A stretch of 54,309 nucleotides of DNA from a virus, in IMG/VR virus record IMGVR_UViG_3300005466_000011, positions 1 to 54,309 of that record. One strand, given 5' to 3'. The notes beneath the pieces were generated by a model, which worked only from the letters and a program-made list of their open reading frames with translations, did no database searches and was not told where the DNA came from. Shown here piece after piece: positions 1 to 54,309 of the stretch. The translations under genes and the position numbers were made by a program. Positions within the stretch are counted from its first letter, which is position 1. Each line of letters starts with the position of its first letter.

Positions 1-104
1 TCTTTGCCTCCTCCGCCAGGGCGGCGCGAGGTTTGTATTTCACTTTTGGCGGGAGCGGCACAGCCGGCGTGCGAGTCGCCGGCCGTGCGCAACCGAAAAG
101 CAAA
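1..104. repeat. Left copy of 104-bp terminal direct repeat
   Basis: The first 104 bases are identical to bases 54206-54309. Joining the two copies gives a circle of 54,205 bp. The repeat lies inside a leftward lipoprotein gene whose frame is continuous across the join, so this is assembly overlap of a circular or circularly permuted genome, or a very short terminal redundancy. The sequence alone cannot tell these apart. Confidence 0.95.
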
Positions 105-139
105 GCGAGGCTAATCAGCGCCAGCTTTTTTATCATCAT
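1..139 (-). CDS. Start of junction-spanning FN3-type lipoprotein (5' part)
   Basis: This is the amino-terminal part of the gene that continues at 54205 and ends at 53784. The start is ATG at 139 (a second ATG follows at 136). The protein begins MMIKKLALISLALLFGCA: a basic N-terminus, a hydrophobic stretch and a lipobox ending in cysteine, which is a type II lipoprotein signal peptide. The start lies inside the 3' end of the upstream 102-residue gene (overlap 111-139). The whole protein is about 186 residues on the circular molecule. It is split here only because the window was cut inside it. Confidence 0.85.
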   Translation of the reverse strand, partial: MMIKKLALISLALLFGCARPATRTPAVPLPPKVKYKPRAALAEEAK

Positions 140-419
140 CTTCCCCGGGTTCAACTTTGATCGTACGGACTTTGGCATGATTCTTACCTTTTTTGAGGAG
201 CAGTTCTTGATCCCCGAAACGGTAACGCTCGATATCATTTTCAGCCATGAGCTCGAGCATTTTTTGTTCAACCTTTCCGAGATCCTCAGCGAGCTTAGCC
301 TTTCGGTCGCGGATATCGATGAACTTATAGCCAAGGGTTTCGAGCGGTTTGATTTTGGGCAGGCTCACTCCCGGTGCATTTCCGAGATCAAGATCCTGTA
401 GCTGCGGACGTGCTGACAT
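111..419 (-). CDS. Small charged protein of unknown function, 102 aa
   Basis: The start is ATG at 419, preceded by AAAGGATAG, a reasonable ribosome binding site; upstream in-frame starts lack this. The protein begins MSARPQLQDLDLG. It is rich in Lys, Glu and Asp, and residues about 35-75 look helical and possibly coiled-coil (RDRKAKLAEDLGKVEQKML). The C-terminus is acidic then basic (GEDDDKKAGAD). The 3' end overlaps the start of the junction lipoprotein, so the two are probably translationally coupled. I do not recognise the family. Confidence 0.75.
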   Translation of the reverse strand: MSARPQLQDLDLGNAPGVSLPKIKPLETLGYKFIDIRDRKAKLAEDLGKVEQKMLELMAENDIERYRFGDQELLLKKGKNHAKVRTIKVEPGEDDDKKAGAD

Positions 420-472
420 TGTGACTATCCTTTCTGTTTTGAGGTTTATTGGTTGAAGTGACTGCAGAGAAA

Positions 473-1042
473 TTATCGGCGTCGATCCGGAGGCACAAAG
501 GGCAAGCCAACGAAGGAAAAGATTTCCGCTTCGCTGTGGACGGGATGATCGATGCACATGCGTTTGTTGACGAAGCCAGCGCCATACGCCTCGAGGTTCC
601 AGCCTTTCTGTTTGGCCAGGGTCGCAATCTTGATATTCAGCATCTTTGGGCCAGTCCTGATAAACAGGGTCATGAACCAGTGAGCCTCAGTGGTAAAAAA
701 GAAATCGACCGGGATCCCGCTATTGGTGTGCACAGCCAGCTTGTTTTTCTCTCCCCACATTTCGCTTCCGGACGAATTACGCCGCTTGCTAAGAGTGCTC
801 CACTGGATCATTCGATCGAGCTCCTTGGCGGTATGATCAACGGCGGTTTTCTTGTCGCCAAACAGATCATCATCGCGCAACTCGATCTTTGGGATGATCA
901 CAAACTCGATATCGGAAACGAATCGCAAGCCGCGGCGCAGCGAGCCAGCAACCTTGAGGCGCACGGCGTGAGGCTGCAGTGAGTTGTAGAGCTCACGCGC
1001 CACCTCGAGCGCTTTCTCGCGGGGAAACTTGCCTTTGCTCAT
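473..1042 (-). CDS. DNA polymerase X-type nucleotidyltransferase domain protein
   Basis: This 189-residue protein has the Pol-beta/PolX nucleotidyltransferase signature. GSLRRG is at 33-38, the metal-binding acidic pair follows (D44-I-E46), and a third acidic residue sits in the strand IPVDFFF (D113). The later stretch FIRTGPKMLNIKIATLAKQ (about 128-146) resembles the PolX segment after the third Asp (FTGSxxHNIxLRxxAK). It lacks room for the helix-hairpin-helix lyase and PHP domains of full-length PolX, so it is a minimal palm/thumb version. In the family it would transfer nucleotides in gap repair, or to another acceptor. Its gene overlaps the upstream gene by 4 bases, three genes below a DHH phosphoesterase in the same leftward operon. 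Confidence 0.85.
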   Translation of the reverse strand: MSKGKFPREKALEVARELYNSLQPHAVRLKVAGSLRRGLRFVSDIEFVIIPKIELRDDDLFGDKKTAVDHTAKELDRMIQWSTLSKRRNSSGSEMWGEKNKLAVHTNSGIPVDFFFTTEAHWFMTLFIRTGPKMLNIKIATLAKQKGWNLEAYGAGFVNKRMCIDHPVHSEAEIFSFVGLPFVPPDRRR

Positions 1043-1497
1043 GACTCAGTGCTTTCCGGCAGCGCCTTGAAGCCTCCGCCTTTCATCGCCTCAAACAAAG
1101 TCTGTTTGCCGTCCCAAGCGTAGGGGAGGAAAACCTGCAGCGCCTCCGCCTGATTCATCTCCACCATCGACACTTGCACGTCGATCCAGTCCTGTACCAG
1201 TTTCCAAGCTGTTCGCTCCGCCTGCTCAAAGAGCCCTTGCTTGGCCGTCTCTCGAGGCTGCCGATGCGTCGCGCAGTAGTGCCGCCAGAGCGCCTCATAA
1301 CAGGCGTGCACATTGGCCGGGAGCCGAATCGGAACGGATCTATTTCCGTTTGGAATGTTGAAGATGATGGAAGTGATCGAGGCGTTTGGACCGTAGGTTT
1401 TAGTTATGTGCGTCGCGCCAATGGCCGCGAGCTTCCACTCGATCCGGCTGATGGTTGTCTCCTTGGCGATCCCTGAGGTGTAATTTTTGATGTTCAC
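1039..1497 (-). CDS. Conserved phage protein of unknown function, 152 aa
   Basis: The likely start is GTG at 1497, which overlaps the stop of the DHH gene (GTGA), giving a protein beginning VNIKNYTSGIAKETTIS. The longer open frame to 1644 lies inside the DHH gene and is unlikely. The protein resembles a family I recall as common in metagenomic phages: an N-terminal motif with TISxIE, a central IPIRLPANV-type strand, and the C-terminal EQAERTAWKLVQDWIDVQ and EALQVFLPYAWDGKQT blocks, all visible here. The function is unknown. Its stop overlaps the PolX-type gene start by 4 bases. Confidence 0.8.
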   Translation of the reverse strand: MNIKNYTSGIAKETTISRIEWKLAAIGATHITKTYGPNASITSIIFNIPNGNRSVPIRLPANVHACYEALWRHYCATHRQPRETAKQGLFEQAERTAWKLVQDWIDVQVSMVEMNQAEALQVFLPYAWDGKQTLFEAMKGGGFKALPESTES

Positions 1498-2468
1498 AGC
1501 GGGAAAGGCAAAGTTTTGCAGGTGAAACCGCACGCGCCTTTGTGCCCTCCGCCTCCGTATTTCTTTGCGATGGTCGTAAGATCCAAATCGGTTTGGTGTT
1601 TGGCGTGATAGAGGCTCACCAACCATTGGCTGCCCATCCAGCAAAAGCCCATGAGCGCGTCATGGCCAGTCGCCTCAATGTCGCGACTCGCGAAAAACAT
1701 CGAATTGAAGCGCGCAGAATTGATGCAAAGGAAATTGAGCTCTTCCCATTTCATCAGAAAGCTCCTGGCCCTGCAGGTGTCAGCATCGGATTGCTGCGCA
1801 TAGCGCTGCGCGATGCCTCCGCCAAAGAGCATCGATTTGAGCAGCTTCTCATCGTTGGCGAACAGCGCGTGATACGTGCTGGGCCCAATCTCCCCGCACT
1901 TGAGCGCATACTGGAAAGTTTCGGCCGCGGGATTGCGCTTATCCCAAATGTCGTACTCGCCGGCCAGTTGCACAGCCAGGGGCTCTTTTACCGTCCGGTC
2001 AATAAACTCCTGCTTTTTGGGCAGTCCTCCGCCCATGTTCCTCAGGTTGTAATTGTGAAACCATTGCCAAACCAATCGGCACGCGGCAACTCCGTCGATC
2101 CGATAGCCAGCAATGTGCGCAGGGTGCGAGAGGATCGAGGTGGCATGATGATCGATCCAAATGTACTTGCTGAAATCGACGCGATCGAGCGGCTGAATTT
2201 TTGGGTTATGCTCTTTGCCTGCCCATCCATCCTTAAAGATCCAGCCAAACGGCCGATCTAGCGGGAGATCCATCACATAGATCAAGTCTGAGGAGATCAG
2301 GATCGAATCATGATTCAGCGGCCCGTTGGGAAAGTCCCATCCGATAAACTCAACCTCAGGCGGAGGCGAGCCAGGGCTATAGCGATCGATGAGCAGAAAA
2401 TGCCGTGCGATCTCGCGGCAGAAAATGCCGTCAGCGTCTGCGGAGTGGTGAATTACGGTGATCTTCAT
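1494..2468 (-). CDS. DHH/DHHA1 family phosphoesterase
   Basis: The start ATG is at 2468, giving 324 residues. The N-terminal metal motif HHSADADG (7-14), the DHH signature IWIDHHAT (D106-H107-H108) and a C-terminal GGGGHKGACGF are those of the RecJ/NrnA/GdpP superfamily with a DHHA1 substrate-binding domain. Members hydrolyse phosphodiester bonds in oligonucleotides, single-stranded DNA or cyclic dinucleotides; the substrate cannot be read from sequence. The start falls inside the end of the upstream ribbon-helix-helix gene (2431-2468 shared). A downstream PolX-type nucleotidyltransferase suggests repair, or a nucleotide-signal role. Confidence 0.9.
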   Translation of the reverse strand: MKITVIHHSADADGIFCREIARHFLLIDRYSPGSPPPEVEFIGWDFPNGPLNHDSILISSDLIYVMDLPLDRPFGWIFKDGWAGKEHNPKIQPLDRVDFSKYIWIDHHATSILSHPAHIAGYRIDGVAACRLVWQWFHNYNLRNMGGGLPKKQEFIDRTVKEPLAVQLAGEYDIWDKRNPAAETFQYALKCGEIGPSTYHALFANDEKLLKSMLFGGGIAQRYAQQSDADTCRARSFLMKWEELNFLCINSARFNSMFFASRDIEATGHDALMGFCWMGSQWLVSLYHAKHQTDLDLTTIAKKYGGGGHKGACGFTCKTLPFPL

Positions 2469-2622
2469 TAGGTTGGAGTGATTGCTCGAGGCGCACAATG
2501 ATTTCGTTTGGGCGGCTTCGATAGTTTTTGGTTGCCTCTTTTTTAATCTTCTCGGAAAGGATGCGAGGTATTCTCACCTGTTTCCAAGGTGGACATTTGA
2601 AAGGGTAGGTTCGCCTGCTCAT
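2431..2622 (-). CDS. Arc/Mnt-like ribbon-helix-helix protein, 63 aa
   Basis: This small basic protein starts at ATG 2622, overlapping the preceding stop (ATGA). The segment KQVRIPRILSEKIKKEATKN, followed by RSRPNEIIVRLEQSL, has the strand-helix-helix layout of Arc-type DNA-binding proteins: a short beta strand with alternating side chains, then two amphipathic helices. Such proteins bind operators as dimers of dimers. It is the second gene of the leftward operon, next to a perfect palindrome at 2810-2822. The fold assignment is by eye. Confidence 0.65.
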   Translation of the reverse strand: MSRRTYPFKCPPWKQVRIPRILSEKIKKEATKNYRSRPNEIIVRLEQSLQPNEDHRNSPLRRR

Positions 2623-2798
2623 TGCGAGTTTTTAGGCGCAGAAATCGAGCGACTTGGATTAAACTTTGGCCCATGCGCCCTGAGAATAAGATTGGTCAAT
2701 GCAGCGAGACTGATCGGCCAAGGTGTCATTTTCTGGATAGCTTTGAGAATGATCACGGCATCCTTTTCGAGTCTCACCGTGGTTTTATTGGTTGCCAT
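2619..2798 (-). CDS. CopG/RHH-like small protein, 59 aa
   Basis: The chosen start is ATG 2798 (MATNKTTVRLEKDAVIILKAI). A longer TTG start at 2834 is possible but leaves almost no room for a divergent promoter. TTVRLEKDAV resembles the DNA-contacting strand of ribbon-helix-helix repressors, followed by two helices. This is the first gene of the leftward operon, 46 bp from the terminase gene on the other strand. A 13-bp perfect palindrome lies in that gap, so autoregulation of both directions is plausible. Confidence 0.6.
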   Translation of the reverse strand: MATNKTTVRLEKDAVIILKAIQKMTPWPISLAALTNLILRAHGPKFNPSRSISAPKNSQ

Positions 2799-2809
2799 GC
2801 GGCACAGTG

Positions 2810-2822
2810 AAGCATGATGCTT
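2810..2822. promoter_or_regulatory. Perfect 13-bp palindrome in divergent gap (candidate operator)
   Basis: AAGCATGATGCTT is a perfect palindrome around a central G. It lies in the 46-bp gap between the leftward RHH genes and the rightward terminase gene. RHH proteins usually bind such short symmetric sites. No good -35/-10 pair could be assigned here. Confidence 0.5.
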
Positions 2823-2844
2823 ACACAATGACAACAGAAAAAAT

Positions 2845-4644
2845 ATGATCCTCTATGGATTAAGTTGGCCAGAAAATTACACCCGTTTGAACGCGGAAAT
2901 CGACATGATCCGCGCTGGCGGCAAGATTGAGCGCGGCGGCAAGAGCTACGGCGAGGGGCTCTTTCATCATTACCGGTGCATGTTCAATCTGCTCTGGCCA
3001 GAGGATGATCATCACCGTTGGAGTGATCTCTGTCTCAAGCGCAAGACTGAGCATGAGATCGTAATCATGATGGGCAGCGGCGACTCCAATAAAACTTACA
3101 TCAGTTCGAAATACGTCCTCTGCAATTGGTGGGTTTTGCCGTTCAATACCCTCTGGATCATTTCGAGCACAGAGTTGCGCGGCGCTGAGCTCCGGAATTG
3201 GGGCGCAATCAAAGGGCTCTTTAACCGTGCTCGAGAGCGGTTCCCCTGGCTGCCTGGAGTAGTCCTCGAGTCAAAGACGTGCATAACTCCGGACGTCATC
3301 TCAGAGGGCGGCGTCGCTGGGCGGCTTCTCACCAAGGGGATCATCTTTGTTCCCTGCAAAAAGGGCGGCCAATGGGTGGGCATGGGCGCGTACGCCGGAG
3401 TGAAGCCTCCCAAGGGCGGCCGCCTGGGCCATTTCGGGGATGAAGTCAGCTTCATGCATCCCAATTTCCTCAATGCTTACGCGAATTGGTACGGGAAAAA
3501 CTTTGAGGCGATTTTGGACGGCAACCCCACTGACCTTGACGATCCGTTGTGCACGGCCGCAAAACCGATCGGCGGCTGGGAGGCGTGGAAAGACAACGGC
3601 AAAACGCAGGAATGGTTAAGCACATTTTACAATGCTTGGGTGATCGCTTTGGACGGCCGCGACTCGCCCAACATGGATCAACCCAAGAACCTGCCGCCTC
3701 GTTACCCGTATCTCATTCACTGGAAAAAACATCAAGCAGTCCTCGCGTTGCATGGTCCAGACCATCCCCTCTACTGGCAGCAATGCGTAGGCAAGCCGCT
3801 CCCTGGCACAGAAAAATTCAGAATCATTCCCCACTCGCTGCCAGAGACAAGCGGCGCGTACGATCAGGTAGTTTGGGAGGGATCGGACATAACCGATATT
3901 GTCTCGCTGGATGCTGCTTACGGCGGCGAGGGCGGCGATCGCTGTATTCTCACGCACTTGCGTTTCGGTCGCGATATCGAGGGGCGTGACGTGATCGAGG
4001 TGAAAGCTCAGCCAACCGTCCCCGTCGCAGTTCAGACCGGAGGCGATCGAGTTGAAAAGCAGATCGCCAAATTCTGTAGATCCTATTGCGAGGGTTACAA
4101 GATCCCTCCCTCGAGCTTCTACTTCGACGGCCGGTCAACCCTGGCAGTCACCTTTGCTCAGGTGTGGTCTGCGGAAGTCAATGTGGTGGACTTCGGAGGG
4201 CCAGCAACCAAGCGGCCGGTTTCGCAGGATGAATTTGTTATCGATAAGGACACAGGCGAAAAGCGGCTCAAACGCTGCGATGAGCATTACTCCAAATTCG
4301 TTACGGAGCTTTGGTTTTCCATCTACTACCTGATGATCGGCCGGCAGATTCGCAACCTGCCAAAGGATTGCGCGACGGAGCTCCGGAGGCGGATCTGGCG
4401 TTTGGTTTCTAAGAGCCGAATTGAGGCAGAGACAAAGAAGGAAATGAAAGAGCGCCTCACGGAGAGCCCTGATATGGCCGATTCGCTGGTGACAGGTGTT
4501 GAGGGTGCGCGGCGGCAAGGTTTCCTGATCGCAATCCTCAAAGATGTAACGGCGCAAAAGCAGGAGGATGACGATTGGCTCGAACAAGAACTTGCTAAGC
4601 ATCGGGAATTTATGCAAAAGACTGAGCTCAAGTCGCGAACATGA
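2845..4644 (+). CDS. terL: Terminase large subunit
   Basis: This 599-residue protein packages DNA into the prohead by ATP-driven translocation and cuts concatemers. The N-terminal ATPase has a Walker A-like motif at 77-84 (GSGDSNKT), in which Asn82 replaces the usual Gly before Lys83, and a Walker B-like HFGDE ending D199-E200. The C-terminal RNase H-fold nuclease shows VSLDAAYGG (D356), D365, FYFDGRS (D428) and SPDMADS (D543/D546). The length is normal for TerL. There is no clear Shine-Dalgarno before ATG 2845, only an A-rich leader. No small terminase was recognised upstream. It is the first gene of the late rightward block. Confidence 0.92.
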   Translation: MILYGLSWPENYTRLNAEIDMIRAGGKIERGGKSYGEGLFHHYRCMFNLLWPEDDHHRWSDLCLKRKTEHEIVIMMGSGDSNKTYISSKYVLCNWWVLPFNTLWIISSTELRGAELRNWGAIKGLFNRARERFPWLPGVVLESKTCITPDVISEGGVAGRLLTKGIIFVPCKKGGQWVGMGAYAGVKPPKGGRLGHFGDEVSFMHPNFLNAYANWYGKNFEAILDGNPTDLDDPLCTAAKPIGGWEAWKDNGKTQEWLSTFYNAWVIALDGRDSPNMDQPKNLPPRYPYLIHWKKHQAVLALHGPDHPLYWQQCVGKPLPGTEKFRIIPHSLPETSGAYDQVVWEGSDITDIVSLDAAYGGEGGDRCILTHLRFGRDIEGRDVIEVKAQPTVPVAVQTGGDRVEKQIAKFCRSYCEGYKIPPSSFYFDGRSTLAVTFAQVWSAEVNVVDFGGPATKRPVSQDEFVIDKDTGEKRLKRCDEHYSKFVTELWFSIYYLMIGRQIRNLPKDCATELRRRIWRLVSKSRIEAETKKEMKERLTESPDMADSLVTGVEGARRQGFLIAILKDVTAQKQEDDDWLEQELAKHREFMQKTELKSRT

Positions 4645-4823
4645 AACCGCTCCCGCTCCCCAACTCAGTCCTCCCGGCAAAGCTTTACGTGATTCTGGAT
4701 GGCTCCGGTAAAGTGGTGGATGAGGTAACCGCGAGCAACTCCTGGCAGGCGCTGCAGACAGCCAGTGAGCGCGCCAAGGATCCAACCAAGTGCCGCACCG
4801 CAATCCTCAAACCCAAGCCCTAA
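4641..4823 (+). CDS. Small hypothetical protein, 60 aa
   Basis: The start overlaps the terminase stop (ATGA), indicating coupled translation. The protein contains AKLYVILDGSGKVVDEVTA, which looks like a small beta-rich unit, then a helix (SWQALQTASERA) and a basic tail. I do not recognise a family. The gene ends 1 base before the HNH-AP2 endonuclease start. Confidence 0.65.
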   Translation: MKPLPLPNSVLPAKLYVILDGSGKVVDEVTASNSWQALQTASERAKDPTKCRTAILKPKP

Positions 4824-4824
4824 A

Positions 4825-5307
4825 ATGAAACTTATCCCACTCACCCAAGGTGAATGCGCCATTGTCGATGATTGCGACTTCGAACAGCTAAACCGATGGA
4901 AGTGGTCCTGTATGTTTTGCGGTGGGCGGAGGTACGCTTACCGCGGAACTCGTAACCGGAGAGCCGGGACACAGACAACGATCCTTATGCATCGCCAGAT
5001 TCTGAATGCCCCCGATGGCGTCGAAGTTGATCACGTACACGGCGCGGGTCTGAATAATCGAAGAGGCAATTTGAGATTCGCTTCACACCAGCAAAATCTT
5101 TTCAATTCCAAGATCCGGACAACAAACAAATCAGGTTATTGCGGTGTGACGTTTGATAAGGATAGAGGAAAATGGTTTGCCTCAATCAGGATAAATGGAA
5201 AAACCAAAGGCTTAGGGAGATTTGAAACCCCTAAAGAGGCTGCCCTGGAATGGAATCGGGTTGCGCTTGAGAGCCGCGGGGAATTTGCGAGGCTGAATGT
5301 AATATGA
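4825..5307 (+). CDS. HNH homing endonuclease with AP2 DNA-binding domain
   Basis: The chosen start at 4825 gives 160 residues. The HNH core runs from about residue 55: LMHRQIL, then VEVDHVHGAGLNNRRGNLR and the NLFNSK end typical of HNH_3 nucleases. Residues about 110-150 form an AP2-like three-strand and helix domain (SGYCGVTFDKDRGKWFASI, then GRFETPKEAALEW). These enzymes cut DNA and spread by homing. It stands alone between late genes and overlaps the next gene by 4 bases. It marks the left edge of the accessory cassette. Confidence 0.9.
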   Translation: MKLIPLTQGECAIVDDCDFEQLNRWKWSCMFCGGRRYAYRGTRNRRAGTQTTILMHRQILNAPDGVEVDHVHGAGLNNRRGNLRFASHQQNLFNSKIRTTNKSGYCGVTFDKDRGKWFASIRINGKTKGLGRFETPKEAALEWNRVALESRGEFARLNVI

Positions 5308-5606
5308 GTGACTTTTCAAGAAGCGCGTTTCCGCCAGGAGGTTTCCAATTCTACCAGCCTGAGACGGGTTGGCGCGCTCCGACTCCGATCGCGAGCACAT
5401 TTACGCAGACTGTAGAGCTCATTATCAAGCATCGGCTCAAAAATCCCGCGATCGTCGCGCAGCACGGGCTCTCCCTGGATCCGGTTGCAGTGGGCAACGA
5501 GCTCGAGGCTTACAATCTCCAGCGCCTGGGGCTGAAATTACCTCCGGCGAGCCCATCGGCCGGACAAGTTGTCGTTCCCCTGGCAACCTCTTGCTGCGGT
5601 CACTGA
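5304..5606 (+). CDS. FPPGGFQFYQ-motif protein, short paralogue
   Basis: This 100-residue protein is a paralogue of the next gene. Both share FPPGGFQFYQ near the N-terminus, a conserved P-x-x-x-T-F step, II-x-HR-x-KNPA, H-x-LS-x-DP and VGNELE-x-x-N-x-x-RLG. This copy stops after the shared module (about residue 80) and ends in CCGH. The function is unknown. The start overlaps the HNH stop by 4 bases. The pair looks like a tandem duplication at the front of the sugar-modification cassette. Confidence 0.8.
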   Translation: MSDFSRSAFPPGGFQFYQPETGWRAPTPIASTFTQTVELIIKHRLKNPAIVAQHGLSLDPVAVGNELEAYNLQRLGLKLPPASPSAGQVVVPLATSCCGH

Positions 5607-5609
5607 TTT

Positions 5610-6290
5610 ATGAATGATACTTTTAGCCGCAATTCTTTCCCCCCGGGAGGGTTTCAGTTCTACCAGAGCCAGAGCAAATGGAGTGCGCCCAATCCCAAGG
5701 GCAATACTTTCGATCGGCAGGTGGCAGAGATTATCGAGCATCGGAAAAGAAATCCCGCGATGCTGATTCAGCACAAACTGTCCATTGATCCGGCCGTAGT
5801 GGGCAACGAGCTCGAGAGCTTCAACCGTGCGCGCCTGGGCATACCGGCGATCCGGCCGGCGCTTGAGCAGATCCCGCCTCCGGAAAGCTCCCCGCTCCTT
5901 TCGGTACCGGTACGCGACGCAATTTCAGCCGTGAAAAAGATTGCGGCTGGAGCGGCGCTGCTCATGGAATGGGAAGAGAGCGGCTTGCCTCCGGAGCCTG
6001 CTCCGGTTTCAGAAGCCAGGGCGGCAGTCTGCGCCGTCTGCCCCAAGAACGAAAAAGGCAAGAGTCTCACGGAGCTCTTCACGGTCCCGGCCGCAAACCG
6101 GATTCAAGAGAAGCTGAAGCGCTTGCATGAAATGGATCTCAAAACCTCTAAGGATGCTGAGCTAAACGTCTGCCAAGCCTGCCTTTGTCCCCTCAAGCTC
6201 AAGGTGCATACCCCTATGAGCCTGATCCAGAAACGCCTCAAACCGGAACAGCGCGCAGAGCTCGATCCCAAATGCTGGATCCTGGCGTGA
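5610..6290 (+). CDS. FPPGGFQFYQ-motif protein with C-terminal cysteine module
   Basis: This 226-residue protein has the same N-terminal module as its neighbour (about 1-78), a linker, then a C-terminal domain (about 135-226) with paired cysteines (VCAVCPKNE and NVCQACLCPLKLKVHTP), probably a metal site. I recall similar C-terminal modules in metagenomic phages next to glycosyltransferase-like genes, but no function is known. The gene overlaps the next by 4 or 19 bases depending on that start. An adaptor or carrier role for the cassette is speculation. Confidence 0.75.
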   Translation: MNDTFSRNSFPPGGFQFYQSQSKWSAPNPKGNTFDRQVAEIIEHRKRNPAMLIQHKLSIDPAVVGNELESFNRARLGIPAIRPALEQIPPPESSPLLSVPVRDAISAVKKIAAGAALLMEWEESGLPPEPAPVSEARAAVCAVCPKNEKGKSLTELFTVPAANRIQEKLKRLHEMDLKTSKDAELNVCQACLCPLKLKVHTPMSLIQKRLKPEQRAELDPKCWILA

Positions 6291-6991
6291 TCCATGTTGT
6301 TTATATCGCGGTTTCTGGCGGCCCTCTCACTCACGATTACTGCGCTCGCTTCGTTGGGAGTTACCTCGCCAATCCTCCCGGCGCGACTAACCGCGTAATT
6401 GTGGTCTGCAACGGCGGCGCGCTCCCGGTCGAAACGCAGATGCTTTTCCTCCCGCTCAATGCCACCTTTCTCCTCCGCAAAAACGATCCGTCCTGGGATA
6501 TCGGCGGTTATATGGATGCGGCGCTTCAGTTTCAGGGAAAGTTTCTCTTTTGCTGCGGCGAGACGGTTTACTTCCATCGCGAGGGCTGGCTTGCTAGGAT
6601 GGCTGAGGCTTGGGAGAAATACGGCAACGGTATGTATGGCTCTTTCTCGAGCAACCTTGTCCGGACGCACCTCAACACAACAGCGTTTGCCTGCGATTCC
6701 GCCTCGCTGCTCAGTTACCCGCGGCCGATGAGTCGCGCCGATCGCTACAATTTCGAGCACGGCTCAGATGCGCTCTGGCTCCGACTTCATAAGCACGGCA
6801 AACCGGTTAAGCTGGTGACGTGGAACGGAGTTTGGGAGCCGGTTCACTGGCGTTTGCCCATGGATATCATGTGGCGCGGCAATCAGAGCAACTGCCTGAG
6901 CTTCTGCTCGCATACCGATCGCTATCGCGCAGCCACTCCGACAATTCAACGTCAATGGTCTGCCTGGGCAGATGGTCCTTACCGCTTATGA
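6272..6991 (+). CDS. Glycosyltransferase-like protein 1 (RgpF-type features)
   Basis: The start is ATG 6272; GTG 6287 is an alternative that overlaps the previous stop as GTGA. The protein of about 239 residues opens with a Rossmann-like strand (VIHVVYIAVSG) and has VIVVCNGG, the DIGGYMDA motif (compare DIGG/DIGP of rhamnan-synthesis F-like proteins) and GETVYFHREGWLARMAEAW. It aligns by eye with the next gene over its length. It probably belongs to a glycosyltransferase A-like family acting on a nucleotide sugar. It lacks a signal peptide, so it would act in the cytoplasm. Confidence 0.7.
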   Translation: MLDPGVIHVVYIAVSGGPLTHDYCARFVGSYLANPPGATNRVIVVCNGGALPVETQMLFLPLNATFLLRKNDPSWDIGGYMDAALQFQGKFLFCCGETVYFHREGWLARMAEAWEKYGNGMYGSFSSNLVRTHLNTTAFACDSASLLSYPRPMSRADRYNFEHGSDALWLRLHKHGKPVKLVTWNGVWEPVHWRLPMDIMWRGNQSNCLSFCSHTDRYRAATPTIQRQWSAWADGPYRL

Positions 6992-7671
6992 GAATCGCAG
7001 TCGTTTACATTTTCCCCGTTTTCGATGGGGCGTTTTTCGATAACGCCTGCCGGTTCATCGCCACTTACAACGAGAATCCGGCCGGGATGGAGCACCAGCT
7101 TATTTTTGTTTCCAACGGTGGCAAGCCAACGCTCGAGATGCGCGGCTTGGCGGAGTCCTGCGCGCATCCGGTTGAATGGTTCGAGCACGATAACAGCGGC
7201 ATGGACATTGGCGGGTTCCAGGCGGCCGCTCGAGCGATCCCCTGTGAAATGATGCTCTTTTTGGGAAACAGCGCGTACCTGCGCCGGCCGCAGTGGCTCT
7301 CGAGGATGGCTGAGGTTTTTCACAAATACGGGAGCGCGGCGATCTACGGCAGCACGGCGAATTGCGGCGACTCCCGGGTAAATGTGTTTCCCCATCTTCG
7401 GACCACGGGCTTTTGGATGGCTCCGATGATCATGAACATGTACCCATTCAAGGTTACGCGGCCGGAGCAACGCTACCCTGCAGAGCACGGAGCCAACTGT
7501 ATTACGGAATGGGCCAGGGCTCAGGGTTACCCCGCAATCATGGCTACCTGGGAGGCTGAGTCAGAGTGGCCAAATTGGGATGGGATGCCGGGAGGATTTC
7601 ACCGCGAACAGCAACAAGGGCTTTTAGTGGGTGACCGTCTTACAGCGCCTCCCTACTATCCCCATCCGTGA
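6988..7671 (+). CDS. Glycosyltransferase-like protein 2 (RgpF-type features)
   Basis: The start is ATG 6988, overlapping the previous stop (ATGA); 227 residues. It is a paralogue of the preceding protein. Shared blocks are the N-terminal strand (RIAVVYIFPVF), FVSNGG, NSGMDIGGFQAA, GNSAYLRRPQWLSRMAEVF and KYGSAAIYGS. The second half differs more, as expected if acceptors differ. The stop overlaps the start of the next gene (GTGA). The enzyme class is inferred from motif layout only. Confidence 0.7.
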   Translation: MRIAVVYIFPVFDGAFFDNACRFIATYNENPAGMEHQLIFVSNGGKPTLEMRGLAESCAHPVEWFEHDNSGMDIGGFQAAARAIPCEMMLFLGNSAYLRRPQWLSRMAEVFHKYGSAAIYGSTANCGDSRVNVFPHLRTTGFWMAPMIMNMYPFKVTRPEQRYPAEHGANCITEWARAQGYPAIMATWEAESEWPNWDGMPGGFHREQQQGLLVGDRLTAPPYYPHP

Positions 7672-7892
7672 AAATCTTCACAGGGAAATCAGTGCCGCCA
7701 GAGCTCAAAGATTTTTCCGGCCCGATTTGCTTTGATCCGGCTTGCTTCCGCAGAGAGACGCACTTTGTTCGGGAATGGGGATGCCGTTGGAACGATAGGG
7801 CGATCATAAACAAGAGCGGGACAGTTACCATTTTCAAAGATCAACACGGTAGGGCACTGGATCCGATTAAAACGGAGCCCTATTACACATGA
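7668..7892 (+). CDS. Small hypothetical protein in sugar cassette, 74 aa
   Basis: The GTG start at 7668 overlaps the preceding stop, and its own stop overlaps the next ATG, so it is locked into the operon. The protein has a basic middle, two cysteines near residues 22-26 (CFDPACF) and a third at about 39, and a final beta-like stretch (KSGTVTIFKDQHG). No family is recognised. Confidence 0.65.
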   Translation: MKIFTGKSVPPELKDFSGPICFDPACFRRETHFVREWGCRWNDRAIINKSGTVTIFKDQHGRALDPIKTEPYYT

Positions 7893-8575
7893 AGATCGCA
7901 ATTTTTTACCATACCCTTTTCTACCTGGGCACGCCTCCGACACTGCGGCCGATGGCAGTCGATATCATTGCGGAGCAGGTAACCGAAATGGAGCGAACCG
8001 GACTTATCGCCGCGGCCGATGAGCTCTTTGTCGGAGTCAACGGAGGCGAGGAGAGCGAGGACATTGCAAAAATGCTCCTGCCTTCGAAAGCGAAGCTCTC
8101 TTTTCACGGGCTCAAGTCGCGAGCCGAAAACCTAACGATCGTCATGCTCGAGCGCTGGGCCAAAGCAAACCCGCATTGGGCGATTCTGTATCTTCACGCC
8201 AAAGGGAGCAGCCATGAGCACGGGAGCCCTTACGGCCAAAACGTCTCGGGCCCCTGGCGGCGCGCCATGATGTTCGACTTGGTAACCAACTGGCGCGCCT
8301 GCGTCGCGGACCTTGAAGCGGGAGCGGAAATGGTCTGCTCACACTTCATGCGCAATATGGCCGATGGCAGTCAGCACATACCGGCCGGCAATTTCCTGTG
8401 GACTACTTCGAACTTTGTTCGCACTCTCCCGTCCATCTTCATGCGTGAACGGATCAAAGTCTCAGGTATCGATGCTCTCGAAAGCAGATTCGAGGCTGAG
8501 GTTTACTGGGGCAACGGTCCAAGGCTGCCGATGGTGAAGGAGTGGCGGCCCAATGGCGGAGGCGGCTGTCCGTAA
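7889..8575 (+). CDS. Glycosyltransferase-like protein 3
   Basis: This 228-residue protein starts MKIAIFYHTLFYLG. It has FVGVNGG (about 47-53), AILYLHAKGSSHEHG (about 98-112), then GPWRRAMM and IPAGNFLWTTSNFVRTLPS (about 164-182). The YLHxKG, WR-x-x-M and GNFLW-x-x-x-x-x-x-x-LP blocks recur in a family of GT-A-like proteins found in bacterial polysaccharide loci and some viruses. It is only distantly like the two upstream GT-like proteins. It probably transfers a sugar; donor and acceptor are unknown. The radical SAM gene follows with a 1-base overlap. Confidence 0.7.
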   Translation: MKIAIFYHTLFYLGTPPTLRPMAVDIIAEQVTEMERTGLIAAADELFVGVNGGEESEDIAKMLLPSKAKLSFHGLKSRAENLTIVMLERWAKANPHWAILYLHAKGSSHEHGSPYGQNVSGPWRRAMMFDLVTNWRACVADLEAGAEMVCSHFMRNMADGSQHIPAGNFLWTTSNFVRTLPSIFMRERIKVSGIDALESRFEAEVYWGNGPRLPMVKEWRPNGGGGCP

Positions 8576-9642
8576 TGAGTCCAGAGCTCGAGGCGGCTTA
8601 CGCAGAGGCGGCTCTGCCGTTCATTGACGGCGCGATCACAAAGGAAATAATCGGGTTGCGCTCCTGGCGGTATTTCCTCGAGGTAAACTCCGCGTGTAAC
8701 CTCAAATGCCCCACTTGCACCAAGGGCAATAAAGCTGGGTACGAGCATCAGACCGGGATCATGGATCCGGAACTGATGGGCAAGATTATCGACAAGATCG
8801 CCAGCGAAAATCCCAAAGCGATCGTTTTTCTCTACGGCAATTCGGAGCCCTTTTTGCATCCTCGTTTGCCGGAATGCATCGCGGCCGTCAAAGCTCGAGG
8901 ACTGCGCTGCGAGCTCTCCACAAATCTCAACTACGTCCACCGCCTGGATGAGACTCTGGCCGCCAAGCCTGATTTCATGATCGTCTCGCTCTCCGGTTTC
9001 ACGCAGGAGATTTACGAGAAAGGGCACGCTGGCGGGGATATCGAAAAGGTTAAGGCGAACATGAAGGTGTTGGGCACATTCAACCAGTTAGCCAATCCGA
9101 AAATAAAAATCGCCGTCAATTTCCATCTTTATAAAGACAATCGTGGAGAGGATCAGCTTGGGCTTATGCGAGCCTATGCTCAAGACTGCGGGTTCGAGCT
9201 TTTCGTTAGCACAGCCAGAGCTATTTCGATGGAAAATGCCGTACAGTACTGCAGGGAAAACGATAGCGAAGCTACCCCTTTTGAATTGCAGCGTGGCCAA
9301 CCGGATTGGAATGCCATCCTGCCGCCCACTTCGAATCAATGGCGGGAAACCATGGCGAGACTCACTATTCCGCCGACTGAATCGAGGGGTATGTATTCGC
9401 ATCATCCGGTTTCCGAGGTGTGCCCCGTTGGCGCGGGTGGGCTCTTCACCTTTATCCGCCATGACGGGAAAACGGAGCTTTGTGCGTGCGTCGCAGATCG
9501 AAGGATCACCCTCAAAAACTACTTAGATGCGACGCCCGATGAATTGATCCAGCAACGTCAAGGGCATCCAATTTGTAAGCAGTGCACGCGCTATCGACTC
9601 AATCTTTATTTCATGATTGCAGATCGGGATCGCTGGGATTGA
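8575..9642 (+). CDS. Radical SAM enzyme with SPASM-like C-terminal cysteines
   Basis: This 355-residue protein starts at ATG 8575 (TAATG overlap). CNLKCPTC (C41, C45, C48) is the canonical CxxxCxxC site for the 4Fe-4S cluster that cleaves S-adenosylmethionine. It is followed by the expected barrel elements (FLYGNSEPFLHP, then ELSTNL). The C-terminal region has more cysteines (CPVGAGG, then CACVADR and ICKQC), like a SPASM or twitch auxiliary-cluster domain. Family members modify peptides, sugars or cofactors. Here the neighbours point to a sugar or glycan intermediate, but a peptide substrate cannot be excluded. Confidence 0.9.
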   Translation: MSPELEAAYAEAALPFIDGAITKEIIGLRSWRYFLEVNSACNLKCPTCTKGNKAGYEHQTGIMDPELMGKIIDKIASENPKAIVFLYGNSEPFLHPRLPECIAAVKARGLRCELSTNLNYVHRLDETLAAKPDFMIVSLSGFTQEIYEKGHAGGDIEKVKANMKVLGTFNQLANPKIKIAVNFHLYKDNRGEDQLGLMRAYAQDCGFELFVSTARAISMENAVQYCRENDSEATPFELQRGQPDWNAILPPTSNQWRETMARLTIPPTESRGMYSHHPVSEVCPVGAGGLFTFIRHDGKTELCACVADRRITLKNYLDATPDELIQQRQGHPICKQCTRYRLNLYFMIADRDRWD

Positions 9643-9781
9643 TCTTGTGAGCACTCCCCGGCATAATGGCTCTGGCCTTGATACGGCTGCAAAAAGCGCG
9701 AAAAAGCAAACTTTACAACTCGCTCCGAGACTGCGGCCATCGTGCGCCGGTATCACTTTCTTGGGGCGAGTTGATTTTGCT

Positions 9782-10273
9782 ATGGAAGAATGGAAACCGA
9801 TCGACGGCCATGAGGGCTACGAAGTAAGCAGCCTTGGGAGAGTGCGTAGCCGGGAGCGAGTGATCCCCGCTAAGATTCTCAAGCTTCAGACCACGGATGA
9901 GGGCTACGTCCGGGTACATTTGAGCGGAAAAAACCGAGCAGTTGCCTCCGTTCACGCATTAGTACTGACGGCATTCAAAGGGCCACGCCCGCCGCGCAAA
10001 GTCGCTCGCCACCTCAATAGTGTAAGGAATCATAATACGGTTGAAAATTTGGAGTGGGGGACTCAAAAGGAAAACATCGCTGACCGAATTGCCAACGGAA
10101 CGTACTACCAAGGACAAAATCATCCGAACTCAAAACTTACAGACCTTGACGTTAAAACAATCCGGGGATTAGCGGAGGCTGGACTGACAAAGGTAGCCAT
10201 AGCCAGAAAGTTTTGCCAAAGTCCGGCCAACATAGGTCACATCGTTAATCGGAAATCATGGACGCACATCTAA
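9782..10273 (+). CDS. NUMOD4/HNH homing endonuclease
   Basis: The start ATG 9782 gives 163 residues. The N-terminus EEWKPIDGHEGYEVSSLGRV is a NUMOD4 module. It is followed by an HNH core (VHALVLTAFKGP, RHLNSVRNHNTVENLEWG, then KENIADR) and a C-terminal helix-turn-helix-like tail (about 120-160) with KLTDLDVKTIRGLAEAG. The metal-motif His is present in VHALV, and LNSVRNHNTVENL gives the N/H part. It interrupts an otherwise tightly packed operon, with 139 bp of unassigned sequence before it, which fits a mobile insertion. Confidence 0.88.
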   Translation: MEEWKPIDGHEGYEVSSLGRVRSRERVIPAKILKLQTTDEGYVRVHLSGKNRAVASVHALVLTAFKGPRPPRKVARHLNSVRNHNTVENLEWGTQKENIADRIANGTYYQGQNHPNSKLTDLDVKTIRGLAEAGLTKVAIARKFCQSPANIGHIVNRKSWTHI

Positions 10274-10893
10274 TGATGAAAACCTTGGATGAGATCGCGA
10301 TCAGGCACGGCACGGACAAAGCCACGCAGTTTACGCGCACTCATGCCCAACCCAAGGGCTATACCGTTCATTATGAGAAATTCTTCACGCCGCTCCGGCA
10401 CACTCCGGTCAAGCTGGTTGAGATTGGAGTTGGCGGAGGCGAATCAGTTCGCACTTGGCTGGATTATTTTGATGCCGCTTGGGTGATCGGGATCGACAAT
10501 GTTAGCGGTACCAACGAGTGGAACACTCCAAAGCAGTTCGGGGCAGGTATGGAGCAGTTCGATCGGTACGGGTTCATGGCCGCGGACCAAACGGATCCGG
10601 TTTTTTGGGCGTGCTTCACGGCTGACGTTAAGCAAACCGTCGATATCGCGATCGACGATGGCTCACATGAGCCCAAAGCGGTTCAAGTATCGTTTGCCGG
10701 TTTGTGGCCACTGATTAAGCCGGGAGGGCTCTACTGTATTGAGGATTTGGGGTGCGGGTTTACGAGCCCTGGCTGCCAAACTCATTGGGAGTGGCTGGCG
10801 ACCTACCTCGCTCCTCTAATGACCGGAGGGCTTGCCGATCTCGATTCGATTTACGTTGCCCCTCAACTCGCAATAATCCGAAAGAAAGGCTAG
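10273..10893 (+). CDS. SAM-dependent O-methyltransferase-like protein
   Basis: This protein has about 206 residues from ATG 10273 (TAATG overlap with the HNH stop); ATG 10276 and 10258 are alternatives. TLDEIAIRHGTDKAT at the N-terminus and VKLVEIGVGGGESVRTWLD (motif I), followed by VIGIDN and IDDGSHEPKAV, resemble macrolide-sugar O-methyltransferases of the MycE/demethylmacrocin type and cephalosporin-hydroxylase-like proteins. These use a Rossmann fold and often a metal ion. It probably methylates a sugar hydroxyl, together with the C-methyltransferase next to it. Confidence 0.8.
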   Translation: MMKTLDEIAIRHGTDKATQFTRTHAQPKGYTVHYEKFFTPLRHTPVKLVEIGVGGGESVRTWLDYFDAAWVIGIDNVSGTNEWNTPKQFGAGMEQFDRYGFMAADQTDPVFWACFTADVKQTVDIAIDDGSHEPKAVQVSFAGLWPLIKPGGLYCIEDLGCGFTSPGCQTHWEWLATYLAPLMTGGLADLDSIYVAPQLAIIRKKG

Positions 10894-10897
10894 AACC

Positions 10898-12205
10898 GTG
10901 TACACCATTCACAATCGCTGCCGCGCCTGCAACTTTGGCCCTCCTATTCTCCCTGGCGGAACAAAAGCCGGAGCCAACTCCGATCGCCTGCTCCCTGCTT
11001 TCAGCCTGGGGGTTCAGCCGCTCGCTAACGACTTCTGCGCAGACGGCGAGGAGCGAGCCGGTTTTGCGCCGCTCGAGATTCTCCTCTGCCCTCAATGCGG
11101 TTTGGCGCAGTTGAGCGTAGTTGTCGACCCGGGGATCCTTTACGCCAAGGATTATCCCTACGTAACCAGCAAGAGCGACACGATGCGCCAACATTTTGAG
11201 CTCTTGTGGTCTGACTGCAGTGCGCAAGCCTCCTGCAAAACCGTCCTCGAGATTGGCAGCAATGACGGCGACTTTTTGAATTACTGCCGCAGCCACGGCG
11301 CAGAAGCTGTGATCGGTATCGAGCCGGCCGCCAATCTGGCGCAGGCAGCCGAAAAGCAGGGCATCCGGACGATCCGCGATTTCTTCAACCCTGTCTCAGC
11401 CGCGATGGCGAGCCAAGCCATGCCCAAAGTGGGGATGATCTTTGCCCGTCACGTCTTTTGCCACGTACCAGACTGGCAAGCCTTCATGGCTAACTTGCAA
11501 CTCCTGGCTGGGCCCGAGACTCTGATTTGTATCGAGGTGCCTTACGTGATGGATCAACTCAAGGCGATCAGCTTTGACCAGATTTATCATGAGCATTGCA
11601 GCTATCTCTCCATCCGTGCGATCAAAGCCCTGCTCAACGGCGGCCCGTTCTGCCTCAAGGATCTCAAGCACTACACGATTCACGGCGGCGCGATTCTGCT
11701 CATGATTCAGCGCCGTAGCCCTGAGATAAAGGCCAGTCCAACGGTCCTCGAGTACCTTGACGCGGAGAGCGCCACTCAAAAAAGCTGGCAGGAATTTGCG
11801 GAGAAAAGCTCCGACGCGATCGAGAAGCTCAAAGGCTTGATCCGGCAACTGCGCAAAGAAGGGAAGCGCGTTGTGGGCTTTGGTGCCTCCGCCAAGAGTA
11901 CCGTTTGGATTAACGCCATGGGGCTTACTCGCGCCGATCTGTCCTGCGTCTACGATTGCACTCCCTCAAAGTGGTATCGGTACATTCCCGGCACGGATAT
12001 CCCGATCGTCAACCAGGGCGGCTTTTACGTCGACGATCCGGAGTATGCCGTCATTTTCGCTTGGAACTTCGCGGAGGAGATCATGGACAAGAACCGGAAA
12101 TGGATGGAAGGCGGCGGCTCGTTCATTGTCCCCATCCCTGAGGCGAAAATCTATCGCGCTGAGACGTCTTTCAAGCCTTACGATGCGCCAGTTGCTGCCG
12201 GTTAA
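10898..12205 (+). CDS. Sugar C-methyltransferase-like protein (NovU/TylCIII type)
   Basis: The GTG start at 10898 has GAAAGG upstream; 435 residues. The N-terminal zinc-binding part (CRACN at about 8-12 and CPQCGLAQ at about 64-71) is the Methyltransf_13 type. A central SAM domain has VLEIGSNDGDFLN, GIEPAANLAQAAE and DQIYHEHCSYLS. The C-terminal domain has VVGFGASAKSTVWIN and PSKWYRYIPGTDIPI. This three-part layout is that of C-methyltransferases acting on dTDP-4-keto-6-deoxysugars. It strongly supports a sugar-modification role for the cassette. A gap of 41 bp follows before the portal gene. Confidence 0.88.
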   Translation: MYTIHNRCRACNFGPPILPGGTKAGANSDRLLPAFSLGVQPLANDFCADGEERAGFAPLEILLCPQCGLAQLSVVVDPGILYAKDYPYVTSKSDTMRQHFELLWSDCSAQASCKTVLEIGSNDGDFLNYCRSHGAEAVIGIEPAANLAQAAEKQGIRTIRDFFNPVSAAMASQAMPKVGMIFARHVFCHVPDWQAFMANLQLLAGPETLICIEVPYVMDQLKAISFDQIYHEHCSYLSIRAIKALLNGGPFCLKDLKHYTIHGGAILLMIQRRSPEIKASPTVLEYLDAESATQKSWQEFAEKSSDAIEKLKGLIRQLRKEGKRVVGFGASAKSTVWINAMGLTRADLSCVYDCTPSKWYRYIPGTDIPIVNQGGFYVDDPEYAVIFAWNFAEEIMDKNRKWMEGGGSFIVPIPEAKIYRAETSFKPYDAPVAAG

Positions 12206-12246
12206 TGCTTGCAGTGCTCACCGCAAGGGTTTATTGCCCACGGTGA

Positions 12247-14601
12247 ATGAGCACCGCGAAAGAAGTAACGGATCGTTGGGATAACGCCTCCCTCGTAAAT
12301 CAGCAAGTTTGGGATTGGCGCTTAGCCGATCTGCCTCGCGGAGAAAATCGCACCATTCTGGATCGCCTTTACAACGGGGATCCGCCCTTCGATGAGGCGC
12401 TCGCGGAAGAGAATCAGGTAGAGATCAACCGCAATAACCTCGAGGGCCCTAACCTCCTGGGCAACGCTCGCCGGCAGTGGAACTCCGCAATGCTCAAGTC
12501 TGGTAATTTCTTCAATATCGCCGTTCACCGCGGAGCACGTAACATGAGGCGTGAGTATGGGCACACCATCACCAAGCACCTCAATCGAGTGCTGCGCAAA
12601 AGTATGCCTTATAAAGAGCAGCGGCGGCAGACCGGCGCGGCCGTCATGCTCCATGGCATCGGGCCCACACATTGGGACACTCGCCGCGGAATGGTGCCTG
12701 ATGTAGTGCCGATCTCGAGCGTGCTGGTACCGAGTGAAACGCTGGTATCCGGCGCGAACATCGATCGCTTTGCCATTTTCCGAGAGTACACCCCCGCTCA
12801 GCTTTACACCCTCACGCACGGCCCAAAAAAGGATCCTGGCTGGCAGATGGCAACGGTTATGAGCCAATGGGAGTACGTGCGCCAGATGACGCAGAAACAG
12901 CCAAACGCCACGGCTTACCAGTACATGCCGGAGCGGATCGAGGAGCTCGCCAAGCAGGATTTGGGATTTTGGGGCTCTGATGCTGTGCCTACGATCGATT
13001 GCTGGGATTTTTACTTTCGCGGCGATCGGGATACGGACGGTTGGTACCGGCGGATCATCCTCGATTGGGGAGTTACTCAGGAAAATTACAAGCAGTACCC
13101 TGCAGGCGGCAAACCTCCGGAAAAACCGGACAATAGCAGCTTTCTTTACACCTCCGGCGATCGGCGCTTTGCCAACTCGCTCAACGAGATCATTCACTTC
13201 AACTTTGGCGACTGCTCCGCGGTTACGCCGTTTCGGTACCATTCAGTTCGCTCCCTGGGCTGGATGCTTTGGGGTGTGTGCGACCTTGAAAACCGGTTGC
13301 ACTGCAAATTCAATGAGGCAATTTTTGAACAACTCCTCTGGTTCTTCCGAGTCGCCGGCAATGCCGATATGACGCGCATCAAAAAGGCGTTGTTCAATCA
13401 CATGGGCGTAATCCCTGCAGGTGTCGCCATGGTCAAGAACGATGAGCGCTACAAGCCTGATGCCGCCCTGATCGAGATGGCTTTCAATCGCAATCAATCT
13501 GCAATGCAGCGCTTTTCCTCGAGCTTCACGCAGGACGGAGGCAAAAACGAAAAGGAGATGACGGCAACTGAAACCATGGCCAGGGTCAACACCGTCAATC
13601 AGCTTGTCTCAGGCATGATGCAACTGGCTTACGAATACGAGGAGGCTAAGGATTACGAGATTTGTCGGCGCGCCTGTATCCGCACGCTCCCCGATCCCAT
13701 GGCGAAAGCTTTTCAGCGCGCCTGCCTCGAGGATGGGGTACCGGAAGAGATTTTAGATTCTGAATGCTGGGAGCTCACGGAAGAGCGCACGCTTGGGTCT
13801 GGAAACAAGCAAATCGAAATGGCTCAGGTTCAGTTCCTGCAGCAACTCCGGCCGAAACTCGGGCCCGATGCGCAGCGCAAAGTTGATCACATTTCGATTG
13901 AGTCCGCCCTGGATGATGCCGCGATCGCTGAGGATCTGGCTCCGCTCGAGGGACAAACCAAAGTCAGCAGTTCGATGCATGACGCGATGCTCTCCACTGA
14001 GCGGCTCATGCGGGGGCTCATATTTGTGCCGTCTCCGGATATGGTCTATGAGGACTATGTGAAAGTCTGGTTAGCGGACCTTACACAAATGGTTCAAGGG
14101 GCTGTGGAATCCGGAGGGATGGCATCTCTGGCCGATATCATTGGATGGCAGACCATGGATCGCACGATTGAGTCTTTCCTTCAGATCATGGACTCCGACG
14201 AAGAGCAGGCTGACAAGGTGCGCGGTTACCGGCAGCAACTGGCGCAGCAAATGAACGAGGTAAAAGCCTTTGTTCAGCGACTGCAGCAACAGATGAAGGC
14301 GCAACAGGCTAACGGAGCCAATGGCAACGGCGAGGCGCAAGCTGCAGTGGCGGCAGAGCAGGCTAAAACCATGGCGGAGATCGAGGCTAACCAAGCCCTG
14401 GCGGCGCAGAAGCTCAAAAACGCTGAGGCGAGCCATGCTCAAAAGACGGCGCAAAGGCAGGTTCAGTTTGAGATGGATCAGCAGCGCGAAGATCGCCGGA
14501 CTAACGCTGAGATCCGCCGAAAAGCCGATCAACACGCCCTCGATATCACAGCCGGCCGAATCAAAACGCTTGATCAGGCGACGGAAGAGGAGCAAGCATA
14601 A
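12247..14601 (+). CDS. Portal protein (P22-like)
   Basis: This 784-residue protein forms the dodecameric ring at the capsid vertex through which DNA enters and leaves. The size (P22 portal is 725 residues), an early segment QVEINRNNLEGPNLLGNARR and the position between terminase and scaffold support the call. The last 150 residues are Gln/Ala/Glu-rich and helical (repeated QQ and AE-rich stretches), like the barrel of P22-type portals. The start is ATG 12247; TGA of a 13-codon frame starting at 12204 directly precedes it. The assignment rests on context and general pattern, not on a single diagnostic motif. Confidence 0.8.
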   Translation: MSTAKEVTDRWDNASLVNQQVWDWRLADLPRGENRTILDRLYNGDPPFDEALAEENQVEINRNNLEGPNLLGNARRQWNSAMLKSGNFFNIAVHRGARNMRREYGHTITKHLNRVLRKSMPYKEQRRQTGAAVMLHGIGPTHWDTRRGMVPDVVPISSVLVPSETLVSGANIDRFAIFREYTPAQLYTLTHGPKKDPGWQMATVMSQWEYVRQMTQKQPNATAYQYMPERIEELAKQDLGFWGSDAVPTIDCWDFYFRGDRDTDGWYRRIILDWGVTQENYKQYPAGGKPPEKPDNSSFLYTSGDRRFANSLNEIIHFNFGDCSAVTPFRYHSVRSLGWMLWGVCDLENRLHCKFNEAIFEQLLWFFRVAGNADMTRIKKALFNHMGVIPAGVAMVKNDERYKPDAALIEMAFNRNQSAMQRFSSSFTQDGGKNEKEMTATETMARVNTVNQLVSGMMQLAYEYEEAKDYEICRRACIRTLPDPMAKAFQRACLEDGVPEEILDSECWELTEERTLGSGNKQIEMAQVQFLQQLRPKLGPDAQRKVDHISIESALDDAAIAEDLAPLEGQTKVSSSMHDAMLSTERLMRGLIFVPSPDMVYEDYVKVWLADLTQMVQGAVESGGMASLADIIGWQTMDRTIESFLQIMDSDEEQADKVRGYRQQLAQQMNEVKAFVQRLQQQMKAQQANGANGNGEAQAAVAAEQAKTMAEIEANQALAAQKLKNAEASHAQKTAQRQVQFEMDQQREDRRTNAEIRRKADQHALDITAGRIKTLDQATEEEQA

Positions 14602-14628
14602 GCCGAAATGCTCCCGATCTAGCGTTAC

Positions 14629-14775
14629 ATGAACCAACCCGTAAGACTTCCCGCTCTTCCGGAATATCCGCCTCTGGCGACTCCTGCAGCGGCTCCGAAA
14701 CCGACGCCACCGGTTAAACGATCGCCGCGGCCGCGCAAGCCAGTGCGGGATAACCGGAAAATAAAGTACTACTGA
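14629..14775 (+). CDS. Small Pro/Arg-rich protein, 48 aa
   Basis: A short frame starts at ATG 14629 and its stop overlaps the next ATG (TGATG), which supports translation. The protein is proline-rich in the first half (LPALPEYPPLATPA) and very basic in the second (KRSPRPRKPVRDNRK), ending in KYY. Its position between portal and scaffold suggests a minor virion or DNA-binding peptide; this is inference. Confidence 0.55.
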   Translation: MNQPVRLPALPEYPPLATPAAAPKPTPPVKRSPRPRKPVRDNRKIKYY

Positions 14776-15047
14776 TGCAAACCGCTCTTGAAACTTTCCG
14801 CCAGGGCCCACACCGCAAGCTTTTCGAGGAAATAACCGAAACGGCCGCCTTTAAGGCTGCCTGCGATTACGCTCTGCTCACTTTTGTTGAACAGGCACCA
14901 GATGCCACCGGGGATCCCAACATGCTTTGGGCGACTCACTCTCAAACCGTAGGCGCACGCCGCGTGCTCGAGATCCTCCGCAGCCTTCACTCTCTCGAAG
15001 AACCTCAAAAAGCCCTCCGCACTCCAACGCTAAAACCGCCTCAATAA
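14775..15047 (+). CDS. Small hypothetical protein, 90 aa
   Basis: The start overlaps the previous stop by one base. The protein is mainly helical (QTALETFRQGPHRKLFEEI and ACDYALLTFVEQ), followed by a middle with ARRVLEILRSLHSLEE. It lies directly before the scaffold gene, so a morphogenesis role is possible. Helical proteins of this size at this position are common in phages, but no specific function can be given. Confidence 0.7.
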   Translation: MQTALETFRQGPHRKLFEEITETAAFKAACDYALLTFVEQAPDATGDPNMLWATHSQTVGARRVLEILRSLHSLEEPQKALRTPTLKPPQ

Positions 15048-15051
15048 AAAT

Positions 15052-16425
15052 ATGCCAGCAAACGCTCCCGCGGCTCCGGCCGCTCCCGCCAAACCTGCAG
15101 CCGCACCAAAACCAGCGCCAGCGCCGAAACCTGCCGCGGCCGCTCCGGCTCCGGCCGCTCAGCCAAAGCCAGCGCCCAAGGCAGCGCCGAAACCGGCCGC
15201 ACCTGAGCGACCAGCGATCCAGCCAAAGCACGAAGTTGACGGCGATTGGCTCAATACCGTTGGCGATGAGCTCAGGGACTTGGACATAGCCGGAAAAGTC
15301 ACTCGCCCTGCGCCAAAGCCCAAATCCAAGCCCAAGGCAGAGGTTCCGGACGCTCCGGACGCTCCGGACGCACCTGCAGAAGAGGAAACACAGCCTGAGA
15401 TCCAGCCTCCGGACGCTCCGGACGCTCCCGAGACACCCGCGCCAGAGGTTCCGGAAGAGCCCGATCTCAAAACCAACGCCGGTTTGCGCAAAGCTTTCGA
15501 TCGCGCTCAGCTAAAGATCAAAAACGAGCTCGAGCCGGAGCTCACCAAGGCGCGCACGCGCATTAAAGAGCTCGAGAGCCGGGAGCCGGAAGAGGTTACC
15601 CCGCTCCGTGAGAAGCTCACCGCGATCGAGAAGCGCAATCAGGAGCTCGAAAACGAGATCGAGTATGTGAACTACTCCTCGAGCAAAGAGTTTCAGGAGA
15701 AATATGCGCAGCCTTATCTCAATGCCTGGAATCGAGCGCTTAACGATGTTCAGCAACTCACGGTAGAGACTGAAAACGGCGAGACGCGCCAAGCCACTGA
15801 GGAGGATCTGCTTTACATATCACGGCTCAAGCTGGGCGAGGCAATCACGCAGGCTGACGCCATGTTCGGCCGCGGCGCGCCAACAATTCTCCGGCATCGC
15901 GAGCTCATCCGTGAACTGGCGGAGGCGCAGGATAACGCTCTCAGGACTGCCAAGGACAAAGGCGGGGAGCGCCTCAAAGCACAGCAGGCGCAATCTCAGC
16001 AACAGACGGAAAAGATGCGAAAAATGTGGACGCAGACCAATCAGGCGCTCGCTGAGAAATACAAAACATGGTTTGCTCCGGAAGAGGGAGATCAGGAGGG
16101 CAACGCGCTCCTCGATAAAGGCCGGAAGCTGGCCGATCGCATGTTTAGCCCCACGGAAGAGACGCGGCCGAAAACGCCAGAGGAGGCAGTGCGATTGCAC
16201 GCGCTCATTTACAACAAGGCGGCCAATCACGATCGCCTCGCGCTCCGACTCAAAAAATCTGCCGCTCGAGTTGCTGAGCTCGAGGAATCCTTGAAGCAAT
16301 ACGAGGAGAGCGAACCGCATGGCGGCCGTCCTGGCGCTGGCAGCCGTCCGAGCTCCGCCACTTCTGCAGCCAACGAGTACGAATCTGAGATCGATGCTCT
16401 CGCAGCCAAGGGCCCGAGACGGTGA
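15052..16425 (+). CDS. Scaffolding-type protein, Ala/Pro-rich N-terminus and coiled coil
   Basis: The first 70 of 457 residues are almost entirely Ala, Pro and Lys. A linker follows with repeated Pro-Asp-Ala units (15345-15371 and 15408-15428, encoded by near-identical 9-bp repeats). Residues about 150-440 are charged and helical with coiled-coil character (ELTKARTRIKELESRE; EKLTAIEKRNQELENEIE). The order portal, scaffold, capsid and the acidic helical make-up support an internal scaffold that guides shell assembly. The leader lacks a Shine-Dalgarno (AATAAAAAT before ATG). Confidence 0.75.
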   Translation: MPANAPAAPAAPAKPAAAPKPAPAPKPAAAAPAPAAQPKPAPKAAPKPAAPERPAIQPKHEVDGDWLNTVGDELRDLDIAGKVTRPAPKPKSKPKAEVPDAPDAPDAPAEEETQPEIQPPDAPDAPETPAPEVPEEPDLKTNAGLRKAFDRAQLKIKNELEPELTKARTRIKELESREPEEVTPLREKLTAIEKRNQELENEIEYVNYSSSKEFQEKYAQPYLNAWNRALNDVQQLTVETENGETRQATEEDLLYISRLKLGEAITQADAMFGRGAPTILRHRELIRELAEAQDNALRTAKDKGGERLKAQQAQSQQQTEKMRKMWTQTNQALAEKYKTWFAPEEGDQEGNALLDKGRKLADRMFSPTEETRPKTPEEAVRLHALIYNKAANHDRLALRLKKSAARVAELEESLKQYEESEPHGGRPGAGSRPSSATSAANEYESEIDALAAKGPRR

Positions 16426-16712
16426 AATATGCAAACCTCACGGCCGCGCAGCTTGCCAAACTCATCAAGCGCCGGCCGATGCAAGATCACGCGGCCGCCC
16501 ACGTTTGGGCGGAGCGCATCGAATCTGATAAGCAGCGTTGCGCGCTCCCGAAAAAAGAACAGCGAAGATTAGGCTTACTCCCTCCCGTCAATGGAAACTC
16601 AATACACAATGGAAAAGGGCCCGGGTTACAAAATGCCGTTTCTGGAGCCTCAGCCTCAAAGAACGATCCGGCCGCTCACTGCCCAAGTCCTGCTCCAAAT
16701 CCTGCCGCATAA
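16422..16712 (+). CDS. Small hypothetical protein overlapping groES-like gene, 96 aa
   Basis: The GTG start overlaps the scaffold stop (GTGA). The first 55 residues look protein-like (TAAQLAKLIKRRPMQDHAAA, then a QRCALPKKEQRRLG stretch). The last 40 are low-complexity and lie on top of the co-chaperonin start in another frame (122 shared bases). Either the overlap is real or the co-chaperonin starts later (ATG 16609 or 16633). No family is recognised. Confidence 0.45.
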   Translation: MKYANLTAAQLAKLIKRRPMQDHAAAHVWAERIESDKQRCALPKKEQRRLGLLPPVNGNSIHNGKGPGLQNAVSGASASKNDPAAHCPSPAPNPAA

Positions 16713-17046
16713 GGAAACGACTGACTCAGGGCTGTTTCTGCCGGATATCGCGCACAACCGGCAACAGGGCGAGAAAGAGAAACCGGCTCATGCTCTGGTG
16801 ATCGCCGTTGGGCCCTGGCGCAAAGCCAAAAACGGATATTCCATCCTCCCTGAGATTAAGCCTGGAGACAAAGTTTTGGTGTCGTTTTACGCCGGTCACA
16901 AGCTCACGCGCTCAATCGGATCCCGCCTGCGCCTGTGCTCCATCGATGACGTCCTTGCCGTCCTGCAGCCTCAGACCAAAGCGGAAAGATTGGATGCGAA
17001 CCGGGAGGCGATCCTCGATGCCGTTTTTGCGCCGCTTGAAAAATAG
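16591..17046 (+). CDS. GroES-like co-chaperonin (Cpn10 family)
   Basis: This protein has up to 151 residues; ATG 16591, 16609 or 16633 are possible starts. The Cpn10 pattern is clear: LTAQVLLQILPHKETTDSGL near the N-terminus (mobile-loop position), then LFLPD, ALVIAVGPW, IKPGDKVLVSFYAG and a final DDVLAVL strand. GroES caps GroEL during folding. Phage versions such as T4 gp31 and CocO adapt host GroEL to fold large capsid proteins. No GroEL gene is present, so it would work with the host chaperonin. Its place between scaffold and capsid genes fits that role. Confidence 0.85.
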   Translation: METQYTMEKGPGYKMPFLEPQPQRTIRPLTAQVLLQILPHKETTDSGLFLPDIAHNRQQGEKEKPAHALVIAVGPWRKAKNGYSILPEIKPGDKVLVSFYAGHKLTRSIGSRLRLCSIDDVLAVLQPQTKAERLDANREAILDAVFAPLEK

Positions 17047-17246
17047 CTCTTGACCCTCTCTCCCACTCGAGAGTATTGCTACCCGCGATCAGTGAATTGC
17101 GCGAGCCCCGGTCACTCGCAAGTCCAGTGCGACTCAGGACTCTAAAAAAGCAGCCGCTAAGCTCCCACCGGGAGTCACCCGCCTGATAGGACGGAGAGTT
17201 AAGCAAACGTCCGTTAACCTTTAACGTCCGATCAAAATTTTAGTTT
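17047..17246 (+). promoter_or_regulatory. 200-bp leader before capsid gene with repeats
   Basis: No gene fits here. The stretch has a TTGACC hexamer at 17051 followed 18 bases later by TATTGC (a weak promoter match). It also has a small hairpin CTCCC-ACC-GGGAG (17162-17174), a direct repeat AACGTCCG at 17206 and 17223, and the inverted pair GTTAA-CCT-TTAAC between them (17213-17225). An A/T-rich stretch leads to the capsid start without a Shine-Dalgarno. It is probably a promoter or mRNA leader for strong capsid expression. Confidence 0.4.
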
Positions 17247-18794
17247 ATGGCACTTAGTTGCAAGCAGTTCACGGATTACCTGAGCCGGAAATCCGAACAC
17301 CTTGACGATAACATTATCCTTTCGATGCACCCGATCGACACTTGGATCGGGCACGTTTCGATCGGCCGCTTTGCGGCAGAGGATGGCGTTGAACACACTT
17401 TCGATCGTTTCGAGAATGTTTTCCCTGATCTCCGCGGAGCCTGGGAGGACGTTTCAGCCGGCAGTTGCATTGGCCAGCCTTGCGACCCGTCGACCACAAA
17501 GATCGGCTTGGGCTTCACCCGAGACAGCTACAAGCTGCAGCGCAAGTCCTACGAAACCGATCTCTTCTGTTTCGACCAGATTCTTTCCGCCGATCGCGCC
17601 AAGCAACAGTTTGCCCACGTTATCAGGGTTAACCGGCGCGCCTCTTCGCTGATCACCTCGCACCGGTTCCGGACGGAGGCGATTCGCATCGCCAAATACA
17701 AATGGGCGACGGCCAACAATACGCTGGTTCCCATTACCGCGACCTGGGACAGCACTATGACCTTTTTGACGGTTTCCACCTTGCCCACCAGCAAGATCAC
17801 CGCACGCCACCTGCAACGGCGCGTGCAGCCTCAGATCCGCGAAGGCGCGCTCTCTGAGGATATCAATCGTTCCGTTCAACCCATGCTCGAGTTTGTAACC
17901 GATATGGATGAAGTCTGGAACATGGTTGAGGGCAACCCCGAGCTCACGGACCATTGGCGCTTCACGGACTTTGCCGACGCTGAGAAGTATCACAAATACG
18001 GCTGGGTTGGGAAGCTGGGCAACTATGGTTTGCGCGCTGATTGGACTTCGCTCCGGTTCAACGTGTATTCGCAGAATGCGGACGGTACTACGACCCTGCA
18101 GATCGTCTACCCGTACACCAATGTGTCAGCCACGGAAGGCATCAAAGAAGTTGTGAATAACGACTACGATAACGCCTATATCCAAGTCGACTTCATTTGG
18201 CACCGCAAAGCGATGACGTCCATGGTGCAGGACACCACGTCGATCAATCCGGAGATGCCTTTCGCCATGCGCGACTTTGCCGGCAAGTGGCAATTCGTGA
18301 TGGATAACCTCACCTGCGGTACGGACGTAAACGGCAACCCGATCGCCGTGAACAACGAGCGCCGCAACAAGGGTAAATTCATCGCTGATTGGCGCTTTGC
18401 CACTCAGGCGGAATACCCTGAGCTCGCAGAAGCATTTTTTCACCTGCGCGAGCCGGCTTGCGTTGTGGACGTGCCCACCTGCAGCAGCGGCTCATACCCT
18501 GCGCAGAGCTACTCGAGCGCAAACGCTACCTGCCCCTCGAGCTCTACGGTCCTCACCTTTACGCCAGTGGCCAGCGGCTCCGGCGACTACGATATTCCGC
18601 AGGACTCGATCCTGTGCAACGGGTTGAACATCTTCAATCCGCGCATCTACGGCGTAAGCACCCTGGCGCTGCTCGTTGCCTCGCTAAACACCAATCTCTC
18701 AGCAATGGGAACTTGGGCTGTCGCCAGCGCGACTACGATCACCCTCACCGGGGCGGTTTGCACCTCCGTCAATATCCCCTGGACGGTTGACTAA
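17247..18794 (+). CDS. Major capsid protein (candidate)
   Basis: This 515-residue protein lies after scaffold and co-chaperonin genes, has its own 200-bp leader and is followed by two strong hairpins, all typical of the capsid gene. It is rich in aromatic residues and short strands. A central FRTEAIRIAKYKWATANN helix and a later QVDFIWHRKAMTSMVQDTTS segment resemble capsid shell domains in feel only. The last 100 residues are Ser/Thr/Cys-rich and look like an added surface domain (after CVVDVPTCSSG at about 407). The call rests mostly on gene order. Confidence 0.7.
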   Translation: MALSCKQFTDYLSRKSEHLDDNIILSMHPIDTWIGHVSIGRFAAEDGVEHTFDRFENVFPDLRGAWEDVSAGSCIGQPCDPSTTKIGLGFTRDSYKLQRKSYETDLFCFDQILSADRAKQQFAHVIRVNRRASSLITSHRFRTEAIRIAKYKWATANNTLVPITATWDSTMTFLTVSTLPTSKITARHLQRRVQPQIREGALSEDINRSVQPMLEFVTDMDEVWNMVEGNPELTDHWRFTDFADAEKYHKYGWVGKLGNYGLRADWTSLRFNVYSQNADGTTTLQIVYPYTNVSATEGIKEVVNNDYDNAYIQVDFIWHRKAMTSMVQDTTSINPEMPFAMRDFAGKWQFVMDNLTCGTDVNGNPIAVNNERRNKGKFIADWRFATQAEYPELAEAFFHLREPACVVDVPTCSSGSYPAQSYSSANATCPSSSTVLTFTPVASGSGDYDIPQDSILCNGLNIFNPRIYGVSTLALLVASLNTNLSAMGTWAVASATTITLTGAVCTSVNIPWTVD

Positions 18795-18799
18795 ACACT

Positions 18800-18893
18800 T
18801 TCCCCACTTGCTGGCGGTAAGAGCGTGCCAGTGAGTGGGGAATGTTGGGTTGGAGTGGCGCGGCTCCCCTAACTCGGGAAGTGGGGGAGCCGC
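18800..18893 (+). terminator. Two strong hairpins after capsid gene
   Basis: The first hairpin pairs TTCCCCACT (18800-18808) with AGTGGGGAA (18834-18842) and has an inner CTGGC/GCCAG stem. The second pairs GCGGCTCCCC (18860-18869) with GGGGAGCCGC (18884-18893), ten perfect pairs. Neither is followed by a run of T, so they may stabilise the capsid mRNA or reduce read-through rather than act as full intrinsic terminators. Confidence 0.6.
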
Positions 18894-18917
18894 ATCCCCT
18901 CTCGAAAGTAAATCCTT

Positions 18918-19256
18918 ATGAAAGACACAGAGACGATGGACGAAGGGATGGACTCGCTTTATGGCGACGAAAAACCGGCCGCTAAAAGCAGCACCCCCGA
19001 AACGATCGACGAAAAGGAGCGGGAGGAAAACGCCGATACGGATATTCTCAAAACTGCGGTCCTTCAAACGGGCCCTGATGACAAAGTTGAGCCAGGGGAT
19101 ACGCGCACGGTTAAAGTGCTCGAGGTTTACGGCGAGACTTGCAAAGTCATGTGCGCGCCAAAGGAAAAGGACACCCCTGAGGAGGAGGCGAGCCCCAACG
19201 AAGAAATCGATTCCATGAGCGCCGCTCACGATGAAGCGGGAGGCGCGCAGTATTAG
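18918..19256 (+). CDS. Acidic hypothetical protein, 112 aa
   Basis: The protein is highly acidic, with many Glu, Asp, Lys and Thr residues and no hydrophobic core in the first 45 residues (likely disordered). A short beta-like section follows (DTRTVKVLEVYGETCKVMC), then another acidic tail. It sits between capsid and cysteine-repeat tail genes. It may be a minor virion or capsid-associated factor. No family is recognised. Confidence 0.65.
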   Translation: MKDTETMDEGMDSLYGDEKPAAKSSTPETIDEKEREENADTDILKTAVLQTGPDDKVEPGDTRTVKVLEVYGETCKVMCAPKEKDTPEEEASPNEEIDSMSAAHDEAGGAQY

Positions 19257-19289
19257 TGTCAGTTAATCCGAAAATCTGAGACATAAAAT

Positions 19290-19667
19290 ATGAGCTTAGC
19301 AAATTGTAACCTGAGCACACTGCAGACGGCCGCGAAGTGCTACGACTGTCTGAGCGCCACTGAAAAGCAGGCGCTAAAAGTGCGGTTCATGGCGGAGTTG
19401 TACAAAAAAGTCAGCGGCGTAGACCTGACAAACATCAATACCCTCAAGCGCACCGTTGCTTGCATCGGGTGCGAGCCAGATTTCACCCTGGGCTCAATGG
19501 AGGTGGCTCTGTGGAAGAATGCGGCGGAAGTCGCCGGAGTTTCCATCCCGGCTACCATCCAAGCGCAGCGCGCTTTGATCTCCTGCGTTCCTTGCGGAGA
19601 GCAAAAATGGGCTCGAGCAGCAGAGGTTTATCTGCTCTGCCAACTCAGCCGGCGCACCATCAGCTAA
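19290..19667 (+). CDS. CxxC-repeat structural protein, 125 aa
   Basis: The protein is built of three similar units, each with a CxxC pair followed by a helix: KCYDCLSATEKQALKVRFM, ACIGCEPDFTLGSMEVALW and SCVPCGEQKWARAAEVYLL. The same unit recurs in the N-terminal third of the next protein (YLL after the helix is characteristic). I recall similar cysteine-helix units in tail-fibre-type genes of metagenomic phages, without known function. Metal binding or redox-sensitive packing is possible. It probably is a virion component near the receptor-binding protein. Confidence 0.7.
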   Translation: MSLANCNLSTLQTAAKCYDCLSATEKQALKVRFMAELYKKVSGVDLTNINTLKRTVACIGCEPDFTLGSMEVALWKNAAEVAGVSIPATIQAQRALISCVPCGEQKWARAAEVYLLCQLSRRTIS

Positions 19668-19676
19668 GGTTAGTCC

Positions 19677-22166
19677 ATGGCTACCTGCTCGCCTCAGGCT
19701 TTGCCTCGAGAGTCGACGTGCTTTCATTGCATCCCCCCGCTTGAAAAGCACGTCCTCAAACTCTATTTGCTGAACCTGCAGGTTGGCACACTCACGGCGC
19801 GGCAACTCTCCGTAGGGGCTACGCCTTTCCGGCCGATCTCGGGGCATCTCGCCCTGGCGGCCAAGGTTTACCTGCTGATGAGGATCAACGGGCTCTCTTT
19901 GTCCCCGAGCGCACTCGAGGCGAGCGCCGCCTGTTACCAGTGCATCCCTAACAGCGCTCGCCTTGACGTCGAAACGTATCTCCTGGCGGTAAACGCTGGC
20001 GGTTCCCTGGATCCGGCGACGCTCACCAGCCAGATCGGCCCTTACAAATCCCTGTTTCCGATTCGTGATCAAGTTGAGCTTTACCTGCTCAACATTTTGG
20101 CCGGGACTCTATCGATCGCGGCGATCGTGGCTGGCGCGAAATGCCTTACCTGCCTGAGCACCGGCCGCCTCGAGGAGATTTACATCAAGCTCCTGTGTAT
20201 GGGAACTGGCTGCGTGGACATTCCCGAATTGCTGGTGCCTGTGATCACGGGAATTTACGAGGCGCTCGAGCTCATCGCTCTAAACATCACTTTCCCTAAG
20301 GTGTGTTGCTCGCCAAGCGGATACCGGATCATCGCTCAAAACGGGCTCACGCTGCAGACCGGTACCATTTCGGCCGCGCACGCCGGGGAGCTCAATTACA
20401 CGCTGCTCAATGTCGACGTAACCGGGATCCTACTGCCTTACACCAGCCTGACCGTTAAGCAGGTTTGCTCTGGCGGCACACTCAGCGGCGGATCAAATAG
20501 CGTCGACTTCGATCAGCCTCTGGATCCGGTTGTCGTGGACTGGGCGGCGCGAGTAGTGATCAACGGAGGAGCCATGCCCTCCGTCAATAGCAGGCAGGCA
20601 GCCGATACTTTTGTAACCGCGCTGAGGACGGCCGCGATCTTCAGCAAAATGAAGGCGGTCAACATGGTTGCTCCAGACAACCTGATCGCCGCAGAGACTC
20701 CGCTCATAGTTGGCCCTGGCTTGGATCCCTGGCCCGATGTTGGAGCATCAAATTTCGTTGCTGCGGATCTCTCGCTTTACGGGCTAGCTTGCGACGGCAC
20801 CAAGGCTCTCAATACCGGAGTTGGCGGCACACAGTTGAGCCTCGCCAGCGCAGGACTGACAATCGTTGCCTCGATACTCGATCCAAATCCTACCCTCACG
20901 CTGCGTTACGATATGGGGTATCTGAATGCGGCCGCGCAAGAGTATATGTTTGTGGCGGCAGATCAGAACTCGGGCGGCGTAGTTGGGCACGCAGGCGGCT
21001 CGAGTTTCAGCAGCGGTTTGATCACCAACACCGGAGCGGCTGACTCTTTTGCGGGTTACGTCTCTTACAACCGAACCTCAGCCGTGAGGGCGGATCTGTA
21101 TTGGGCAAATAATGACGTTGCCCACTCCTCGATCGGGAACAACACCAACAATCAGACTCTCGGGCTCAGCGCAGCGCCGATTTATTTCGGAGCCGTGCGC
21201 GACTCATCCGGAGGGGCAATCCCGTACTACAGCAAGAACACACTCTCTTTTGCAGCGGTTCACGACGGGTTGACGGCCGCGGAGTCACTAGCCTTTTTCA
21301 ATGCGGTAAACGCGCTACGGACAAGCTTCGGCGGAGGCTGGGGGGACATTGGCGATTCTTACGTTGGTAGTTGGTCAAACCGGATCGTAGCGGCCGGAGG
21401 CGTAACACCAGGGGCAGCCAGCAAGAGCGCCGTTCATACCCTGGCCACGGACCTTTGGTCTGCAGGCATCATCAGAAAGATTTTGCACGCTATCCCGTTG
21501 GTTTCTGACAGCCTGATCGCGGCCATTACCCCTATCTTTTACAACGGGGTAGGAAATGCCTCCTGGGCCAATACCAATTTCATCCTCGCAGATCTCACAG
21601 CCAACGGGCTCCTGGGAGCAGCTACCAAGTTTCTAAATACTGGCTTTATCCCCAATGCTTCCGGCGCTGGCTTAACTGATGGCAGCGCCGGCTTGATCGT
21701 TTACACGCACACCAATAACGCAGTTGGGGTGCAGCATGAGAGCGGAGTTTATTGGGCTGCCTTCCAATCCTTCTTTGGGTTGCTCACGGATTACAATGCC
21801 GGCAACACAGAGGGCGCAGCCTGGATGTACAGCGGAAACGACAATATCAGCACGGTCACCCCTGCCAGCTTGACCGGTTATTACTCTTTCCAGCGCACGA
21901 CAACTTCACGCGCTGATATCTACTTTGCGCGCTCGAACGTGGCGCACTCATCGATCGCCAACTCAGTTGGGCTGATCAGTGGCACTGCTGCGGACAAAGC
22001 CCTTTTCGCTTTTGGTGCCAATAACAACGGCGGAGGCGTTACCGGAGAATCACTCAAGCGCCTCTCTTTCATCGCGATCACCACGGGGCTTTCATCAGCA
22101 GAATCAGCTTTGGCTTACACCGCGATTCAAGCTTTCCGGACGGCCCTGGGCGGCGGGTTTGTATAA
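19677..22166 (+). CDS. Tail fibre or receptor-binding protein with CxxC repeats and duplicated C-terminal module
   Basis: Residues 1-200 of 829 hold further CxxC-helix-YLL units (TCFHCIPPLEKHVLKLYLL, CYQCIPNSARLDVETYLLA, KCLTCLSTGRLEEIYIKLL). Residues about 200-280 are beta-rich. Residues about 288-555 and 556-829 are two copies of a module, each starting with R-x-V-x-x-GG-x-x-P, containing DNLIAAETP or DSLIAAITP, a FVAADLSLYGL or FILADLTANGL strand and an NDVAHSSI or SNVAHSSI turn, and ending in FRT-x-x-GGG. The repeats resemble lectin-like surface modules. Size and position fit a receptor-binding fibre. Confidence 0.75.
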   Translation: MATCSPQALPRESTCFHCIPPLEKHVLKLYLLNLQVGTLTARQLSVGATPFRPISGHLALAAKVYLLMRINGLSLSPSALEASAACYQCIPNSARLDVETYLLAVNAGGSLDPATLTSQIGPYKSLFPIRDQVELYLLNILAGTLSIAAIVAGAKCLTCLSTGRLEEIYIKLLCMGTGCVDIPELLVPVITGIYEALELIALNITFPKVCCSPSGYRIIAQNGLTLQTGTISAAHAGELNYTLLNVDVTGILLPYTSLTVKQVCSGGTLSGGSNSVDFDQPLDPVVVDWAARVVINGGAMPSVNSRQAADTFVTALRTAAIFSKMKAVNMVAPDNLIAAETPLIVGPGLDPWPDVGASNFVAADLSLYGLACDGTKALNTGVGGTQLSLASAGLTIVASILDPNPTLTLRYDMGYLNAAAQEYMFVAADQNSGGVVGHAGGSSFSSGLITNTGAADSFAGYVSYNRTSAVRADLYWANNDVAHSSIGNNTNNQTLGLSAAPIYFGAVRDSSGGAIPYYSKNTLSFAAVHDGLTAAESLAFFNAVNALRTSFGGGWGDIGDSYVGSWSNRIVAAGGVTPGAASKSAVHTLATDLWSAGIIRKILHAIPLVSDSLIAAITPIFYNGVGNASWANTNFILADLTANGLLGAATKFLNTGFIPNASGAGLTDGSAGLIVYTHTNNAVGVQHESGVYWAAFQSFFGLLTDYNAGNTEGAAWMYSGNDNISTVTPASLTGYYSFQRTTTSRADIYFARSNVAHSSIANSVGLISGTAADKALFAFGANNNGGGVTGESLKRLSFIAITTGLSSAESALAYTAIQAFRTALGGGFV

Positions 22167-22214
22167 GGTCAATACCTGAGGAGCAAATAATCAGAATGAG
22201 CGTAAAATTCGAGA

Positions 22215-22307
22215 ATGACTCAATGGCACAACGAAATGCTGACGCTGATCTTTTGGCTCCGGCTGGGGGCTATTGTGATCACTGCGTTCTTCATCGTATT
22301 TCCGTAA
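22215..22307 (+). CDS. Tiny single-TM peptide, 30 aa (candidate)
   Basis: The frame from ATG 22215 to TAA 22307 encodes MTQWHNEMLTLIFWLRLGA and a further hydrophobic stretch ending FFIVFP: one clear membrane segment. It is the first of four consecutive small membrane or lysis-type genes. A competing frame from ATG 22196, which has GAGGAG upstream, encodes a non-hydrophobic 47-residue product and could instead act as a leader. Confidence 0.45.
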   Translation: MTQWHNEMLTLIFWLRLGAIVITAFFIVFP

Positions 22308-22328
22308 GGTTCCCTTACTCTTACGCTC

Positions 22329-22625
22329 ATGGCTACTGAGCGTACAAGAGAACTGAGGGAGTGGGCGACTTTCGGGCTGTCGCTCCTTACGCTGATTGGC
22401 ATCCCTTGCGGCTTGCTGATTCTTCGCAATAGTCGCCTCGAAACCCGAGAGGAGATGCGCCTTGGCTACGTCTCGATCGAGGTTTATCACAATGACCTTG
22501 CTCGCCGGGATGCCGAAATTGCGCGGCGCGATGCCGATAACGCAGTAATCAGCGCCAAAATCGATCGCCTTACCATCTCCGTAGCGAGGCTCACAGACGC
22601 GGTTAAGCTCAAGGATCCCCCATGA
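22329..22625 (+). CDS. Membrane-anchored coiled-coil protein, 98 aa
   Basis: One transmembrane helix lies near the N-terminus (TFGLSLLTLIGIPCGLLIL, about 14-32). A charged helical stretch follows with a repeated ARRDA unit (DLARRDAEIARRDADNAVIS) and a coiled-coil tail. This layout is seen in single-TM holin- or spanin-like lysis proteins. Its stop overlaps the next start (ATGA). A lysis role is inferred from topology and position. Confidence 0.6.
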   Translation: MATERTRELREWATFGLSLLTLIGIPCGLLILRNSRLETREEMRLGYVSIEVYHNDLARRDAEIARRDADNAVISAKIDRLTISVARLTDAVKLKDPP

Positions 22626-22933
22626 GCATCCTGGCGGCCGCGCTCCTCATAGGTGCGGTTGCGCTCTGGCTGCTCGATATCGGGATCGCTGCGTGGAAAA
22701 CCGTTAATGAAAGATTTAATGAGAGCAACCTCCGCGGGGATCATCGCTTACCGGATAGCGATCCTGTACGGCTGCCTTTTCTCCGCCAACTCCCTCCTAG
22801 ATGCGTTCATAATCGGATTTCTGAACGTGAGTTGGAGCCAGTTGGACACAACGAGCAAGGCGCTTTTGATAGCGGCGATTGCCAAAAATTGGACAAGCAC
22901 GATGCTCGCTTACTGCTCCAAAGCAGTCGCTAA
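22622..22933 (+). CDS. Small membrane protein, extended frame, 103 aa
   Basis: ATG 22622 overlaps the previous stop. The first 28 residues are a clear membrane segment (SILAAALLIGAVALWLLDIG). After about residue 30 the sequence becomes hydrophilic and unconvincing while another frame (22707-23045) takes over. Either a short membrane protein has lost its natural stop, or the two frames truly overlap for 227 bases, as in embedded lysis genes. Confidence 0.4.
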   Translation: MSILAAALLIGAVALWLLDIGIAAWKTVNERFNESNLRGDHRLPDSDPVRLPFLRQLPPRCVHNRISERELEPVGHNEQGAFDSGDCQKLDKHDARLLLQSSR

Positions 22934-23045
22934 CGCGGCTCGAGGGAGGCTCCCGATGGCTTTGGACACTGGCGACACCCGGGAATTTTCCTTGCGGCAA
23001 ACGACAATCACGGCGCAGACTCCGGCAGAAACGGCAAAAACATGA
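22707..23045 (+). CDS. Holin-like membrane protein, 112 aa
   Basis: The chosen start is ATG 22707 (MKDLMRATSAGIIAYRIAIL). Hydrophobic stretches at about 9-25 (AGIIAYRIAILYGCLFSAN) and 28-40 (LLDAFIIGFLNVS), with a third weaker one (KALLIAAIAKNW), suggest two or three membrane passes. The tail is polar. The stop overlaps the lipoprotein start by 4 bases, which confirms this frame. Topology and the adjacent lipoprotein fit a holin role, but no family is certain. Confidence 0.6.
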   Translation: MKDLMRATSAGIIAYRIAILYGCLFSANSLLDAFIIGFLNVSWSQLDTTSKALLIAAIAKNWTSTMLAYCSKAVANAARGRLPMALDTGDTREFSLRQTTITAQTPAETAKT

Positions 23046-23506
23046 AAAATTTCAAACTGTCCAGATTACTCACTTCCCTCAGTGGCGCGATCACTGGAAT
23101 CGCCTTTGGCTGGCTCATTGCCTCCTGCATTCTTACCGGCTGTGCGACACTGGATCCCAACGCCGATCCGTTTGTGGTCCGCACTGAGCAGGTTCAAAAG
23201 CAGGCTGATGCTACCTTTGATTTCCTCCTGGGCGTGGACAACGCTGATCGCGGTTTCTGGCGCACCAATGCACCGGCTCTGCATAATTTCTGCGAGTACC
23301 TCCGCACGCCGATCGCCGTCTCGCCAACGCACAACTCGCCTCGAATCCTGGCGATTGAGCGCAATGTGCAAGATCTCAAGGTTCAGTACAAAGCCAACCG
23401 GAGCGCCGGCAACTCCAACCTGCTCTATCAAATAAGCTCTGAACTGAGCCTTTTGGTCCTGCAGGGCAACTCATGGTCTAACATCGTTTCGACAACTACT
23501 CACTGA
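23042..23506 (+). CDS. Predicted lipoprotein, 154 aa
   Basis: The N-terminus is basic and hydrophobic with the lipobox LTGCA (cysteine at about residue 34), so the protein is exported and lipid-anchored. The mature part is helical, with the pattern DPNADPFVVRTEQ, then DRGFWRTNAPALHNFCEYLR and LKVQYKANRSAGNSN, which I recall from small lipoproteins next to lysis genes of metagenomic phages. It may act as an outer-membrane lysis factor in a spanin-like role; this is inference. It follows the holin-like gene with a 4-base overlap. Confidence 0.7.
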   Translation: MKNFKLSRLLTSLSGAITGIAFGWLIASCILTGCATLDPNADPFVVRTEQVQKQADATFDFLLGVDNADRGFWRTNAPALHNFCEYLRTPIAVSPTHNSPRILAIERNVQDLKVQYKANRSAGNSNLLYQISSELSLLVLQGNSWSNIVSTTTH

Positions 23507-23511
23507 TCTTT

Positions 23512-23727
23512 ATGGAAGCTGCAGGCTTAATTCAAATTGGACTTCAAGTGCTCCCGTTGGTGACAACCGGAGTCACTGAGTTTATTGCATGGCTCGAGGC
23601 TCTACGCACCAACCTGAGACAATCGGGGGAATGGACTGCGGAGCAGGATGCCGATTTCACCGCAAAGCTCGCGGCGAAAGAAAACGATCCCCGTTACCAG
23701 CAAGATCCGCCGCCTCCGGCCGCCTAA
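23512..23727 (+). CDS. Small conserved phage protein, 71 aa
   Basis: The protein has a hydrophobic helical first half (AAGLIQIGLQVLPLVTTGVT) and a charged second half with WTAEQDADFTAKLAAKENDP, ending in prolines. The pattern is familiar from small proteins encoded after phage lysis lipoproteins. It may be membrane-associated. No function is known. Confidence 0.65.
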   Translation: MEAAGLIQIGLQVLPLVTTGVTEFIAWLEALRTNLRQSGEWTAEQDADFTAKLAAKENDPRYQQDPPPPAA

Positions 23728-23753
23728 TTGCTTCCCGGCAACACTAATGACGC

Positions 23754-25556
23754 ATGGCAAAAACTACCGTCCTGACGGATGGTTCCTTTGATTTTAGTGG
23801 CGGAGTCGATTCGAGCCTCGTAACTACGATTCGATCAGACGTGATTCCGCACGGGCTGCGGCGGGATCAACTCGCTTGGCTCATCAATGGAGTTGTTCGC
23901 GATGGCACGATCAGCCAGCGCACCGGAATAGTTCAATTAGTCCCCCGAATCACTCCAGACGGGCTTTACCAGGGCGGGATCATGTACGATCCAGTTGGGG
24001 CTAACCCCTGGCTGCTCGTAATGATTTCGGGGCACATTTACCAAGTCCTGCTCGAGGCTCCGTTCACCGTTACTGATCTCTCCGTGAAGTACGGCGAGTT
24101 TCATCCGGCCGGAGTCGATCAAGCTTTCTTCGTCCAAGCCGAACAGTTTGTAGTGATCCAAGCTGGCGACGGCACAACCCTCCCGATCATCTATGACGGA
24201 GTTGGGTTGCGCCGCAGCAACGGGATCCTGGGCGTAGGCAACATGAATAACGAGCTCCCGGCCGCGTTCATGATGGTCTATTACGCTCAACGCATTTGGT
24301 ACGCGCAGGGCAGATCCTACAGCGCTGGCGATATCGTTGGCGGCCCATCAGGCACCCCGGCTTACAACCGGCTCGATTCAGTTGTTCACGTTACTGAGAA
24401 TCCCCTGGCAGTTGGCGGAGACGGTTTCCGGCTGCCGACTACGGCCGGGACAATCCGCGCACTGGCCTACTCTGCCAACCTCGATACCGCTTTAGGCCAG
24501 GGCCCTCTTTACATCTTCACGCGCAAGCAGGTTTATGCGCTCTCTGTGCCGGTCACTCGAGCGGACTGGATTGCGGCAACTCCCGCTAATCAGCCACTGC
24601 AGACCGTTGCGCAGTTCAACAATGGAGCCGTGAGCGATCGCGGAATAACGCACGTCAACGGCGATTTGTTTTACCAGTCGCTGGATCCGGCGATCCGCTC
24701 TTTCTTTCTGGCGCTCCGCTACTTCAAGCAATGGGGCAACAAGAGCGCCTCGAACAATATCAAGAGGGCTCTGCAGGCTACCAATCGAGCGCTCATGCGG
24801 TTTTCCAGCGGCATCTATTTCGATAACCGGATGCTGCAGCTAATCCTCCCCGAGCAAAGTACTCGAGGCGTCATTCATAAATGCGTGGCGGCGCTCGATT
24901 TTGAGATCATCTCCTCGCTGCAGGATGACCCGGGAGATCAGCCGGCTTGGGATGGAGTTTTTGACGGGCTTGATCACCTGCAGGTTTTTGCCGGAGATTT
25001 CGGAGGGCTTGAGCGCGCTTTCTCCGTGAACGTCTCGAGAGTCGATCAGTCGATCGAAGTTTGGGAGCTCACAACTACCTCGCGCACGGATTTTACGCCG
25101 GTCATCAGCAGCGAGGAGCGCCGCGTATCGTGGATAATCGAAACGCCTGCCTTTACCTGGGGCAAAGAGTTTGAGCTTAAAGAGCTCGTTGGCGGAGAGA
25201 TTTGGGTAGATAAGATTTTTGGCACCGTGCTCCTCTCCATCGATTACCGGGAGGACGCTGATCCGTGCTGGCACAAATGGATCGAAAACCAAGTTTGCGT
25301 GGCGCGCAACTGCCAGGAGGATTTGAGCAACCCCAATTGCTACCCTCCGCCCAACTATCGGGAGGGCTACAAATGGACAGTGACGCTCCCTAAACCGGCT
25401 CCGGTTTGCTCTCCCGGCCAGAACCGGCCGTCAACGGTTGCTTACCAGCATCAAATCAGGCTCACGATCAAAGGCTGGATGAGGATCCGCGGGATCGTGC
25501 TGTATGCTGAGCTCAAAGAGAAATCGCTCTACGAGGGGCTAAACTGCGATCAATGA
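23754..25556 (+). CDS. Tail/neck structural protein (propeller-like, P22 gp10 or T7 gp12 type)
   Basis: This 600-residue beta-rich protein opens with FDFSGGVDSSLV and an early DQLAWLINGVVRDGTISQRT, reminiscent of tail stabilisation or nozzle proteins that bind gene products through an N-terminal GG-containing arm and then form a propeller. Regular strand pairs with YQV/YAL-type edges run through residues 60-450. Four cysteines cluster late (CVARNCQED and CYPPPNY). It precedes an adhesin-like gene and a neck-type gene. The function is inferred from pattern and place. Confidence 0.6.
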   Translation: MAKTTVLTDGSFDFSGGVDSSLVTTIRSDVIPHGLRRDQLAWLINGVVRDGTISQRTGIVQLVPRITPDGLYQGGIMYDPVGANPWLLVMISGHIYQVLLEAPFTVTDLSVKYGEFHPAGVDQAFFVQAEQFVVIQAGDGTTLPIIYDGVGLRRSNGILGVGNMNNELPAAFMMVYYAQRIWYAQGRSYSAGDIVGGPSGTPAYNRLDSVVHVTENPLAVGGDGFRLPTTAGTIRALAYSANLDTALGQGPLYIFTRKQVYALSVPVTRADWIAATPANQPLQTVAQFNNGAVSDRGITHVNGDLFYQSLDPAIRSFFLALRYFKQWGNKSASNNIKRALQATNRALMRFSSGIYFDNRMLQLILPEQSTRGVIHKCVAALDFEIISSLQDDPGDQPAWDGVFDGLDHLQVFAGDFGGLERAFSVNVSRVDQSIEVWELTTTSRTDFTPVISSEERRVSWIIETPAFTWGKEFELKELVGGEIWVDKIFGTVLLSIDYREDADPCWHKWIENQVCVARNCQEDLSNPNCYPPPNYREGYKWTVTLPKPAPVCSPGQNRPSTVAYQHQIRLTIKGWMRIRGIVLYAELKEKSLYEGLNCDQ

Positions 25557-25557
25557 T

Positions 25558-27543
25558 ATGCCGATCATCCCCTGTCAGACTAAGATTACCTGCGAAGGGA
25601 TCGACACTCCGTTTAGTAATTTCTCCTCTGAAGCTCCGGACCTGTTCGACTTCCGCGCCTTTGCCTGGACGTTTTGGAATCCCAACTTTCCCCTGCCACC
25701 GGACTTGACCGGCCGGGATACTGGCGATCTGCCGATTTATTGGGCGGAGGGATGCCAAACGGTTTGTGTTTCGCTCACCTCGCAGGAGGAGGCAAACGTC
25801 TGTGCGCGCAGGCAGTCTTACCTCTGCGGCCGCAGCAACGAGGGCGGAGATGGAGTGGTACCGGCGCTCTTTTCCAATGCGGCGCAGACCTGCTCAGCGA
25901 TTTGCGCCAGCGGCGCGCCTTTCAGTTATACAGTTCCGGCCGGATGGTTTACGACAACCTCTCAGAGCCTCTCTGATCAGATTGCCAGGACTTACGCGTG
26001 CGCGATCGCCAATGCGCAGATGATCTGCCTCTCGAACCTTTCCCAAGGGTGTCGAAACGTGGCGTATGCGGAGTTTATCGCGGTCACCAGGGGCACGGGC
26101 CCATTTGTTTTCAGCCTGATCGGTGGCACTCTGCCGCCTGGGCTCACCCTGGCTCAGTTCGATTCAACGAGCGCACTGCTCTCCGGCACTCCGACAACGG
26201 CCGGCAACTTCACTTTTCAGGTTAGAGCGCGCAACTCTTCCGGCCAGCAAACAGCCAGGACTTACACGGTGGCGATCCTGGGCATCACAAACTTTGCCTC
26301 CGCGCCAACGGTCACCAAGGGATCCGCTTACAGCTTCCAACTCGCGGCCAGTGGCGGGACACCTCCGTATGTGTTCAGCGTGGCGGCCGGCTCTCTGCCT
26401 GCAGGACTGACTCTGAGCACGACTGGCCTTATTTCGGGCACGCCGACAACGGCAGGCACCAGTAATTTTGTTTTGGAGGTTCACGACGCGACTACAGGCG
26501 GAGCTCGCTGCCAGTTGGTGGCGTCGCTGGTGACGCAAAATAACGCAGTCTGCCCAACGCAACTCCTGCAAGTGAACCTTGGCGCAAATAATTCCGGAAT
26601 GGCTGCCTACTGCGGACTGACCGGGATGATCGCGCACCCCAACAAGGTCTATATTAAAGTTGGCCCTCCGTTTGACGAATTTCGCGTTTACGATGCCGAT
26701 ACTCAAACTCAGTACGCCAGTTTCAGCATGCCCAATCCTGGCTTTTCGAGCATCGGGAGCTCAGCCTATGCCGCGGGTACGGATAAGCTCTTTGTCGAAA
26801 TCGATGATTTCTTTACCGGCACGCGTTACCTGCAGATCATTAACACTGCGACTGATGCTTTGGGCACAACGATCAGCGATGGCCCACTTGGCGATGTTCA
26901 CGGCTATTACGCGCTCAGATACAGCGCGGCTTTGGATCGAGTGATCATGCTTGGCGACAATGCCGGAGGCACAAACGCTTTTACCGATGCCCTGATCCTC
27001 AATCCGCACACCAACCTCTTTACGCGGTTCATTTGCACCGTTGTCCCTGGCGCTGGCAACGAGGTAGCCAATGACATTGAGTATTGCCCTGACAACAATC
27101 GGCTGTATGTGGGCTGCCAAACTAACGGAGGGGTAGGCACGATCCGCGGGTATGACGCCACCACGCACGCGCTAACCTCATCGGTTTCCCTTGGGAATTA
27201 TCTCCCTGGCGCACTCGTTTGGAATCCAGACAAGAGCCGCCTGTATATTTACACTCGAGACTCTTTCACCGGAGATTGTGCAATTTACGTTTACGATCCC
27301 GCGACGGACACGGTTGAAACGAGCGTTAGCCTTGGAAACTTGAGCACAATTTCACGCCGGATCGCCTATTGGACAAACAAAGCCCTGATCGCCGCTCCTA
27401 CTGCCAACCGCATTTATTTCTTTGACCCTGAAACCAATACCCTCCTCTGCTCCCTGGCGGTCACCACTGGATTTGATCCCTTGGGAGTTGGCGGAGATCG
27501 TTTATTCGTCTCTTTTGGGGCTTTCTTAACCGTCTACAACTGA
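25558..27543 (+). CDS. Tail adhesin with two putative Ig (He_PIG) domains and a C-terminal beta-propeller
   Basis: Residues 1-170 of 661 are cysteine-rich and unassigned. Residues about 175-245 and 250-330 are two He_PIG-type Ig repeats: LPPGLTL, LLSGTPTTAGNFTF, and LPAGLTL, LISGTPTTAG in the second. Residues about 340-661 contain repeated YVTN-like blades (PDNNRLYVGC, PDKSRLYIYTRDS, NRIYFFDPETNTL), a likely seven-bladed propeller. Such combinations occur in surface adhesins. With the fibre at 19677 it may give the phage a second receptor-binding or decoration protein. Confidence 0.75.
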   Translation: MPIIPCQTKITCEGIDTPFSNFSSEAPDLFDFRAFAWTFWNPNFPLPPDLTGRDTGDLPIYWAEGCQTVCVSLTSQEEANVCARRQSYLCGRSNEGGDGVVPALFSNAAQTCSAICASGAPFSYTVPAGWFTTTSQSLSDQIARTYACAIANAQMICLSNLSQGCRNVAYAEFIAVTRGTGPFVFSLIGGTLPPGLTLAQFDSTSALLSGTPTTAGNFTFQVRARNSSGQQTARTYTVAILGITNFASAPTVTKGSAYSFQLAASGGTPPYVFSVAAGSLPAGLTLSTTGLISGTPTTAGTSNFVLEVHDATTGGARCQLVASLVTQNNAVCPTQLLQVNLGANNSGMAAYCGLTGMIAHPNKVYIKVGPPFDEFRVYDADTQTQYASFSMPNPGFSSIGSSAYAAGTDKLFVEIDDFFTGTRYLQIINTATDALGTTISDGPLGDVHGYYALRYSAALDRVIMLGDNAGGTNAFTDALILNPHTNLFTRFICTVVPGAGNEVANDIEYCPDNNRLYVGCQTNGGVGTIRGYDATTHALTSSVSLGNYLPGALVWNPDKSRLYIYTRDSFTGDCAIYVYDPATDTVETSVSLGNLSTISRRIAYWTNKALIAAPTANRIYFFDPETNTLLCSLAVTTGFDPLGVGGDRLFVSFGAFLTVYN

Positions 27544-27586
27544 GTTTTAGTTGCCAAACCAAGCGAAAGAGGAGTAATAGACCGAT

Positions 27587-28636
27587 ATGCCGAACCGCCC
27601 CACTGCAGGACTCGCCAGGAATAGTTCACTTCCCGGCGTGATCGGGCTCTGCGCGGCGGATATCTCCCGGGTGTTCGCTTTCATCAATGAGGCTCAAGAA
27701 AAGTTGGTTACTGATCCCCTGACTCCGGATGAGGGATGGTGGGGAGGCTCTGCAGTCATGGCCTTTACGGTTGTGCCGTCCAACGGTCACGCCTATATCA
27801 TCACGCCTCGAGAGGTGGCGCGGCCAGTGGCCTTTGACGTCTGTAACCGGCCGATCGGAATGCGCAATCAGCTTTGGGAGTACCTCGAATTTGGCACCGG
27901 CTTGCATCCTCGAGGCTGCGGCGCTAACTGCCAGAGCGGGTGTACTGGCAGCACGCAAGCTTTCGAGCGGGATCCGGTTCCGTGCCTTAACCCCGTGCCC
28001 ACTGTGCCTCAGGTTATCCGGCTCTACTTCACTAACGCGGCCGATGCTGGCCGGAGGGTGGCGATCGGTGGCACGGATCAAAACGGGATGCCCATTTATG
28101 GAGTCGACCCGCTCACTCAGACGGCGACTCCTGGCGAGGTGATCTATCTGGCTGGGCCATTTGCTGACTCCTCTAACCTGATCGTCCCAACGAGCTTTAC
28201 GAAAGAGGTAACGCTTGGGCAGGTTCAATTTTTCACTGTCGACTCGAGCGGTAATCAAACGCTGCTGAGCACGATGCAGCCGGGAGAGACTACAGCCAGC
28301 TATCGCCGGTACTTATTGGACGGATTGCCGCAAACTTGCTGCAACACTCCGGCCGGCAGTGTGCAGGTTTCAGCCTTTTGCCGGCTCGATTTTATCCCGG
28401 TCCAAAACGATCAGGATCCTCTTTTGATTCAGAGCATCCCGGCTCTGATCGAAGAATGCCAGAGCATCCGTTATTCTCGGATGGATGCCAGCCAAGCTCC
28501 GGCCCTCGAGAAAAAGCACCACGATAAAGCGCTCTCACTTCTTAACGGCCAGTTGGATCACTACCAGGGGAAGATAACGCCAGCCGTGCGAGTCTCCCTC
28601 TTTGGCAGTGACCGGCTCCGGCCGCAACCGATTTAG
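27587..28636 (+). CDS. Neck/tail-tube structural protein, 349 aa
   Basis: The start has AGAGGAG upstream. The N-terminal pattern CAADISRVFAFINEAQEKLV looks like the helix that opens head-tail adaptor proteins (gp4/gp11-like). The rest is beta-rich with several cysteines, including CGANCQSGCTG. A helical C-terminus (ALEKKHHDKALSLLNGQLDH) follows. The position after the propeller protein suggests a head-completion or tail-tube role; confidence in the exact identity is low. Confidence 0.55.
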   Translation: MPNRPTAGLARNSSLPGVIGLCAADISRVFAFINEAQEKLVTDPLTPDEGWWGGSAVMAFTVVPSNGHAYIITPREVARPVAFDVCNRPIGMRNQLWEYLEFGTGLHPRGCGANCQSGCTGSTQAFERDPVPCLNPVPTVPQVIRLYFTNAADAGRRVAIGGTDQNGMPIYGVDPLTQTATPGEVIYLAGPFADSSNLIVPTSFTKEVTLGQVQFFTVDSSGNQTLLSTMQPGETTASYRRYLLDGLPQTCCNTPAGSVQVSAFCRLDFIPVQNDQDPLLIQSIPALIEECQSIRYSRMDASQAPALEKKHHDKALSLLNGQLDHYQGKITPAVRVSLFGSDRLRPQPI

Positions 28637-28642
28637 AGCGCC

Positions 28643-29671
28643 ATGCCAGCTACTTATACGCAGCCAACGGGTTTTCAGGGTGACGTGATCAATGGTTCGA
28701 GTTTACCCGGGTACACTGCCCCTCGCGTCAATTACTCTACGCCGCGATCAGCTTTCGACGTTTCGACGCCAGCCGGAGTGAGCGCCGTAACGCAGTACAT
28801 CAATCAGCTTAACCGCCAGGGCCAGCAAGCAGCGTTGCGCGCCAGGATCCCCGGGGCTCAGGGGCTCGAAGATCAGAGCTCGAGGAACATCGGATCGGAG
28901 TTGCGCGGGGAAGTGGCACCGGACGTGATCCGGCTCCTGGGCCAGCAAGCGGCAGAGCGCGGCGCGAGGACTGGCCAGGGCTCCGGAGGGCCAAATGAGA
29001 TGGCTGCTTACCTGCAGGCGCTGGGCTTGACCAGCATCGGGCAACAGCGCCAGGGCCAAACTGATTTGACGGCCGCTTACGGCCGCAACCCCGCGGCTCC
29101 GCTCTTCGACCCAACTACGCAGTTAATCACGCCTTACCAGCAAGGCAGCTTGCACCTGCAGGCGCAGGAGGCAGAGGATCGCACGCGGTTACAGCAGGAG
29201 CAGCTTGCAGTTGAGCGCGCCAGAATCGCGGCCGGCGCTGATGCTGCAGCCTCGAGGTATGCATCAGCTTCCGGAGGCGGAGGCGCTGGCGGCCGTCCAT
29301 CAGGCACCAGCTTTCATCCGTCCATGGAAGGCTTTGGGGGTGAGTTTGTGGGCTACTCTCCCAACGCCAATACGCAACTCGGGCTCACGATTCCGACTGA
29401 GCCTTACGGAATCAATTCTTGGTGGCAGCCGAACTACGCCAACCAGACGGGCACAGGTACCGGCAGTTACTACGCCGGGAGCACAAGCGGGTACCAGCAG
29501 CGCGGCGATCTTGAGAATGACTTTTGGGATCCGTTGCTCTCGGGCACGACTACCGGCGACGGTTACGGAGGACTCCCTGGCAACGATTTCGTTTCAAACG
29601 GGTTTGTCGGCAGCAATGCCGGTCCTGTCGACATACAGCCGAACATTGAGGGCGAATTTTTCGGAGGCTAA
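28643..29671 (+). CDS. Internal virion-type protein, Gly/Gln-rich, 342 aa
   Basis: A Gln/Ala/Arg-rich helical centre (LHLQAQEAEDRTRLQQEQLA) is followed by a Gly/Ser/Tyr-rich tail with little hydrophobic core. Such proteins precede the giant ejection protein in podovirus genomes. The protein is probably packed in the virion and ejected with DNA. No catalytic motif was seen. Confidence 0.55.
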   Translation: MPATYTQPTGFQGDVINGSSLPGYTAPRVNYSTPRSAFDVSTPAGVSAVTQYINQLNRQGQQAALRARIPGAQGLEDQSSRNIGSELRGEVAPDVIRLLGQQAAERGARTGQGSGGPNEMAAYLQALGLTSIGQQRQGQTDLTAAYGRNPAAPLFDPTTQLITPYQQGSLHLQAQEAEDRTRLQQEQLAVERARIAAGADAAASRYASASGGGGAGGRPSGTSFHPSMEGFGGEFVGYSPNANTQLGLTIPTEPYGINSWWQPNYANQTGTGTGSYYAGSTSGYQQRGDLENDFWDPLLSGTTTGDGYGGLPGNDFVSNGFVGSNAGPVDIQPNIEGEFFGG

Positions 29672-29674
29672 CCC

Positions 29675-30508
29675 ATGGACGAAGAAAACGAGCAGGATTT
29701 ACCCGATTACTCTCCGGAGGAGGGTCAAGATGAACGAGAGCCGGCGATGTTGCCCACGTCTGCTCCCGCCCCCGCGGCTGCTCAACTAAGCGCGCCTGTC
29801 ATAGCGCGAGCGGCCGCCCCTTCTCCGATTGCCCCCAATGGCGCTGGCACTGCTGTGTACTCCCCCGAGCAGCAGGCCAGCGCCGCTTTTTGGCGCAAGA
29901 TGAATTATGAGTTGCAGGGGCAACCCCTGGCAGAGGCTGAGCAAGCGCTTTCGGCCGCACTCAAGTTTCAGGCGATCCGCGGATATCAAAAGGATTTGGA
30001 AAACGGCAAGAGCCCTGGCGAGGCGCTCTCCCGATGGGCTCCAATGATGTTCACGGCTCCCAAGTCCTCAAACCTGGGCAACGCAGCATCGATGGTGCGC
30101 GCTACCCGTGCGCCTGCGCCCATGGTCCGGACGGCCGGAGGACAGATTTTTCAGATTCCGCCAGGAGGTGGCGCAGCAACGGCCCTGACTCCGGCTCCGG
30201 TTCGCCCTCCCCGCACGGATCCTTTCGCGCTCAAAGCTTTTGAGCTCAAGCTCAAGCAGATTGAGAAGCTGCAAGGGGATCTCGAGGTAGAACCGGCCGG
30301 CAAAGGGCGCGAGGATATTTTGAAGAGAATCGATGTAGCTCAGCGCGAGGCAGACGCTCTCCGCCCAAGCCCTGTAGCTACGGCTCCAACTGCTCCGGCC
30401 GCTCCTGCAGGCGGAGGGAATGAAGTGTTACGGTTGACAAAGAGCGGCCGAAAGGCTGTCTTTGACTCCGCAACAAAGAAATTCCTCCGTTATGCCGATA
30501 CAAGATGA
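29675..30508 (+). CDS. Ala/Pro-rich virion-type protein, 277 aa
   Basis: ATG 29675 has GGAGG 9 bases upstream. The first 65 residues are acidic then Ala/Pro-rich. Residues about 65-125 form a folded helical part (EQQASAAFWRKMNYELQGQP, then AALKFQAIRGYQKDLENG). The rest is Pro/Ala linker with one charged helix (FALKAFELKLKQIEKLQGDL). The C-terminus (LRLTKSGRKAVFDSATKKFL) overlaps the start of the giant gene by 17 bases. An internal virion role is likely. Confidence 0.55.
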   Translation: MDEENEQDLPDYSPEEGQDEREPAMLPTSAPAPAAAQLSAPVIARAAAPSPIAPNGAGTAVYSPEQQASAAFWRKMNYELQGQPLAEAEQALSAALKFQAIRGYQKDLENGKSPGEALSRWAPMMFTAPKSSNLGNAASMVRATRAPAPMVRTAGGQIFQIPPGGGAATALTPAPVRPPRTDPFALKAFELKLKQIEKLQGDLEVEPAGKGREDILKRIDVAQREADALRPSPVATAPTAPAAPAGGGNEVLRLTKSGRKAVFDSATKKFLRYADTR

Positions 30509-33500
30509 AGCGCCGCCAACCTGGGAAAACTCTCAAGAGCTAGCCGATGACAGTGCGCCTCCTTCATGGGAGGACACCTCTGAATACGTAGAGCCCTCCT
30601 CTGAGCCCATCCGGCCGCAACGGGTTCGCTCCGCCATAAACCAGACGATTCAAGCGGTTTATCGGCCGCTCGATCTGCTCACAAATCCCGCCGTAGTCGC
30701 CGGTTCACAGATGGGCCAGGAGCGCGCCAAGCGAGCCAGGGAGGCGCAGATGGGTGTAGTTGCTCCCGGCTCTTTCTTCCCTGTGCCTCAGCCGCTCGCG
30801 GAGCCCACTCCGGAGGACAGAGCGGCAGGCTCTGAGCTTGTCCGATCGATTACTTCCGTGCCTGGGCGAGTACTGGCAGCCGGAGCTCGCACCGTGCGCG
30901 ACGTGCTTAGCCCCTCAACTTACCTGCCGGAGGATATGAAAGCGCCTCCGCCTTTTGTGATCAACACTCGAGGCGAGCAGCCGGAGCTCCGCCAGATGAC
31001 GCGAGCGGAAGAGGCAACGCGGGATCCCCTGCAGGGCCCTCGAGCGCTGATCCCGGTTCGAGGCACGCAGCTTGAGCCGGAGGGGAGCGAAGGCGCACAA
31101 CTGCTCTCAGGACTGAGCACGCCGGACAATATCGGAATCATCGCGGCCGGAGGTGCAAGCAAGATTGCCGGCATGGCGCTGCTCTTCAGTATGGCCCCCG
31201 GCATCTATGAGGACGTGAAGCGGATCGCCTCGAGCGATGTTCCCCTCGAGCAGAAACGCCAATCGATCAACAATTTGCTGATCCCTCTTGTCCTGGGAGC
31301 AAAAGGCGCTTACGAGCGGCCGATCCCTGAGACTCCTCAACTTGTGGGCCCTCCCGCCATGGGTTCGACGTTGCGCACCCCTGGCGGGTTCTATCCGGAA
31401 GGACGATCGGCTGAGCTTGTTGGCCCTCCGGTAACGGATCGATTTCGACGGCCGGAAGTCCCTGGCACGCCGGCCGAAACCCGGATGACGGCCAAAGAAG
31501 AGGTGCGCGCCGCCAATGCTCGCACCAAAGCAGAGATCAAGGCGCTCTTCCCGCAACTCACCAACGAGCAGGCGCGAGATCTGGCGATTCAAGTTTGGGG
31601 TACAGCCGGGGATTTTGGCGTTGTCGTTTCTCCGACCATCCCGCGGCCGGAGCCCATCGCTGATCGTCCTGAGATTGTGCGGCCGCCAGGAGCGCCGCCG
31701 CCGTCTGATTTCGAAGTTGAGCAGGCAGCGCGCATAGCAGAAGAGCAGCGAGTAGCTCAGCAGCGCCGCGATTACATCGATCAGATGGTGATCACGCAGC
31801 AACGGGAGCTCGATAAAGCTCTCGAGGCTGGGGATAAGATTGCGGAGCGCAATGCGGCTCAGAGGCTGATGGAGTTAAAGCGCGCACGCGATTTCCCGCC
31901 AGCGCCGGCAAAGGGCCCCATTGTGCCTAAACCGCCGTTGCCTAATCTCCCTCGAGGAACATTTAGGCCGGAGGTTCCTGGCACGGCAGCGGAGCCCTAT
32001 GAGACTGTGCTTGCGACTATACGAAAGGCCGGAGCCAGGACTCGAAAGCAGATTCAAGCGCTATTCCCTGAGCGGCGCTTGAAAAACGAGGAGGCTGCCG
32101 ATCTCCGTGATGCTGCTTGGGGTGCACAACCTCAGCCAGAGCCTCCGGCTGCAGCGCCTGAGCCCACGGCTGCCGCTCCCAAATGGGAGGAAACAACTGA
32201 GCCGCCAAAGGGTGGCGAGGAGCCTCTGCCACCGGAAGAGCCAACGGGTACAACTGTGCCCAAGCCTCCGACTCCGCCAACGCCTGCCGGAGAGGGCGCT
32301 GTAAAAAGTGTGCCCACGCCTCCGGCTGACGTCGATTACACCGATCTCGAGCAGGCAAACAAACTCAGCGGCCAGGAATTGGTTGATCTGGTTCGCAGCA
32401 AAGGCTCCGGAATAACAGAGGCATCCTATGAGTTGGGCGCAAAGCTCACTCCGGAAACCAGGGCCAAAGCGCGCCAGTACGAAGAGGCTGCCAATGCCGA
32501 AACAATGGCTGTGCTCCAAGAGGCTCAGAAACTGGCACCTCGCAGCCTCGAGCGGCTCAAAGCTTCTGAGGGAGCTTTCGCTATGCAGCAAAAGAAGCAG
32601 CTTTTCAATGAGGCTGGCCGGTTCTATGACGCAATACAGGACGTCAAGAACGGCAAGGATCTGGCGCAGGCTGCAGTTGAGCATGGAGTAAAGGAAACGG
32701 ACCTGCGCAGGGTGGCAGAAGCGGCTCCGGCTGAGGCGGCCGCGACGCTCACACCCAAGCCAGGAATGACGCGCCTTTATCACGGTGAAGGAGCCGCGGA
32801 GGGCGCTGGCGCTGGCGGAGGTTGGTTTACGGAGAATCCGGAGTACGCGGCGCAGTTTGGAAAAGTTACTTTTGTCGACGTGCCTAAAGAGGTTGCCGAC
32901 GCGGCGCGCCAAGCAGCACGAAATACCGGTACTGGCGGCCCTCATTTCATCCTCCCCGATGAATACGTAAAGCAGGCTCAGCCAATGGCGACGCAGCCAG
33001 GGCCCAAGACGTTTGACGTTACTCCGGAAGAGCCTCCCAAGCCGGAAACTCCAGCCGCTCCGGCTGGCCCTGATCCGCTCGATAAGGTTACGCTCGCCAT
33101 GCTGCCCCTAAAGCAGTGGATGAAGGTAACCAAAACCGATCAGCTTCCAACGGGTTACGAGTTTACGATGATGGCAAAGCGCCTGGGAGTGAAGCGCGAT
33201 CGCAAAGCTGTCCTCGAGGCACTCCACAACGAGAAACGCCTGCGCGAAATCTTCAAGCCTTTCGAGCAACCCAAGACGGCCGCTACGGCTGAAGCTCCAA
33301 CGCCAGCGCCTGCCGCTCTGGCCGGCAAAACCCTGAAAGGCACCTACCTGAGGGACTTTCCGGAGGGTACCAAAATCCAGCGCGGAAACGAGACGCTCAC
33401 GATCATCAAGCAGAAGAAAAATTCAACGATGGTTGGCACGGCCGGAGATCCGACTGGTTATGAGATGAGTTGGAGCGCTGATGGTGGCAACTGGGAAAAA

Positions 33501-36500
33501 GCCAAACCGGCTGAAGTTTCCACCAAAGTTGTAGGACCGGAAACGAAACCGGCTGAGCCTGAGGCACCAAAAACCGAACCAAAACCTGCCGAACCTGAAA
33601 CGGAGGCACCTCCGCCAGTACCGTTTGAGGGTCCAACGGTTGGAAGTCCGGAGGCTCAATCCGTGCTCGAGCGAGCAGATTCGGCCGATACTCGAGTTTC
33701 CGATCTGTACACCAAACTGAGTGACGCGGAAGAGGAGCTCAAGAAAACCAAGTACGGCACCAAAAAACAGGAGGCGCTTGAGCGCAAGGTTGAGAAACTG
33801 CGCGATCAACACTCTGAAGCTTCCAGGGAAACTAAACTGATCCGCCAGGGTGCGCGCCTGCTCAGGTTGCGCGAGCTCGCGGAAACAGGGGATCCCGCTC
33901 AGCGCTGGGCAGCCTCTGCGGAGTATGCCAGGAAAATCGCGGGGATTGCCGACGATCAACTCGCAGAGCTCAGGGACAAAGGCGGAGGCGGCTCAGGCGA
34001 TACCTTTTACTGGCAAGTGGTAGATCGTGCGCGCCGCTTTGGAGCCATTGCCAAAGAAATCTCAGATAAAGGCTATGCGCTTTTTACTGAGAAAGTCTCA
34101 AAGCAACTGCAGGACTTAGGCGCGACCAAGGAGGAGGCTGATTTTCAAGCCGGCCAGATCGTAAACATGCAATTCAGCTATCCGGGCATGACGTCTGTAA
34201 AGGACGCGCCGCTCAGGATGCATACCATCAGCCTCGAGCGGCTCAGGGCTGATACCGTCAAAAAGGCAGAGGCTCTCAAAGAGGAATTTGGCGTGCTTCA
34301 TGATACCGGCTTTGAGCGCAGGGCCCGTGAAGTAACAGACGAAAAATCGGCGGGAGCTCTCCTGGCTGAACACCGGGAGGAATATCAGCGCCGCAAAACT
34401 GAAGTTGAGCGCCAAGCGAAAGCCAAAGCAACGGCCGCGCAGGAGGCACAAGCCAACGAGATCACCAGAGCCAAGAATATCGATCCTGAAAAGCTGCGTT
34501 GGTACTACGACAACGGCACTTGGCGCGCTGTTGAGGGCAAAACGGTAAAGGTTCCCATCGCTCCTGAGTATGAGTTTTTCGTGCACAAAAACCCGCGGGG
34601 AGGCGGTTATAATGTAACCGAAGCGTCGACCGGATTGCGAGTAGGCAACGGCGATTCGCATAAAGCGGCGATCGCTGATGCCAATCAGCGCCTTACGGGC
34701 ATCGATCCTGGCGACGTCACGCGGCAAAAGAAGATCGCAGAGCTCATCAGAAAGCAGATCCCCACGGAGCCCCGCCCTTTGGGCCCTGAGGCGATCGGCC
34801 CTGGCTCCGCAGCGCGCCTCGAGTTTGAGGGCCCTGAGTTTGAGCCTCCGGATCCTGGCGCTATCGGGCTCAGTGCCGGTTCCCCATTCTTTAACCGGCT
34901 CAAGGCAAAGTATCAGCACTTTTACCAGGGCATCAGCCAGCTATTCAAGCGCAGCGCTGACAAACAAATCCTGATGCAACTGGCCAATGCGGCTGACAAT
35001 CTGCCGCGCCTCGCTGGGCATCGCGCCGGCCAGGGCATCAGGGAGCGCACCTCTGCCCCCGATCGCAGCGCCCTTACCTTTGTCATGCAGGCGCTCAAAA
35101 TGTCCGGAGAGGGGCTCTCTGCCGAATCCGCGGAGCGCCTGGGCGAGCTCGAGTTTGCCGGGGATCCTGGCGCTTACCTGCGCACCAAGGCAACCGATAT
35201 GGAAACCCTGGCGCAGCAGTTTCTCCATGAGGGCAAAAAGCTCAATGCTGAGGCTGCCATTGCGGCCGCCAAGGCGATGCGGTTCGCTGTTCGCAACTTT
35301 GCGAGGCTCCGGCCGCTCGCGGATACCGTGCGCGCTCAGTTCGATAAGCAGTTTGAGCGCGAAGGCAGAGCAGGGATCTCAACCGATTACGAGAATTGGC
35401 ACGTACCGCAACGGCACGACTTGGATCTGATGACGTCCTCCGACCGTCCGATCGTCCTGGGCCATTCCCGCGCCGCCGGTACCGCAACCGGCTTCAAGAA
35501 AGCCAAGGTGTATGAGGATTACGCGACGGCGATCGAGAATGGCTTTGTGCCGCGCTCCCTGGATATCGCGGATCTGCTCGAGCACAGGGTTAACCAGGGA
35601 GAGCGCTTGGTGCAGCGTAAGGCGCTCTTTGACCGGCTCCGAGCCATGACAGACCCTGTGGACGGTAAAAGCCTCGCGCAGCCTATCCCGCGGCGTAGCA
35701 TACCCCGGCCGGATGGAACTGTTGACGTGCAAGAGCATATTCCACTTGGGTATCAGCCTTTCGAAGTGATTCCCGGGTACCGGATGGCTGTCCATGAGGG
35801 TTACGGCCGGCTGATGCGCGCCTTAACAGGCACCTCTCAGCTTGCAGAATCGGCCGCCGTTGGCGCGCTGCAGGACATTGCCGGCATTGAAAAGCATATT
35901 TCCCTGGCTTTAGATACCTTTCACGCCTCGAGGACCATGCAGGCGGAGCTCTCGCTCACCGGCAAACTCTCCGTTGGCGCTCGCCAGCGCCTGGGCAGGG
36001 CCCTTGTTGAATACAACCTTGGCGACCTGCAGGCGGCCGTAAGTAACGGTTCCATAACGCAGGAAATGGCCGATTACATCAAAACTCCCCGCCCAATCGA
36101 GGTTGGCGGCCGTACGATAAGGTTATCGCCTCACGCCTTGGTCCAACTTGGTGCCAGGGAGGGGCTCAATCTGGCGCGCTTTAACGATGCCCTTTACCGG
36201 GATTGGATCCGCGAGTTTCCCGTGAGCGGCAAGGTGAATAAATGGGTGTTCGACAAGCTGACTCGCTCCGCGATCACTCACGGCTTTCTTGCTGAGTTTG
36301 AGAGGGTTGCGAAGCAAAACCCGCAACTAAACGCGACGCAGGTAGCGCGCAAGGTGGCAAGTGACGTCAATGTGCTCTTTGGCAACCTGCAGAAAGAGAG
36401 CATTTTCCGCAATCCATCGGTTAAATCCATCCTGCAAGTCCTATTCCTGGCTCCCAATTGGGTAGAGGCGCTGGTACGCCGGGAGGGGAGGGCCCTGAAA

Positions 36501-37448
36501 CAGGTTGCGGAAATCCCTGTGCAAATCGCAAAGGGGCAACCTGTCCATTTTGGCACCGCCGCCAAAGGCATCGGCTCAGGACTGGCCGCTTACTTCGTTG
36601 GCACTCAGTTGCTGAACCTGATCACCAGGGGACACCTCACTTTCAGCAACGAGGAGAAAGGCCACAAGCTTGACGCCTGGATCCCTGACGTCACGGGCAA
36701 AACCAAGGGCTATTTCATCTCCCCGCTCTCAGTTTTTGGAGAGGTAACCCATGATATCCTTAGGTACGCCAGGGAGAAACCGGACCTATGGGCGGCCGTC
36801 AACCAGATCGGCTCAAACAAAATGGGCAACTTGGGCAGGCTCCTCGAGGTGATGATCTCCGGCCGGGATCCGGCCAATAACGAAAAGCTCATCGGTACTG
36901 GCAGGCGCGCAATCACGGCCGCAACCCAACTCGTACCGGTACCGATCTCCCTCTCGCAAGCCGGGAGGGCAGGGGGCTCGAAAGTGCTCCCGGGAGTCAT
37001 CCCTCCGGCCGCTCCTGGCAGTGTTCAGCGCCAGATAGTGGCCAGCGCTGGCTTTAAGACGGAGCCGGCCGGGACTGCTCAGCGCCAGATTTACGCTCTG
37101 GCCGATGAATGGAAGAGTAAGAGCTCGAGCGCAAAGCTGCGCGCTGAAGTTGAGCGCCGGTTGAAAGAGGACTTTGGGCCCTCCGATTACGCGGATCTCC
37201 GCGGCGCTCTCCTGCGTGATGACCTGGGAGCAGCGCGCAGGGCTTTCGATGAGCTCCGAAAAACGAAAGAGGCTCAGGTGATTAACCGCGCTCTGCGGCA
37301 TCCTCACCCCTTCACCGGGAGCGCCGCCAGTGAGCGGAGCTTCATCCGATCGCTCTCCGACCATAACAAAGCGCTGTATAAAGAGGCGCTCGAGGAGCGG
37401 AAACAGCTTTACAGCCGGTACCGGCAGATGCTTAATCGGCCGGAGTAA
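30492..37448 (+). CDS. Giant polyvalent ejection-type protein (about 2,318 aa) with ART-like domain
   Basis: Visible parts, in order, are a disordered acidic N-terminus and a unit with EVPGTPAE and a TRAEIKALFP-like helix at about 320-375. That unit is repeated at about 493-547 (EVPGTAAE with RKQIQALFP). Pro/Glu-rich linkers follow, then an ADP-ribosyltransferase-like segment at about 757-830 (MTRLYHGEG, GGWFTENPEYAAQFG, then a late FILPDEYV). A long charged helical region and a C-terminal helical part of about 700 residues (from about 1470) with hydrophobic segments (GIGSGLAAYFVGTQLLNLI) complete it. This is the layout of polyvalent proteins ejected with phage DNA; LPD38 similarity is suspected, not proven. 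Confidence 0.75.
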   Translation: MPIQDEAPPTWENSQELADDSAPPSWEDTSEYVEPSSEPIRPQRVRSAINQTIQAVYRPLDLLTNPAVVAGSQMGQERAKRAREAQMGVVAPGSFFPVPQPLAEPTPEDRAAGSELVRSITSVPGRVLAAGARTVRDVLSPSTYLPEDMKAPPPFVINTRGEQPELRQMTRAEEATRDPLQGPRALIPVRGTQLEPEGSEGAQLLSGLSTPDNIGIIAAGGASKIAGMALLFSMAPGIYEDVKRIASSDVPLEQKRQSINNLLIPLVLGAKGAYERPIPETPQLVGPPAMGSTLRTPGGFYPEGRSAELVGPPVTDRFRRPEVPGTPAETRMTAKEEVRAANARTKAEIKALFPQLTNEQARDLAIQVWGTAGDFGVVVSPTIPRPEPIADRPEIVRPPGAPPPSDFEVEQAARIAEEQRVAQQRRDYIDQMVITQQRELDKALEAGDKIAERNAAQRLMELKRARDFPPAPAKGPIVPKPPLPNLPRGTFRPEVPGTAAEPYETVLATIRKAGARTRKQIQALFPERRLKNEEAADLRDAAWGAQPQPEPPAAAPEPTAAAPKWEETTEPPKGGEEPLPPEEPTGTTVPKPPTPPTPAGEGAVKSVPTPPADVDYTDLEQANKLSGQELVDLVRSKGSGITEASYELGAKLTPETRAKARQYEEAANAETMAVLQEAQKLAPRSLERLKASEGAFAMQQKKQLFNEAGRFYDAIQDVKNGKDLAQAAVEHGVKETDLRRVAEAAPAEAAATLTPKPGMTRLYHGEGAAEGAGAGGGWFTENPEYAAQFGKVTFVDVPKEVADAARQAARNTGTGGPHFILPDEYVKQAQPMATQPGPKTFDVTPEEPPKPETPAAPAGPDPLDKVTLAMLPLKQWMKVTKTDQLPTGYEFTMMAKRLGVKRDRKAVLEALHNEKRLREIFKPFEQPKTAATAEAPTPAPAALAGKTLKGTYLRDFPEGTKIQRGNETLTIIKQKKNSTMVGTAGDPTGYEMSWSADGGNWEKAKPAEVSTKVVGPETKPAEPEAPKTEPKPAEPETEAPPPVPFEGPTVGSPEAQSVLERADSADTRVSDLYTKLSDAEEELKKTKYGTKKQEALERKVEKLRDQHSEASRETKLIRQGARLLRLRELAETGDPAQRWAASAEYARKIAGIADDQLAELRDKGGGGSGDTFYWQVVDRARRFGAIAKEISDKGYALFTEKVSKQLQDLGATKEEADFQAGQIVNMQFSYPGMTSVKDAPLRMHTISLERLRADTVKKAEALKEEFGVLHDTGFERRAREVTDEKSAGALLAEHREEYQRRKTEVERQAKAKATAAQEAQANEITRAKNIDPEKLRWYYDNGTWRAVEGKTVKVPIAPEYEFFVHKNPRGGGYNVTEASTGLRVGNGDSHKAAIADANQRLTGIDPGDVTRQKKIAELIRKQIPTEPRPLGPEAIGPGSAARLEFEGPEFEPPDPGAIGLSAGSPFFNRLKAKYQHFYQGISQLFKRSADKQILMQLANAADNLPRLAGHRAGQGIRERTSAPDRSALTFVMQALKMSGEGLSAESAERLGELEFAGDPGAYLRTKATDMETLAQQFLHEGKKLNAEAAIAAAKAMRFAVRNFARLRPLADTVRAQFDKQFEREGRAGISTDYENWHVPQRHDLDLMTSSDRPIVLGHSRAAGTATGFKKAKVYEDYATAIENGFVPRSLDIADLLEHRVNQGERLVQRKALFDRLRAMTDPVDGKSLAQPIPRRSIPRPDGTVDVQEHIPLGYQPFEVIPGYRMAVHEGYGRLMRALTGTSQLAESAAVGALQDIAGIEKHISLALDTFHASRTMQAELSLTGKLSVGARQRLGRALVEYNLGDLQAAVSNGSITQEMADYIKTPRPIEVGGRTIRLSPHALVQLGAREGLNLARFNDALYRDWIREFPVSGKVNKWVFDKLTRSAITHGFLAEFERVAKQNPQLNATQVARKVASDVNVLFGNLQKESIFRNPSVKSILQVLFLAPNWVEALVRREGRALKQVAEIPVQIAKGQPVHFGTAAKGIGSGLAAYFVGTQLLNLITRGHLTFSNEEKGHKLDAWIPDVTGKTKGYFISPLSVFGEVTHDILRYAREKPDLWAAVNQIGSNKMGNLGRLLEVMISGRDPANNEKLIGTGRRAITAATQLVPVPISLSQAGRAGGSKVLPGVIPPAAPGSVQRQIVASAGFKTEPAGTAQRQIYALADEWKSKSSSAKLRAEVERRLKEDFGPSDYADLRGALLRDDLGAARRAFDELRKTKEAQVINRALRHPHPFTGSAASERSFIRSLSDHNKALYKEALEERKQLYSRYRQMLNRPE

Positions 37449-37450
37449 TT

Positions 37451-37645
37451 ATGCCGGCCAAATCGCAGAAGCAGCAGAGGTTTATGGGTATGTGCGCTCA
37501 TTCGAGCGGCAGAGCCATGAAGAAATGCCCACCAAAAGACGTTGCAGAGGAGTTTGCTCACAAGCCTCCTGGCGGATATCAGCCGCTCAAGGGGAAGCGG
37601 AAAAAGCGGATAGTGCCGCGGCCGGATCGGCATGGTTTTTATTAA
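37451..37645 (+). CDS. DUF3008-like small basic protein
   Basis: This 64-residue protein begins MPAKSQKQQRFMGMCAHSSG, the start typical of DUF3008-like phage and bacterial proteins (MPAKSKAQQRFMGM-type), and contains CPPKDVAEEFAHKPPGGY. The function of the family is unknown; the proteins are small, basic and possibly DNA-binding. It is the last gene of the late block and overlaps the convergent leftward gene by 4 bases. Confidence 0.75.
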   Translation: MPAKSQKQQRFMGMCAHSSGRAMKKCPPKDVAEEFAHKPPGGYQPLKGKRKKRIVPRPDRHGFY

Positions 37646-38019
37646 GGCTTAGCGTAGGGGTGCCACTCAATCAGCCAGCCGTGAAAGGGCAGGCTGTGAA
37701 CGGTTGAGAAAAACTCGAACATTTCCGCCCAATTCTTAAACCCGTCGCGCTGTGCGAGGCGCTCCCTCTTAGTGACGCTCAGCGCGGTTTGTGACTCGAG
37801 CCAAACATTTCCCGCTTTGCTAATCGCAATCCATGTGACGCTCTTGCAGACCCGATCGCCACGCCAGCGGCAATTCTTTGTCCTCATCCCGGTATAGCGC
37901 CGGATCACCTCTCCAGGCTCTGGCAGCCGGCCGTCTTTCCTGGGAGCCCTGATCGTGCTCAGCTTGGTATCCATGAGCAGCGCATCAGCAAACCGCTCCT
38001 TAAAGCCGTAGGTCATCAT
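37642..38019 (-). CDS. ASCH/PUA-like domain protein, 125 aa
   Basis: The protein matches the ASCH-type pattern by eye: GFKERFADALLMDTKLSTIR at the N-terminus, a GEVIRRYTGMRTKNC strand-loop, then ERLAQRDGFKNWAEMFEFF and LPFHGWLIEWHP. ASCH proteins have a beta-barrel that can bind RNA or nucleotides; phage copies are common and mostly uncharacterised. It is the last gene of the leftward recombination block. The start overlaps the upstream stop by 3 bases (ATGA). Confidence 0.75.
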   Translation of the reverse strand: MMTYGFKERFADALLMDTKLSTIRAPRKDGRLPEPGEVIRRYTGMRTKNCRWRGDRVCKSVTWIAISKAGNVWLESQTALSVTKRERLAQRDGFKNWAEMFEFFSTVHSLPFHGWLIEWHPYAKP

Positions 38020-38234
38020 AGTTTTTTGAATTGGCTGCTCTCAGCGATCAGCAACCCGTGAAAAGTTAATTTTTCGCAGAGCTCCTCGAGTTTGGAAAAT
38101 TGCCCCTCCGCGTATTCAACAGTGATCAACGTGCGCCTGCCGAAAGGCAAAGCCTCAAAGCTAAACCCTGCAGCGGCGAGCGCTTTCTCAATAGCAGGCG
38201 CTTTGTAGGGAACAGCGACGATTCCAGCTTTCAT
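38016..38234 (-). CDS. Hypothetical protein, 72 aa
   Basis: The protein has two short helices and an intervening strand pair (FGRRTLITVEYAEG) and ends in KKL. It sits tightly between two other leftward genes: its stop overlaps the ASCH-like start, and its own start is the base after the upstream gene's stop. The family is not recognised. Confidence 0.6.
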   Translation of the reverse strand: MKAGIVAVPYKAPAIEKALAAAGFSFEALPFGRRTLITVEYAEGQFSKLEELCEKLTFHGLLIAESSQFKKL

Positions 38235-38606
38235 TTAGTTCAGCCTTTTTTTGTGCCCACTGGCGTTTTCCCATTCAACCCTGAGCTCTGAGGTGTCGCA
38301 CCAGTGCCCCCATTTCGCGTTGTCCATCATTACTTCGTCCGGAGGCTGAGGCTCGATCAGTTTGTAGCGTGCTATCACGTAGAAGCCACTCGCGGCCGGT
38401 TTGGATGCCCTGATATGGCAGAAGGAGGGCCCACCGTCCGAGAGATCCATTTTGTAAGCGTAGAGCTTTTCTCCTGGCCGCGGCTCATCGCTGAGCTCGT
38501 TAAGCGCATCAAACTTGCCGCCCTCCTCAGTGACGCGCAGCAAATAGGGAGCGCGTTTTAGCATCAGCCTCTGGCCGGCTGCAGGACCATTATTAAAGCC
38601 TGTCAT
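38235..38606 (-). CDS. Hypothetical protein, 123 aa
   Basis: This mixed alpha/beta protein contains RPGEKLYAYKMDLSDGGPS and a strand GFYVIARYKLIEPQPP, then a basic tail (SGHKKRLN). It carries two cysteines far apart. Its place in the accessory end of the recombination block gives no specific clue. Family not recognised. Confidence 0.6.
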   Translation of the reverse strand: MTGFNNGPAAGQRLMLKRAPYLLRVTEEGGKFDALNELSDEPRPGEKLYAYKMDLSDGGPSFCHIRASKPAASGFYVIARYKLIEPQPPDEVMMDNAKWGHWCDTSELRVEWENASGHKKRLN

Positions 38607-38624
38607 AGAATCCCCTTTCTTTGC

Positions 38625-39278
38625 TCATGGGAAGTGAATTGATTTTGTGAACTGGCGGATCCGGCGAACCATCGCCGTACCCAATTTGAAATTGTACTCG
38701 AGCTCAGCCGCCGTGCTGTTGTGCGTGAACAGGCACGGCCGCTTTGCCGTCATGCGCTTGTCCAGTAGCGCGAAAAAGATTTTCTCCTGCGGCCGCGTGA
38801 GGGCCAGCTTGTCCATATCGTCAAAGCCCACAACGTCAATCCTGGCCAGCTTGCGCACCCATTCCGCCCGATGATAGTTGCGCGCCTCAAGCTCATGCAT
38901 GAAATCTGCAGGACTGAACACCTTGCAGCGACGGCCGGAGAAATGGAGTCGGTTGACGATCAGAAACAGCGTGCGGGTTTTGCCGCTATTGGGGATCCCC
39001 CAAAGGTTTAGCCCCTGGCCGTCATAGAAGCGCCATGCGAGCGCCGCCAGGGACTTCTCGAGGCAGGGCAGCTTTGCTAACTCAGTATCCTTGAAGAGCG
39101 GAGGGCAGATGTTATTCCATTCCGATGCCAGCTTAATCTTGCGAGCTCGCTCGCTGCGCTCCTCCTCCTGTTTGGCTGTGCACTCCTGGCAGGTAACGCC
39201 AAAGCCCACATTGCCGGCCGTGAGAGTGGGCTCAAATTCGACGTTGGTACCGCAGAGCCTGCAGGGAGCGCAGATCAT
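38625..39278 (-). CDS. DnaC/IstB-like helicase loader (AAA+ ATPase)
   Basis: The 217-residue protein has an N-terminal zinc-ribbon-like part (CRLCG at 6-10 and CQEC at 30-33) and a AAA+ core with Walker A GIPNSGKT (94-101) and Walker B VVGFDDMDKL (about 149-158). The sensor region FTHNSTAAELE follows. DnaC-type loaders open the replicative helicase ring and place it on DNA. No phage helicase was found, so it presumably loads the host DnaB. It overlaps the upstream RHH gene by 4 bases. Confidence 0.85.
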   Translation of the reverse strand: MICAPCRLCGTNVEFEPTLTAGNVGFGVTCQECTAKQEEERSERARKIKLASEWNNICPPLFKDTELAKLPCLEKSLAALAWRFYDGQGLNLWGIPNSGKTRTLFLIVNRLHFSGRRCKVFSPADFMHELEARNYHRAEWVRKLARIDVVGFDDMDKLALTRPQEKIFFALLDKRMTAKRPCLFTHNSTAAELEYNFKLGTAMVRRIRQFTKSIHFP

Positions 39279-39517
39279 TCGAGGGCTTTTTTCGCTTTCT
39301 GAATTAGCCCATCGCGAAGGAGCTCTCGGATCTTGTCTGTCATTAAGCGCTCAGCCGCGGCCGATCGGTTGGCTCCGAAAAGGCCAGTAGCAGCGATCTT
39401 TTCGAGCGCCTCGTTTACCTGCGCAGTAACGGTGATCTGGATTGTAACCGTGCTAGTGCAGTTCCGTTGCCGTCCGTTAAGATGGTTCCTTGTGTGCTGT
39501 AACTGTGTTGTTCTCAT
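39275..39517 (-). CDS. RHH-type DNA-binding protein, 80 aa
   Basis: The start ATG 39517 has GGGGA upstream. TSTVTIQITVTAQVNEALEK has a beta strand leading into a helix, then NRSAAAERLMTDKIRELLRD, the ribbon-helix-helix layout. It probably regulates the genes around it or binds DNA during replication. The 146-bp gap upstream contains GCCTC-AATCG-GAGGC with overlapping CTCAA/TTGAG (about 39553-39573), a possible operator. Confidence 0.65.
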   Translation of the reverse strand: MRTTQLQHTRNHLNGRQRNCTSTVTIQITVTAQVNEALEKIAATGLFGANRSAAAERLMTDKIRELLRDGLIQKAKKALE

Positions 39518-39663
39518 TTGGTTTTCCCCGTTAAAAATGCCCATCCTGGCTGCCTCAATCGGAGGCTTGAGCTTGTGGCGCGACTCATGATCTTCCGTAA
39601 ACCTAAGGACTTAATTAGGCACGGCGCGCTCTATGAACTCGCCAGGATGAGCAAAGTGTGTTT

Positions 39664-40071
39664 TCAGACTTGATCGATTTTTACGATTGTGCCGGTTCGC
39701 CCATCAGTGATCAGGGCTTGGGCGTATCGCCACCGGATCCGCTTGTCCCCGTCATCGACTCCGAGGGTTGCGGCGATTGCGTCTCTGAGGGGTTTGCAGC
39801 CAGCAGCGAGGTTATCATCGTCAAACTCTTTGTATCCAAGCCTGATGATAGTAACGACTGCGACCACCTCAATCGGGCCGTCTTGCCGTGACTTACGCTT
39901 ACTGTCCAGTGCGCGTGTTTTGTCACGTTGTAACTGGGCACATCCCACGGTACCCATACGCAGAATGTCAGCTTGGGATCCCTTAACCGCGATTGCTTGC
40001 GCGATGAGCATTTGGTTGCTGGGAGCTTGGCCGGCTTTTGTTTTTCGGAGCTCATCAAGGGTGAATTTCAT
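39664..40071 (-). CDS. RusA-like Holliday junction resolvase
   Basis: The 135-residue protein shows the RusA acidic signature: EFDDDNLAAGCKPLRDAIA (D84-86, D97), then LGVDDGDK (D106-107) and a YAQALITDGRTGTIVKI end. RusA enzymes cut four-way junctions and branched DNA, which tailed phages use before packaging. The length is right for the family. It overlaps the upstream helical protein gene by 17 bases. Confidence 0.85.
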   Translation of the reverse strand: MKFTLDELRKTKAGQAPSNQMLIAQAIAVKGSQADILRMGTVGCAQLQRDKTRALDSKRKSRQDGPIEVVAVVTIIRLGYKEFDDDNLAAGCKPLRDAIAATLGVDDGDKRIRWRYAQALITDGRTGTIVKIDQV

Positions 40072-40366
40072 TTTGCGCCTCCTGCGCCTGCTCCCTGGCG
40101 AAGTCCTCGAGCTCTTTTCGGAGCCTATCCAAGGCGAAGTCCTCGAGCTCTTTTCGGATCCTATCCAAGAGGGTCATTGCCAGAGGTTCTGGTAATTGTG
40201 AGGCGATCTCTGTCATTTGCGTGTACATCACCAGCGCGCCGGCAATGAATGCCATGTGCAATTGCCGGTTTTGCTCTGGTACCATCCCCCCTGGATAAAC
40301 GCGCTCTTTATAAACGCGCCAGTGATCCTGCAGAGTAAAATTGATATCAATGATTGGATCGCTCAT
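40055..40366 (-). CDS. Helical hypothetical protein with tandem repeat, 103 aa
   Basis: The chosen start ATG 40366 overlaps the exonuclease stop (ATGA). The protein is helical in the middle (LHMAFIAGALVMYTQMTEIA). The C-terminus has two near-identical 12-residue units (RIRKELEDFALD, RLRKELEDFARE) that come from a 36-bp tandem DNA repeat and should form one long amphipathic helix. Function unknown; coupling to exonuclease and RusA suggests a recombination accessory. Confidence 0.65.
   Translation of the reverse strand: MSDPIIDINFTLQDHWRVYKERVYPGGMVPEQNRQLHMAFIAGALVMYTQMTEIASQLPEPLAMTLLDRIRKELEDFALDRLRKELEDFAREQAQEAQNEIHP
40097..40168. repeat. 36-bp tandem repeat, two copies with one mismatch
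   Basis: Copies at 40097-40132 and 40133-40168 differ at one base (GGAGCC versus GGATCC). The period is a multiple of three, so it adds 12 residues to the coding frame without a shift. Confidence 0.85.
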
Positions 40367-41400
40367 GACCATACGACTTTCTTGCCCCTGACAACCTCAG
40401 GGAGCTCTTTGGGCGCAGGGATCACAGGAGTTAAGAGCTCTTTATCTAACTGCCCCGCGACTACCTCACGGTGAGTAGTGGCATTGCTCGCAACCTCTTT
40501 GATCGCCGCAACAGCCTCTTTCTGGCGCTCAATCCTGGCCGCGAGCTCTTTCTGCGCCTCTGGCTGAGACGGGAAATGCTGGTTCACCCATTGCCAGTAC
40601 GCGACCAGAGGCTTAAAACCATACTCGTACGTGCCCTCCCAATCCTGATGTTCGCAGACCACAAACTCTCCTGCCTCCGTTGTGGAAATGTAGATGTTCC
40701 CAACAATGAGCGGTTTAACTACCGTCTCGAGGTGTAACGGCAGCGCCTTGCCGTATGCGCCAAGCTGCAACCGATGCTCGAGCCAAGCGCCTTTCTTTGG
40801 ATCGGGGAGCCGCTTCGTGCTCTTGATATCCCATAACCGGTAAGCATCAGGGCAATCCTGCAGGAGATCGTACCGGCCAGCGTAGCCAGGGCCCACAATG
40901 CACTTTTCCACCTCGATCACTGAACCATACTCCTCGAGCTTGGTGATCGCCGGGAGGATCCATTTTTCAAGGCTGGCATCCATCGGAGTACCGGCAAAGT
41001 AATTCGCGATCTCATCATGGATCTGCGTGCCCCTATCCCTGGCGATCGCTCCCTCCTGATCTTGCACTTTCTCAACCTGCAGGATCCGTTTGGCAAAGGC
41101 ATCGTCTTTCTCCCCTGGCTGCCGGGGACTGGTAAGCACGGCCAAGCAGGCTTGCTCGATCATCCAGTTCACTAGCGCCTCTTTGTGTAAGACTTTGAGG
41201 ATGGTAGTCACAGACGGGAGCAGGTTGCGTGCTCGAGCATCAGCCAGATTAACCGGCCGCGGCCGGCCAGTGGACTTGCCAATGACTTCATAGCAAGGCT
41301 CGCCGGAAGTTTCGTACCAGTGAGAGCTCTTGTGCTCTGGCAACAGGCGCGCCACGGTAGCGCCAGGAGGGGGAACAATTTGGGGTGGAATTTCACTCAT
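40363..41400 (-). CDS. PD-(D/E)XK exonuclease (RecB/Cas4-like)
   Basis: The start is ATG 41400, giving 345 residues; the frame extends upstream but the extra part overlaps the next gene. Nuclease motifs are GTQIHDEI (H128), GYAGRYDLL (D178), WDIKSTK (D191-I-K193) and then HRLQLGAYGKAL with the conserved Q-x-x-x-Y step. These define the RecB/AddB/Cas4-like fold. Together with the annealing-type protein at 42378, it should form a phage recombination pair: end resection, then strand annealing. Confidence 0.85.
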   Translation of the reverse strand: MSEIPPQIVPPPGATVARLLPEHKSSHWYETSGEPCYEVIGKSTGRPRPVNLADARARNLLPSVTTILKVLHKEALVNWMIEQACLAVLTSPRQPGEKDDAFAKRILQVEKVQDQEGAIARDRGTQIHDEIANYFAGTPMDASLEKWILPAITKLEEYGSVIEVEKCIVGPGYAGRYDLLQDCPDAYRLWDIKSTKRLPDPKKGAWLEHRLQLGAYGKALPLHLETVVKPLIVGNIYISTTEAGEFVVCEHQDWEGTYEYGFKPLVAYWQWVNQHFPSQPEAQKELAARIERQKEAVAAIKEVASNATTHREVVAGQLDKELLTPVIPAPKELPEVVRGKKVVWS

Positions 41401-41419
41401 AACTTTTACTTTTGTTTTT

Positions 41420-41719
41420 TCAGTCTGGTTTTTTCTTGTTGGGATGAAGCAGGGCGGTTTGAGCCAGTTGCAAAACGTCCTTGGCGTATTCGGGATCATC
41501 AGCCATAGCTGAAAGCGCGTAAGCTTCCAAAGCCGGAGCCGCGTACTTGTCTTTCAAGCGGATCACGAAAAACTCAGAATCCGCAGTGTCACCAAAGTCT
41601 ATCGCAGAGGTGGCAACGATCGTTTTGCCGCTCATGTATCCGTGAATTGGCCCTGAGCGCATTTTGATCAACGCGTACTTGCCGCATCCATTCCCTGGGA
41701 CATTTCGATCCAGTTGCAT
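41420..41719 (-). CDS. Hypothetical protein, 99 aa
   Basis: A strand-rich first half (CGKYALIKMRSGPIHGYMSG) and a helical second half (APALEAYALSAMADDPEYAKD). It resembles small accessory proteins in phage recombination modules, but no family is certain. It lies 19 bp upstream of the exonuclease start in the operon. Confidence 0.6.
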   Translation of the reverse strand: MQLDRNVPGNGCGKYALIKMRSGPIHGYMSGKTIVATSAIDFGDTADSEFFVIRLKDKYAAPALEAYALSAMADDPEYAKDVLQLAQTALLHPNKKKPD

Positions 41720-41722
41720 AGG

Positions 41723-41881
41723 TCAAATCCGGATGCCGATAGAGCCACCTGGGACTTTCACGCGATAGTAGTACATCCTCAGGAGCGTATAATCGAACAC
41801 GCCGAAAAGGATGGTGACCGTGAGTAACCCGCAAGCGAAGGCTTTCGCCGCGGCCGTGAGTCTGTCTTTGTTTGTTACCAT
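41723..41881 (-). CDS. Small membrane protein, 52 aa
   Basis: Reading leftward from ATG 41881 gives MVTNKDRLTAAAKAFACGLL, a hydrophobic stretch TVTILFGVFDYTLL and a short basic tail. It has one transmembrane helix with a basic N-terminus. The start overlaps the 3' end of the upstream gene by 7 bases, which supports it as a real coupled gene. Function unknown. Confidence 0.65.
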   Translation of the reverse strand: MVTNKDRLTAAAKAFACGLLTVTILFGVFDYTLLRMYYYRVKVPGGSIGIRI

Positions 41882-42207
41882 AAAACTTTCATTGAGTTGA
41901 GGCGCTCAAATGCTTCTTGTATCAGCGCGTCGACCGTCTCAGGCACCCCAAGAACCTCCTCCCCTGGCTTGCCGGTAGTTGGACCGTTGGGGCAGATCTT
42001 AATCGCAAGGCTATCCATGGCATCAGGGTTTAGCACGTCCTTGAGGATCTCCATGCTCACCTCGCCGGTTGTCAGCACCTCGATTTCAAAGCGATAGCCA
42101 GCTTTGATAAGCATTTGCGCCACGGTTTCAATAGGCTCCGGCCGATCGATCTGGATTACCTCTTTGCGGCCGTGCGGCTGGAAGAATTGAGTAAAAGGGA
42201 TGCTCAT
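41875..42207 (-). CDS. Conserved phage protein of unknown function, 110 aa
   Basis: MSIPFTQFFQPHGRKEVIQI followed by ETVAQMLIKAGYRFEIEVLT, then SLAIKICPNGP, is a pattern I recall as common in metagenomic and temperate phages (IPFTQ, KGYRFE-x-EVLTTGEVS, PNGP). Its role is unknown; it usually lies among replication and recombination genes, as here. The start overlaps the upstream stop (ATGA). Confidence 0.75.
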   Translation of the reverse strand: MSIPFTQFFQPHGRKEVIQIDRPEPIETVAQMLIKAGYRFEIEVLTTGEVSMEILKDVLNPDAMDSLAIKICPNGPTTGKPGEEVLGVPETVDALIQEAFERLNSMKVLW

Positions 42208-42374
42208 TGGCTCTCCTCCTGGCGGCGCTCCTCATCGTTGCAGTCCTGCAGTGATTCGAGGTGTCCGGCAAGCTCAGCGATGTACTCGTAATATTCGGCT
42301 TTGCTAAGCTTCATGCCTTGCTCGCCAATCTCCGCCTGCGCCGCATTGTAGGCTTTTTGCACTTTAGGGCTCAT
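42204..42374 (-). CDS. Small helical protein, 56 aa
   Basis: The frame from ATG 42374 encodes an all-helical, charged protein (AYNAAQAEIGEQGMKLSKAE then YYEYIAELAGHLESLQDC). Its stop overlaps the next start by 3 bases, and its start lies 3 bases after the annealing-type gene. Spacing and composition support a real gene. Family not recognised. Confidence 0.65.
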   Translation of the reverse strand: MSPKVQKAYNAAQAEIGEQGMKLSKAEYYEYIAELAGHLESLQDCNDEERRQEESQ

Positions 42375-42377
42375 AGC

Positions 42378-43745
42378 TCAAAACGGTACATCGTCCTCCT
42401 CAGGGCGATCGATTCCTTGCGTTGCGAGTTGCTCATGAGTGCCACTTGGCGCGCCTCCGTGATCGTGCTCAGTCTCGCCAGATCCCTCTTCCGGCTCATC
42501 CTCAGGATTGGTGAACTCGTAATGTTTTCCGGCTTCATCCAGCATGGCGCGAAACTTCTTATCCCGGGCCAGATTTTCCGGCTTTGTCTGCCGCTCGTTG
42601 CCCTGGCGATCTGTCCATGTTGGCGACGGCTGCCAATTAGCCCAAAAGCCGAATAAAACCTTTTTATCGACGTTGGCGAGCATGATCCCTGCGTGAGGGC
42701 CAAACGGTATCGGGAAACTCCGCCAGGGTGCATCAGGCGCATCAGGATCCGGGTTTTCATCTCGAGGCACCTCGATAGGCTTGGCTGCAGGCTTGGCCGG
42801 CTCTGGCGCTTTAGCGGCCGGGAGCTCTGGCTGTTTCTTGTCCTCCTTTTTCGGCGCTGGCTTAGACTCCTCCGGCTTGATCGGGTTTGGCGGGAAAGCA
42901 ACCGTTAGCGGATCCCCGTTACTGAAAGCCACAATCGCTTTATTGAGCTGGAACATTTGCCGGGTACTGGCCGGCACATACTGCAAGGGTAGTTGCTCGA
43001 GCGTTTCAGTGGGGAGCAAGCAACCATCAATCTTCCGGAAGTACTCGAGGGCGTTTGCCTCAATCTTTCCAGACTTGAGCGCCGCGATCATCTTCGTCCT
43101 GCCTGCCTCACTCGGATACAGGGGGGCCTTGGCAGCGGCCGGAGCGCTTGCAGGCGGCGCTTGCTGCTGAGCAGGCGCTTGCCTCCTGGGAGTGGCTCTC
43201 TGCTGTTTGGCGGCTGCCGGAGGATGGTCTGCAACCATTTCCTCCGCAGGCGTCGCCTCGTAGCCAGCCAGCGTCATTACAAAGCCAAGCGGCATCCGTA
43301 GGCATTTAGCTGTTGCTCGAGTCTGCGCCATGCTCCGCAGGGCGAAAGAATCACGGTTGGCCCAATTCCGCTCAGAGCGTAGGCAGAGCGCCTCCGCAGC
43401 GCCAATGATCGAGCCGTCTCTTGTGCGCGCCTCAACTCGCGCCTCCCAACCTCCCTCAACCTCTTTCGTCCAGACCGTCACTGGGAAAACCCCCAACATG
43501 GTACCGAGCAGCGTCCACGCCTCGCAGCGCGGATACTCCTTTCCGGAGATGTTCGAGATCAGTTTCTGGCTTTTGATCACGTCCTTTAGGGCAACTGCAA
43601 CCTGCGTTGCTTTCTGGATCACTACGGCCGGTTCAGTTGTGCCGAATAACCCAACGTCCTGCTGAGGACGGAGCGCCAGGGCTTGAGTCTGTTGAGGTTT
43701 GTTATTGTCCGAAATCACTTCGACGTCTAAAGCTGTGCTGTTCAT
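42378..43745 (-). CDS. DNA annealing/recombination-type protein with SSB-like acidic tip
   Basis: The start is ATG 43745; 455 residues. The N-terminal domain (about 30-170) has the pattern of a common phage single-strand annealing family: PAVVIQKATQVAVALKDVI, LISNISGKEYPRCEAWTLLG, SERNWANRDSFALRSMAQTR and LAGYEATPAEEM. A Pro/Ala/Gln linker follows, then a second domain (about 310-420) with FPIPFGPHAGIMLANVDKKV and a W-rich stretch. The last residues EEDDVPF match the acidic tip of SSB (DDDIPF-type), which recruits repair and replication proteins. Confidence 0.75.
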   Translation of the reverse strand: MNSTALDVEVISDNNKPQQTQALALRPQQDVGLFGTTEPAVVIQKATQVAVALKDVIKSQKLISNISGKEYPRCEAWTLLGTMLGVFPVTVWTKEVEGGWEARVEARTRDGSIIGAAEALCLRSERNWANRDSFALRSMAQTRATAKCLRMPLGFVMTLAGYEATPAEEMVADHPPAAAKQQRATPRRQAPAQQQAPPASAPAAAKAPLYPSEAGRTKMIAALKSGKIEANALEYFRKIDGCLLPTETLEQLPLQYVPASTRQMFQLNKAIVAFSNGDPLTVAFPPNPIKPEESKPAPKKEDKKQPELPAAKAPEPAKPAAKPIEVPRDENPDPDAPDAPWRSFPIPFGPHAGIMLANVDKKVLFGFWANWQPSPTWTDRQGNERQTKPENLARDKKFRAMLDEAGKHYEFTNPEDEPEEGSGETEHDHGGAPSGTHEQLATQGIDRPEEDDVPF

Positions 43746-44161
43746 AATTTTCCTTGGTTCCAACGGCGGATCCATTTTGTTACGACCCTGCAGCCAACCT
43801 TAAGGCGTTTAGCGATAGAGTTGCAGCTTAAGCCGGCCAGCTTGAGATCCATTACTTGCTGGCGACGGTTACGAAGTTTTGAAGGCTGCCGGTTGCCGTC
43901 TTTCATTCCATGGCAGCGCAGGCAAAGGGTCTGGAGGTTGGCCAGAGTGTTACGCCTGCCGTTTTTGTGGTCTACTGTGATCGGCCGTCCCCATTTGGCC
44001 AAATGCTCCTTATCCGTCATTCCGCACCGCACGCACTTAAAGCCGTCACGCTTCAAAGCAGGTAGGCGCAATCCACCAAAGCGGTAATAAGTGAATTTGC
44101 TAAAGCCGTACCGCATTTTGAAAGCGCTTCGATCCCGCCTCTGCCATTCAGCTTTCGTCAT
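43742..44161 (-). CDS. HNH endonuclease with C-terminal helix-turn-helix
   Basis: The HNH core is clear in this 139-residue protein: FKCVRCGMTDKEHLAKWGRP, then TVDHKNGRRNTLANLQTLCL, RCHGMKD with the zinc cysteines C-x-x-C and C-x-x-C. Residues about 95-135 form a helix-turn-helix (QQVMDLKLAGLSCNSIAKRL). It may be a homing-type nuclease; it is packed tightly between operon genes (ATGA and TGATG overlaps), which is unusual for a recent insertion. Confidence 0.88.
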   Translation of the reverse strand: MTKAEWQRRDRSAFKMRYGFSKFTYYRFGGLRLPALKRDGFKCVRCGMTDKEHLAKWGRPITVDHKNGRRNTLANLQTLCLRCHGMKDGNRQPSKLRNRRQQVMDLKLAGLSCNSIAKRLKVGCRVVTKWIRRWNQGKL

Positions 44162-44451
44162 CAGTCTAAAACCCTTTCTTTACGGATCATCCTTTGAGTG
44201 CGGCGGATCACGGCCGCGGTTTCGATCGGGACTACGGTTAACTGCGCTAGGGTTGGCTCTGCGAGCCGCATTTGCTCATCGAAAACGAAGAGCTCGCCGC
44301 ACTTGAGGCAGAGCGAGAAATCCCCTGGCTGCGGCCGGCCGTTGCCGTTTGTCTCTGTTGCGGCATCCATTTCGTAACCGCAAACGTTACACTTGAACAC
44401 CGGGAGCGGTTTGCCGGCTGCGTCCAGCATCACGGGAGGTTTAGGATTCAT
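44161..44451 (-). CDS. Zinc-ribbon protein, 96 aa
   Basis: Two CxxC pairs (FKCNVCGYEMDA and LCLKCGELFVFDE) form a likely zinc ribbon. Downstream is a helical tail with TAAVIRRTQRMIRKE. The protein is probably a nucleic acid or protein-binding accessory. It overlaps the HNH gene by one base. The chosen start ATG 44451 overlaps the upstream gene's end by 4 bases. Confidence 0.7.
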   Translation of the reverse strand: MNPKPPVMLDAAGKPLPVFKCNVCGYEMDAATETNGNGRPQPGDFSLCLKCGELFVFDEQMRLAEPTLAQLTVVPIETAAVIRRTQRMIRKERVLD

Positions 44452-44642
44452 AGTCTGCCTCCCTTCCCATTTAATAGTTTCCGCCAACGTCGAAGCATCG
44501 GAGGTTCGGACTCGATCCGATCGTAAAAGGCGTGCCAATCGCCCTTAGTCATATCGCCTGCGAGCTTTACCTGCAGGAACAACGCAGGGTTAGCGCGCAG
44601 TAGTTCCCCTGGCGGGATTTTGAGCATAGGGATTACGCGCAT
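44448..44642 (-). CDS. Hypothetical protein, 64 aa
   Basis: The chosen start ATG 44642 gives MRVIPMLKIPPGELLRANPA; the longer frame overlaps the upstream gene. The rest has GDMTKGDWHAFYDRIESEP and a basic end. The family is not recognised. Coupled on both sides. Confidence 0.6.
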   Translation of the reverse strand: MRVIPMLKIPPGELLRANPALFLQVKLAGDMTKGDWHAFYDRIESEPPMLRRWRKLLNGKGGRL

Positions 44643-45007
44643 AAGCTTTTCTCCTCCCTGTGCGGACGCGCCTTGCGGATCCGCCACTCATGACCAACAA
44701 AGCCACTAAACCGGATCCATCCCTCAGCGATTTCCTCAGGCGTTGCCCGTCCACTCACCCCGAGGTAGCGCACATCGCACGAGCAACCCCAATTAGCACC
44801 CTCAACTGAAAACATGGCCGAATCTGGCCCATTAGCCTTAAGGGTAATTTCCCTGATCGTAGTTATCGCGCCTCCGGAGTCTGGATCCAAGTCCTGCAGT
44901 TCACCTCCGATCCAACTCGGATCGAGGACAAACTTGCTCCAAAGCGGGTAAGCGCGGCCGTGAATTTTGATAGGCTCCGTCTCTTGGCCATTGGGAAGAG
45001 TGATCAT
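44633..45007 (-). CDS. Hypothetical protein, 124 aa
   Basis: A beta-rich protein (GAITTIREITLKANGPDSAM) with a cysteine pair (GCSCDVRYLG) and a basic tail (RIRKARPHREEKS). It begins at ATG 45007 with overlap to the upstream stop. No family is recognised. Confidence 0.6.
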   Translation of the reverse strand: MITLPNGQETEPIKIHGRAYPLWSKFVLDPSWIGGELQDLDPDSGGAITTIREITLKANGPDSAMFSVEGANWGCSCDVRYLGVSGRATPEEIAEGWIRFSGFVGHEWRIRKARPHREEKSLCA

Positions 45008-45426
45008 GCCTCCTCCTTCTTTACTTCCGGCAACCCCTGCAGCTTTTTGCTTTCAGCATTGATTTGCTCCTCGAGCTCTTCCACCTGTTTCCTCAGAGCG
45101 CGGATCCGACCAATGAGAAGATCGTTGAACACGTTTTTAAGGTAGACGTTGCGCGCATAGGTTTTTTCGCGGCTCCCGTCGACAGTGACCCAAGCCTCCC
45201 GGCCGCCACTGGTTAGGCACGTTACCTCTCCCTGGCGGAAATCATCGTCATGATACCGTCCTATGCACCAGCAAGGGATCCGTTTGAATTTTGGCTTGGC
45301 ATCGATGCGCTTTTTAGCCAGGGCCAGCGAAGGCGCAACGCGCTCCTCCCCGTCATAAGTGAACTCCCATTGATTGCCTTTTTCGGAGTAGGCGATCTCA
45401 ACTCCTTTGTATTTTTCGGTTATCAT
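45004..45426 (-). CDS. Hypothetical protein with C-terminal coiled coil, 140 aa
   Basis: The N-terminal part is a small beta domain (KYKGVEIAYSEKGNQWEFTY). The centre contains CWCIGRYHDDDF and strand-like segments. The C-terminus is a coiled coil (IGRIRALRKQVEELEEQINA). Function unknown. The stop overlaps the next start by 4 bases. Confidence 0.65.
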   Translation of the reverse strand: MITEKYKGVEIAYSEKGNQWEFTYDGEERVAPSLALAKKRIDAKPKFKRIPCWCIGRYHDDDFRQGEVTCLTSGGREAWVTVDGSREKTYARNVYLKNVFNDLLIGRIRALRKQVEELEEQINAESKKLQGLPEVKKEEA

Positions 45427-45435
45427 GATTTGTCC

Positions 45436-45687
45436 TTAGGTTTGTTTGTCGAAAGTGTATCCGGCGAGCTTCGTCATAGCCTCGATCTCTGAGATCAGCA
45501 CCTCAAAGTCCTTGTTGTGATCGTGGCGCAGTACCCAACACAGCACGCCGGCAAGGGATGCCAATTGCTTAAACTGCTTACCTGAAAGCCCCAAGTCGCA
45601 TTCTTTCAAAATGATCCCCGCGAGCAGATCATGAGCGCGCTGGATCTCCATCGCCGGCCGCATTGGCAGGACTGGCCCTGTGGTCAT
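45436..45687 (-). CDS. Conserved phage protein of unknown function, 83 aa
   Basis: MRPAMEIQRAHDLLAGIILK and ASLAGVLCWVLRHDHNKDFE form a pattern I recall in many phage replication modules (IQRAHDLL, ADVLCWVLxHDHN). No function is known. It overlaps the upstream gene by 4 bases. Confidence 0.7.
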   Translation of the reverse strand: MTTGPVLPMRPAMEIQRAHDLLAGIILKECDLGLSGKQFKQLASLAGVLCWVLRHDHNKDFEVLISEIEAMTKLAGYTFDKQT

Positions 45688-45884
45688 TGGGACTGCCCCT
45701 CCTGTATCGCCCTGATGATGCCTGGAGTACGACTGCGCTTGAGTAAAGCATCAGCTATCTCATAAGACTCTCTTGCGCACCTGTCTGCCTCCGGCGAAAC
45801 ATGCATGCCGGACGCCACCATGCCGGCCAGCAAATCCCGCAATACTGAACTCACAAGGGAAGCTAGTAGCTCTTCTTTGTTCAT
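45684..45884 (-). CDS. Hypothetical protein, 66 aa
   Basis: A helical protein with SLVSSVLRDLLAGMVASGMH and ADRCARESYEIADALLKRS. It resembles small phage proteins in the same neighbourhood in which CARESYEIADALL-type helices occur. No function. Coupled to both neighbours by 4-base overlaps. Confidence 0.65.
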   Translation of the reverse strand: MNKEELLASLVSSVLRDLLAGMVASGMHVSPEADRCARESYEIADALLKRSRTPGIIRAIQEGQSQ

Positions 45885-46435
45885 AAGCTGGTATTAAAAA
45901 GGACGTTAAGGACTGCGGCCGCCATGGTTTCCCGCTCACTGACACTCATTGGCCCTATCACAGCATTGGGCTCCGAATAGCGCGCACCGTCCACCTTGGC
46001 GATCGCCGCTTCGAGCTCAGCGAAAACGCGAGCCGTAAACTCAGGGATGCTAACGAGGTGCGCCCTGATGATTTCCTCAGCCGCGCCGATAGTATCGGGG
46101 ATGGTTTTGGGCTCCTGCATTGCGCGCTCTGCCACCTCGAGGGCACGGCCAGGAGCGCCAAGCCGGATCCAGTGGCAAACCTCTTCCCATGGCGGCGCAG
46201 GCAAAACCCCATCGCCAGCGCGCACCCATTCACAAACCTCCGCCCAAGCCGGCTCAGGCGGCCGATTCTCGTACTGGCAGATCTCCTGCGATGGTTCTTG
46301 CTGCGAGGGTTCTGCAGGCGCGAGGGCTCTTGGCTGCTCGAGGTGCGCGGATACCCTGGCGTAATCCTCAGGGCTATCCAGTTGGCAAAATTCACTCAGG
46401 CAAACGGGGCAGGTTACAGCGGGAAGTTTGGACAT
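45881..46435 (-). CDS. Zinc-finger and repeat-containing hypothetical protein, 184 aa
   Basis: The N-terminus holds a CPVC pair and one further cysteine (VTCPVCLSEFCQL). A Pro/Gln-rich linker follows, then two similar segments AWAEVCEWVRAGDG and PWEEVCHWIRLGAP, an internal repeat, and a helical C-terminus. Function unknown. Confidence 0.6.
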   Translation of the reverse strand: MSKLPAVTCPVCLSEFCQLDSPEDYARVSAHLEQPRALAPAEPSQQEPSQEICQYENRPPEPAWAEVCEWVRAGDGVLPAPPWEEVCHWIRLGAPGRALEVAERAMQEPKTIPDTIGAAEEIIRAHLVSIPEFTARVFAELEAAIAKVDGARYSEPNAVIGPMSVSERETMAAAVLNVLFNTSL

Positions 46436-46468
46436 AAGCGCGATGGGTCTGGATTGTTGCGAGGGTTC

Positions 46469-46744
46469 TTATCTGCGGTGAGCGGCTCCCGTTCCAAGCG
46501 GCCGGCCAGGGCCGCCAGGACGGGGAGAGCTATTCCAATTCGGGCTTTTGCACTTTGGGCAAACCCGCGGATCATTGACTCGCGGAGTCCAGCGCCAAAA
46601 GCATCTCAAACAGGTGAAGAGTGGAAGTGACGCCGCTTGTTTTTTCTGCTCTCTCATATTTCTTGTCAGTAAAATTACACCCGTCGCGCACAGGATTGCA
46701 ATCCGAAAGATTACCGATAGGTAAAAAATATCTTGTAAGTCCAT
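46469..46744 (-). CDS. Zinc-ribbon protein, optional N-terminal membrane anchor
   Basis: The C-terminal half has FTCLRCFWRWTPRVNDPRVC then PKCKSPNWNSS: a zinc ribbon of a type I recall from many phages and bacteria (CxRC-x-x-x-W-x-PR, CPKC-x-S-x-x-W). The long form from ATG 46744 adds a membrane segment (IFRIAILCATGVILLTRN). The short form from ATG 46657 is the bare ribbon. First gene of the leftward recombination block. Confidence 0.65.
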   Translation of the reverse strand: MDLQDIFYLSVIFRIAILCATGVILLTRNMREQKKQAASLPLFTCLRCFWRWTPRVNDPRVCPKCKSPNWNSSPRPGGPGRPLGTGAAHRR

Positions 46745-46815
46745 TCCACCTGTGATTTACTGAGCTCCTCAGGCTTGAAGAGCCGCACGAAGCGGATCGG
46801 AAAAGCCCGAGCGCC

Positions 46816-46832
46816 GCCAGGGCGATCCTGGC
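46816..46832. promoter_or_regulatory. 17-bp inverted repeat in divergent gap
   Basis: GCCAGG-GCGAT-CCTGGC lies in the 113-bp gap between the leftward block (46744) and the rightward DUF932-type gene (46858). It is the only perfect dyad noticed there and is a candidate operator for the early switch. No convincing -35/-10 pair was seen. Confidence 0.4.
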
Positions 46833-46857
46833 AGACAGTAAAAACGGACAAACAGTT

Positions 46858-47970
46858 ATGACAAATCCTTCATCGGTAAACCTCATGGAAGCTCATCAAC
46901 AATGGGCGAACCGTCCTGCCGATCAACGCTTCGAAACCCTGGCCGCGCTCCGTGATTCAGTGGCAGCGCGCCGCCTGCGATCGCGCTCTGTCGACATTGA
47001 TTGCGGCCGCACGGAAGTAAAAGACACGGATGGGCTTCTCACGATCAACGGCACAATCACACCTTGTGAGCCCACTCATTGGAGTTTCGGCCAACTCTCT
47101 GCCCTCGTAAAAGCGCCAGCCGGTTACCTCCGAACATTGCCAACGGATCTTGTAGTCAAAAACCTCAACCATGGCTTGAAAGAGAGCGGCCGTGAAACGG
47201 TCAAGTTTATGACGGTCGCTGGCGACAATGAGCGCGTTAACCGCCTGCAGGCTGTGACGTCGACAACTTACGGGCGCATTTGGGACGCTGATGTAGTCGA
47301 ATCCGTAGCGCGAATCAATGAGCGGATCGGCAACCGGTTCTTTAACCCCAAAGCGTACGTTGACGGCCAGGAAAAGCCCTCTGGCCTTTACGCGTCCGAT
47401 CGGGATTGCTTCATTTTCATGATCGACGGTGGCAGCTATTTGGACGCTGGCCCCCGTGCGAAGTTTAACCGCGGGTTTATCGCCTGGAACTCAGAAGTCG
47501 GAGCCAGGACTTTCGGCCTCATGACTTTCCTTCACAATGGCGTTTGCGGGAATCACATTATTTGGGGTGCAACGGACGTCAACAAAGTTGTGATCCGTCA
47601 CACTGAAGGAGGGCCGATCCGGTTCGACAACGAAGCGGCTCCGGCTCTGCTCGAGTACTGCAATCGCAGCGCAAATTCCGACATGGGCGCAATCCGCAAA
47701 GCGCAGTCTCAACTCCTGCCGATCGCAGACAAAAAGATCACGGTTGAGGATTTGGTCAAATTCACTTCCAAGGCTGCCAAGTTTACGCGCTCAGAGCTCA
47801 GCAGCGCGATCGACTTCGCGAAAGCGGAGGAGGGCGACTGCAAGACGGTTTGGCAGCTTGTCCAGGGTCTAACCGCCTACGCTCGCGGTTTTGACTTCGT
47901 GGACGCTCGTTTGGATCTCGAAACCAGAGCAGGCAAGATCCTTTCCCTGGCTGATGCCGTGGCCCTGTAA
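46858..47970 (+). CDS. DUF932-type phage/plasmid protein
   Basis: This 370-residue protein shows the DUF932 pattern: HWSFGQLSALVKAPAGYLRT, then VTSTTYGRIWDADVVESVAR, an FNRGFIAWNSEVGARTFGL segment and NHIIWGA. DUF932 proteins are common on phages and plasmids; their role is unknown, with links to recombination and replication. It is the first gene of the rightward early block. The start lacks a clear Shine-Dalgarno. Confidence 0.85.
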   Translation: MTNPSSVNLMEAHQQWANRPADQRFETLAALRDSVAARRLRSRSVDIDCGRTEVKDTDGLLTINGTITPCEPTHWSFGQLSALVKAPAGYLRTLPTDLVVKNLNHGLKESGRETVKFMTVAGDNERVNRLQAVTSTTYGRIWDADVVESVARINERIGNRFFNPKAYVDGQEKPSGLYASDRDCFIFMIDGGSYLDAGPRAKFNRGFIAWNSEVGARTFGLMTFLHNGVCGNHIIWGATDVNKVVIRHTEGGPIRFDNEAAPALLEYCNRSANSDMGAIRKAQSQLLPIADKKITVEDLVKFTSKAAKFTRSELSSAIDFAKAEEGDCKTVWQLVQGLTAYARGFDFVDARLDLETRAGKILSLADAVAL

Positions 47971-47974
47971 TCGG

Positions 47975-48023
47975 GTGCCATCCCTTCCTGGTGGCGCACG
48001 CGGCAACCGGGAAGGGCAGGCAC
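47975..48023 (+). terminator. Strong hairpin after DUF932-type gene (attenuator candidate)
   Basis: GTGCC pairs with GGCAC, CCCTTCC with GGAAGGG, and an inner GGT with ACC, spanning 47975-48023. There is no T-run, but AAGGA and a start codon follow at 48045. It may act as partial terminator, mRNA stabiliser or attenuator inside the early operon. Confidence 0.5.
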
Positions 48024-48044
48024 GCGATAACCTAAGGACACAAA

Positions 48045-48713
48045 ATGAGAAAAAATCACTATCCGTTGGCAGACTGCCCAACGATGGAAGAGCGGCCGGC
48101 CAATGTCACGCAGCGTAATTTACGCTGTGAGGCAACCGGGGAATTTAGAGCACCCAAAAAAGGCGAGTGGTATTTGAGCGGCGCGATTATCGAGGGTTAC
48201 AAAGCACCCCTCGATCTGAGCACCCCTTTTCACATTGCGCGGCTCATTGTTTGGCCGGATCCGGAGCGCTTCGCTCTTGAGGCATTTGTTGCCACCGTCG
48301 AAGCGACTGGCGGAGTTATGAACATCGCAGTGGACGATCGCCCGTATCTTGTCCCCGTTGCGGATGAGCAATGGGCGGATCTGGCAGACGCGTACCTCGC
48401 TGCGTGCAAAGCTCTCGATCGCCTGCCCAAAATTGATGACTCACCAAACCCGTTTGCAATCCAACCCAAAAGCCAAAAGCGCCAGGAGGAAAAGCCCGTG
48501 AGCATCTCTGATGCTCTCCTCCGTGAGCGCTGCGCAGAGCAAGCCCCGCGGATCCTGGCGCTGCTCCGTCATTACGTGTGCGTCATCAATACATCCGATG
48601 ATACGCACCCCGATTTTGAGGACTCATGCGCCGATACCGTCCAAGAGCTTTGGATGCGTGAAGCTGAAACCAAGTTGCTTTTAGCGCGGCTCGAAACCGG
48701 GAGGGAGCCGTGA
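48045..48713 (+). CDS. Hypothetical protein, 222 aa
   Basis: ATG 48045 is preceded by AAGGA. The N-terminal half has CEATGEFRAPKKGEWYLSGA and PFHIARLIVWPDP, a beta-rich unit. The second half is helical with a cysteine-containing segment ILALLRHYVCVINTSDDTH. No family is certain. The stop overlaps the next GTG (GTGA). Confidence 0.65.
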   Translation: MRKNHYPLADCPTMEERPANVTQRNLRCEATGEFRAPKKGEWYLSGAIIEGYKAPLDLSTPFHIARLIVWPDPERFALEAFVATVEATGGVMNIAVDDRPYLVPVADEQWADLADAYLAACKALDRLPKIDDSPNPFAIQPKSQKRQEEKPVSISDALLRERCAEQAPRILALLRHYVCVINTSDDTHPDFEDSCADTVQELWMREAETKLLLARLETGREP

Positions 48714-49069
48714 GAAATTTTGGACACACTCGCGCCGTCAAGGATGAGGCAGGCAACGTGATCGAGCTCAAAGATTCACCGGCCAGGGCCGTTACAGTTT
48801 CCGAACTCGGACGCACCTTTGGAGCCGATCACGACAAGCGCTTAGTCGTCTCACTCGACAAAGGCGACTTGATCACTGTGCGGCCGGCCAGGACGCGCCG
48901 CTCGCTGCAGATCAAAGCCTGTGACCTTTGGTTCTACCTCCTGCGTTGTGAAGCCAACAAAAGCCAACTCGAACGCGCCAGGGAGCGCAAAGCCCGTAAA
49001 GCTGAACGGCTCGCCAGGGAGCGCCAGGAGCGAGCAGAGCGCCGCCTATTCCGTGGGGGTGCCAAGTGA
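48710..49069 (+). CDS. Basic hypothetical protein, 119 aa
   Basis: GTG 48710 has GGGAGGGAG upstream. The N-terminal part is beta-rich (KRLVVSLDKGDLITVRPART, then RRSLQIKACDLWFYLL). The C-terminus is an extended Arg/Lys/Glu helix (ERARERKARKAERLARERQE). It may bind nucleic acid. No family recognised. Confidence 0.65.
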   Translation: MRNFGHTRAVKDEAGNVIELKDSPARAVTVSELGRTFGADHDKRLVVSLDKGDLITVRPARTRRSLQIKACDLWFYLLRCEANKSQLERARERKARKAERLARERQERAERRLFRGGAK

Positions 49070-49287
49070 AGCGCGCCGATCGTCTCGCTCACCTTTTCCA
49101 GTTGGGCTTTGATCGCTCGCATCCGATCGGCCGCTCCGGCCTTAAGGTTGCCTGCAGCCAGTGTGAGGCAGTCGCGATCAACTCTGTGCCTTGCCATGAA
49201 ACCGGTTGCCCTCACGCAACCCATGAATGCGCAGGGTGCAACGAGCTCCTACCCATGAATCAAAAATACTGCAAGGATTGCCAATGA
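49066..49287 (+). CDS. Zinc-binding protein, 73 aa
   Basis: LKVACSQCEAVAINSVPCHE followed by TGCPHATHECAGCNE and YCKDCQ gives eight cysteines and several histidines, a likely double zinc site. I recall this CSQCEAxxINxxxCHETGCPN pattern in early regions of other phages. Function unknown. GTG start, 4-base overlap upstream. Confidence 0.75.
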   Translation: MKRADRLAHLFQLGFDRSHPIGRSGLKVACSQCEAVAINSVPCHETGCPHATHECAGCNELLPMNQKYCKDCQ

Positions 49288-49814
49288 GCTCATCCACTTT
49301 AATCTTGTTGGACGTCGCCAAGGAGATCCTGCAGCTATTCCCCTATGGGCCACACTTGAGCGCGTCGCAAAATCGAGCTTTGGCAAGCTTGCGCGCCGCA
49401 GTCACAGCCGCAGATCCGCAACTCGCGCCGCGCTTCGTTATCGGCCGCTCTTCCACCAACGGCTTCACCACATTCGCAGACGGCGATTTGTTCGAGCATC
49501 ACGGCCGGCTTTACAAGCTCTGCTCTTCCGGGTACGGCTGGACGTTGCGGCCGCTCATCCCGGGCACCAATCGCGCCAACTACGGCGAACACCTTGACGG
49601 ATGGTTAGACCTGCCCTCCGCCATGGCGCTAATAGTGAAGCTGAACCAAGCGGCCGCGGACGCAGAGCCGCTGCCAGAGCTCCCCTGGCACGAAGCATCT
49701 GCCCTCCGTTGCAAGCAGTGTAAAACCCCCTACGTGAAGCACTCAACTTGTGGCTGCCAGTACTGCCCTGCTTGCTGGCTCTCCTGCCCTCGCTGCGGAG
49801 GACAACGGCGATGA
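49284..49814 (+). CDS. Hypothetical protein with C-terminal zinc ribbons, 176 aa
   Basis: ATG 49284 overlaps the previous stop. The first 100 residues form an alpha/beta domain (SQNRALASLRAAVTAADPQL, then FADGDLFEHHGRLYKLC). The C-terminal 40 residues have cysteine pairs CKQC, CGCQYCPAC and CPRC. Probably nucleic acid-binding. Function unknown. Confidence 0.65.
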   Translation: MSSSTLILLDVAKEILQLFPYGPHLSASQNRALASLRAAVTAADPQLAPRFVIGRSSTNGFTTFADGDLFEHHGRLYKLCSSGYGWTLRPLIPGTNRANYGEHLDGWLDLPSAMALIVKLNQAAADAEPLPELPWHEASALRCKQCKTPYVKHSTCGCQYCPACWLSCPRCGGQRR

Positions 49815-49951
49815 TCCGCTCCTGGCTCATCACGGCCGCGGATTGGCTGCTCTGGCATGCCCTCAAAGCCGTTGTAATGCCCTGCGTGTACGTCGCCCAC
49901 TGGCTCACCGCAAATGAACCTCTCCGCCCTCCTCCTCACTCTCCTAGCTGA
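49811..49951 (+). CDS. Small membrane-associated peptide, 46 aa
   Basis: ATG 49811 overlaps the previous stop (ATGA). The protein is a hydrophobic aromatic helix (SWLITAADWLLWHALKAVVM) with a Pro-rich tail. It likely inserts in the membrane. The next tiny gene starts within it. Confidence 0.55.
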   Translation: MIRSWLITAADWLLWHALKAVVMPCVYVAHWLTANEPLRPPPHSPS

Positions 49952-49994
49952 GCTCCTCCTCCTGGCTCTTAAGCTCTGGCATCGCCACGCCTGA
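49914..49994 (+). CDS. Tiny Leu-rich TM peptide, 26 aa (candidate)
   Basis: ATG 49914 lies inside the preceding gene in another frame. It encodes NLSALLLTLLAELLLLALKL plus a short basic end: a single transmembrane helix. Such pairs of overlapping membrane peptides occur in lysis or superinfection functions. The length makes it tentative. Confidence 0.4.
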   Translation: MNLSALLLTLLAELLLLALKLWHRHA

Positions 49995-50133
49995 CTTCCC
50001 CTGGCCCTGCAGCCGGCCAATTCCGGCCAGGGCCAAAACCCCCAATTTCGCTCTAGGATGCCCCAGGACGATTTTGGGGGTATCCACACCCCACTCTTGA
50101 CGCAAACGCCCTGCAGACGCCAAGCTGCAGCCA
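49995..50133. promoter_or_regulatory. 139-bp non-coding stretch with hairpins and DnaA-box-like site
   Basis: TGGCCCT and AGGGCCA flank a second inverted pair (CCGG/CCGG), forming a large hairpin near 50003-50035. ACCCCCAA (about 50038-50045) is repeated in reverse as TTGGGGGT (50074-50081). GTATCCACA at 50080-50088 is one base from the DnaA box TTATCCACA. TTGACG follows at 50097. It could be part of a replication origin or a terminator plus promoter. Confidence 0.4.
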
Positions 50134-50559
50134 GTGCCTACCAGAAAATGGACTCCTGACGAAGCCAGAGCTCATGGCGCAAGAGGCAGAGCCGCTCTCA
50201 AAGCCAAATGGGAAAACCTCCGAAAAGCAACCGCCACTCTCCATCAAGTCCGGCGAACCAAATCCCCGCTCCAGGCTATTGACGTCATCCTCGCTGGCTT
50301 CTATCGCGACCTTGCCAAACTCTGCTCCCACTCCTCCGCCGCTGAGCGCTTGTCTCGAACCATCTTCAACCTCGAACAAATCAGACGCATCCACACCAAG
50401 GGCACCAAGGGCAATGACACCCCTCCTGCAGTTGCACAATCTGGACCCTTGGGGATTGCTGAGCAGGAGCCGCTGCCGGCCAACCCTTCACCGGTACCGG
50501 ATGCAACTCCGGAAACCGATTCCGACTCATCCCTTCCGGAGATGTCACCGGACCTGTAA
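50134..50559 (+). CDS. Hypothetical basic-acidic protein, 141 aa
   Basis: GTG 50134 begins a protein with KWTPDEARAHGARGRAALKA, a helical basic N-terminus, then a middle helix (LAGFYRDLAKLCSHSSAAER). The C-terminal 55 residues are Pro/Ser/Asp-rich and disordered. The coding strand is C-rich, unlike the genes from 51049 on. Family not recognised. Confidence 0.55.
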   Translation: MPTRKWTPDEARAHGARGRAALKAKWENLRKATATLHQVRRTKSPLQAIDVILAGFYRDLAKLCSHSSAAERLSRTIFNLEQIRRIHTKGTKGNDTPPAVAQSGPLGIAEQEPLPANPSPVPDATPETDSDSSLPEMSPDL

Positions 50560-51048
50560 CGAGGTTACCCGATCCCCTTAAAATTCGAGTGCGGAGCACC
50601 CCGATCCATTCTCTCCCTTTTCCGTACGCCGGGAGCTCATGCCGGGAGAGCTTTGATCGTACGCCTCCGGCGAGGAGTCGTGTTTAAGGGGAATGGGTGC
50701 CAAGGTTCCAAAGGAATCTCTTTTTTCCACCAGGGACGACCGTGGGGGCACCCACCCCGGGCACCCCCCGCGAGGGCATGTCGGTTTTGTTATACCCCCT
50801 TGTGGTAGGACCCTAATTTCTCTGGGCTGAGAATGTTCCATGTGGAATCACTCGTCCTGGCATGACCCGACAACCGAGGGTAGCGAAGTGGGTTCGAAGA
50901 GAGGGGTGTGATGAAAGTGATGGTGCAAATCACGCGGAAGAGATCTGATCTGGATCTGGATCTGATCCATCACACTGATGTTTCGTGATAATGCAAAACG
51001 TCATCTAGTGATAATTGGTGATTGACTGGGGTTAGGAGGGGTGATGGA
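50560..51048. other. Largest non-coding region: candidate replication origin / control region
   Basis: No convincing gene lies in these 489 bases. TCCCCTTAAA (50573-50582) pairs with TTTAAGGGGA (50683-50692), with CTCTCCC/GGGAGAG (50611-50617, 50644-50650) inside: a possible 120-nt folded element. TGTTCCATGTGGAATC (50834-50849) is a dyad resembling parS. Four overlapping GATCTG units lie at 50942-50964. GTGATAAT occurs at 50985 and 51008. The plus strand changes from C-rich before to G-rich after this region, as at a bidirectional origin. Confidence 0.5.
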
Positions 51049-51249
51049 ATGTGGGGAAATATGACGCGAAAAACGAAGAGCAAGACGAGGATCTCGAGGC
51101 ATTTGACCAGGGTGATAAAGGCATGGTTGGACTGGCACGGGAGGGAGGAGGAGGCGATGAGGGCGAGGGGTGAGGAGAGGAAATTGATGGAGGCAGTTGG
51201 GGAAGAGTTGGAAGCGGCATGGGATGCTGGAAAGAGGGGTGAGGCGTGA
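51049..51249 (+). CDS. Basic helical protein, 66 aa
   Basis: The start ATG 51049 has GGAGGGG 8 bases upstream; ATG 51061 is an alternative. The protein is helical and strongly charged (RHLTRVIKAWLDWHGREEEA). Codon use is unusual for this genome: AGG for Arg and GGG for Gly dominate. The stop overlaps the next GTG by 4 bases. It may be a small regulator or partner of the replication-type protein that follows. Confidence 0.6.
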   Translation: MWGNMTRKTKSKTRISRHLTRVIKAWLDWHGREEEAMRARGEERKLMEAVGEELEAAWDAGKRGEA

Positions 51250-51896
51250 GTGAATTTCAACCGCCGACAGGGGGCTATGGGAGGATATGGGAGCAGATGT
51301 ATGAGGGGAGTTTGGCAGGGAGTGGGGCGGAGGTGTTTTGTTTGTGGCCGTATGCGGTGACGAAGATGAGGCTGAGTAAGGGAGTTGGGGCGGTGGTGAT
51401 GTTAAATCCGCAGGTATTGAGGGGGATTTTTGGGGTGGCAGATGAGGCATTTGTGCAGAGGGGGATAGACAAGTTGTGCGCGCCGGATCCTCAGACCAAG
51501 AACGGGCATGAGCAGGAGGGGAGGAGGTTGGTGAAGCTGAGCGGACACCTTTACTTGGTGGTGAACGGGGCGGAGTACATGGCGATCAGGGCCAAGGAGC
51601 GGCATGCGGACGCGCAGGCGCGGTATCGGGAGAAGCAGAAGGGTAAGAAGCCTGGGAAGAGTGCGGGGCAGGTGAGGGCGGAGAATGACGACCGGCAGAA
51701 GCGGCATGAGGAGGCGGAGCGGAATGGGAATGCGGAGTTAGCGGGATTGATCGCGGCGGAGGGGTTGCCACCGGTGCCAGAGCCATTGAGGGATCCTCCT
51801 GAGCATGGCGGGGCTCCGACCACACTCGATGAGCCTCCTGAGGAGGATTTGCCAGGGCCCGAATACCAGGGGAGCGATGAGGAGCCGCTCGCATGA
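51246..51896 (+). CDS. Winged-helix replication/regulatory-type phage protein
   Basis: The GTG start overlaps the previous stop; 216 residues. Residues about 20-115 match a pattern I recall from phage replication-module proteins: VVMLNPQVLRGIFGVADEAF, then IDKLCAPDPQTKNGHEQEGR and LYLVVNGAEYMAIRAKERHA (VNPRLLA, LxSPDPxSRSxxEEGRR, YRVVNYxxYR types). This is a DnaD- or replisome-organiser-like winged helix. The second half is charged and disordered. Codon use (GGG, AGG) and strong G-richness differ from the rest, suggesting later acquisition or origin-linked skew. Confidence 0.7.
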   Translation: MSEFQPPTGGYGRIWEQMYEGSLAGSGAEVFCLWPYAVTKMRLSKGVGAVVMLNPQVLRGIFGVADEAFVQRGIDKLCAPDPQTKNGHEQEGRRLVKLSGHLYLVVNGAEYMAIRAKERHADAQARYREKQKGKKPGKSAGQVRAENDDRQKRHEEAERNGNAELAGLIAAEGLPPVPEPLRDPPEHGGAPTTLDEPPEEDLPGPEYQGSDEEPLA

Positions 51897-52105
51897 GCCA
51901 AAAGCTTTCGGAATGTGAGAAGGGGTATCGGCGCTGGCTCTCTCCGGATCGGCCTGCGCAGGGCGCGCATTTTCCGTTTCATCGCAAGTGCTCAAATCCT
52001 GGGTGCCGCAAAATGCTTTGGAAGAGAGCGCCGGACCACGTTTCCTATTGCTCAAGAAAGTGCCGAAAACACGCTGAAAGCAAAGTCAAAAACCAAACCC
52101 AATGA
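51893..52105 (+). CDS. Zinc-finger protein, 70 aa
   Basis: The protein has FHRKCSNPGCRKMLWKRAPD followed by SYCSRKCRKHAES: CxxxxC and CxxxC pairs that suit a small zinc finger of the plant-type or MYND-like kind. It is basic at the C-terminus. It starts by ATGA overlap after the replication-type protein and uses the usual genome codon pattern. Confidence 0.65.
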   Translation: MSQKLSECEKGYRRWLSPDRPAQGAHFPFHRKCSNPGCRKMLWKRAPDHVSYCSRKCRKHAESKVKNQTQ

Positions 52106-52242
52106 ACTGCGATAAAATTATGACGGCAGTAAAGCGCTGCTGCAGGTTGCTCATGGTTGAGTTTACCAGAGTGCCGATCGGGACATTCCAGTTGCTCTTG
52201 CTGCCTTTAAAGCGCGCAGTCCAAAATCCGTTCATGGAGTAG
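52102..52242 (+). CDS. Small basic hydrophobic protein, 46 aa
   Basis: ATG 52102 overlaps the previous stop (ATGA). The protein MNCDKIMTAVKRCCRLLMVE continues with a hydrophobic, basic stretch (GTFQLLLLPLKRAV). It could be amphipathic or membrane-associated. The overlap supports translation; no family recognised. Confidence 0.5.
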   Translation: MNCDKIMTAVKRCCRLLMVEFTRVPIGTFQLLLLPLKRAVQNPFME

Positions 52243-52250
52243 AGTAGGCC

Positions 52251-52388
52251 ATGGCTATAAACGCATTTACGATTCTGGTTGTGATCAGTCTGCTCCTGGC
52301 AGTGGGTTCAATGATCCGTCCTCAGTGGCCTTTGCTGGCCGTCGCAGTCCTGCTCATGGCTGTGGCTTTGCTCGTTGGGGGGAAGTGA
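52251..52388 (+). CDS. Two-TM small membrane protein, 45 aa
   Basis: ATG 52251 opens a protein with two hydrophobic segments, FTILVVISLLLAVGSM and PLLAVAVLLMAVALLVG, separated by a short polar turn (IRPQW). Topology is that of very small holin- or antiholin-like or membrane-stress proteins. It is the last gene of the rightward early block; the convergent gene ends 2 bases away. Confidence 0.6.
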   Translation: MAINAFTILVVISLLLAVGSMIRPQWPLLAVAVLLMAVALLVGGK

Positions 52389-52390
52389 TT

Positions 52391-52891
52391 TTAGCGCAGC
52401 CTCGCCGCGCAGATCATTTTCTCAATCTGCAAAAGGGCCTCATCGAGTCGATCGCAGCGCCGTCTTTGATCGGCTGCCCATTTTACGAGCGCAGCGCTGG
52501 CGCAGTTGTGGGCATTGAGGGTAGTGAAATCCAATTTGCATCCGAGTACCTCCTCGATCCCGGTTTTCCATTTCTCATCCCTGGCGCTTGCCTCCTTAAC
52601 CGCGAGCCCGAGATCATGGCGGCAAGCCTCAAGCTGGGCAGTCGTTTCATTCCAGCATTGGCGATCCTGCTCGAGTTGCGTGCGCAGGAACTTACAGTCT
52701 GCGCGCAGCCTTTCGTTTTCCTCGAGGAGCACAGTGCTCATTTTGCGCTCGCGATCGAGCTCCGCGGCCGTCTCAAGTCCTGGGTTTAGTGCCTTGATAT
52801 CCGCAAGTGCCTGCTCGATTGCCTGGGCACAAGCCTGGATATCCGGATCGTAGGCAAACGCCTTCATGGCGTACTGAATGATCGCTTTCAT
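52391..52891 (-). CDS. Coiled-coil protein, 166 aa
   Basis: A long charged coiled coil occupies residues about 40-100 (AAELDRERKMSTVLLEENER). C-terminal cysteines (CKLDFTTLNAHNCASAALV) and a helix with RRRCDRLDEALLQIEKMI follow. It is the last gene of the leftward block that crosses the junction. The start overlaps the upstream stop (ATGA). Function unknown. Confidence 0.65.
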   Translation of the reverse strand: MKAIIQYAMKAFAYDPDIQACAQAIEQALADIKALNPGLETAAELDRERKMSTVLLEENERLRADCKFLRTQLEQDRQCWNETTAQLEACRHDLGLAVKEASARDEKWKTGIEEVLGCKLDFTTLNAHNCASAALVKWAADQRRRCDRLDEALLQIEKMICAARLR

Positions 52892-53175
52892 TTGTTTCCG
52901 ATCTGTGGTCTGACTTTGGGGTTTTCCTCTTCAAATTCCGTGAGCATCGCCAGGACTTGGAATAGGTTTTCTTGGCGCAGTTTGGTGACACGCAGGAACA
53001 TGATCCCGCAACGGCAGCGCTCGCAGAATGGGCCCCCATGGTTCACCCTAGCCGCGTTTCCGATGCCGCTCGCCTCGCACTTTTTGTGCGTGTCAGGGCA
53101 CGGGATTTTGCATTTGCAGGTTTCGCACAAGTGCCAGTGATCGACTGGCCCTTCACAGAGTGGCTCCGCGCTCAT
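52888..53175 (-). CDS. Zinc-binding protein, 95 aa
   Basis: HLCETCKCKIPCPDTHKKCE and GPFCERCRCGIMFL carry at least eight cysteines and two histidines in zinc-finger spacing. The C-terminus is helical (QENLFQVLAMLTEFEEEN). Likely a small DNA- or protein-binding factor. Coupled by 4-base overlaps on both sides. Confidence 0.65.
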   Translation of the reverse strand: MSAEPLCEGPVDHWHLCETCKCKIPCPDTHKKCEASGIGNAARVNHGGPFCERCRCGIMFLRVTKLRQENLFQVLAMLTEFEEENPKVRPQIGNK

Positions 53176-53528
53176 TCCGGCGCTCCCTTCTCACCATCGT
53201 TGCAGCCGTCAAATTCAAGCCCTGGCTGCTTGTGAATTACCTCTTCCAATTGCTGCAGGCAAAACCGGCTCACAGGCTCAGCGCGGTACTCTGCCACCAT
53301 CTTGAGCGCGATCTCCTCGCTCACTGGTGAGATGCAATAGATCGCTTCCGGCCGGTAAAAGCGCGTAAAAGCTTTTTCGCTTTTCACCTCCGGCACGTCG
53401 ACGCGCAGGAAAGCGCCTCCGGCGATCGTTGTCTCTGTGCACTTGCCAATGATTCGGGTGCGGCCGAACAGTTCGACAAGGCACCATTCAGAAAAACTGG
53501 CTGCAGGTTCATTGAGTGTTTGGGTCAT
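53172..53528 (-). CDS. Conserved phage protein of unknown function, 118 aa
   Basis: FSEWCLVELFGRTRIIGKCT, then GGAFLRVDVPEVKSEKAFTR, FYRPEAIYCISPVSEEIAL: a pattern I recall in many phages (WCVVELMGHRRIAG, GGAFLRVDVP, FYxPxAIYCITP). It is a small beta-barrel-like protein with no known function. It begins with a 20-base overlap with the upstream gene's end. Confidence 0.75.
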   Translation of the reverse strand: MTQTLNEPAASFSEWCLVELFGRTRIIGKCTETTIAGGAFLRVDVPEVKSEKAFTRFYRPEAIYCISPVSEEIALKMVAEYRAEPVSRFCLQQLEEVIHKQPGLEFDGCNDGEKGAPE

Positions 53529-53787
53529 AACGAGTGGTATTTACGAGTTTAAGGATGCGAGCGGGGATTTTGTAACGGCGCTCAGAGCCGGAGCTCGATC
53601 CGGCTGGCGCTTTGGGTTTCGGCCAGCAATGCCAGCGCATACAATCGCCGCACTGCCAGGAGATGAGGGATGAGGTGCACAGCGAGCCCAAAAACTTGTC
53701 CAGCGCTTTCTTGCTGAGGAAAGCCGGGAGGTTCGCCACCTCGCAGATCGGAGGGCCAGATTTCCAGCGTGCGGGAGCGAGACTCAT
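53509..53787 (-). CDS. Hypothetical protein, 92 aa
   Basis: ATG 53787 overlaps the upstream lipoprotein stop by 4 bases. The protein contains WQCGDCMRWHCWPKPKAPAG followed by GSSSGSERRYKIPARIL, similar to a small cysteine/tryptophan pattern seen in other phages with GSSGSxRxxIPxRI. Metal binding is possible (C-x-x-C-x-x-x-x-C). Function unknown. Confidence 0.6.
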   Translation of the reverse strand: MSLAPARWKSGPPICEVANLPAFLSKKALDKFLGSLCTSSLISWQCGDCMRWHCWPKPKAPAGSSSGSERRYKIPARILKLVNTTRYDPNTQ

Positions 53788-54309
53788 GGCTTGCGAATCC
53801 TGGCCGGGATCGCTCGATATCCCGGCGTGACGTAAGTTGCCTCCTCAGAGAAAGGGCTCTCGAGTCCGAGCGTGTTGTAAGCCGTGACGGCAAAAAAATA
53901 CGCTGTGTTGGTTCGGAGCCCGAGCAAGTCCCAGGTCAAGGCAGCGCTGCAGTCGACCGAGTTGGTATAGGCGCGCTGGCCGCAACCCCAATAAAGGCGA
54001 TACCCATCAGTGCCTGGAGTTGGACTTGGATCCCATGCGAGCCTTACTCCTGGCTCTTCCCAAACGCGGTAAAACGCTGGCGAGGGCTCGCGCACGACAT
54101 AAACGCGCAGGTTGGTGTTGGTCACCTCTGACCAGTTAAACAGGTTGGGCGAGTTGAAAACGTGCACGGGCCCTGCGTTGGTCCACTCGAGGAGCAGACT
54201 CAGAGTCTTTGCCTCCTCCGCCAGGGCGGCGCGAGGTTTGTATTTCACTTTTGGCGGGAGCGGCACAGCCGGCGTGCGAGTCGCCGGCCGTGCGCAACCG
54301 AAAAGCAAA
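53784..54309 (-). CDS. FN3-domain lipoprotein, main part (gene crosses junction)
   Basis: This is the C-terminal 174 residues of the lipoprotein that starts at 139 on the left end. Residues about 90-175 form a fibronectin type III-like domain: VRLAWDPSPTPGTDGYRLYW, then LLGLRTNTAYFFAVTAYNTL. The mature protein would be lipid-anchored and exported, with an FN3 domain for binding at the cell surface. A phage lipoprotein with FN3 could change receptor access or adhesion of the infected cell. The complete gene is seen only when the ends are joined. Confidence 0.8.
   Translation of the reverse strand, partial: LLFGCARPATRTPAVPLPPKVKYKPRAALAEEAKTLSLLLEWTNAGPVHVFNSPNLFNWSEVTNTNLRVYVVREPSPAFYRVWEEPGVRLAWDPSPTPGTDGYRLYWGCGQRAYTNSVDCSAALTWDLLGLRTNTAYFFAVTAYNTLGLESPFSEEATYVTPGYRAIPARIRKP
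54206..54309. repeat. Right copy of 104-bp terminal direct repeat
   Basis: Identical to bases 1-104; see the left copy. Confidence 0.95.

Follow-up and report, generated by a model that had tools for sequence, protein, structure and literature searches.

A fixed, exchangeable island of sugar genes between terminase and presumed portal in uncultivated soil phages, possibly serving virion glycosylation

The window, that is the whole stretch of 54,309 nucleotides of viral DNA analysed here, possesses a block of sugar genes, all on the plus strand, flanked by the large terminase gene on the left and the presumed portal gene on the right (Table 1). The locus is a fixed and exchangeable sugar-gene island of a whole phage group, and its cassette genes are under purifying selection. 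The block is probably a late-expressed glycan-assembly cassette which decorates virion proteins, a reading given a probability of roughly 0.55; the sugars added would most likely be unusual methylated ones, and possibly branched.

Table 1. Features of the sugar-gene island and its flanks in the window.
Feature	Coordinates	Strand	Remarks
TerL, large terminase subunit	2845..4644	+	left flank of island; profile-profile match
Small 60-aa ORF, role unassigned	4641..4823	+	4-base overlap with TerL
HNH-AP2 homing endonuclease gene, mobile element	4825..5307	+	PF00847 E=2.5e-5, PF13392 E=4e-5
DF1, partial DF2 duplicate lacking the Cys-rich domain	5304..5606	+	alignment A3
DF2, marker protein of phage group, putative metal-binding domain	5610..6290	+	
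Protein GT-A, glycosyltransferase-like, GT-B paralogue	6287..6991	+	family alignment A2
Protein GT-B, glycosyltransferase, predicted GT-A fold	6988..7671	+	AlphaFold and Foldseek
74-aa ORF, role unassigned, variable among relatives	7668..7892	+	
GT-C, predicted GT-A-superfamily nucleotide-sugar enzyme	7889..8575	+	AlphaFold and Foldseek
rSAM, radical SAM enzyme	8575..9642	+	PF04055 E=1.9e-8
HNH2, NUMOD4-HNH homing endonuclease gene	9782..10273	+	PF07463 E=1e-14
MT24, MycE/TylE-like sugar O-methyltransferase	10273..10893	+	PF13578 E=6.5e-7
CMT, TylC3/TcaB9-type sugar 3-C-methyltransferase	10898..12205	+	PF08421+PF13489+PF08484
Presumed portal	12247..14601	+	right flank; from gene order, size and conservation
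Presumed major capsid protein (MCP), candidate acceptor	17247..18794	+	identity from position only

The genome appears complete, with a 104-bp terminal repeat. The three glycosyltransferase-like proteins, radical SAM enzyme, O-methyltransferase and C-methyltransferase named in a preliminary description of this DNA are all present on the plus strand where it had placed them, once the start codons of rSAM (ATG 8575), HNH2 (ATG 9782) and MT24 (ATG 10273) are corrected. Its tight packing with overlaps of 1-4 bases also holds, the spacings from DF2 through rSAM being -4, -4, -4, -4, and -1 bases and that of HNH2/MT24 -1, while MT24/CMT and CMT/portal are +4 and +41 bases apart and a gap of 139 bases precedes HNH2. 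No membrane segments are predicted in the cassette proteins. Profile-profile comparison matched TerL to the TerL of epsilon15 (probability 96.5%, 357 columns), and the top five of 40 reference proteins for this query were all known TerLs. The TerL gene is interrupted in relatives, where a search for a group I intron gave no Rfam match. Sequence and profile searches gave no confirmation of the identity of either the presumed portal or the presumed MCP, the latter being strongly conserved within the phage group.

Two homing endonuclease genes of HNH type are interspersed in the block. The HNH-AP2 gene has a GC3 of 0.50 against 0.62-0.72 in the adjacent cassette and flank genes, and HNH2 is missing from the same position in the close relatives L096 and L088, so that HNH2 is an insert outside the cassette proper; the HNH genes were therefore rejected as cassette members.

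The clearest assignments are those of the methyltransferases. CMT, described previously as a NovU/TylCIII-type C-methyltransferase, is indeed of this type, with all three domains present (the Methyltransf_13 Zn domain, a SAM domain and Methyltransf_14; PF08484 E=8.8e-38), a profile match of 8.8e-104 to D-mycarose 3-C-methyltransferase and a single-sequence match of 4.3e-69 in which YPY, RHVF-H and YHEH are retained. It shares with TylC3, TcaB9 and NovU a full-length match, the three Pfam domains, the Zn-binding cysteines and YHEH; going by the TcaB9 work, Y-x-E-H and an upstream histidine are presumably its active site. Unlike those enzymes it is phage-borne, lies in a packaging region and has no adjacent NDP-deoxysugar pathway in the window. 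MT24 matches the profiles of MycE (2.8e-30) and TylE-type 8ia9 (7.2e-24), with which it shares the catalytic domain and the DDGSH and ED motifs (invariant residues D129/D130, H133, E158, and D159). These motifs, which we take to be the metal/catalytic motifs of MycE-type O-methyltransferases, align to MycE and are invariant in 10 relatives save at the S position. However, MT24 is half the length of MycE and lacks its N-terminal region, the match covering MycE residues 192-333 of 419. The rSAM protein has a CxxxCxxC motif as well as additional conserved C-terminal cysteines (alignment A4); its profile matches to DesII (1.5e-5) and GDGT-MAS (1.7e-5) are equally good, and its best match among solved structures is the deoxysugar enzyme DesII.

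None of the three glycosyltransferase-like proteins of the window has a Pfam match of its own, but four of their relatives match Glycos_transf_2 (best 7.2e-5). The AlphaFold model of GT-B (pLDDT 95.0) has Foldseek matches to SpsA (5.4e-7), the fucosyltransferase WrtF (1.4e-6), GlfT2 and viral RgpF/GT2-like proteins. Protein GT-A is 33% identical to GT-B and belongs to family alignment A2, whose lead model shows the GT-A fold. With GT-C (pLDDT 91.7), the best fold matches are nucleotidylyltransferases (IspD/KdsB), which counts against the reading as a glycosyltransferase cassette, while GtrB, ArnC and the Chlorella virus hyaluronan synthase are also matched; judging from its model, GT-C is most likely a glycosyltransferase of the GT-A superfamily. 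Thus structure prediction and profiles bear out superfamily folds of the GT-A type, the TM-scores of 0.4-0.6 for the GT-B and GT-C models supporting this at superfamily level only. There is no invariant DXD metal motif in family alignments A1 or A2, which weakens the predicted glycosyltransferase activity. Its absence is not decisive, as metal-independent glycosyltransferases with a GT-A fold exist.

In relatives, the gene set is syntenic across many contigs with its order kept, so that neither of the two refuting outcomes named in the preliminary description, GT-like proteins that are no transferases and related phages without the set as a unit, was borne out. The dN/dS values of measurable pairs are about 0.04-0.20, the sole exception being GT-C against that of L100 (0.35). 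Chance or mis-called ORFs were rejected by this synteny and dN/dS. A wider survey, seeded on the portal gene and with redundancy removed (n=48 genomes), found the order DF, sugar genes, portal as a fixed locus in an uncultivated soil phage group, with a median island length of 5.0 kb. The window's glycosyltransferase families occupy the same place in 32 of the 48 non-redundant genomes; other islands hold unrelated GT2, GT9, FkbM, TylF, CmcI or RmlD genes, and DNA methylases are also found in some other islands of the group. As a control, 97 ORFs downstream of the portal contained no glycosyltransferase family. The distribution of rSAM and MT24 is out of step with the phage backbone, which indicates exchange of cassette parts at an unchanging site. 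This group-wide island, DF as its marker and the two inserted HNH genes go beyond the preliminary description.

As regards isolate relatives, a tblastn search of 50,697 phage records with TerL and MCP gave no match. Of 84,980 species genomes, a single one contained the MCP, on a short contig of a Pedosphaera metagenome-assembled genome, and a search of 388 genomes from its phylum turned up no second case; as the contig may be a binning error, no host is claimed.

The preliminary description knew of no system with this gene set, which is too strong and only partly right, as Corndog-type mycobacteriophages are the closest precedent. Glycosylation of their capsid and tail-tube proteins is reported by Freeman et al. 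(2023), as relayed in PMC11600133. Their gene order is portal, TylF-class O-methyltransferase, three glycosyltransferases, protease and MCP, with overlaps of 4-8 bases; the glycosylation genes are, for example, genes 33-36 of the cluster O phage Idergollasper (ON260829). Common to both systems are an O-methyltransferase of the TylF/PF13578 class and three glycosyltransferases, overlapping, in the head module near the portal, with an HNH gene adjacent. The Corndog genes, however, follow the portal, whereas the window block lies between TerL and portal; they come without radical SAM enzyme, C-methyltransferase or DF, and belong to another phage group and host. An hmmsearch of the window glycosyltransferases against those of Corndog gave no match; by analogy, the window cassette would work like the Corndog type with a different glycosyltransferase family. 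The hypervariable region of pelagimyophages is likewise variable and rich in glycosyltransferases in an uncultivated phage group, but there these accompany the tail fibres of T4-like myophages and are read as O-chain modifiers (PMC7029224), whereas the window island sits between packaging genes with the conserved marker DF. In Chlorovirus PBCV-1, virus-encoded glycosyltransferases build capsid glycans (PMC7019647), which resembles the role proposed here, though PBCV-1 infects eukaryotic algae and its gene set is unrelated.

The view of the block as a phage-borne sugar or glycan modification cassette is thus well supported, its lateness being presumed. Of the three targets named earlier, virion, DNA and host surface, the virion is favoured. 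This is indicated by the position between TerL and presumed portal on the plus strand with 1-4 base overlaps, by the sugar-methyltransferase matches, the DesII match of rSAM, the glycosyltransferase folds and purifying selection, by the richness of island ORFs in GT2, GT9, FkbM, CmcI, TylF and RmlD against none downstream, and by the Corndog-type precedent in a head module. We infer late expression, the order of the steps, the sugars and a virion-protein acceptor. The host would supply NDP-(deoxy)sugars, which rSAM and the TylC3-type CMT may alter, the CMT substrate probably being an NDP-4-keto sugar. The paralogous proteins GT-A and GT-B, together with GT-C, would next transfer sugars one by one onto a protein of the head or tail, and one of these sugars could be capped or modified by the MycE-type MT24. 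Counted against virion glycosylation are the presumptive portal and capsid identities, the ability of soluble glycosyltransferases to act on host surface glycans too, and the lack of sequence homology to the Corndog enzymes.

A less probable but real rival is late modification of a glycan on the surface of the host, either the LPS O-chain or an exopolysaccharide, by which superinfecting phages or released progeny would avoid debris and neighbouring infected cells. The GT2, GT9 (heptosyltransferase), FkbM, RmlD and CmcI genes of other islands typify LPS/EPS loci, the pelagimyophage enzymes are interpreted in this manner (PMC7029224), and the quick turnover is in keeping with a cassette that co-evolves with the surface of its host. 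Yet membrane-bound GtrA/GtrB-like components and transmembrane segments are absent from the cassette, as expected if the targets are soluble virion proteins, and its placement with packaging and head genes is shared with the Corndog-type phages, whose glycosylation is reported for the virion.

Hypermodification of phage DNA, in which the glycosyltransferases would add sugar to a modified base while the methyltransferases and rSAM finish that sugar, is unlikely. Virus-encoded glycosyltransferases are known to glycosylate DNA, and the DNA methylases of some other islands would suit this, but the terminally redundant genome has no thymidylate synthase homologue (controls worked), the scanned ORFs include no base-modifying gene, CMT and MT24 resemble methyltransferases of free NDP-sugars and glycosides, and the cassette sits with packaging rather than replication genes. 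A Tet/JBP search was empty, as was its control search. It is very improbable that the sugar genes came from a host as passengers of the HNH elements and lack a set function in the phage. Two HNH endonuclease genes do lie inside the block and HNH families are frequent in other islands of the group; against this, dN/dS is about 0.04-0.35 in every measurable gene pair, gene order is conserved, and the glycosyltransferases keep their place in those 32 of 48 genomes.

At the head of the island lies DF, a new and conserved protein family whose link to the glycan process is open to test. It has no above-threshold Pfam family, no PDB match and only marginal PHROG matches. DF2 is found upstream of the portal in the 48 non-redundant genomes, and nearly all DF contigs of sufficient length also hold the TerL or portal of the phage group. 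Its six invariant cysteines follow the pattern CxxC..CxxCxC..C, the invariant positions in 36 diverse members being R137, C141, C144, N147, C188, C191, C193, C222 and W223. It is a guess that this Cys-rich protein acts as adaptor or acceptor of the glycan. A wider but less probable picture is of a one-address surface-glycan locus marked by DF as adaptor or acceptor, in which glycosyltransferases, methyltransferases and sugar-modifying radical enzymes would be swapped in a manner resembling antigen variation, with macrolide-type methylated sugars on the virion. To our knowledge, virion glycosylation has been shown in few phages only, mostly mycobacterial, and we know of no phage carrying macrolide-type C- and O-methylated sugars. 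If virion glycosylation is true here, in a widespread soil phage group, it would be a general strategy with many natural variants for comparison, and sugars that are both branched and methylated would add a surface chemistry new to phages; the island enzymes could become tools for rare-sugar synthesis. The duplicated pair of proteins noticed earlier ahead of the set is likewise confirmed, DF1 and DF2 being 53% identical over 90 aa, and DF1 is restricted to close relatives of the window.

Although IMG/VR lists the record as linear, it probably represents a complete genome, since its 54,309 bases begin and end with an exact direct repeat. Genes run on the + strand from 2845 onward. In a profile-profile comparison with 40 reference proteins, the five top ranks for its large terminase (TerL) were all known TerLs, while sequence and profile searches gave no confirmation of the identity of the presumed portal and major capsid protein (MCP).

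Features of the genome and the basis of their assignment
Feature	Position	Strand	Basis or remark
Terminal direct repeat	1-104 and 54206-54309		exact, 104 bases
Polymerase-beta thumb domain protein adjoining a DHH-phosphoesterase-like protein	473-1042 and 1494-2498	-	left of TerL; PF14791, 1.5e-11; DHH likeness by eye
TerL	2845-4644	+	profile-profile match to epsilon15 TerL, 96.5%, 357 columns
Presumed portal	12247-14601	+	gene order, size and conservation only
Presumed MCP	17247-18794	+	order, size and conservation only
Giant ORF, 2328 aa	30462-37448		late region; no Pfam match in first 1656 aa searched

Between TerL and the portal lie, in order, the duplicated pair DF1 and DF2, the glycosyltransferase (GT)-like genes GT-A and GT-B, a 74-aa ORF, a third GT-like gene (GT-C), a radical SAM enzyme (rSAM), a MycE-type O-methyltransferase (MT24) and a TylC3/TcaB9-type sugar C-methyltransferase (CMT), with successive overlaps from DF2 to rSAM of 4, 4, 4, 4, and 1 bases. 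Two HNH genes are scattered within this block, one with deviating GC3 (HNH1) and the other missing at the corresponding place in relatives L096 and L088 (HNH2); most plausibly, both are homing endonuclease genes that were inserted here. In two other relatives TerL is split after residue 200 (L095:3470-4378, L094:565-1473). The interruption is about 0.9 kb long and in L095 holds a 208-aa ORF resembling an EDxHD/Vsr-like homing endonuclease by eye; Rfam gave no intron match.

CMT possesses all three domains of the TylC3/TcaB9 sugar 3-C-methyltransferases, matches D-mycarose 3-C-methyltransferase (8.8e-104 by profile, 4.3e-69 by single sequence) and retains the YHEH motif. MT24, in which the DDGSH and ED motifs are conserved, matches MycE (2.8e-30) and a TylE-type enzyme (7.2e-24). 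The rSAM protein has CxxxCxxC and five more invariant cysteines, but as its best matches with solved structures are DesII (1.5e-5) and, equally, GDGT-MAS, its predicted assignment is secure at superfamily level only. GT-A and GT-B are paralogous (33% identity); four relatives reach Pfam GT2, and the AlphaFold model of GT-B (pLDDT 95) matches GT-A-fold transferases including SpsA, WrtF, and GlfT2, as well as viral RgpF/GT2-like proteins. The GT-C model (pLDDT 91.7) has nucleotidylyltransferases as top matches, with GtrB, ArnC, and hyaluronan synthase within the first 50, and the modelled fold places it in the same superfamily as GT-B. No invariant DXD motif was found in the alignments of the GT-A/B or GT-C families. 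GT-C relatives (25-32% identity) occur in unrelated freshwater phages (L113-L149), and by sequence the family extends beyond this phage group.

The island survey covered 48 non-redundant genomes that encode DF and portal on the same strand; a scan seeded with nothing but the portal returned the best 80 relatives, and an independent DF-seeded scan agrees with its picture. In all 48, DF lies upstream of the portal (median gap 5.0 kb, range 1.9-9.7 kb). DF has six invariant cysteines, and family and structure searches related it to no known family. The cassette families are unevenly represented (GT-A/B 32, GT-C 31, MT24 18, rSAM 16, CMT 13), the full set being present in only four genomes (this phage, L098, L100, and L150) and none of these five in 14. 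Among 117 other island ORFs were Glyco_tranf_2_4 (8), Glycos_transf_2 (6), GT9 (2), Methyltransf_24 (9), FkbM (4), RmlD (3), CmcI (3), and TylF (2, best 2.6e-52), while 97 control ORFs downstream of the portal in the same genomes gave no GT, sugar-methyltransferase or NDP-sugar family. Seven of the 14 directly show another GT-, methyltransferase- or GT-associated family, including DUF5672 and DUF6492, which we take to be GT-type. The largest unassigned island family (L175:2896-4422 and 11 relatives, about 480-508 aa, VIPFHxGD start) has no Pfam match and appears GT-like by eye.

In close relatives the whole set is found in conserved order. Per-gene dN/dS is about 0.04-0.20, except for GT-C against L100 (0.35), with two pairs saturated at synonymous sites. 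Between this phage and L005, dS differs strongly among neighbouring genes (GT-A 0.16, GT-C 1.29, CMT 0.52), which indicates that individual cassette genes are exchanged by recombination. Correlation with portal identity is 0.41 (rho) for DF and 0.77 for CMT (few loci), weak for the GTs (0.18-0.20) and absent for rSAM and MT24 (0.05-0.06).

Methyltransferases acting on sugar nucleotides and glycosides, with several soluble GTs, could build a short methylated glycan, as suggested by these enzymes, their position in the packaging region and a genome in which no thymidylate-synthase homologue was found. Gene content, location and the Corndog precedent together make glycosylation of the virion the favoured role (probability about 0.55), place modification of the host surface (compare PMC7029224) behind it as a possible but rather unlikely role, and render DNA modification improbable. 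The Corndog group, the best precedent, has the order terminase, HNH, portal, O-methyltransferase, three GTs, protease, capsid, and its enzymes are reported to modify capsid and tail tube (Freeman et al. 2023, as cited in PMC11600133). Its O-methyltransferase belongs to the same Pfam class as MT24, whereas its GTs have no sequence relation to those described here. A virion-glycan cassette is already known as an idea; in the open-access literature searched, no description was found of the C-methyltransferase and radical SAM content, of the DF marker family or of an exchangeable locus kept at a fixed place throughout an uncultivated group without isolate match.

The group gave no match to isolate phages. 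In bacterial genomes the MCP has a single relative; it lies on a contig of 7.4 kb (L218, JAQGOT010000011.1) that was assigned to a Pedosphaera MAG by binning, a weak hint of a Verrucomicrobiota host. In many relatives a gene of about 431 aa without Pfam match, absent from this phage, lies immediately 3' of the portal (L098:9440-10735, L100:12400-13695). The giant late ORF possibly encodes an internal virion protein.
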